A program made the position numbers and the translations under genes. From a virus, in IMG/VR virus record IMGVR_UViG_3300003409_000018, positions 7,749 to 33,593 of that record: a stretch of 25,845 nucleotides of DNA; one strand, written 5' to 3'. Of this stretch, positions 1-25,845 are shown piece by piece. Within the stretch, counting starts at the first letter, position 1; each line of letters begins with the position of its first letter. Below the pieces are notes generated by a model. The model searched no databases, was not told where the DNA came from, and saw only the letters and a list, made by a program, of their open reading frames with translations.

Positions 1-293
1 GATCCACTTGCGTCATCACGAACGTTAAGTGTAACTGATTCCCAGTTGTGTCTACCTGCTAGATAGATACGTGAGTTATATACAGGAATTTCCATTTCTT
101 CGAAGTTAATCTTCGGACGTGTAATATCCTGTACTTGTTTTGTTAATTCTGTTGGTACTGTACCGTTAGCACCAAAACCTTGTAGTACCACACGGAAGCG
201 ATACTTTAGTTTTGGCATCAACAAGCCTTGGTTGCTTGACGATGTATCAGTGGCTAAGGGCACTGTTAATTTTGATAGTGTTGAAATTGCCAT
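1..293 (-). CDS. gp19: Tail tube protein gp19, N-terminal part (cut by window edge)
   Basis: This minus-strand gene starts at 293 and runs off the left edge, so only the first 97 residues are visible. The translation begins MAISTLSKLTVPLATD and contains the segments LKYRFRVVLQGFG, ITRPKINFEEMEIPVYNS and AGRHNWESVTLNVRDDASG. This is the N-terminal pattern of T4-like gp19, the subunit that stacks in hexameric rings to form the inner tail tube through which DNA passes. It lies directly downstream of the sheath gene on the same strand, the normal 18-19 order in T4-like phages. A TTGGAG ribosome binding site lies about 10 bases before the ATG, and a late-type promoter box is at 319-326. The family call is by recognition of motifs and synteny and is strong; the C-terminus cannot be assessed. 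Confidence 0.9.
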   Translation of the reverse strand, partial: MAISTLSKLTVPLATDTSSSNQGLLMPKLKYRFRVVLQGFGANGTVPTELTKQVQDITRPKINFEEMEIPVYNSRIYLAGRHNWESVTLNVRDDASG

Positions 294-318
294 ATTTTAA
301 TGCTCCAATTATATATGT

Positions 319-326
319 TATTTAGC
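319..326 (-). promoter_or_regulatory. T4-late-type promoter box for the tail tube gene
   Basis: On the minus strand this reads GCTAAATA, matching the NNTAAATA late box of T4-like marine phages. With the T4 convention (box at -13 to -6) transcription would start near 313. That gives a leader of about 20 bases that holds the TTGGAG ribosome binding site before the ATG at 293. The function is inferred from motif and position. Confidence 0.55.
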
Positions 327-332
327 ATAAGA

Positions 333-354
333 ATGGGGGAGGTTAATCCCCCAT
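333..354. other. Perfect stem-loop between the sheath and tail tube genes
   Basis: The arms 333-340 (ATGGGGGA) and 347-354 (TCCCCCAT) are perfect inverted repeats around a six-base loop. The structure starts six bases after the sheath stop codon and ends just upstream of the gp19 late box. Neither side is followed by a clear T-run, so it is not a standard intrinsic terminator. It could be a processing or stability element at the 3' end of the sheath message. Confidence 0.5.
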
Positions 355-359
355 CTCAT

Positions 360-3300
360 TTATGCTGATGCTTGTCCCTGGATTTCTCCAGTGTTCTTAA
401 GTCTTAGTGGAATGTAAATGAACTCAATCGATTTAACTGGTTCAATAGCAATGTCCACATAAAGCTCATTACGATCAATACGTGCTGGTGTGTTGTTTGA
501 TTCGTCACACACAACAGCAAAGTCATAAAGTGCTCTTAGACCTGTTAATTCAAGCAATAAACTTTCCACTGCCTGCTTGATTTCATCTCTTGTAATCTTA
601 TCATTTGGTTCAAAAACAAACGGCTTAGCAAGTTTGTTAAGCTGTGTTCTCAAGTAAATTACCAAACGTGCTACGTTGATTCTATCAAGTGCTGAATCGC
701 CTGAAGCTCTAGTTCTTTGTCCGTAGTTTACAAGACCAACACCGTTAAAGAATGTTAATGGGTTAACCTTGATATCGTACAAAGTATCTCTTTGGTTATC
801 AGTTAGAGAAACTTGCTGGAAATCTCCAGTAGCTCTATCAACATAACCAACTGATGTAGCATTTGTAATACCGCCACGTCTTACTCCTGCTGGAGCAAAC
901 CATGGATAACTTACCTGATCACTTAAAGCAATAGTCTTAAGCATCATGTGACTTGATGGAACTACAATAGTATTTCCGGTGTTGTCACTTGTAAGTCCGC
1001 TTGGATAAAACACACCTGTGTATTCATCAAATGTTACAAGTCCGTCGTCGCCGTTGTCTGTAGCACCATTTTGGTTCTGACCCCATTCTACCAAGCTCTG
1101 TGTATCTGCTGGTAGTCTGAACGGTGAGTCAGCAACAACAAATGCTGTTGTTCCTCTATCAGTGTTTAGATCAACTAGATTTTGTGTAACTTCAGGATAA
1201 CCTGGGCAAGCAATCAAGTTAAATTGACGTACTTCGTCTTCTCTAATTTGTTGGTTGGTTGCGATAGTTGCTTTTAGTTTTTCAATAACACTTTGTCTTT
1301 GTGCTTTTCTACCAAATGCTTCGCCTGAGTCAGTTACCCACTTGTTAGTAGCATAGTTTGCCATTGATTCGTCATTGAATCTAGCATTATCTGCCGCTGT
1401 ATCAACATAGTTTTCTCTGTAGACTTTGATATTAAATCCTGATCTACGTGTATTGAATAACAAAATACCTCTTGGATACAATGCTGGATCAGGAGCATCT
1501 GGATCAATGTAGTTCTTGGTTAACAAGTCTGCGATTGTTCCAGCGTCTTCTTGTGTTCCATCTGTACCCCAACGAGCGTCAGCAAATACTACACCGTCTT
1601 CGCTAGAATCATCAGTCTTATCAACTAAGATCCATCTGTTAGCAATTGGTGTGTTTGATAAGTCGTTGTTGTATTTGTAAATTACAGGATAGTTTTCAAG
1701 ATCGCTTGTATCAATCCAAAGGTCTCCTGTTTTCAACGGTGATCCATCACTTTGTGTAATTGGACGACTTGGTGAAACCATAGGACCTGCTGGATCAGTT
1801 TGATCTGCTAGGTTAGCACTGTAGTATGGTGATGTGCTATCTAAGTAACCTACCCAAGTAGTACCGTTATGTACCATAATATCTACTTCGTCAGTTAAAC
1901 TTGAGTACCAACGCTGTCCGTCTAATGGATCATTTTGTGGAGCATCTGCTGATGCTACATATCCATAAGTTGTACCTGCTAATGGTAACCAGTTACTAGC
2001 AATAAAATCATATGTATCACCTTGTGGTGCCGCATACAAATCTGTTGTGCCTGTACCTGTAGAATAATCATAAGCACTGAATCCAATTAATGCCATAGCA
2101 CTATCTGTATCTTCAAAGCGGATATCACCGCCGGCTGTATGACTAATAACAATTCTGCCATTTACAACTTCTGCTTCAACATGATTAAATTGAGCATTGT
2201 TAATAGCTGTAGCAAGTGTGTTAGCATCACTTGCCGCACCAGCCGCAGTAAATGTAACTGCTACTGCTGTATCAAGTGCAGCTTGACCTACTACTGATTC
2301 TCTAATGTTAATAGTGTAGCTACCAGCACTTAGTGAAGAAGCATCAATAATGCCACTTGTTACTGAAGTTGCGCCTGTTGTTTTTCTTGTAAAGATTTTA
2401 AAACTAGAAGTTTGTGGTGTACTATCGTAGCCACTGTCTTCTGTATAGTTGTATTGTACAAATAACGAATCTTTAGCAATGTTCTTTCCGCCGCCTGTTC
2501 TATCTAAGTTATAGATAGCAGTTTGTGGATTAATGTAAAGAGGTGCTAGTGATTCAACCCAAGATGAACTTGCTGAATCCCATGCTTTAACTCTCCAACG
2601 AGCACCTTGATTTGGCTCAGTAGTCTTAACCCATACACTTCCTGTTGGGCGTGGTAATTGTGATGTAGCCTTCCACTGTGGCACCGCAGTGTGTGGACCC
2701 ATAAACAATTCTGGACCGTAGTAGTTTCCTGCTGAAACTCCGCCAGCTGTACCAAACAATGTGTTAATTGAAGCAGAACCATCAACCATTTCAATTACGT
2801 TTGAATCAGTACTATCGCCTAGTGCGTCATCTACTGTATCTGTAATATACAGTGTAAATTTGTTGTTAACTTTAGCGGCTTTAACACCTTGGATACTAAG
2901 GTTGTTTACAATAGTTACTACATCGTCAACTGTTGATCCAGCTGGCAATGTAACAGTTGTTCCATTAATAACAAAATCTGTAGTTCCGGTTTGTGCTGAG
3001 TGGCCGTCTCTGTCAGCAGTAAATACTGGCCAAAACTTACGCCATTCCTTTGTACCTACTTCTGCCCAACTAACTGGATTGCCAGCAGTTGTATAATCAA
3101 CACCTTTATAGTAAGCTCTTACCACATCAGAAACTGTAACAATAGCATATGATCCTACGGAACCTACACCAGTTGCTGGTGCGCTACCACTTAGTTTGTC
3201 AGTGTCTGTTGAGTTGATTACTAGAGGAACTTTATTACCAAACTTTTGACCGTCTAATGTTGCTAAGTTACCATCCCATTCAAAAATGCCCCATGCTGTG

Positions 3301-3722
3301 CTTTGTGTGTCTAGCCAATACTGTCCGTCATCTGGATCAGCGCCTGGAACATCTGCTTGAGCAGTTAATTCATCTAGATCAATGTCTGCTCTTACAATGT
3401 ATGCTGAATTAGCAACACCTAAGAATGAATATGCCGCTTGTAAGCCGTATTCGTTTTGTTCGTCTGCGTGTCTTGGGCTACCTGAAATTGTTTGTTTGAA
3501 AACTGGTGTACCAAAAAAGTCAACTAGTTCTCGCTGACTTGAAACTCTGTATACTTTACCGACATTGGATGCTAGCGTACCTGCCGCGATCCCTGTGCCA
3601 GAAGCATTTGATTTGTCTTGCGCTGTCGCAACTACGATTAGCGGAGTAGTTCCTCCGTCTGCGGGAGTGTAAAAACTCTCGTCGCTTACCGTAATTTGAA
3701 CGCCTGGTGATTGTAGTGCCAT
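360..3722 (-). CDS. gp18: Contractile tail sheath protein gp18 (expanded, 1120 aa)
   Basis: This encodes the contractile sheath around the tail tube. The N-terminus (MALQSPGVQITVSDESFYTP) and the C-terminal third have the sheath pattern, including SYPWFAPAGVRRGG (about residues 930-945), DIKVNPLTFFNGVGLVNYG and a final stretch ending near LRLKNTGEIQG. T4 gp18 is 659 residues, so this version carries several hundred extra residues, mainly between about 120 and 750. The extra part holds at least four Trp-rich modules (near 130-152, 355-395, 595-625 and 660-700), with patterns such as DGQYWLDT and GDLWIDTSD. It also holds two related segments near 250-325 and 490-560 that start around FVINGTTVTL and VAVTFTAAGA. 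An AGGAG ribosome binding site lies about 8 bases before the ATG, and a late box is at 3759-3766. The family is clear; the role of the insertions is unknown. Confidence 0.93.
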   Translation of the reverse strand: MALQSPGVQITVSDESFYTPADGGTTPLIVVATAQDKSNASGTGIAAGTLASNVGKVYRVSSQRELVDFFGTPVFKQTISGSPRHADEQNEYGLQAAYSFLGVANSAYIVRADIDLDELTAQADVPGADPDDGQYWLDTQSTAWGIFEWDGNLATLDGQKFGNKVPLVINSTDTDKLSGSAPATGVGSVGSYAIVTVSDVVRAYYKGVDYTTAGNPVSWAEVGTKEWRKFWPVFTADRDGHSAQTGTTDFVINGTTVTLPAGSTVDDVVTIVNNLSIQGVKAAKVNNKFTLYITDTVDDALGDSTDSNVIEMVDGSASINTLFGTAGGVSAGNYYGPELFMGPHTAVPQWKATSQLPRPTGSVWVKTTEPNQGARWRVKAWDSASSSWVESLAPLYINPQTAIYNLDRTGGGKNIAKDSLFVQYNYTEDSGYDSTPQTSSFKIFTRKTTGATSVTSGIIDASSLSAGSYTINIRESVVGQAALDTAVAVTFTAAGAASDANTLATAINNAQFNHVEAEVVNGRIVISHTAGGDIRFEDTDSAMALIGFSAYDYSTGTGTTDLYAAPQGDTYDFIASNWLPLAGTTYGYVASADAPQNDPLDGQRWYSSLTDEVDIMVHNGTTWVGYLDSTSPYYSANLADQTDPAGPMVSPSRPITQSDGSPLKTGDLWIDTSDLENYPVIYKYNNDLSNTPIANRWILVDKTDDSSEDGVVFADARWGTDGTQEDAGTIADLLTKNYIDPDAPDPALYPRGILLFNTRRSGFNIKVYRENYVDTAADNARFNDESMANYATNKWVTDSGEAFGRKAQRQSVIEKLKATIATNQQIREDEVRQFNLIACPGYPEVTQNLVDLNTDRGTTAFVVADSPFRLPADTQSLVEWGQNQNGATDNGDDGLVTFDEYTGVFYPSGLTSDNTGNTIVVPSSHMMLKTIALSDQVSYPWFAPAGVRRGGITNATSVGYVDRATGDFQQVSLTDNQRDTLYDIKVNPLTFFNGVGLVNYGQRTRASGDSALDRINVARLVIYLRTQLNKLAKPFVFEPNDKITRDEIKQAVESLLLELTGLRALYDFAVVCDESNNTPARIDRNELYVDIAIEPVKSIEFIYIPLRLKNTGEIQGQASA

Positions 3723-3758
3723 TCTGTTCTCTCCTGATGGTTATATTCTTTGTATAGA

Positions 3759-3766
3759 TATTTATC
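3759..3766 (-). promoter_or_regulatory. T4-late-type promoter box for the sheath gene
   Basis: On the minus strand this reads GATAAATA. The predicted start near 3753 gives a 31-base leader that carries an AGGAG ribosome binding site in front of the sheath ATG at 3722. This matches the expected late expression of a major virion protein. Confidence 0.6.
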
Positions 3767-3830
3767 GGTATCTCCTAAAAAAGCGGTGTAATAAGCGCAG
3801 AAAAAGGGATAAAAAAGGGTAAGTAATAGT

Positions 3831-4166
3831 ATGAGACCATTATGTAAGTGCGGATTTAGACCTGCGGCCGTTAACTATAAGAAGAACGGCCGTACATACT
3901 ATCGTAAAAAATGTGATAAATGTCTAACCAACGGAGAGAACTTTGGTATACCTAAATGGTATTTGTTTGGATACCGTATGAAAGATAAGTGTGATAAGTG
4001 CGGATTTAAATCAAACCATCAAGAAGTGTTTAACGTATATCACATAGACGGCGATCTAAACAACTGCCGTCCTAGCAATCTTAAAACCATTTGTGCTAAC
4101 TGTCAACGCACACTTCAGAAAGAAGGTATGAAGTGGAAGCAGGGAGACTTAACCCCCGACTTTTAA
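3831..4166 (+). CDS. HNH-like zinc-binding protein with the last His replaced
   Basis: This 111-residue protein has two Cys clusters. The first is C5-x-C7 with C28-x2-C31. The second is C54-x2-C57 (CDKCGF) with C88-x2-C91 (CANC). Between the second pairs lies YHIDGDLNNCRPSNLKTIC, which matches the HNH nuclease core: a His at 71, an Asn at 83 and a zinc-binding Cys pair. In active HNH enzymes the CxxC is normally followed by a catalytic or metal-binding His; here it is Gln92. The protein may therefore be a non-cutting DNA- or RNA-binding relative, or a nuclease with an altered centre. Proteins of this type near the tail genes are, as I recall, common in marine T4-like phages. It is a lone plus-strand gene whose 3' end overlaps the kinase gene on the other strand by 71 bases. 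A GGG-rich site lies about 11 bases before the ATG. Confidence 0.7.
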   Translation: MRPLCKCGFRPAAVNYKKNGRTYYRKKCDKCLTNGENFGIPKWYLFGYRMKDKCDKCGFKSNHQEVFNVYHIDGDLNNCRPSNLKTICANCQRTLQKEGMKWKQGDLTPDF

Positions 4167-4656
4167 AAATAGTACGCATCAAAATATCAACATTCTTTTT
4201 AAGACGATCAATATCACCGTTGTTATCAATAGTGTAGTCACACATCCATTGTTCAATGGTCATACTAGTAGCAGGTTCTAAGTGACAGTGATCTGAACGA
4301 TCAACCCAAATAGCATAGTCAAAAATTTCTTCGTTCTTCATAGCAAAGAACTCACGCTTGTTACGCAATCCGCAATAGATATCATGTTTAGCAAACAAGT
4401 TGCGTCCTAGTCGTGCTAGATCATCTTTACAATAATCGTGAATCATATTGTACCATAGTGTGCGATGATTGTGACGATCGTTATAACACTCTTCCTCGTC
4501 AGCATAACCGTACTTGCCTTTTAGCTCATTAAAAATAAACAACTCACTACAAAACTTGGAACTTGATTCAAATGTATATCCGTATGCTTCTAATAATTCG
4601 CATACTGTATCTTTGCCGTGACGGCCATGACCTACAACTAATAGTTTAGGTAACAT
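4096..4656 (-). CDS. Deoxynucleoside monophosphate kinase-like P-loop kinase (T4 gp1-like)
   Basis: The protein (186 residues from this start) opens MLPKLLVVGHGRHGKDT, a Walker A P-loop with Lys15 and Asp16-Thr17. Later segments such as IYCGLRNKREF and DYAIWVDRSDH fit the dNMP kinase family of T4 gene 1, which phosphorylates deoxynucleotides (dTMP, dGMP and the hydroxymethylated dCMP in T4) for phage DNA synthesis in the cytoplasm. I chose the ATG at 4656 because AGAGGA lies about 8 bases upstream and it avoids the oxygenase stop. An ATG at 4695 would add 13 residues inside that gene. The last 22 residues are encoded antisense to the HNH-like gene and look unrelated to the kinase fold. They follow a T5A4 run near 4166, where one base fewer would close the frame early near 4147-4155. 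It probably shares a message with the upstream oxygenase. Confidence 0.75.
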   Translation of the reverse strand: MLPKLLVVGHGRHGKDTVCELLEAYGYTFESSSKFCSELFIFNELKGKYGYADEEECYNDRHNHRTLWYNMIHDYCKDDLARLGRNLFAKHDIYCGLRNKREFFAMKNEEIFDYAIWVDRSDHCHLEPATSMTIEQWMCDYTIDNNGDIDRLKKNVDILMRTIFKSRGLSLPASTSYLLSEVCVDS

Positions 4657-4669
4657 ATTATATTTTCCT

Positions 4670-5305
4670 CTAAAAACTGTGCTTTGATTGCCCATGTCCT
4701 ACTGTTCCTTTGCTGAATAAATTAAAAGCAACACTATAACGATCAATGTTTGTCATATTAGGCGGAACTTCATGTTCTAAATGACTCGGAAACATTAATA
4801 AGTCTCCGTTTTTTGGTTGTATAGTATAACTTTCCATATTAAATTGATTGTGTTTATTAAGATCAACCATAGGTTTTACAGTATTATGGAATAGGTTAGT
4901 ATAAGAATAAGATTTATTAAAAATAATAGGAGGAGCACTAGGATCAATCTCTGGGTAATAAACTCCGCTAATCATAGCACACTCGTGACCATGATTGGCT
5001 ACCCAATCACCGGGTGATGTTTTATTCACCCAACTTGTTGTTATTTCTAGATCCGTGTTTACGGCTAACTCACTAACAAATTGTTGTACAGCCTTTTCAA
5101 TAGCATTACGCAAATTCTTCATTTGTGGCTTGTGTAACAAATACATTCCTTGTGAGTCTGCTGGTAGATCGTTATCTTTGTTATCTCGACCTACTTCTCC
5201 TACAGGAAAATCTAAATTTTTAAGCCATGCTAATGAAATAGGATCCATAGGACCTATATTGGTAACTGCGAGGGGTACTGAAAATAATGGAACTACTGTA
5301 AACAT
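4670..5305 (-). CDS. 2-oxoglutarate/Fe(II)-dependent oxygenase family protein (TIGR02466-like)
   Basis: This 211-residue protein resembles the putative 2OG-Fe(II) oxygenases common in marine phages. Visible family marks are an N-terminal VVPLFSVPLAVTNI strand, then NHGHECAMISGVYY (residues 104-117, candidate iron-ligand His at 105/107) and finally GDLLMFPSHLEHEVPPN with distal His178. Arg189 in DRYSVAFN probably binds 2-oxoglutarate. These enzymes hydroxylate or otherwise oxidise a substrate using O2 and 2-oxoglutarate; the substrate here is unknown. It lies 14 bases upstream of the kinase gene on the same strand. The N-terminal strand needs the ATG at 5305, which has no ribosome binding site. 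A consensus sigma70-type promoter ends seven bases upstream, so the message is predicted to be leaderless. Confidence 0.8.
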   Translation of the reverse strand: MFTVVPLFSVPLAVTNIGPMDPISLAWLKNLDFPVGEVGRDNKDNDLPADSQGMYLLHKPQMKNLRNAIEKAVQQFVSELAVNTDLEITTSWVNKTSPGDWVANHGHECAMISGVYYPEIDPSAPPIIFNKSYSYTNLFHNTVKPMVDLNKHNQFNMESYTIQPKNGDLLMFPSHLEHEVPPNMTNIDRYSVAFNLFSKGTVGHGQSKHSF

Positions 5306-5311
5306 ATTCTT

Positions 5312-5340
5312 ATTATATGTTCAACAGCACATAATGTCAA
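5312..5340 (-). promoter_or_regulatory. Consensus sigma70-type promoter for the oxygenase-kinase pair
   Basis: On the minus strand a perfect TTGACA (-35, 5340-5335) and a perfect TATAAT (-10, 5317-5312) are separated by exactly 17 bases. The -35 starts just after the stop of the upstream gene. With the usual spacing the start point is 5305, the A of the oxygenase ATG. The match to host consensus points to early expression by host RNA polymerase. Confidence 0.85.
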
Positions 5341-5343
5341 CCA

Positions 5344-5685
5344 CTATCTCCAAGGTTTTGGACGATATACTTTTCCAGGATTATTCATTTTACGAGCAAG
5401 TGTGCTTGCTGTATTGATTGACTTTGTTCTCGATTGACGTCTTGCTTGTGTTGGGCCTGTTCTAGCACGAGTTGTTTTCATTTTTTGTGCTTTAGCAACG
5501 TCATATTGTTGAGCACATTTTGAAGGATGACTTACTTGCCTGCCTGCTCTCGGGCCGCTTGAGCATCTGAATTTAAGTTTGGTTTTTCCGCCTCTAGCGT
5601 CGTGCTTGCCAACACCCCAAACCATCTTGGCAGTTTCTGTATAGAACTGCTCATATTCTTCTGAAATAAATTCCGATGCTTTCAT
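5344..5685 (-). CDS. Small basic protein of unknown function (113 aa)
   Basis: I do not recognise a characterised family. The N-terminus MKASEFISEEYEQFYTE is acidic and helical. The rest is strongly basic, rich in Arg, Lys and Gly, with segments such as KFRCSSGPRAGRQVSHPSKC and TRARTGPTQARRQSRTKS, and it ends KVYRPKPWR. Two Cys (in FRCSSG and SKCAQQ) could bind metal, but two are not enough for a clear zinc finger. A basic body suggests nucleic-acid binding or packing in the virion. The ATG shares a base with the stop of the 43-residue gene upstream (TAATG), so translation is probably coupled, and it sits in one run with gp13. Late expression from the gp13 promoter is likely. Confidence 0.7.
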   Translation of the reverse strand: MKASEFISEEYEQFYTETAKMVWGVGKHDARGGKTKLKFRCSSGPRAGRQVSHPSKCAQQYDVAKAQKMKTTRARTGPTQARRQSRTKSINTASTLARKMNNPGKVYRPKPWR

Positions 5686-5816
5686 TAGTCTGCTAGTTCC
5701 GTATGTTTGCCTTTAAGACTCTTTTTAAAAAGTTTACGTCTTAATTCTCTTGCTTGTTTTATATTATGTTGTAAATTTGCTAGAAATAGTTCTTTAATTA
5801 ATTTTTTAGTTTTCAT
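5685..5816 (-). CDS. Very small basic protein (43 aa)
   Basis: The frame starts at ATG 5816 with the sequence MKTKKLIKELFLANLQHNIK, and continues with a Lys/Arg-rich helix to a GKHTELAD end. I found it by reading the gap between gp13 and the basic 113-residue gene. Its ribosome binding site (AGGAT) overlaps the last codons of gp13, and its TAA overlaps the next ATG as TAATG. The gene is thus tightly fitted between its neighbours, good evidence that it is real. The sequence is probably one amphipathic helix; the role is unknown. Short Lys-rich proteins of this sort occur in marine T4-like phages, as far as I recall. Confidence 0.72.
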   Translation of the reverse strand: MKTKKLIKELFLANLQHNIKQARELRRKLFKKSLKGKHTELAD

Positions 5817-5819
5817 TTT

Positions 5820-6584
5820 TTATCCTATTACAAGACTGTAACCGGTATTATTGCTTCCTGCTACTGATGTTGTTAACTCAATAGTTAACCTGTCAATGTC
5901 TGCTTGTGCTTCTGCTTTTAATGAAGCTCCGTTAAGAGCAGTACCGCCTTGTGGACCAGCAATACTGGCATACTTTTCACGGGCTTGTGCTAACATCATT
6001 TTACAATTAGCAAGTGTATAATCTTTAATCCATTGACCCGCATAAACATCTTTAATAATGCTTACATCAGGTCGTCTATTGTAAACATGTAATGCTACTT
6101 CTTCATTAGATCTAGGTCTTTGATGAATATATAATTTTTTAGTTTCAGGATGCCAACTGAATTGAATAAAACTACCAAACGTTTTACCAACTCGTTCTTG
6201 GTATCCAGCAAATAATTCATATGTTGCCAAGCCGCCCATATTAGTTGAGCTCAAAAGGTATGTATTTGTATATGCTAAATTGAATGGTTCAAACACTGTG
6301 CCGCCTGCGCCGCCGCCGGATCGTGATCCAATGCTCCTGCGCATTACTTCTCTCACCATTTGAATTTCATCTGGTAAAATATATTCGTTTTGATCTAGCT
6401 CTAACTTTAAAAAAGCAAAACTTTCTTCAACAGAGTTATCTGAACGTTGTCTAAATACACCCAACGCTCTTTCAAGAGCAGTTTCATAATGCTCTGGATC
6501 TAATTCAACATCAATCATTCCGTCACCTAGCATAGTGCGGCAATAATTGAATACTTTCTGTTTTTCTTGGTCTAATTGGCTCAT
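5820..6584 (-). CDS. gp13: Neck protein gp13
   Basis: This 254-residue protein matches the gp13 neck (head completion) protein of marine T4-like phages. Typical segments are an N-terminal helix followed by DVELDPEHYETALERALGVF, then YILPDEIQMVREVMRR, GGLATYELFAGYQERV, TKKLYIHQRPRSNEEV, QWIKDYTLANCKMMLAQARE and the C-terminal IAGPQGGTALNGASLK. Gp13 and gp14 close the portal after packaging and form the joining surface for the tail. A Gly-rich loop (RSGGGAGG, about 93-100) is an added flexible stretch. In T4 genes 13 and 14 lie in the same direction; here they are divergent. No ribosome binding site is visible, and the late box at 6590-6597 predicts a start on the ATG itself. Confidence 0.8.
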   Translation of the reverse strand: MSQLDQEKQKVFNYCRTMLGDGMIDVELDPEHYETALERALGVFRQRSDNSVEESFAFLKLELDQNEYILPDEIQMVREVMRRSIGSRSGGGAGGTVFEPFNLAYTNTYLLSSTNMGGLATYELFAGYQERVGKTFGSFIQFSWHPETKKLYIHQRPRSNEEVALHVYNRRPDVSIIKDVYAGQWIKDYTLANCKMMLAQAREKYASIAGPQGGTALNGASLKAEAQADIDRLTIELTTSVAGSNNTGYSLVIG

Positions 6585-6589
6585 GTAAG

Positions 6590-6597
6590 TATTTATC
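6590..6597 (-). promoter_or_regulatory. T4-late-type promoter box for gp13
   Basis: On the minus strand this reads GATAAATA. By the T4 rule (box at -13 to -6) the start point is 6584, exactly the A of the gp13 ATG, so the message would be leaderless. It forms a perfect 8-base inverted repeat with the gp14 box at 6604-6611, with six bases between. Confidence 0.65.
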
Positions 6598-6603
6598 TGT
6601 AGC

Positions 6604-6611
6604 GATAAATA
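6604..6611 (+). promoter_or_regulatory. T4-late-type promoter box for gp14
   Basis: On the plus strand this reads GATAAATA. The predicted start is 6617, the A of the second possible gp14 ATG (MPRLSLYR). It mirrors the gp13 box at 6590-6597, so one 22-base palindromic stretch seems to drive both neck genes in opposite directions. Confidence 0.65.
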
Positions 6612-6616
6612 TGTTT

Positions 6617-7933
6617 ATGCCAAGATTAAGTTTATATCGCCCAGAAAAGGGCAACGACTACAAATATATAGATCGAACAGCATGGGAAATGTTTCAAGTG
6701 GGCGGTACAGATGTACTAATTCACAAATACATAGGCCCAGGCGACCAAGCCAGTGGCGAATATAGTCCAACTGTTCCGAACTATGAAAGTAGCACATCGA
6801 GACCCGAAACACGTATTCAAGATATGCTGTTTTTAGAAAACAGAGATCGCAAATACGAACAAGATGTATATGTGTTAAGAGGCGTGTATAACATAAGCGA
6901 CATTGATTTTAATTTAAGTCAGTTTGGTTTGTTCTTACAAAACGATACGCTGTTTATTACATTTCATATCAACGACACAGTAGAAAAACTTGGCAGAAAG
7001 ATTATGGCAGGTGATGTAATTGAATTACCTCACTTGAAAGATGACTGGGCATTAAACGATTTAAGTTTTGCTTTAAAAAGATTCTATGTTATTGAAGAAG
7101 TAAATCGTGCCGCTGAAGGTTTTAGTGTCACTTGGTATCCTCATCTGTATAGAGCGAAGTGTACTCCGTTGGTAGATAGTCAAGAATTTAAACAAATTTT
7201 AGATAAAGTTGCTGACGATGAAAACTTTAGAGGCAATTGGAATGCTGAAGTAGAATATGCTATAGGTGATGTAGTTGAATTTGAAGGAGAAAAGTATACA
7301 GTACTTGCTCCAGTTCAAGGAATTGCTCCTCCTAACGCAACATATTACAAGTTTGCTGATAAGTTGCGTGATATTATGAGCACATTTGAAACAGAAATGC
7401 AGATTACAGAAGCAGTACAGGATCAAGCTGAAGCAGATGCTCCGAGAAGTGGATATGACACAACAGGGTATTACACCGTACCGATTGATCCGGAAACAGG
7501 CCATGTTAAATTAGTAACAGCAAGTAGCACAAGTCTCGGCGCAGGCCAAACTGGAAACACTGTAAGTGCTAGTACAGTAGAAGCAACGCCAGTTAAAGAT
7601 GGGTATCAAAACTATCATGAAGATGCCATTCCACCAAACGGTGCTCCATTTACTAGTGGTATTACATTCCCTGTAACGCCAGTAGAAGGACAGTTTTGTC
7701 TACGCACAGATTATCATCCTAAGAGACTGTTTAGATATGATGGGAAGCGTTGGGTGAAATACGAAGATAATGTAAGAATGACTATGAGTCAAAATGGTAC
7801 TGATACGCCTGATCCAAGATTAAATCAGAAGGGATCGTTTATCAACAACACAACAGTAAGTACAATTAATGGAAAACAAGTTGAAGAGAAAACGAGTTTG
7901 TCAAAGGCGCTAAAACCAAAGGCGGATAACTAA
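6617..7933 (+). CDS. gp14: Neck protein gp14
   Basis: The N-terminal half matches marine T4-like gp14: MPRLSLYRPEKGNDYKYID, then LFLENRDRKYEQDVYVLRG, FNLSQFGLFLQNDTLFITFH and LGRKIMAGDVIELPHLKDD. Gp14 works with gp13 to complete the head and join it to the tail. It is 438 residues from this start, against 256 in T4 gp14. The extra C-terminal half has a chitin-binding-like motif (WNAEVEYAIGDVVEFEGEKY, about residues 210-230). Further on is a Trp module (GQFCLRTDYHPKRLFRYDGK followed by RW) near 355-380. An in-frame ATG at 6611 would add two residues. I prefer 6617 because the late promoter predicts initiation there and the MPRLSLYRPEKGN start looks more natural. It begins the plus-strand island and couples to the next gene by TAATG. 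Confidence 0.82.
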   Translation: MPRLSLYRPEKGNDYKYIDRTAWEMFQVGGTDVLIHKYIGPGDQASGEYSPTVPNYESSTSRPETRIQDMLFLENRDRKYEQDVYVLRGVYNISDIDFNLSQFGLFLQNDTLFITFHINDTVEKLGRKIMAGDVIELPHLKDDWALNDLSFALKRFYVIEEVNRAAEGFSVTWYPHLYRAKCTPLVDSQEFKQILDKVADDENFRGNWNAEVEYAIGDVVEFEGEKYTVLAPVQGIAPPNATYYKFADKLRDIMSTFETEMQITEAVQDQAEADAPRSGYDTTGYYTVPIDPETGHVKLVTASSTSLGAGQTGNTVSASTVEATPVKDGYQNYHEDAIPPNGAPFTSGITFPVTPVEGQFCLRTDYHPKRLFRYDGKRWVKYEDNVRMTMSQNGTDTPDPRLNQKGSFINNTTVSTINGKQVEEKTSLSKALKPKADN

Positions 7934-8118
7934 TGAGAATTGCTGAAATACTAGGTGGATCATTTGCTACTAAGAGTCAAAATACAACAACGATTAAAAA
8001 GAAGCGTCCGCCAGAGGAACTTAGTGTAAAAGACAAGTTAAAAGCCAGAAGAGCGTTAGCAACAAAGATTGGAGTCGACAAAGCATTTAGACACGACTCA
8101 TTAAAAGGTATAAAATAG
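7933..8118 (+). CDS. Small basic protein of unknown function (61 aa)
   Basis: The protein begins MRIAEILGGSFATKSQ and is rich in Lys and Arg (IKKKRPPEELSVKDKLKARR). Its ATG overlaps the gp14 stop (TAATG), and the gp15 gene starts four bases after its stop, so it is translated as part of a gp14-61aa-gp15 unit. A role in neck assembly is suggested only by position. No family is recognised. A second small protein in this window (5344-5685) also opens with a Met-Lys/Arg-x-x-Glu helix, but that is weak evidence of kinship. Confidence 0.7.
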   Translation: MRIAEILGGSFATKSQNTTTIKKKRPPEELSVKDKLKARRALATKIGVDKAFRHDSLKGIK

Positions 8119-8121
8119 ATT

Positions 8122-9552
8122 ATGGATTTTTTCTACGACGGACAGGTAAGACGCTATGTAACTCAATTTATGAGAATGTTTATTGGGTTTAGTTTCAAGG
8201 ACGGCGATGGCGACCTTAGACAAATACCTGTGTCTTATGGCGACTTAACAAAACAAGTAGCTCAAATTATCAAAGAAAATTCAGAGAATAAACTTCCTAG
8301 TGTTCCTAAGTTTGCTTGTTATATTACAGGCTTAGAACTTGATCGTGGTAGATTAGCTGATCCAACTTTTATTAGTAAAGTTAATATTAGAGAAAGAGAT
8401 TACGAAAGTTTTGATAGCAACGGCGATCCTATTTACGAAAATCAACAAGGAGCAGGGTATACTGTAGAACGCTTAATGCCTACTCCTTTTAGATTAACAA
8501 TGCAAGCTGATTTATGGACCAGTAATACTGATCAAAAGCTACAAATACTTGAGCAAATATTAGTATTGTTCAATCCTAGTTTAGAAGTACAAACAACAGA
8601 CAACTATATTGACTGGACAAGTTTAAGTGTTGTCGAACTTACTGGCGTTACATTTACAGGTCGTTCGATTCCACAAGGAACTGAAGTTGATATTGATGTA
8701 TGTTCGTTAACTTTTGAAATGCCAATTTGGATTTCGCCTCCAGTTAAGGTTAAGAAACTTGGTGTTGTACAAAATATTATTATGAACATGTTTAAAGAAG
8801 ATGGTTCTATGAGAACTGTAGAAGAACTTGCGTTTAATACTGAAGGAATAAACGGAAGAAGCGTGTTTGCTACTCCTGGAGATTTTGGTGTACTATTGTT
8901 AAGTTCTAAAACTGTTACTGGTGTCGACGGTAATTATTATGTCAGTGTACTGGATAGCAATGAAGCAGTTAAAGAACTAGGTTTAGATATTCCAGTAAAA
9001 CAAGGTGAAAGAATTGACTGGAACGCTGTATTACCAATGTATGGAAATTACAAAGCAGGCATTAGTCAAATTAGATTTACTAAACCTAACGGAACAGAAA
9101 TTGTTGGTACGTTTACTGTTAATCCAGTAGATACAACATACTTAGATGTTACGTTTGATCAGGATACATTGCCAGATAATAGTACAGATATATCATATGT
9201 TACAAGTATTATTGATCCAACAACATTTAATCCTAAAAGCCATTTTAACGGCACAGTTCCTACATCTACACGTTATCTAATATTAGAAAATATCGGCGAT
9301 AGCAGTAACCAAGACGGCCCTGATGCTTGGAAGAATAGCGACAATTCAGACTTTATGGCTAATGCTAACGACATAGTCGAATGGGACGGCACTAAATGGA
9401 ATATTATATTTGATAGCACAAATAATACCGATGTCAGATATCTACAGAATAGCACAACGATGATCCAATATAAATGGGACGGAGAACAATGGCTCAAATC
9501 CTTTGAAGGCGAATACACAGCCGGATATTGGAGTTTTGATTTAATGCCCTGA
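8122..9552 (+). CDS. gp15: Tail sheath stabiliser/terminator gp15
   Basis: The first half matches T4 gp15, the protein that caps the finished tail and connects it to the neck. It opens with FFYDGQVRRYVTQFMRMF (T4: an FFxxSFRRYxxxxxxLF-like start), followed by RQIPVSYGDLTKQ, MPTPFRLTMQADLWTSNTDQ, KLQILEQILVLFNPSLEVQ and SLTFEMPIWISPPVKVKKLG. The total length is 476 residues against 272 in T4; the extra 230 or so C-terminal residues include two Trp/Gly modules (VEWDGTKWNIIF and YKWDGEQWLKSFEGEY). Marine T4-like gp15 proteins generally have such an extension, as I recall. It follows the 61-residue gene by three bases on the plus strand. Confidence 0.87.
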   Translation: MDFFYDGQVRRYVTQFMRMFIGFSFKDGDGDLRQIPVSYGDLTKQVAQIIKENSENKLPSVPKFACYITGLELDRGRLADPTFISKVNIRERDYESFDSNGDPIYENQQGAGYTVERLMPTPFRLTMQADLWTSNTDQKLQILEQILVLFNPSLEVQTTDNYIDWTSLSVVELTGVTFTGRSIPQGTEVDIDVCSLTFEMPIWISPPVKVKKLGVVQNIIMNMFKEDGSMRTVEELAFNTEGINGRSVFATPGDFGVLLLSSKTVTGVDGNYYVSVLDSNEAVKELGLDIPVKQGERIDWNAVLPMYGNYKAGISQIRFTKPNGTEIVGTFTVNPVDTTYLDVTFDQDTLPDNSTDISYVTSIIDPTTFNPKSHFNGTVPTSTRYLILENIGDSSNQDGPDAWKNSDNSDFMANANDIVEWDGTKWNIIFDSTNNTDVRYLQNSTTMIQYKWDGEQWLKSFEGEYTAGYWSFDLMP

Positions 9553-9563
9553 TACATAATAGT

Positions 9564-9953
9564 ATGCAAAAACGAACAGGTATACTATTCATTTCAAAAT
9601 CTAGTGGTAGAATTTTTCTAACTTGGGACGGTAAGTGGACTGTTCCAACTTTCTTTAGACAATCTTCAGTAATCGAAGACTCTAAAGATTTAATAGAAAA
9701 ATACAAAATCGAAAATGCTAAATTTGTCCCAATTGAATTATATACCAGCAAAGATAACGGATTTGAGTACGGAACTTACATTGTATTAACAGACAATGAC
9801 TTTTCATCAGACGACGGAACCTATTGTTGGGCTTCTTTAACCAACCTTCCTAAAAATGTACACATAGGTTTAAAGAATACGTTGTCAAATAAAATTACTC
9901 AAGTTAAAATTGATACAGTACTAGCAACAGGAAAGAGTTATGATATCTATTAG
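9564..9953 (+). CDS. Nudix-like protein lacking the Nudix box (129 aa)
   Basis: The overall order of segments suggests a Nudix-type fold: an opening strand GILFISKSSGRIFLTWDG, a KWTVPTF motif where Nudix enzymes have W-x-x-P-G-G, a central strand set (GFEYGTYIVLTDND), then YCWASLTNLPKNVHIGLKN near the C-terminus. The latter resembles the usual late WxxLxxLPxxxH region. The defining catalytic box (GxxxxxExxxxxxxREUxEExGU) is absent, so catalysis of nucleotide-diphosphate hydrolysis is unlikely. It may be a binding protein or a decayed relative. It lies 11 bases after gp15 with no clear ribosome binding site and overlaps the next gene by 14 bases. The fold call is tentative. Confidence 0.5.
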   Translation: MQKRTGILFISKSSGRIFLTWDGKWTVPTFFRQSSVIEDSKDLIEKYKIENAKFVPIELYTSKDNGFEYGTYIVLTDNDFSSDDGTYCWASLTNLPKNVHIGLKNTLSNKITQVKIDTVLATGKSYDIY

Positions 9954-10230
9954 AAATAGCGCATCTTATAGAAGAGATTGTCAGATCTATGAAAAATATG
10001 CCAACTTTGCTGTTGGTGAAGATAGAGAAAAGTTTATCAGACTATATGAACAATTCAAGTCTATGGTTGAACAATTTGATAAACAGTCATTAGAGCTAGG
10101 TAGTACACGCATGGCGTACGATTATCATAAAGATCTAAAGGATCGATTAATTTCACACAAAGCAAAAATGGACGAAATGGTTAAGACTGCACGACATATT
10201 GTTCAACAGATAAAAAAGAAGAAAATGTAG
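9940..10230 (+). CDS. Helical, probably coiled-coil protein of unknown function (96 aa)
   Basis: The sequence is almost entirely charged and helical (for example REKFIRLYEQFKSMVEQFDK and KDLKDRLISHKAKMDEMVK) and ends in a Lys-rich tail, QQIKKKKM. An AGGAAAGAG ribosome binding site sits three bases before the ATG at 9940, within the end of the Nudix-like gene, which supports this start. It closes the plus-strand neck unit. Its last 50 bases overlap the 3' end of hldD on the other strand. A small terminase subunit (gp16) was considered because of the helical content, but nothing specific supports that. Confidence 0.62.
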   Translation: MISIRNSASYRRDCQIYEKYANFAVGEDREKFIRLYEQFKSMVEQFDKQSLELGSTRMAYDYHKDLKDRLISHKAKMDEMVKTARHIVQQIKKKKM

Positions 10231-11065
10231 TAACACTTTCAAGTTTTCTCATGTCTGCTTTTGTAAAAATTTGATATTGCCCTTCTAGTTTTTTAGGAAA
10301 CGCAATTTCTTCTATTTCAGCATTATATTTAAACGCAATAATTTCAGCAACTTCTTTAAAACTAATAGCAGTACCAGTACCTAAGTTGTAAATTCCATTA
10401 AACTTTTCTTTACTACTTTCTACAACAGTTCTAACTACATCACCTACCCATACAAAATCTCTTTTGTAATTTTCACTACCTTCGAATATATAAATTTTTC
10501 TCTTGTCAATAGCTTGTCGAGTAAATTTGTGTATAGGGCTTGCTTGATCGCCTTTAAATTGTTCGCCATCGCCGTATACATTAAAGTATCTCCAACCTTG
10601 TATCTTAGCATCGGGCTTGACTTTTAAAATTTCTTCTACTTTTTTATCTATAATAGATTTGCTTTCAGCATACAACGACTTAGGATTAAGTTCAGCATCC
10701 TCAGCAAAATATAAATCAGTACCGTACACGCCTGCTGAACTAGCATAGCTAAACATGATATCATGTTCTAAGCAATCGTGTAGTAATTTAATAGAAGGTT
10801 TGATATTATAACTGTCAATTCTTCCTTTATTAGTTTCGGTTGTACTACTAATAGCACCTTGATGAAATACACATTTTACTTTTTTCCAGTCTTTGAAATT
10901 ACTGTAAAAGTCTCTCATCTCCATTAACACTTTATATTCACAACCGATAATGTTGTGAGCAGGCTTCATTTCATCAACTAAAATGATATCTTTAATACCC
11001 TGCTTATTCAGTTCTTTTACAATGTTAGAACCGATAAATCCTAGTGCCCCTGTTACTATAATCAT
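10181..11065 (-). CDS. hldD: ADP-L-glycero-D-manno-heptose 6-epimerase (HldD-like)
   Basis: This 294-residue short-chain dehydrogenase/epimerase fits HldD, which inverts C6 of ADP-D-glycero-D-manno-heptose to give the ADP-L-heptose used for the LPS inner core. The NADP-binding loop is TGALGFIGSN (5-14). Catalytic candidates are Ser109/110 in YASSAGVYG and the Tyr132-x3-Lys136 pair (YAESKS). HldD-type segments include HQGAISSTTE, GWRYFNVYGDGE, FEGSENYKRDFVWVGDV, IYNLGTGTAISF and a closing PKKLEGQYQIFTKADM. E. coli HldD is 310 residues. The C-terminal end is a little short and overlaps the convergent 96-residue gene by 50 bases. It is last in a four-gene cassette in which stop and start codons overlap (ATGA). 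The specific sugar assignment rests on overall similarity to HldD and on HldE in the same cassette. Confidence 0.85.
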   Translation of the reverse strand: MIIVTGALGFIGSNIVKELNKQGIKDIILVDEMKPAHNIIGCEYKVLMEMRDFYSNFKDWKKVKCVFHQGAISSTTETNKGRIDSYNIKPSIKLLHDCLEHDIMFSYASSAGVYGTDLYFAEDAELNPKSLYAESKSIIDKKVEEILKVKPDAKIQGWRYFNVYGDGEQFKGDQASPIHKFTRQAIDKRKIYIFEGSENYKRDFVWVGDVVRTVVESSKEKFNGIYNLGTGTAISFKEVAEIIAFKYNAEIEEIAFPKKLEGQYQIFTKADMRKLESVTTFSSFLSVEQYVVQS

Positions 11066-11355
11066 TTAAAAAAAACTTCCGAATTAATTGCTTTGTCATC
11101 GATCCAAAAATCGTAGTGTGGCTTCCCTGCTTTACACGATGTGTATTTAACACCAATCTCTTCTAAAAACTTCTGAGTATATTCTTCCCAATTTATACCA
11201 GAAACAGCACCTCTAGCAGTGTAGTAGTGTATTTCGTGTCCTTGATCATACAAGGCATTCATCTTATCTATTCTTGTCTGAATAGGTTTACTATTTTCGT
11301 AGTCGCTATTTTTAGTATCTAGGATCGTTCCATCAATGTCAACTATATAGATCAT
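11062..11355 (-). CDS. Short HAD-family phosphatase (97 aa)
   Basis: A minimal HAD hydrolase without a cap domain. The nucleophile motif is IVDIDGTILDT (Asp6, acid/base Asp8). Motif II is the Thr46 of YYTARG, motif III is Lys78 or Lys75 in KAGKPH, and the metal-binding acids are Asp86-Asp87 in FWIDDKA. Very short HAD proteins of this kind occur in bacterial capsule and LPS loci. In the ADP-heptose pathway a phosphatase (GmhB) must remove the 7-phosphate between the two HldE steps. This protein sits between hldD and the cupin and could fill that job, although it is about half the length of GmhB and not obviously its relative. It overlaps both neighbours by four bases. Confidence 0.75.
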   Translation of the reverse strand: MIYIVDIDGTILDTKNSDYENSKPIQTRIDKMNALYDQGHEIHYYTARGAVSGINWEEYTQKFLEEIGVKYTSCKAGKPHYDFWIDDKAINSEVFFK

Positions 11356-11726
11356 TTGTTTACTTGCTCTTGGCTATCACCAGGCATAATTCTATAATTG
11401 TCCTCTACACTATCAGCAGTGCTTACTTCAGTGATTGAACTCATTGGAGCAAGAGCAACTAATTGATGAGGTTGTAAAGGAGGGTTATGCCATGTGTCGC
11501 CTTCATTTAATTCTTTTTCGTATAATGTCGCAGTTTTAGTATCTAACCAACGTACATTAAATTTGCCTGAATTTACAAACCAGGTTTCTTCTTTTTCTTT
11601 ATGGAAGTGCATACTAAATTTAGCACCTTGTTTTTCAAATACCATAATTTTACCACAGTACTTATCATTGGTGGCCCAAATTAATTCGTATCCCCAACCT
11701 TTATCTACTTTGCCTTCTAGTCTCAT
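11352..11726 (-). CDS. Single-domain cupin, mannose-6-phosphate isomerase type II-like
   Basis: A 124-residue cupin. The start GWGYELIWATNDKYCGKI matches the opening of the PMI-type cupins (the C-terminal domain of ManC proteins). Cupin motif 1 is His40-x-His42 with a Glu at 46/47 and Gly54 (HFHKEKEETWFVNSG). Motif 2 includes Gly76 (EGDTWH) and His87 in PPLQPHQLVAL, so the metal-binding residues are present. The substrate is not certain: sugar phosphate isomerisation or epimerisation, or a regulatory role, are the known options for this group. It is third from the end of the hld cassette with four-base overlaps to both neighbours, which ties it to activated-sugar synthesis. Confidence 0.75.
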   Translation of the reverse strand: MRLEGKVDKGWGYELIWATNDKYCGKIMVFEKQGAKFSMHFHKEKEETWFVNSGKFNVRWLDTKTATLYEKELNEGDTWHNPPLQPHQLVALAPMSSITEVSTADSVEDNYRIMPGDSQEQVNK

Positions 11727-12979
11727 AGTGTTCCTTCCAGTATTTTAGTAGTACTGTAATCTTTCACTCTTGGAAATATTACTACTTTTGCTAAATCGTG
11801 TCCTACAGTTGTCTCTACTGTGTAATCACCGCCTTTTACTATTATATCTGGTTTTACAGATTTAATCAAGTCGTAAGGCGTATCTTCGGAAAAAATAATT
11901 ACTTCGTCTACAATAGCAAGACTTTCAAGCATTGTTTTTCTATCTTCTTGATTAAATTTTGGACGATTCTCACCCTTTAATCTTTTGACACTTTCGTCAC
12001 TGTTGATAGCAACAATTAGTTTATCGCCTTGTTGTTTCGCAAATTTCAATAGTTTCAAATGTCCTAAATGTAATACATCAAAACACCCATTTGTAAAAAC
12101 AATTTTTTCTTTAATATCAGATTCTTTTACATTGTAAGTACCCGGGCGACTAACTGCTACTCCTGCTACTTTGGAAGCAATTTCTAATGATTCATCTAAG
12201 GTGTTTCCATTAGTAAGTCCATATACCAAACCTGCTAGTGTACTATCTCCGGCACCGGTAATATCAAATACTTCTGTTTCAAAACTAGATTGACGCTTGA
12301 TGTGTCCATTTTTACCTACTAATATCATTCCGTCTGGACCTAGTGTTACTAACATATATTCAAAATCATATTTTTTACATGCTAGTATTGCTTTGCGAAT
12401 TAAATCATCGTAGTCGTCAAAGTCATTTACTAATTCTTTAAATTCTTTTTTGTTTGGTTTAACTAACCAGGCATGTTTATAATTATAAAGATCCTGTTTA
12501 GGATCGACAATAACCTTAATGTTTTTATCTCTTAGAATTTTAAATTGGTCGGAACAATTACCAATAGTTCCTTTGTTGTAATCACTTACAACTAGATACT
12601 CTGTTCCTTCTGCGCAGTAATTGTTAATATTGATAGGATTACTAAATCTTTTTTCATTATCAATTCTTGCGATTTGTTGATTGTTACAAATTATTCTTTT
12701 CTTTGTAATAGTACACGATTCTATGTCTTTTAAGTAACTAACATAAAGTTCGCTAAGGTATTCTGACAATGTAAAAGATTCACTGTCATTTCCTACAATG
12801 CCAACAGCATTAACTGAACATCCTAATGAATGTAAATTTAACGCAACGTTACACGCACCTCCCGGAGCGTATTCTGTTTTGATTGGTTTAATAACTGGAA
12901 CTGGTGCTTCTGGAGAAATTCTATCCGAAACACCGTATTCAAAAATATCTAAAATAAAGTCGCCGATAACTGTAATCAT
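11723..12979 (-). CDS. hldE: Bifunctional heptose-7-phosphate kinase/heptose-1-phosphate adenylyltransferase (HldE-like)
   Basis: Both HldE domains are present in one 418-residue chain. The kinase domain (about 1-285, ribokinase/PfkB type) has VIGDFILDIFEYG, ISPEAPVPVIKP, GGACNVALNLHSLG, SDYNKGTIG, DPKQDLYNY and the catalytic FDITGAGDST (GAGD at 242-245). The adenylyltransferase domain (about 290-418) has TNGCFDVLHLGHLK with the HxGH signature at 304-307, VAINSDESVKRLKGENRP, KGGDY and a late STTKI. The enzyme phosphorylates D-glycero-D-manno-heptose 7-phosphate at C1, and later joins AMP to heptose 1-phosphate to give ADP-heptose. E. coli HldE is 477 residues; the difference lies in kinase loops. 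It heads the cassette, 37 bases downstream of the giant structural gene, with no clear ribosome binding site or promoter. The cassette looks more AT-rich than its surroundings. Confidence 0.9.
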   Translation of the reverse strand: MITVIGDFILDIFEYGVSDRISPEAPVPVIKPIKTEYAPGGACNVALNLHSLGCSVNAVGIVGNDSESFTLSEYLSELYVSYLKDIESCTITKKRIICNNQQIARIDNEKRFSNPININNYCAEGTEYLVVSDYNKGTIGNCSDQFKILRDKNIKVIVDPKQDLYNYKHAWLVKPNKKEFKELVNDFDDYDDLIRKAILACKKYDFEYMLVTLGPDGMILVGKNGHIKRQSSFETEVFDITGAGDSTLAGLVYGLTNGNTLDESLEIASKVAGVAVSRPGTYNVKESDIKEKIVFTNGCFDVLHLGHLKLLKFAKQQGDKLIVAINSDESVKRLKGENRPKFNQEDRKTMLESLAIVDEVIIFSEDTPYDLIKSVKPDIIVKGGDYTVETTVGHDLAKVVIFPRVKDYSTTKILEGTL

Positions 12980-13017
12980 ACAAATAGTTATCTGCGTACT
13001 TTATTCTTAGAAGTAAA

Positions 13018-16000
13018 TTAGGCTTGCGCTTCACCCCATTTGAGGATGATATTTGCTGTAGTGTTTGTACCTGATGTCTTATACACATTGATAGCTAATA
13101 CATCAGGACCGTTCGGGAATGTACCCCTACCACCTAATGTAGTATTTGTAAGTTCTTTCAACTGTGCTAGATCTAGTTCTGATCGTTCGCCTGGTGTCGC
13201 AATGAATGAGAATACTGTTTCTCCTGGTTGAGCAAACGCAGGTTGGAAGAACGATGCTGAAACTGTGCCAGTTCCGGCTACCATTGTTCCTGAATATGAG
13301 TTGTTAAACGTTACACGATAATATTCAGTAGTTCCGAATGATTCTACATCAATAGTGTTAATGGTAGTGTTAGCAGGGAACGTTCCAGCTGATGTTGCTG
13401 TAATAGGAGTACCTAGTGTTGCTCCAGAAGCTTCTAAACTTGCTTTGTTTGCTAAGAAGAAACTTCGTCCTGTTAAATCTTCACCTCTTCTAAATGTCAC
13501 TGCGGTATTGATATCAACTGTATTACCGGTTACTCTATCACTTAAATCAACACGAGTAAGTGTTTGTCCGTTATAAGAATACCTGCCTGAAATTTGTGTT
13601 ACTCGAGTATTTGATGCGACTGTACCAGTTCCTGCGCTAATCAAAATATCTCCTACCGCTAGGCCAATGCCTTCAACTCCGCCACCGGTGCCGTTATTAA
13701 CTCTTAAGTATAATCTATCGCTGTTTCTAATTGGAAAGCCGTTTTGAACTGTAGCATTAATAGGACCTTGAGCTGTAATATTAACATTTGTTGATGCGGT
13801 CGAAGTTGTCCATGTAATACCACCACCTGGAGCAATCTGCGCAAAACTAGGTTGTCCTCCTTGTGCTAGTGAACTTAGTCCAGTCCAGCCAACACTACCA
13901 GGGTTAAGTGGATAGTTTTGAGGATTTAGAATTCCTTCAACAATAATACCACCTGTAATTTGATTTTGTGTACCGTCAACTCCGTCCGATGTTACCTCAA
14001 TACCTTGTAGTAATAATTGCGCACGGTTTAGTAGTTCACGCTCTCCTAAATCTCCAGGTACAGCGTTTGAAACACTAGGTGCTAGTCTAATCAAGAAAGC
14101 AGTTTGTTTTGAAGTACTAACTTCTAGACCAACTTCTGAGTATGAGAAAATATAACCACGATCTTCATCAAATCCGCCGTCTGTTAGGAACGCACTACCC
14201 CAGTGACTAATAAGTGGTGTTGTTGTATTTGTTAATAGAATAACACCAGTTCGTTCTTGGTGTATTGCCGCTGATCCTGCTGTATACACTCTATCGGCTC
14301 CTTGAGCAAACAAGTTATAAGTTGAGCCACGTGTAAGTCCTGTTAATCTATTTAAGGATGTATCTATACCAGTGTATTTCATAATTTCATTATCAATATA
14401 AATTGTACCCGATGTTGGATAACCTTCAACTGAATCAAGTTCTACAAAAGTTTGTGATACATCTACATCTGCGGTTAATCTAGATACTGGTCCTTCATTA
14501 GTAACTTCATAACGCACAGGCAAGTTACCTGAACGCATAAACGCTTCTGTATTAATGTTTGAGTTACGCATTCTGTGAGCAAATACAAAATTACCATCTG
14601 CTCCACGTACCATATAATCAATAAAACCAGCACCGTACCATGAATATTGAATACCAATCATCTGCATCTTAGTATGATCAATATTATATCCGCTTGGGCC
14701 ATGCCCGTCCATTCTATCTATATTAAAGTTTTCTTGTCTAACTCTTTTATCTTGTACTAAACTTGCTTTTGCTCCAGCAATACTTACAACTCCTCTAAAG
14801 TCAGGAGCAACATATAGTGTTGTTTGATTAGGAATACCTGTAACAACATGGGTCATTCCTTTAATAACAATTCTATCGCCTGCTTTTAGCTGATCTCTAA
14901 ATCTAGTACTTGTGCCTACTAAAATATTGCTGTCTGGATCAATTGCTATAGTTCCAGCAATTTGCTTTGTAGCTGTTCTTTGTACAACAGATAATTCTTT
15001 TCCATCATACTCCCAAAAAATACCGTTTTGATCATCAAAGATACCTGAACGAACGTATGCTCCATCCCATTCAAGAGTTGAAACTTGGCAAGTTGGTGAC
15101 AGTACTCCTCGTTTCGAACCTAATCTACTAGTAGCAATTACTGTAAAAATTCTTTCGCTTAACACATCGTCGACATCGTAGTCGCCATTATAACCACCAG
15201 TTTCACAACCGATAATTCTAACTTTTGCTCCTGGTTGTAGACCGTGATCATTATCGCCGAGCTCAACAGTAATAGTTGCGCCTACTTCGATGTGATCAGC
15301 ATTGATATCTAAAATATCATAACTTGGGGCAAATAGCGCACCAGTTGTGTACATAATACCTTTACCTGACTGGTAACGAATATATTTCTTACTTTGACGA
15401 ATTGCTTGCGCACCGTATTGAGGGCCACCTGTGCCTAGCTGTACACCACCGTCAAATGGTCTGTGTACAAAGAAGCTGTCCGGTCTTGTGTATACATTGC
15501 CATCAATATTATCGTTTGATGTAGTAATCGATCCTGGTGCTCTAGCATTAAATCTTAATGTATTTGCTGAAGGAATTTGTGTTGCGCTAAAACTACCAGC
15601 AACAAGATTGTGATTGTTTGTTCCGTCATCTGATACCACAGAAATAATAAAGTTGCCTCCTGGCATAATACCATGGGGAATAGTAAAGTCTGCTTCAATT
15701 GTTGCTAGTGCTTCATACCTTAATAATGTTCCTTCTGGAACAGTATCTGCTGTGTTTTCACTGATCAATACTGTACTGTAAAGATCGAACGGTGTTCCTG
15801 CTACTGCTTGGCTAAAGGAATCAGTAATTACACTGAAAATTCCTCCAGAAGGTCCATCAGTTGTGTTAACATTAATAATCAAATCGTTGGCTGGTGTAGT
15901 ACCACCTAAAATATCACCCGTAACAAGTATTTTGTTTCCTGGTTGATATAATGAACCAGCAGTTGTAGGTGTTACATTATAAAGTCCTTGATTTCTCTGA

Positions 16001-19000
16001 ACTTCAAATACTGCTCCTGAACCTTGTGATGGTGCCATTTGTCCTAAGATGTTAACATAGGTTTGTGATCCGTTTGCTAAGCCACTTGTTTGGAATGTAT
16101 CAATTTCACCAGTTCCGCCTGCTGTACCTGTAAAATCATAACCGCTAATAAATCCAGTACCACCTGCTGTACCAGCTAGATCAACTACAGTTACTATTCC
16201 GCCAGTACCACCGGCAACACCTGTTGCGTTTACTGATTGAATAACACCTGCTCCATCAACACTAGTTACTTCCATAACTAGATCGTTAGCAGGACTAGTG
16301 CCATCTAAACTTGTACCTAGAATACGTACTTCGTCGCCGCCGTTATATCCGCCGCCGCCATTTGTAACATTAACAAAATATTGTCCTGATGCTTGGTCAA
16401 CGTTTTTAGTTACTTCAAATACAGCACTTGTTCCTGTGCCTGTTGTAGAATCTTGTGATAACCCTGTATAGGTCTTTGAAATTTGATCAACAGTAAATGT
16501 AGCATCGTTAGCAGGTGATGCTGCATCTAAATTTGTACCAGCAACAGTTAGTGTTTCGCCAGGAGCATATCCGTCTCCTGCGTCAACAACTAACAATGAT
16601 TGGTAAGTATCGGCTAATTTAATTAATCCAAATGTTGCTAAAGTTCCACTTGCTGATCCACTCGATGGTAAATCGCTATAAACTTTTGCTACTTCAGTGA
16701 CTGTAATAGTCAAATCTTCCGAAGGAGATGTTCCACCTAAATCAGTGCCTGAAATAGTAATAGTATCATTCAACGCATATCCGTCACCAATTGTACTATC
16801 TGCTAGTGTTGCTTGTGTAACTGAAGTATAAGTTTCTCCAACTTTATCAATGTCCCACAACGCACCGGAACCTGTTCCTGATGTAGAAGTTTGTGCTACA
16901 TCTTGGTAACTATCTCTTACGCCTTCAACTGTGATAGTAACATCGTTGGCTGGAGTTGCTCCGTTATTAAAAATGTTACCAGGAATAACAATAGTATCTA
17001 AAGCCGCAAATCCTGTACCTGGATTGTTTAGAGTGACAGAATATGATGTACTACCCCTTTGGACGTCAAATGTTGCAGCTGAACCTGTTCCTGTTGTTGT
17101 ATAAATCGTGTCGTTAACACCAACAATAGTTTGTGAAATGATTGGATTAGCCTCGCCTCGCCATATTACGCTGTCGATGTTATCAGAACTGTCACTACCA
17201 ACAGATACTACAGTGATGTATAGATCATTAACTGGTGTAGTTCCTCCAATATCACTTCCTAAAATCTTAATAGTATCACCAGGTTCGAAACCAGCACCAG
17301 CTGTGTTAACACTAACAGTTACATAGGTAGTTTCAGCACCTCTAGTAACATTAAACGTTGCGTCATCGGTTGGTGTTCCAACAACGTTAGTACCTGTAAT
17401 TCCTGTATAAGTTTGAACATCACCAGTTAGGTCGCCTGTTAAAGGATCACTAAGTGTAATATCATTACCTACAATATTTTCTACTAGAATAAGATTTCCT
17501 GATCCGTCATCTAAACCTAAGTTAGGAACAATACCTGTTGGATTAGAAACCGTTAACACTGTTGTACCAGCAGTATAAGATCCTACCAGACCCGGTGAAG
17601 TAACAATTCCACCTGAGCCGACTACACCAGTTACCTGTGCGCCATCTGGAATAGAATTTCCAGAAATAGGTGCGCCAACTTCTGGAGCAATACCTGTAAA
17701 TGCTAATCTACTTGTACCTGCCGCAGTTTCAAATACTGTAGTCAAATCGCCTGCTGTACCATTCGAAACAACAGTAAACGATGGGTTTCCTATTGATGCT
17801 CCTGTATAAAATCCGCCTTGACGTATTTGAGTGAATCCAGTTTCAATTCTATCTCCACTAAAAGTACCAACTTTACCTTTGGCAAAATATGTAAATGTGT
17901 TATTAGTAGGTATTGTAATAATAATAAACGAGCCTTCGCCTCTGGCAGCGCCGGCAACTGATTGCTCTAGTCCAAGTACAGTAATAGGCTGTCCTTCACT
18001 TAGACCATGTGCTCCAACTGTAGTTACTGTTATAATACTTGAACCAATGTTATCTGTTGTAACAGATGCGTCAGATGTAACCGTTGAAATGTTTAATTCT
18101 GTTCCAGGAATTTCATAGATGCTTGGATAACCTCTTTGCGTAGCAATAGCACTCCACTTAGTAGGCTGTAAGCCGTACTCAAAGTCAGCATCGAGCATTG
18201 ACATTGGCGGCGCAATACGCATACGTTCAATCGCATCAGTACCAAAGTCAAAAGGTCTAGTTCTAATTTCTGGTTCTTCAACAAATATCTGAATAGAGTC
18301 AGTTACGTCTTGATCAGATGTATCGGCATACAGATGAATAACTGTAACAGCATCACTTCTTTGCTTAAAAGCAGGATAGTCTGGATCATTACCTGTAAAT
18401 GAATCTTCATACATTTCACGTGTAACAACACCACCTAATGTATTAGTTGAGAAGTTGTATATTACTGCGTTCTTTGATGTATTTGTAATTAATAAAAGAT
18501 CTTTACTATAATAGTGTCCGATTAATTTAATTTTTGTATATCCAGCTTCAACAACACTAGGTAAAGATGATAATCCGTTTCTGATAACACTTATTAAAAC
18601 TTGTGTATCTGCTTCAACAATTTCTGCTGTACCGCTAACATACGTTAACGCTTCGTCGATAACTTGATCCTGCGTAGTATTAAGTTTTGATTCGTATTCA
18701 ACGTTTGTCAAAATGTAATCTTGAATTACATTACTAATATATCTATGAGTTTCTGTTTCTGGTTGTCGATCGCCATCTACTTGGGCTGTTTCTTTATCCC
18801 AGTAATGTCTAGCAACATAAACAATTTTTTCGTTGCCGCCGTATCTCAAATCATATAGATAGGCATCTAATACATAACCTAAATCTCTTTCACATTTAGG
18901 TTGATTATAGGTATAATTAGCAAATGGATATGTCGATAAAACCGGTGTTGGTAAGTTATCTAAGCCGTTTTCGATGACATCATAAATGATACCAAATAGT

Positions 19001-19590
19001 TCTGATACTCTAGTCGATACACCTGCTTCAGCATACGGTCCAGTTATTTCTTGAGGAGTGTATGTTGAATCACCAGGCGATTGAAGACTAGAATAAGCAT
19101 TACCAGTTATGATATTTGAATTTACAATGCCTTCAAGCCACTGATATGTATAAATTTCTGCTAATCTATCTCCGTCAATTTGAGGAGTATCATCAATCCA
19201 ATAAAAACTTGCGATGTAACTAGTATTCCAGTTACCTCCCCATCGTAAGTCTTTGTAAATTGCTTCTAAAACGTATCCTAAATCTCTTTCACATTTGTCT
19301 TGATTATATGAATAGTTGTTAAAACCAGGAGCACCAGCAACAACCCTGTCTTCAATGTATAACAGAGTTTCTAATTTTAAAAATTCAATGTTTTCATTAA
19401 AAAGTCTTGCTCCATTAGGAAACAAACTTGCTTGTGTGTCAGTGGTGACTCTTGAATTGATATAAGCAATAGCTTCTGCTTTTAAAAAATCAACATTATT
19501 TTCTAAAGATGTATATGCGGCCGGGTATTTGTTACCGTTGTAACTTATTCCTGGTCTCCAAATATAATCTTTAACTTGCCTTTTTGCCAT
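13018..19590 (-). CDS. Giant virion structural protein, probably fibre or baseplate associated (2190 aa)
   Basis: A very long protein of the type seen among marine T4-like virion proteins. The N-terminal part repeats short helices (FLKAEAIAYINSRV near 35, FLKLETLLYIEDRV near 70) and carries two copies of a CERDLGYVL-A-DLR-GGN module (about residues 95-121 and 226-252), separated by related sequence with DGDR. A middle part (about residues 765-1240) holds at least six copies of a beta-rich repeat with core GDTI-I-G-LGGTSPANDL. A GTAGGTG-type linker occurs near 1120-1165. The C-terminal 800 residues include RQSKKYIRYQSGKGIMYTTG, a conserved-looking stretch, and end in a domain closing IILKWGEAQA. 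GGAG lies about 9 bases before the ATG, inside the end of the 199-residue gene. It probably forms part of the tail fibre or baseplate; the exact gp number is not clear. Confidence 0.78.
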   Translation of the reverse strand: MAKRQVKDYIWRPGISYNGNKYPAAYTSLENNVDFLKAEAIAYINSRVTTDTQASLFPNGARLFNENIEFLKLETLLYIEDRVVAGAPGFNNYSYNQDKCERDLGYVLEAIYKDLRWGGNWNTSYIASFYWIDDTPQIDGDRLAEIYTYQWLEGIVNSNIITGNAYSSLQSPGDSTYTPQEITGPYAEAGVSTRVSELFGIIYDVIENGLDNLPTPVLSTYPFANYTYNQPKCERDLGYVLDAYLYDLRYGGNEKIVYVARHYWDKETAQVDGDRQPETETHRYISNVIQDYILTNVEYESKLNTTQDQVIDEALTYVSGTAEIVEADTQVLISVIRNGLSSLPSVVEAGYTKIKLIGHYYSKDLLLITNTSKNAVIYNFSTNTLGGVVTREMYEDSFTGNDPDYPAFKQRSDAVTVIHLYADTSDQDVTDSIQIFVEEPEIRTRPFDFGTDAIERMRIAPPMSMLDADFEYGLQPTKWSAIATQRGYPSIYEIPGTELNISTVTSDASVTTDNIGSSIITVTTVGAHGLSEGQPITVLGLEQSVAGAARGEGSFIIITIPTNNTFTYFAKGKVGTFSGDRIETGFTQIRQGGFYTGASIGNPSFTVVSNGTAGDLTTVFETAAGTSRLAFTGIAPEVGAPISGNSIPDGAQVTGVVGSGGIVTSPGLVGSYTAGTTVLTVSNPTGIVPNLGLDDGSGNLILVENIVGNDITLSDPLTGDLTGDVQTYTGITGTNVVGTPTDDATFNVTRGAETTYVTVSVNTAGAGFEPGDTIKILGSDIGGTTPVNDLYITVVSVGSDSSDNIDSVIWRGEANPIISQTIVGVNDTIYTTTGTGSAATFDVQRGSTSYSVTLNNPGTGFAALDTIVIPGNIFNNGATPANDVTITVEGVRDSYQDVAQTSTSGTGSGALWDIDKVGETYTSVTQATLADSTIGDGYALNDTITISGTDLGGTSPSEDLTITVTEVAKVYSDLPSSGSASGTLATFGLIKLADTYQSLLVVDAGDGYAPGETLTVAGTNLDAASPANDATFTVDQISKTYTGLSQDSTTGTGTSAVFEVTKNVDQASGQYFVNVTNGGGGYNGGDEVRILGTSLDGTSPANDLVMEVTSVDGAGVIQSVNATGVAGGTGGIVTVVDLAGTAGGTGFISGYDFTGTAGGTGEIDTFQTSGLANGSQTYVNILGQMAPSQGSGAVFEVQRNQGLYNVTPTTAGSLYQPGNKILVTGDILGGTTPANDLIINVNTTDGPSGGIFSVITDSFSQAVAGTPFDLYSTVLISENTADTVPEGTLLRYEALATIEADFTIPHGIMPGGNFIISVVSDDGTNNHNLVAGSFSATQIPSANTLRFNARAPGSITTSNDNIDGNVYTRPDSFFVHRPFDGGVQLGTGGPQYGAQAIRQSKKYIRYQSGKGIMYTTGALFAPSYDILDINADHIEVGATITVELGDNDHGLQPGAKVRIIGCETGGYNGDYDVDDVLSERIFTVIATSRLGSKRGVLSPTCQVSTLEWDGAYVRSGIFDDQNGIFWEYDGKELSVVQRTATKQIAGTIAIDPDSNILVGTSTRFRDQLKAGDRIVIKGMTHVVTGIPNQTTLYVAPDFRGVVSIAGAKASLVQDKRVRQENFNIDRMDGHGPSGYNIDHTKMQMIGIQYSWYGAGFIDYMVRGADGNFVFAHRMRNSNINTEAFMRSGNLPVRYEVTNEGPVSRLTADVDVSQTFVELDSVEGYPTSGTIYIDNEIMKYTGIDTSLNRLTGLTRGSTYNLFAQGADRVYTAGSAAIHQERTGVILLTNTTTPLISHWGSAFLTDGGFDEDRGYIFSYSEVGLEVSTSKQTAFLIRLAPSVSNAVPGDLGERELLNRAQLLLQGIEVTSDGVDGTQNQITGGIIVEGILNPQNYPLNPGSVGWTGLSSLAQGGQPSFAQIAPGGGITWTTSTASTNVNITAQGPINATVQNGFPIRNSDRLYLRVNNGTGGGVEGIGLAVGDILISAGTGTVASNTRVTQISGRYSYNGQTLTRVDLSDRVTGNTVDINTAVTFRRGEDLTGRSFFLANKASLEASGATLGTPITATSAGTFPANTTINTIDVESFGTTEYYRVTFNNSYSGTMVAGTGTVSASFFQPAFAQPGETVFSFIATPGERSELDLAQLKELTNTTLGGRGTFPNGPDVLAINVYKTSGTNTTANIILKWGEAQA
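15875..17295 (-). repeat. Six diverged copies of a beta-rich repeat inside the giant structural gene
   Basis: The translated core follows G-[FY]-x3-[DE]-[TE]-[ILV]-x-[IV]-x-G, then a SPANDL-like element and an ITV strand. Cores lie near 17200-17292, 16930-17010, 16705-16783, 16495-16573, 16275-16350 and 15880-15950. The spacing is about 210-270 bases, apart from the last gap of about 400 bases, which contains three GTAGGTG-type linkers. The copies have diverged at DNA level, so they are old duplications. Confidence 0.7.
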
Positions 19591-19593
19591 GTA

Positions 19594-20193
19594 TTATGCT
19601 CCGAATACTACTGCGTATGCGATAGAGTTATTATCGACGTAATCTTTTCTTGCTACCTGATTGCCCTGTGTAGGCGATTCACCAATTACTGGGTTTTCAG
19701 TAAATGATATTGAGCCTGCTATAACACTAGCGTTAAAGTTGATATTTGCTCTAGAAGCAGTTAAACTTCCCGGTGAGCCTTGATCGTTTTCAACTGTAAC
19801 ACTTGTAGCTCTCAGTGTTCCTGGATTACTTGTACCAATATTTACGTTATCAATAGAGCCCCTCTGGGCACTTGTGATTTCAACTGTTCCAGCGATAACA
19901 CTAATTCGATTAGTTCCATTAGATCTTAATCGAGCATCACCATCTACTATTAAATCTGAAAGAGTTCCTAATGTTTGTAAAGAAGAACCAGTCACTGTCG
20001 GCGATAAAACTGTACCGCCTGATGTAAACAACGGATTGTTATTAATGTTGATAGAGTTTGTATTAACTTGTGGGGCCGAGATGCTGTTCGTTAATGTGAG
20101 AGACGAGCCAGCAATGTTGCCGTTGCTATCAACAACAAAATTTGGGCTTTCAAACCCTGTTTTACTTTTAAATCTTTGAAATCCGACTGCCAT
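19594..20193 (-). CDS. Fibre-like virion protein (199 aa)
   Basis: The N-terminus MAVGFQRFKSKTGFESPNF followed by VVDSNGNIAGSSLTL is a pattern I associate with small structural proteins of marine T4-like phages. The middle is made of short beta repeats rich in Ser, Thr and Asn (INNNPLFTSGGTVLSPTVTG, ATSVTVENDQGSPGSLTASR). The end GNQVARKDYVDNNSIAYAVV resembles the KxYVD motif found near the C-terminus of many tail-fibre proteins. The precise role is unknown, but fibre or collar is likely. It has its own late box (20213-20220) and AGGAT ribosome binding site, and the giant structural gene follows three bases after its stop, so the two are probably co-expressed. Confidence 0.7.
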   Translation of the reverse strand: MAVGFQRFKSKTGFESPNFVVDSNGNIAGSSLTLTNSISAPQVNTNSININNNPLFTSGGTVLSPTVTGSSLQTLGTLSDLIVDGDARLRSNGTNRISVIAGTVEITSAQRGSIDNVNIGTSNPGTLRATSVTVENDQGSPGSLTASRANINFNASVIAGSISFTENPVIGESPTQGNQVARKDYVDNNSIAYAVVFGA

Positions 20194-20212
20194 TTTTTAT
20201 CCTGTTCCAGTG

Positions 20213-20220
20213 TATTTATG
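20213..20220 (-). promoter_or_regulatory. T4-late-type promoter box for the 199-residue fibre-like gene
   Basis: On the minus strand this reads CATAAATA. A start near 20207 gives a 14-base leader holding the AGGAT ribosome binding site for the ATG at 20193. It likely also drives the giant structural gene and possibly the hld cassette beyond, since no terminator is seen between them. Confidence 0.6.
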
Positions 20221-20235
20221 TTAGTAGAAATTGGG

Positions 20236-21807
20236 TTACATTCTTCCAACTACTACTTCAATTACTCCGACTTCTTCATCGCTGTTATAATCTTCTAAAG
20301 CCTTACCTATAACGCTTCCAAGTTTTGGATCTGCGCTAGAAGTTGCTACGCCAGGTATGTCACTAGTTACTAATAAATCACCTTTTTCGATATTGCCTAT
20401 AACATTACAAGGAACCCTTCCTTGTAAAGCAACATCACAAACAAATTTGTCATTATGTTCAGTATTCATTATGAACGCCGGATTTGTCGACACAACACCT
20501 GCTACTTTTCTATTTTCGTATCCCGATGCTTGTGTTACTTCGTATTCTCCTCCAAACATTAATACCATTCCTGGAGGATAAGCCGCGTCTGCTGAATATT
20601 TCTCAGCCAAGTCAGCCCATCTCGCACTTAGCGCAGTAGCATTCAATGTACTAGTATCTACATCAATAGTAACACCGGAGTTACCATACAATAAGTTCCC
20701 ACTAATTGAAGATAGTCCACTAGCCATTGTAACTGGATAAATGCCTGAGGTGGTTGGATTAACAATGATAGTGCTTGCTGTTCCACCACCGCCGCCGCCG
20801 CCACCTGTAGAGCTAATTGTAACAGTGTCTGTTGCAGCATCAGTAGTTAGAGTAATATTTGCGCCCGCTACTAAATTTAATTGATCTTGTTCTCTGTCAG
20901 CAATTAAACTTCCTTGGCCTTGTACTGCTACTACACCGAAACTAGGTCCTGAGTTTGATGTAACTGTAGAAACCGTAGATTCGCCTCCACCACCTGAAGA
21001 GTTAATTGTTATTTCTTTCGTAGTAGGATCAGTTGTAATAGTTACATTACTGCCGCTTCTTAAAACAAGTACATCGTTCGGCTGTGTAGGCAATACATCA
21101 AATTCACCTGGTACAGTTATTCTTCCAAAGTAATTTAAGTCTTCGCCGTCAATTAAAGTTCCTTGCGGTAAATTTAAATTTCCATCTGTTAAAGATAAAG
21201 GTGTTGTACCAAAGAAAACTGTATCTGTTATGTATAAATTATTCCAACCCGAATTAGTTGATCCTAGATTGTATGTATCAGTAGTGCTAGGAACAATATG
21301 ATTGTTTACACTGGTAAGAACAATACTAGAACCTCCAACACTTCCTGATCCCGAACCTGGATCAGGATCTGGTTGTGTGTCAGGTACAATAAATGATTTA
21401 GATATTGGAGGTACTGGAGTATTAATAGTTCCGCTATATGCTACATGATAAATTGCTTTTGCGCCATTAAACGCATCAATTTTTGTTGAAAGTCTAACAC
21501 TAACATAACTGTCATTTACTGTAGCAGTAACATCAACAAGTTCATCATCGATAGCAACTCTTCCGTAGACCACACAGTTTGCTTCGTTGGGTCTTCCGAC
21601 AACTAAGACTTGTAATACTTCTTTCTTGTTTGAATCAACTTCAACTGTGATAGTATATGTTGCGCTAGCAAAATCGCCTACAAACCATCTGTCAATTTCA
21701 GTTTCTTTAAAGACAGATGTCCATGGCCCTTTATATAAAAATTGGCCACCGTTTTTAAACAGCAACGTGTTATGTACACCACGTGAAAAGAATGTTGGAA
21801 AACTCAT
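20236..21807 (-). CDS. Tail fibre-like protein with a Gly-rich hinge and an ADLAE-type C-terminal domain (523 aa)
   Basis: The domains in order are as follows. Residues 1-135 form a folded N-terminal region with no match I know. Then comes a linker, PDTQPDPDPGSGSGSVGGSS (142-161). Next is a T4-fibre-like motif around HIVPSTTDTYNLGSTNSGW (170-188). Two copies of a beta repeat (GSNVTITTDPTTKEITINSS at 252-271 and GANITLTTDAATDTVTISST at 315-334) are each followed by a Gly run; the second run has eight Gly. The C-terminal domain (about 390-523) starts LSARWADLAEKYSADAAYPP and continues with VAGVVSTNPAFIMN. This C-terminal type is widespread in marine phage fibres and resembles the Peptidase_G2-like/intramolecular chaperone group; whether it cleaves itself is not known. 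It is probably a trimeric fibre that contacts the host. An AAAGGA ribosome binding site lies 10 bases before the ATG. Confidence 0.78.
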   Translation of the reverse strand: MSFPTFFSRGVHNTLLFKNGGQFLYKGPWTSVFKETEIDRWFVGDFASATYTITVEVDSNKKEVLQVLVVGRPNEANCVVYGRVAIDDELVDVTATVNDSYVSVRLSTKIDAFNGAKAIYHVAYSGTINTPVPPISKSFIVPDTQPDPDPGSGSGSVGGSSIVLTSVNNHIVPSTTDTYNLGSTNSGWNNLYITDTVFFGTTPLSLTDGNLNLPQGTLIDGEDLNYFGRITVPGEFDVLPTQPNDVLVLRSGSNVTITTDPTTKEITINSSGGGGESTVSTVTSNSGPSFGVVAVQGQGSLIADREQDQLNLVAGANITLTTDAATDTVTISSTGGGGGGGGTASTIIVNPTTSGIYPVTMASGLSSISGNLLYGNSGVTIDVDTSTLNATALSARWADLAEKYSADAAYPPGMVLMFGGEYEVTQASGYENRKVAGVVSTNPAFIMNTEHNDKFVCDVALQGRVPCNVIGNIEKGDLLVTSDIPGVATSSADPKLGSVIGKALEDYNSDEEVGVIEVVVGRM

Positions 21808-21832
21808 CTACAATAAATCCTTTATTATAGTG

Positions 21833-21840
21833 TATTTAAC
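21833..21840 (-). promoter_or_regulatory. T4-late-type promoter box for the 523-residue fibre gene
   Basis: On the minus strand this reads GTTAAATA. The start near 21827 gives a 20-base leader with AAAGGA in front of the ATG at 21807. It lies just downstream of the terminator at 21854-21876, so fibre transcription is separated from the carbamoyltransferase operon. Confidence 0.55.
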
Positions 21841-21853
21841 CGTTTTGTAGAAA

Positions 21854-21876
21854 ATAAAAACCCCCGTAAAGGGGGC
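21854..21876 (-). terminator. Intrinsic terminator of the GT9-carbamoyltransferase operon
   Basis: On the minus strand a CCCCC/GGGGG stem (21871-21875 with 21861-21865) with a five-base loop is followed by TTTTTATTTT. It begins six bases after the carbamoyltransferase stop. In the plus direction the same stem is followed by only four T, so a weaker two-way action is possible, but no plus-strand gene ends here. Confidence 0.85.
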
Positions 21877-21881
21877 TTTTA

Positions 21882-23687
21882 CTAGTTCTTAACACTGATT
21901 AATTTACCGTACTCGGGCAAATACAAGTATTCAATCTCGCTTCGAACTAATGTTTCAACAGCATCATCTAGTGTTTCAACTAGTGGATCACCACCTAAGT
22001 TAAAACTAGTGTTGAAAATAATTGGAATGCCTGTAGCATCATTGAAAGCCTTGATCAGATCATAATAGTGTGGGTTCTGATCGCGTTTGACTGTCTGAAT
22101 TCTACAGGTTCCATCTACGTGAATAATTGAAGGAATCTTTTCCTCAATTCCGGGCTGACAATTGACAGCGTACATCATATGAGGAGTTTCATCCATACCG
22201 CGTAGATCAAACCATTCGTGGACATATTCATGTAGAATAGATCCAGCAAATGGACGGAAGTATTCTCTATGCTTGACCTTGTTGACATGATCTTTGCCAT
22301 CAGGATCAGTTGGATCATAAAGAATACTTCTATTACCAAGGGCTCGTGGACCATTCTCGGAGCGTCCTTGGAAAATCGTTACAATATTTCTATCTTTTAG
22401 TAATGCCACTACATCTTCATTTGTAGCGTCTTTAACTTCAGCGTTATATTTTTCAACAACAGTATTAATATCACTATCACTGTAATCATATTTAGGACCT
22501 AAATATAACGTATCGAGTTTTTGAATTTCAGTGCTAGCATCCTGGGCATGCCAAAACATCAGTGCCGCGCCCATTGCTGTTCCAGCATCGTTAGAAACTG
22601 GTTCGACGTAAATTTCAATGCCTTCGTCTTTTAGTGCTTCAAGATAATGATAGTTAGCAACACAGTTAAGACCATAGCCGCCACTGATAACAACCTTTTT
22701 CTTCCCGCTCATTTTAACTGCTTTGCGAATTAATTCTACTACTTGGTCTTGTGTTTGTGTTTGAACAGCATACGCTAAGTCTCTACGACTCTGTAATAGT
22801 GTTACGTCCGAAGTAGGATCTTCTGGCCACTCATCTAATGCGTCATATAATCCATGATTAACACGACTGCTCGCCGGATACATAGGTATGATTACATTTC
22901 TATCACAGAATGATTGCTTACCATTTTTTGTAAACAACGACGGAATTTGATCATTAGGTTTACCGTATGGAAATAGTCCCATTGTTTTGCCAGCTTCGAT
23001 TGAACTCCAACCGCAATACTCAGTAACGCCTTCATATGTTTTAACAATACCTGCTCTATCTGTAATCCACGCTTCGTGCGTTTCGCCAGTTTCTCCAAAT
23101 TGATCACTTGAAAAGTCCGGAACATATTGAGCATTAATTGGTTCTTTAGTTCCGTAATGCTTATACAACGTTTTAAACTCTGACGGATAACCGCAATCAA
23201 CAATAGATTCAACTTCCCAAACCCAAATAGGGCTCCGGTCATATGACATTTGAATGAAAGTTCCTGCTCCATCAACAATAAGACTTACAGCATCGTCAAA
23301 CCCAGAACGATAAAAAGCACAAGCAGAATGTAACTTATGATGCATATAACTCAAATCAACTACTTGAGGATGATTATGAAGATCAACACCTTTGTTTTCG
23401 ATTAGTCCTAGTTTACGTGCCAGTCCAGTATACACATCATCGCCTGTATAATCAACTCGGCCTGCAGTATCGCTAAGTGATTGTGTATGTGCTACAATAA
23501 GATAATCAATTTTATCTGTGTACTCTAAAATTTTAACCATCGAAGCATAAGGGCCACCGTCGTATTTTTGTCTTGTTAATCGTTCTTCCTCAATAGAAAA
23601 TACAATTTCTCCATCTTTTAACAGACATACTCCACTGTTGTGTCCCCTAGCAATAGCGGCTATCCAGCCTGTTTTTTTATTACTCAT
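21882..23687 (-). CDS. O-carbamoyltransferase of the NodU/CmcH/TobZ family
   Basis: This full-length, 601-residue enzyme transfers a carbamoyl group from carbamoyl phosphate, through carbamoyl-adenylate, to a sugar hydroxyl. The N-terminal Kae1-like domain starts GWIAAIARGHNSGVCLLKDG with FSIEEERLTRQK. The metal-binding His are at 116, 117 and 120 (YMHHKLHSACAFYRSGFDDA). Nucleotide-binding Gly-rich segments are VDGAG and ISGGYGLNCVANY. The C-terminal domain has QGRSENGPRALGNRSILYDP (GPRALG at 446-451, the carbamoyl-phosphate site), REYFRPFAGSIL and FNTSFNLGGDPLVETLDDAV. Known relatives include WapO, which carbamoylates heptose in the P. aeruginosa LPS core, and NodU, which acts on Nod factors. 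The ATG overlaps the GT9 stop as ATGA, and a terminator follows. The acceptor is inferred to be a heptose because of the hld genes and the GT9 partner. Carbamoyltransferases are known from some marine T4-like phages, without an assigned role. Confidence 0.92.
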   Translation of the reverse strand: MSNKKTGWIAAIARGHNSGVCLLKDGEIVFSIEEERLTRQKYDGGPYASMVKILEYTDKIDYLIVAHTQSLSDTAGRVDYTGDDVYTGLARKLGLIENKGVDLHNHPQVVDLSYMHHKLHSACAFYRSGFDDAVSLIVDGAGTFIQMSYDRSPIWVWEVESIVDCGYPSEFKTLYKHYGTKEPINAQYVPDFSSDQFGETGETHEAWITDRAGIVKTYEGVTEYCGWSSIEAGKTMGLFPYGKPNDQIPSLFTKNGKQSFCDRNVIIPMYPASSRVNHGLYDALDEWPEDPTSDVTLLQSRRDLAYAVQTQTQDQVVELIRKAVKMSGKKKVVISGGYGLNCVANYHYLEALKDEGIEIYVEPVSNDAGTAMGAALMFWHAQDASTEIQKLDTLYLGPKYDYSDSDINTVVEKYNAEVKDATNEDVVALLKDRNIVTIFQGRSENGPRALGNRSILYDPTDPDGKDHVNKVKHREYFRPFAGSILHEYVHEWFDLRGMDETPHMMYAVNCQPGIEEKIPSIIHVDGTCRIQTVKRDQNPHYYDLIKAFNDATGIPIIFNTSFNLGGDPLVETLDDAVETLVRSEIEYLYLPEYGKLISVKN

Positions 23688-24625
23688 TTTTGTTTTTTCC
23701 CCATAACAGTATTAATAACGTAGTCTTGTAATTCAGGTGTCATTGTCATAAGTCCTTCGTGTGCTCTGTCCACACGTTCGTCCATTGTAATTCTAATTGG
23801 TGAATACTCTCTTTCATCCTGTCCGAAATCAATAATACTAATACCAGGTGTATCAGGATAAGAAACATTTTCTGGATATGTTGACCCTAGTACAACAGTT
23901 GCTGGTGTATCTACAGTATAAGCAAGATGTTGTCCAAGACTATCACATCCTAAAAACTTATCAGCATACTTGATTACGGCGGCCCATTGTCTAATGTTTA
24001 AACCTTCAGGCGATGCTACATCATCTTTATATTTTTCACCTGATAAATCTAATTTAAACTCACTCATTAAAATTACAGCAAAGTTTTTATCTTGTAGTTT
24101 TCTAATCAATTGTTTAACATCTTTATATTCAATACTTCTAGATGTTGGATCTAAGAAAGTTTCGTCAACGTATTGAATTCCTCTACCAAAGGGCTGAAGT
24201 ACGATTGCTTTTTCTTTTTTAAGTTTTTCTTTTACTTCGGTGACCATTTGCCTACCGATAACTAATTCTTCTTTGCTTAGTTTTAGTGTAGGCTTAGGTA
24301 AATCTCTTACACCTTTTTTATTGATTTCAATATCAAATGCTTGTGCTAAACTACATTTTTGATTATAGTATTCCCACACGCGATAAGGCTCAGTGTTGAA
24401 GATATCTCTGTTTCGAATTTTATCTTCAAATAAGTTTTTGTGCATTACATCATATGTGCGTTTATCTAGTGTAGGATGCCCTTTAAAAATTTCACTACCA
24501 CCTTCACATACAATAATAAAGTCTTTATCACCCGACTCCTGTTCATATTTTTCTAATGCGGGTACGGAGCACAGCATACGTCCTGCGCCTCCATTTAGAA
24601 AAAATGCTTTTGATCTCTGTTCCAT
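23684..24625 (-). CDS. GT9-family glycosyltransferase (ADP-heptose:LPS heptosyltransferase-like)
   Basis: The 313-residue protein has the GT-B layout of GT9. The N-terminal half begins FFLNGGAGRMLCSVPALEKY, in place of the usual GD-x-x-x-x-x-P start. It continues with FIIVCEGGSEIFKGHP and an aromatic stretch (YRVWEYYNQK). The C-terminal half has IVLQPFGRGIQYVDETF (the usual donor-side start) and ADKFLGCDSLGQHLAYTVDT (Asp228, Ser229, His233), then PATVVLGSTYPENVSYP. The latter is the GT9 nucleotide-sugar site, DSGxxHLAxAxxxPxxxxxGpT. GT9 enzymes add heptose from ADP-heptose to LPS inner core. The similarity is distant, so donor and acceptor are inferred. GGAG lies five bases before the ATG. 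It heads a two-gene operon with the carbamoyltransferase, under a host-type promoter. Confidence 0.8.
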   Translation of the reverse strand: MEQRSKAFFLNGGAGRMLCSVPALEKYEQESGDKDFIIVCEGGSEIFKGHPTLDKRTYDVMHKNLFEDKIRNRDIFNTEPYRVWEYYNQKCSLAQAFDIEINKKGVRDLPKPTLKLSKEELVIGRQMVTEVKEKLKKEKAIVLQPFGRGIQYVDETFLDPTSRSIEYKDVKQLIRKLQDKNFAVILMSEFKLDLSGEKYKDDVASPEGLNIRQWAAVIKYADKFLGCDSLGQHLAYTVDTPATVVLGSTYPENVSYPDTPGISIIDFGQDEREYSPIRITMDERVDRAHEGLMTMTPELQDYVINTVMGKKQK

Positions 24626-24642
24626 TTATACTCCAAGAAAAT

Positions 24643-24686
24643 AGGTCCGACGCTAATATATATTTTAATATAATAGCATCAGACCT
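24643..24686 (-). terminator. Long stem-loop after the 216-residue gene, probable terminator
   Basis: The arms 24643-24655 and 24674-24686 pair over 13 bases in the minus-strand RNA, including two G-U pairs. The loop region can extend the stem by five more A-U pairs. A U-rich stretch (TATTTTCTT) follows. It would end transcription from the late promoter at 25371. The left half overlaps the -10 box of the GT9 promoter, so messages started there lack the full hairpin. Confidence 0.7.
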
Positions 24687-24699
24687 AATTCTGAGTCAA
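24670..24699 (-). promoter_or_regulatory. Sigma70-type promoter for the GT9-carbamoyltransferase operon
   Basis: On the minus strand TTGACT (24699-24694) and TATTAT (24675-24670) are separated by 18 bases. The predicted start near 24663 gives a 38-base leader that includes only one arm of the hairpin and the GGAG ribosome binding site. No late box is seen before this operon, which suggests early expression by host polymerase. Confidence 0.68.
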
Positions 24700-24703
24700 G
24701 AAC

Positions 24704-25354
24704 TTATAGTAGTACTGGAATATCTGTATAGAAAGGAATTTTCCAATGTGGAATATCAGCATATCTTGTTGGGATAGATTCAACCCATTCCATATGCTCT
24801 GTTAATCGTCTACGATCTTCGTCTGTATAATCATTTTCTGGATTATCAAGGCTTGATTGGATAGATTGAGCCAATATTACAAAGTTCGCTAATGTTTCTT
24901 CTCTAGTATTAGCATGTTGTCTGTATTGAGGGCCGCTATATGTTCCATCTGTTGGATTATATTTCACTGAACCAAAATAACAAACTTGTCCGATAACACC
25001 AGCAGTATCATAATGATATTCAAATTGGAATGTTTCACCTTCTGCGTCAGTTAGTGTTTCATTAATATCTTCAATTTCTTCGTGTGAATAATTGTGTGTT
25101 AGATATGCTGCAACTACTAGATTATCTTCTGCTTTCATCTTAACAAAATAATGTCCTTCTTCGATTTGGACATCAAAGTTAAGTTCTTCTTCTGTTTCGC
25201 CAGTAGTTTCAACATTTCTTACGTTGTGTGTGCCGTTTTCAATACACAGGCACAACCATCTTGGTCCATCATACAAACAACTAACAGTATTGTTATCGTT
25301 TGTAGTATTTAGATACGGACCATCTGGCAATGTAAATGTAAATGCTTTTTTCAT
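24704..25354 (-). CDS. Unknown acidic protein (216 aa)
   Basis: I recognise no characterised family. The protein starts MKKAFTFTLPDGPYLNTT and is acidic and beta-rich in the first two thirds (EEELNFDVQIEEGHYFVKMK, GETFQFEYHYDTAGVIGQ). The last third is helical (REETLANFVILAQSIQSSLD, DRRRLTEHMEWVESIP) and ends YADIPHWKIPFYTDIPVLL. The terminal PHWKIPF-like end gives an impression of a tail assembly or virion-associated protein of marine T4-like phages, but this is only recollection. It has a late box (25371-25378) and a GAGGAT ribosome binding site, so late expression is expected. The long hairpin at 24643-24686 follows it. Confidence 0.65.
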   Translation of the reverse strand: MKKAFTFTLPDGPYLNTTNDNNTVSCLYDGPRWLCLCIENGTHNVRNVETTGETEEELNFDVQIEEGHYFVKMKAEDNLVVAAYLTHNYSHEEIEDINETLTDAEGETFQFEYHYDTAGVIGQVCYFGSVKYNPTDGTYSGPQYRQHANTREETLANFVILAQSIQSSLDNPENDYTDEDRRRLTEHMEWVESIPTRYADIPHWKIPFYTDIPVLL

Positions 25355-25370
25355 GTTCTATCCTCTACAC

Positions 25371-25378
25371 TATTTAGT
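25371..25378 (-). promoter_or_regulatory. T4-late-type promoter box for the 216-residue gene
   Basis: On the minus strand this reads ACTAAATA, the CTAAATA form of the late box. The predicted start near 25365 leaves an 11-base leader that begins with the GAGGAT ribosome binding site of the ATG at 25354. It abuts the stop codon of the gene upstream. Confidence 0.6.
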
Positions 25379-25845
25379 TTAACTTTCAATAAAGCGGATT
25401 CTAATTCCGCCGTGCCCGCCACGGATACCGTGATCTCGTACACCCGGACAAGGTGTTGGTGGAACGCCACCTGTTCCAATCGGAGTAAATGGCATACATC
25501 CTGACATGTTATAACAACCACATGATCTGTCTGAACGCCAGCAATAACTGAATGGAATTCCTCTGCTAGGTGATTTACTTAGCGATGCTACTGCGTTAAC
25601 CATTTGTCTTCTTCCTTGACCCGACCAGTTTGAGTGTCTGTTATCGTTTTCTGTTCTATATGTAGCTAAACTTCCTGCTCCACAAGAATATAAATTAGAT
25701 GGTGCAGCAATACTATAATAGGACTGACATGGACACATTGGATGACATCCAAAGAACCATGCGCAACTAACTGGGCCGCAACAATTATAATCGCCGCCAT
25801 ACGCACAACCGATCCAACCGCTACCATTAGCACAGTAGTTACATA
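25379..25845 (-). CDS. Cysteine- and glycine-rich protein, 3' part (cut by window edge)
   Basis: The frame is open from the right edge to the stop at 25379, about 155 visible residues; the ATG at 25738 is internal and not the likely start. The visible part has about 15 Cys, mostly as isolated or paired residues among Gly, Tyr and Asn (for example GCAYGGDYNCCGPVSCAWFF and CHPMCPCQSYYS). It ends in a Gly-rich GIRGGHGGIRIRFIES. The GIRI-F ending resembles the Gly-rich C-terminal GxxGxxRIxW/F type found in some marine phage virion proteins. Cys in such number is unusual for a virion protein; disulphide links or metal binding are options. No known family is recognised. It lies upstream of the 216-residue gene on the same strand. 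Confidence 0.65.
   Translation of the reverse strand, partial: CNYCANGSGWIGCAYGGDYNCCGPVSCAWFFGCHPMCPCQSYYSIAAPSNLYSCGAGSLATYRTENDNRHSNWSGQGRRQMVNAVASLSKSPSRGIPFSYCWRSDRSCGCYNMSGCMPFTPIGTGGVPPTPCPGVRDHGIRGGHGGIRIRFIES

Follow-up and report, generated by a model that had tools for sequence, protein, structure and literature searches.

The DNA analysed here (hereafter the window) is a stretch of 25,845 nucleotides, positions 7,749 to 33,593 of the IMG/VR record IMGVR_UViG_3300003409_000018, which is a 33.6-kb virus fragment. We have examined the short gap between two divergent genes. On the minus strand (5820..6584) is found a gene of 254 codons coding for a gp13-like neck protein (head-tail adaptor Ad2; PHROG 211, E 2.4e-34), whose ATG occupies 6584-6582 and whose start, MSQLDQ, is backed by relatives. 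On the plus strand (6617..7933) lies a gene for a neck or virion structural protein (PHROG 11591, E 4e-85). The label gp14 comes from the initial annotation; the PHROG match is to a virion structural protein and the gene is located at the expected site of the neck partner of gp13. Its ORF has two in-frame ATGs, at 6611 and 6617, and the former was rejected as the start because it overlaps the promoter box described below and is not conserved, the relatives keeping the start MPRLSL at 6617. The gap itself contains TATTTATC (6590-6597), CTGTAG (6598-6603) and GATAAATA (6604-6611), i.e., a perfect inverted repeat, as the initial annotation had described. Read in the direction of the gene that it precedes, each arm is the box GATAAATA: one on the minus strand (6590..6597), separated by CTTAC from the ATG of gp13, and the other on the plus strand (6604..6611), separated by TGTTT from the ATG of gp14 at 6617.

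These upstream boxes fit the T4-type late box pattern NATAAATA. The late box of T4 occupies -13 to -6 (PMC2988020), and therefore a spacer of 5 nt would place the transcription start on the A of each ATG, at 6584 on the minus strand and at 6617 on the plus strand. The same start sites had been derived before by this rule, and the arithmetic is borne out, both boxes ending 5 nt before the ATGs. The pairing energies with the Shine-Dalgarno (SD) region were +0.4 and +0.2 kcal/mol for gp13 and gp14, compared with about -4 to -7 for most genes of the window; therefore neither gene has a ribosome-binding site in the window, and the initial annotation was also right on this point.

The bare inverted repeat is unremarkable. 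Perfect 8-bp inverted repeats with a gap of at most 10 nt appear 12 times in the window, within the range expected by chance (simulated mean 6.9, maximum 19). Unlike the repeat, the boxes do exceed chance. The heptamer ATAAATA is depleted in the window (4 copies observed vs. 11.8 expected) and all four copies are located directly upstream of a gene and in its reading direction: the sheath gene, gp13, gp14 and the ORF 19594-20193. The first and the last belong to a class with leaders. The box of the sheath gene (GATAAATA, 3759..3766, minus strand) is 36 nt from the ATG at 3722 and is followed by the SD AGGAGA, and that of the ORF 19594-20193 (CATAAATA, 20213..20220, minus strand) lies 19 nt from the ATG with an SD-like AGGA. 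Besides, the degenerate boxes GATACATA and GATAACTA are found exactly 5 nt before the ATGs of SD-less ORFs of the window at 9564 (+) and 12979 (-). They are possible weak leaderless late promoters, a suggestive pair too small for significance.

Comparison of the gap across relatives separates what is kept from what drifts. The spacer of gp13 was 5 nt long in 61 of 61 distinct upstream sequences, with 22 different letter strings that all end in a pyrimidine. For gp14 the distance was 5 nt in nine distinct sequences (the subclade of the window plus lineages L126, L132 and L157), 7–8 nt in 26, and at least 18 nt, with an SD, in six. By layout, gp13 would thus be leaderless in the 80 relatives nearest to it; gp14 would be either leaderless or preceded by a leader of 2–3 nt. 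Since the spacing of gp14 is 7–8 nt in most relatives, its strict leaderlessness is not conserved, and the predicted start falls exactly on the ATG only in some lineages. The initial proposal of two leaderless neck genes stands then in part: both boxes are suitably placed and the gp13 spacer is invariant, the exact fit of gp14 being restricted to those lineages. As to the gap as a unit, the divergent boxes are kept in close relatives, contrary to the loss that would have told against the initial proposal, and the length between them is not, the box-to-box distance going from -2 (overlapping) to 28 nt.

This drift bears on whether the repeat could serve as a palindromic operator or as a terminator. 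In favour of such a role, it is perfect over 8 bp and the folding of its RNA hairpin gives z -2.2. However, relatives keep the distance from box to ATG when the gap changes, the arms become unequal (GGTAAATA vs. GATAAATA), and a hairpin between divergent start codons has nothing to terminate. We have discarded this reading, which we regard as extremely improbable, on account of the drifting gap length and of how common such repeats are by chance.

The leader type of the two genes also changes independently. A leadered gp13 was found in L113, L126, L132 and L157, each with a GGAG-type SD, and a leadered gp14, again with an SD, in the group of L122, L138 and L143. Thus L122 combines a leadered gp14 with a gp13 that is leaderless by layout, L113, L126 and L132 show the reverse, and some lineages do not have the divergent pair. 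On the gp14 tree, the state of gp14 changes three times (two of them forced by well-supported branches) and that of gp13 once, elsewhere; these events are too few for a significant pairwise test and enough to reject a conserved fixed-ratio device, so that the earlier suggestion that neck partners are made in fixed ratio is not sustained. In L122 and L138, the start of the gp14-like gene, near position 6001 of each locus, appears to be ATT (ATTCCAAGG / ATTCCACGG) instead of the usual ATGCC, with GGAG as a strong SD ahead of it, and a non-AUG start of gp14 is possible in these two leadered lineages.

We have searched for the same pattern in whole genomes. Closer relatives of the window are abundant in IMG/VR, and five of them, of 270–364 kb, were examined complete. 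The distance (d) was measured from each ATAAATA outside coding cores to the first ATG that opens an ORF of 60 codons or more. The distribution was bimodal: 57 of the 227 sites were at 4–6 nt (15 at d = 4, 36 at d = 5 and 6 at d = 6), only one was at 9–12 nt, and a broad mode of longer distances, mostly accompanied by an SD, followed. The excess of the short class was significant in each of the five genomes taken singly (Fisher p from 2e-5 to 2e-10), and 7-mers of the same composition other than ATAAATA gave no peak near the ATG in these relatives. Sites with d = 4–6 were absent among the 41 of T4, and from Atu_ph07 and the cyanophages S-PM2 and Syn9, and PA5oct had two, which was not significant. 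The pelagiphage HTVC008M, on the other hand, has 8 of its 26 late boxes at exactly 5 nt from an ATG. All five large relatives code for a gp55-type sigma (the copy of G001 hits PHROG 12791, the late-transcription sigma factor, at E 2e-78), a finding made in the relatives, the record of the window itself being a 33.6-kb fragment. For gp45 no match was obtained by BLAST or with PF02916, an uninformative result, as PF02916 also misses HTVC008M. The position of the two boxes, their depletion in coding DNA and the late sigma of the relatives support the initial identification of both as T4-type late promoters.

The short class has features of its own. Its median SD energy (d = 4–8) was +0.6 kcal/mol, with no gene at -4 or below, vs. 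a median of -5.25 for the long class, a contrast that is partly forced because the box occupies the position of the SD. Other properties are not built into the definition of the class. The start codon was ATG in 58 cases and GTG, TTG or CTG in none; the base at -1 was a pyrimidine in 52 of 57 short-class sites vs. 61 of 104 leadered ones; and the leader class is inherited gene by gene. Most orthologue groups are constant, either with d = 4–6 in all genomes or with leaders whose length drifts, and a few switch. We considered a phage S21 ribosomal protein as the cause and rejected it. Of the phages with the class, G001, G002, G004 and HTVC008M encode this protein and G003 and G005 do not; it is present, moreover, in Atu_ph07 and PA5oct, that do not have the class.

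When checking variant boxes we found, unexpectedly, that TATAAT likewise peaks just before the ATG. A set of sigma70 promoters was assembled from the same genomes, requiring TATAAT together with a hexamer that agrees with TTGACA in five or all six bases (n = 160). Thirty of them were at d = 5–7 (21 at exactly 6), two at 9–13, and 83 at 14–40 with strong SDs. For a sigma70 promoter, d = 6 places the transcription start on the A of the ATG. The window contains one such case, a perfect TTGACA-N17-TATAAT (5312..5340, minus strand). A spacer of 6 nt separates it from the ATG at 5305, where a 2OG-Fe(II) oxygenase gene begins (4670..5305, minus strand; PHROG 81; SD energy -0.4), and this gene is predicted to be leaderless, as the sigma70 counterpart of the late cases. 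Two start-site rules of different geometry would then both put the start on the A of the ATG. This predicted leaderlessness, genome-wide and present also at sigma70 promoters, had been missed by the initial annotation.

The convergence of late and sigma70 promoters on the same base argues for leaderless mRNAs and against another role of the AT-rich octamer. Such a role could be that of a translation enhancer or of an unstructured landing site for ribosomes, and AT-rich stretches before start codons can aid SD-less translation. It is very unlikely that the octamer acts in this way instead of as a promoter: it is also found 13–45 nt upstream of SD-led genes, it is depleted in coding DNA, 7-mers of equal composition have no peak, and full TTGACA-N17-TATAAT promoters share the placement. 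It could also be that the boxes are promoters, but that transcription starts elsewhere than the T4 rule predicts, or that most of the gp13 and gp14 mRNA reads in from promoters upstream, giving both genes real leaders. The gp14 relatives with spacings of 7–8 nt indicate that the exact distance can vary, and the position of the start at gp13 and gp14 is predicted from promoter geometry. Still, we hold this to be unlikely, given that promoters of unlike geometry peak where the start would be the A, that the gp13 spacer is invariant over the 61 sequences, and that two divergent genes cannot be read through one from the other.

The genes that are leaderless by layout in G001 or its orthologues include gp13, two virion proteins (PHROG 14802 and 13484), a CHASE2-cyclase and a nucleotidyltransferase, together with a glycosyltransferase, a hydroxylase-like protein, a desaturase and genes of unknown function. 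Leadered genes are those of the tail tube, the sheath, very large fibre-like proteins, the baseplate hub and ribonucleotide reductase. There is a qualitative trend for leaderless genes to be low-copy or enzymatic vs. leadered genes coding for abundant products. The CHASE2-cyclase (L177:17561-19606, minus strand, with orthologues in G002 and G004) is a predicted leaderless late gene for a membrane protein with a CHASE2 and an adenylate/guanylate cyclase domain, unusual for a phage.

Parts of this picture are known from other systems. The late promoters of T4 use the gp55 sigma and a TATAAATA box spanning -13 to -6. This is the same box, coding DNA is depleted of it there too, and the relatives of the window encode a late sigma homologue. 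In T4, however, every late box with a nearby gene is at least 12 nt from the ATG and there is no short class. T4 also has two late boxes that overlap and diverge (TATTTATAAATA, 116441-116450) and that, going by the coordinates and the T4 gene table, lie between genes 26 and 51. They likewise face outwards between divergent virion genes, but the gene starts are about 20 nt away (T4 gene table) and both transcripts are leadered. With this pair in T4, and a gap that drifts from overlap to 28 nt, the mirror-image arrangement cannot be considered the special unit that had been proposed. In Atu_ph07 and Phosso, too, the gp13/gp14-like genes are adjacent and divergent, and the gap between them contains box-like sites. 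There the distances from box to ATG are longer (27–28 nt with SDs in Phosso; 37 nt for gp14 of Atu_ph07, a phage without the genome-wide short class), so that the divergent layout may predate leaderlessness. The leaderless mRNA of the lambda cI type likewise starts at the AUG, has no SD and strongly prefers AUG (PMC9031893), but cI is a single regulatory gene, and here many genes, early and late, of a T4-related lytic phage are predicted to be leaderless. The cultured pelagiphage HTVC008M (NC_020484), a smaller T4-related phage, shares the late-box peak at exactly 5 nt; a published search for late promoters in pelagimyophages failed (PMC7029224). The transcripts of AR9 have leaders of 26–491 nt.

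The gp14-like protein has 31–42% identity to those of distant jumbo phages, namely Atu_ph07 (Agrobacterium), Phosso (Sinorhizobium) and the PA5oct group. Three related contigs, with the same short gp13 spacing, come from MAGs that carry the label Pelagibacter or Rickettsiales; the presence of a phage contig in a MAG bin is weak evidence of host. The window also carries (10181-12979 and 21882-23687) sugar-nucleotide and heptose enzymes (epimerase, phosphoheptose isomerase, heptose kinase/adenylyltransferase) and a Nol-like carbamoyltransferase, a cluster that suggests modification of surface sugars by the phage.

The reading that we favour, to which we give a probability of about 0.85, is that the gap holds two independent outward-facing T4-type late promoters producing leaderless gp13 and gp14 mRNAs, as one case of a clade-wide habit. 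RNA polymerase with the gp55 sigma would start one helical turn below each box, and the mRNAs of gp13 and gp14 would begin at the AUG with no leader (or, in the case of gp14, no more than about 3 nt from it in many of the relatives). The ribosome would then bind the 5'-terminal AUG by the leaderless route, and leaderless translation prefers AUG (PMC9031893). The late polymerase would occupy one box or the other; complexes at this spacing would overlap, and therefore initiation at the two boxes is probably mutually exclusive. Throughout this clade of jumbo phages one set of genes would be leaderless, from late or sigma70 promoters, and SD leaders would be kept by the genes of abundant structural proteins, sheath and tail tube for example. 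More speculatively, and with rather low confidence, the clade and perhaps some pelagiphages could have a two-track translation, with a fixed leaderless set vs. an SD-led set under early and late promoters, and phage or host could shift between tracks through the state of ribosomes or initiation factors.

T4-type late promoters, divergent late pairs (T4 116441) and leaderless mRNAs are each already known singly. In the open-access papers searched we found no report of late transcripts without a leader, either for T4-like or for jumbo phages. To our knowledge, most of the leaderless mRNAs described in phages are isolated examples, lambda cI among them. In this widespread clade of jumbo phages dozens of genes, neck genes included, appear to be leaderless through precise placement of the promoter, and this class, inherited gene by gene, sits beside a leadered class with SDs. 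There are practical consequences: start calling based on the SD may place starts wrongly, gp14 of the window is set at 6611 by the longest-ORF rule, and searches for late promoters that require a normal leader would miss those of the short class. As one and the same orthologue would have a leader in some phages and none in others, the clade may serve as a natural experiment on the use of leaderless translation.

Follow-up and report, generated by a model that had tools for sequence, protein, structure and literature searches.

The window analysed here, 25,845 nucleotides of viral DNA that form the final 25.8 kb of a 33.6-kb virus record, encodes a GT9-fold glycosyltransferase (GT) paired with a NodU/TobZ-type O-carbamoyltransferase (CT), together with a module for ADP-heptose synthesis, and in phages with both halves these genes probably constitute a joint pathway of donor synthesis, transfer and carbamoylation. 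The full reading, on which we are evenly divided between belief and doubt, is that ADP-heptose is made, attached to the phage's own fibres or adhesins and carbamoylated. The phage would supply its own ADP-heptose through the HldE kinase/adenylyltransferase, a mini-HAD phosphatase, a cupin and the HldD epimerase; the phage-specific transferase with the GT9 fold would then link this sugar to fibre or adhesin proteins of the phage itself, most likely to those encoded alongside (the fibre proteins, or the proteins termed c0 and c6), and carbamoylation of the sugar would fall to the NodU/TobZ-type enzyme. A fibre tip decorated in this manner might differ in receptor binding, stability or recognition.

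The source is a T4-like myovirus with sheath, gp13-type and gp15-type genes, and a terminase-like protein lies at 1702-3300 of L332, the T4-like myovirus record. No match to known phages was found at the DNA level. The six genes singled out by the original prediction are intact ORFs, all on the minus strand and where it had placed them, and both ORF positions and family matches bear out its description of two gene groups flanking fibre genes (Table 1). The order on the minus strand is c0, c6, GT, CT, two fib1-family genes, the 2190-aa fibre, HldE, cupin, mini-HAD and HldD, such that three fibre-type genes separate GT-CT from the donor group. Gaps from c0 to HldD are at most 78 nt, and 4-nt overlaps join HldE/cupin, cupin/mini-HAD, mini-HAD/HldD and GT/CT. 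The fib1 family was found near CT in 154 loci. Because a terminator-like hairpin follows CT, there may be two separate transcripts, c0-c6-GT-CT on the one hand and fibres plus donor synthesis on the other; T4 late promoters (TATAAATA) were not found within the window. The 1120-aa tail sheath, much longer than T4 gp18, is a long variant common to many marine relatives.

Table 1. Features of the window (positions counted from its first nucleotide).
Feature	Position	Strand	Matches and remarks
Tail sheath, 1120 aa	360-3722	-	
Small HNH-like ORF	3831-4166	+	opposite strand; overlaps end of the 4096-4695 gene
HldD-type ADP-glyceromanno-heptose 6-epimerase, 294 aa	10181-11065	-	TIGR02197 E=2.9e-79; PDB 1eq2 E=1.6e-59; T4-GC 308 counterparts in cyanophages
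Mini-HAD phosphatase, 97 aa, EcbF/BcbF-like; candidate heptose-bisphosphate phosphatase	11062-11355	-	PHROG_1238 E=4e-26; TIGR01689 E=2.2e-10; PDB 9iqw E=4.5e-12
Small cupin, 124 aa; candidate sugar-phosphate isomerase	11352-11726	-	PF07883 E=4.4e-7; PHROG_7851
HldE, fused heptose-7-P kinase/heptose-1-P adenylyltransferase, 418 aa	11723-12979	-	NF008454 E=6.3e-113; TIGR02198; TIGR02199
Fibre/virion structural protein, 2190 aa	13018-19590	-	PHROG_5838 (virion structural) E=1.4e-246; PHROG_4527 (short tail fibre) E=2.3e-16
Fibre-type protein, family fib1	19594-20193	-	clusters with the 20236-21807 protein
Fibre-type protein, family fib1	20236-21807	-	PHROG_6427 E=3e-15; PHROG_19602 (tail fibre) E=1.3e-4
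Terminator-like hairpin directly after CT	21861-21874	-	CCCCTTTACGGGGG then TTTTTATTTT; consensus match only
NodU/TobZ-type O-carbamoyltransferase (CT), 601 aa	21882-23687	-	PF16861 E=2.2e-59; PF02543 E=3e-28; PHROG_1601 E=1.2e-168; PDB 7xb6, GdmN, TobZ
GT9-fold glycosyltransferase (GT), 313 aa; candidate heptosyltransferase	23684-24625	-	PHROG_8954 E=2.1e-137; AF2 model; PDB fold matches
c6 protein, 216 aa, upstream of GT	24704-25354	-	PHROG_9740; conserved GT partner
c0 protein, cysteine/glycine-rich, incomplete at contig end; candidate acceptor	25379-25843	-	PHROG_4205 family

Matches to families and structures identify HldE, HldD and CT securely. Domain models of both the kinase and the adenylyltransferase match HldE, which displays the motifs DITGAGDS (kinase) and LHLGH (NT), and the best PDB match of HldD is an HldD structure (1eq2); the scores of both proteins fall below the strict NCBIfam equivalog cut-offs (266.5 of 274.6 bits for HldD). 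The predicted ADP-heptose synthesis set is thus present as HldE, HldD, cupin and mini-HAD, but GmhA was not found in the window, nor by its profile TIGR00441 in any of 38 related records, and a mini-HAD occupies the place of the classical GmhB phosphatase. A GmhB-type phosphatase (NF006506, E=2.5e-40) resides in the same operon of many relatives, commonly in the order HldE-HldD-cupin-GmhB. GmhB accompanies the cupin in 57 loci and mini-HAD in 15, none having both and 43 neither. Since the two phosphatase types never co-occur beside the cupin, the mini-HAD presumably replaces GmhB, and the presence of GmhB-type genes in so many related operons, never with mini-HAD, ties the module to heptose.

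Sugar isomerases of the cupin type exist, and some are among the weak matches of the cupin profile, which scores similarly against D-lyxose ketol-isomerase (2y0o, E=5.8e-6) and oxalate decarboxylase; our guess is therefore that the cupin may stand in for GmhA as isomerase, or else that the host may supply GmhA. In P-TIM68 a transketolase-like gene adjoins the kinase, which fits sedoheptulose-7-phosphate as the start of the pathway. In one contig of 160 kb that has neither HldE nor HldD (G005; L025:12797-13162) the cupin directly follows CT, which suggests that it may serve the GT-CT product and not donor synthesis alone. Two public names appear wrong, "phosphoheptose isomerase" for the mini-HAD family PHROG_1238 and "cysteine dioxygenase" for the cupin family PHROG_7851, and both have propagated through cyanophage records.

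The structure of GT, predicted with AlphaFold (AF2) from an alignment of the window and contig sequences, has a pLDDT of 94.3. PDB fold matches ranked 1 to 30 are all of the GT9 type, comprising Veillonella parvula GT9, TibC, WaaC and WaaF, and include TibC bound to ADP-heptose. The fold confirms the heptosyltransferase-like GT9 assignment despite a weak Pfam score (PF01075, 20.8 bits against a gathering cut-off of 22); a PDB sequence search with the GT profile gave nothing useful. Alignments with WaaC and WaaF agree at the nucleotide-binding end of the protein. The N-terminus, in contrast, reads G-[AL]-G-R where WaaC and WaaF have G-D, and Asp13 of these enzymes, the catalytic base in WaaC, corresponds to Arg16 of GT. 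This arginine is invariant in 56 relatives and is shared by distant Vibrio and Aeromonas homologues. The equivalent residue of TibC, Asp110, was named a candidate base (PMC4358343). The structure prediction proposed beforehand yields an ADP-heptosyltransferase-type fold that is missing the Asp base of WaaC and TibC. Because the usual catalytic Asp is Arg, heptose transfer is not assured, and GT appears either to combine the GT9 fold with a changed chemistry or, conceivably, to be inactive. ADP-heptose is its presumed donor. Only one Cys, C227, is nearly invariant (52-56 relatives).

Tail genes surround the distant GT homologues (25-28%) in Vibrio SBP1 and Aeromonas HJ05; in SBP1 (L331) a fibre is encoded at 1261-3801 and a tail protein at 5748-8525, and neither CT nor heptose genes are annotated near the homologue in either phage. 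A genome scan for cellular relatives returned no more than 10 loci, each from a metagenome bin and the bins belonging to unrelated phyla; as these have the look of binned viral contigs, we recognise no host or cellular analogue of GT. In L193, L196, L070 and some 20 further loci another GT copy lies downstream of CT (GT-CT-GT), a hint at two successive transfers or a pair of acceptors.

CT comprises Carbam_trans_N and Carbam_trans_C domains with HHxxH and GPRALG motifs, and the agreement of PF16861, PF02543, PHROG_1601 and PDB matches establishes the NodU-type O-carbamoyltransferase that had been predicted. Its context is fibre genes, not LPS-core genes. We infer the position of the carbamoyl group on the sugar. 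Between GT and CT there is often a protein that looks like an SGNH hydrolase by motif reading, with no family match (L047, L200, L208 at 9085-9981, L219 and about 50 other loci), and that might acylate or deacylate the sugar.

The GT-CT pair occurs in hundreds of marine contigs. In a set of about 245 loci, mostly from IMG/VR, CT adjoins GT or lies at most five genes from it in all 174 testable loci, and the two are thus inseparable. Their linkage with the donor module is looser. Contigs with the window-type cupin have a full or near-full CT match in 25 of 27 cases. Among T4-like contigs of at least 40 kb chosen by tail sheath alone, eight have CT and HldE, seven have neither and none has a single one (n=15; Fisher p=1.6e-4, or about 2e-3 once near-duplicates are merged, the contigs being related and not fully independent); "neither" here means without the GT-linked kind of CT, distant CT types in three of these contigs being left uncounted. 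In four cyanophages the genes for GT, CT, NT, kinase, HAD, cupin and HldD stand together as a single block: S-CAM1 and P-SSM2 have them in unbroken succession and in this order, and in S-SSM7 and Sf-FS3 a few additional genes interrupt the block. A convincing HldE, either fused or as two genes, was identified in 27 of 43 GT-CT contigs. Eight of the 16 others exceed 100 kb and some are fragments; G010 keeps HldD and the cupin, and G005 only the cupin. Conversely, S-SM2, P-TIM68, S-T4 and Sf-CH8 carry the donor module without GT-CT; in P-TIM68 and Sf-CH8 the module is located among other glycosyltransferases or sugar genes.

Donor module and GT-CT are thus linked but separable, a pattern consistent with the host being able, at times, to provide the donor. 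The eight large contigs without convincing HldE reveal that the module is not strictly required, and where donor genes are missing, either the host would provide the donor or GT would use a different sugar. The original prediction held that the two groups belong together, and named random, independent carriage as evidence to the contrary. The single cyanophage block, the inseparable GT-CT pair, the ADP-heptosyltransferase fold and above-chance co-occurrence uphold the idea, with the reservation of those eight large contigs. Separate pathways, in which GT-CT uses another host nucleotide sugar, the ADP-heptose module serves something else and both accumulate in a hypervariable host-recognition island, would account for the same eight contigs, for the cyanophages with donor modules alone and for the Arg-for-Asp departure of the GT active site from GT9. 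We consider this unlikely, if the strongest of the alternatives, given the contiguous block in divergent cyanophages, the co-occurrence counts of both contig sets and the fact that the fold matches of GT are ADP-heptose enzymes.

The c0 family, in one or more copies, and c6 lie at most five genes from GT in 168 and 165 of the 174 loci, respectively. A c0 protein has a median of 31 Cys (9.7%), 22 alignment columns are at least 80% Cys, and one member matches Pfam Gly_rich_2. All nine records with a BLAST match to c0, among 50,697 public phage records, also have GT, and a scan led by c0 recovered GT and CT in 64 of 80 loci, 11 of the other 16 ending at contig edges. The predicted structure of c0 (pLDDT 61) was too poor for interpretation or fold search. 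Proteins of the c0 type occur in two to three tandem copies (the window gene; L002:8680-11073; L003:9172-11972; L004:9852-12718; about 150 other loci), and cyanophage members contain 25-36 Cys, a composition very unusual for phage structural-type genes. Among them are PSSM2_304 and PSSM2_306 of P-SSM2 and SSSM7_114-116 of S-SSM7; the GT of P-SSM2 is PSSM2_307.

The position of GT-CT beside c0, c6 and fibres, and of distant GT homologues among tail genes, points, as gene-neighbourhood evidence, to the virion as the target and makes c0, c6 and the fibres candidate acceptors. The virion is favoured over the host surface, distinctly if far from overwhelmingly, and decoration of the phage's own fibres, offered originally as a second option, emerges better supported than LPS modification. 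A more specific and, as a whole, unlikely form of this reading holds that heptose is placed on cysteine/glycine-rich, adhesin-like virion proteins by the Arg-for-Asp GT9-fold enzyme, possibly S-linked to cysteine, and then carbamoylated, in a system widespread in marine T4-like phages whose donor-less members take ADP-heptose from the host.

A host-surface reading, whose LPS form was the first option of the original prediction, has phage ADP-heptose attached to the LPS or a different envelope glycan of the host and the sugar then carbamoylated, which would block superinfection or free progeny. Donor, transferase and carbamoyltransferase do match Pseudomonas LPS-core chemistry (putative WapO on HepII; PMC8005017), surveys of pelagimyophages and cyanophages read similar host-recognition-island genes as LPS genes (PMC7029224; PMC3037559), and in P-TIM68 and Sf-CH8 the donor module has sugar-gene neighbours. 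However, GT-CT lies in the fibre region and away from LPS-type clusters, GT lacks the Asp of WaaC/WaaF, and the LPS of the marine Synechococcus strains WH8102 and CC9311 is without heptose and Kdo (PMC4515613). For cyanophage members this last point argues against alteration of an existing heptose core, not against the addition of a new sugar; the phage group of the window is probably not one of cyanophages, because psbA and psbD (photosystem reaction-centre genes) are absent from all 43 related contigs. Together, these points weigh against a P. aeruginosa-like LPS-core/WapO reading, and a host-surface target seems improbable. Modification of DNA, with CT acting on 5-hydroxymethylcytosine (5hmC) and GT glycosylating DNA, was rejected as very improbable on specificity residues and gene context: a phage-derived NodU-type enzyme of the same superfamily carbamoylates 5hmC (PMC8670742), but it belongs to another subfamily, with C and T at the positions of G451 and R453, invariant in 47 CT relatives (residues were compared since the CT tree, with long branches, was too poorly resolved at depth to place this enzyme), thymidylate synthase and dCMP hydroxymethylase are not next to GT-CT, and the MetaGPA study reports unmodified contigs in which carbamoyltransferases adjoin glycosyltransferases (PMC8670742).

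If decoration of the virion is correct, abundant ocean viruses would equip their own receptor-binding parts with a sugar unused in the examined Synechococcus LPS, some cyanophage "LPS genes" and a cysteine-rich protein family would gain a function, and a mass tag would be predicted that is directly searchable in virion proteins of cultured phages. Elements of the system have been recorded before. Sullivan et al. (2010) listed a carbamoyltransferase and noted the co-occurrence of T4-GC 304, 305, 307 and 308, read there as LPS genes that may be "functionally linked" (PMC3037559), and the pelagimyophage survey placed rfaE and glycosyltransferases in a host-recognition island, proposing O-chain modification (PMC7029224). 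The open literature, most subscription papers falling outside the search, was found to describe neither a joined ADP-heptose/GT9/carbamoyl system, nor the fold of GT, nor its connection with cysteine-rich proteins. The claim that no described phage system joins these enzymes needs qualification: no paper found in this search states the pathway, but public records have long contained the genes side by side, and their co-occurrence is published (PMC3037559).

The closest known counterpart is the cyanophage T4-GC 302-308 block (P-SSM2, S-SSM7, S-CAM1, S-CAM3, Sf-FS3), which presents the same seven functions next to fibre genes, with identities to the window of 44-54% for GT and 50-66% for CT. It is a single unit with HldE split in two genes, NT first, whereas the window has a fused HldE and a system divided into two halves, one on each side of the fibre genes; in both, the mini-HAD appears to replace GmhB. 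The bacterial ADP-heptose pathway (GmhA, HldE, GmhB, HldD) has HldE and HldD in common with the phage set, and GmhB with many relatives, but the phage set lacks GmhA and includes an extra cupin. GT resembles WaaC and WaaF in its fold and its C-terminal D-[ST]-G-x-x-H type nucleotide motif, and differs by low identity (11-15% in fold alignments), the Asp13 to Arg exchange and the absence of LPS gene context. TibC and AAH (BAHT) are similar in their GT9-like fold, adjacent adhesin gene, ADP-heptose donor (for BAHT) and protein acceptor (proposed for the phage GT); unlike these, the 313-aa phage GT has neither the N-terminal beta-barrel nor the four-Cys iron finger, and Arg16 replaces Asp110. The MetaGPA 5hmC carbamoyltransferase shares superfamily and phage origin with CT, and is distinguished by its C/T specificity residues and thymidylate synthase-type neighbours, of which the window has none. 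With NodU, TobZ and WapO, CT shares the full N- and C-terminal domain architecture and the GPRALGNRS motif, and it differs from them as a distinct phage group tied to GT.
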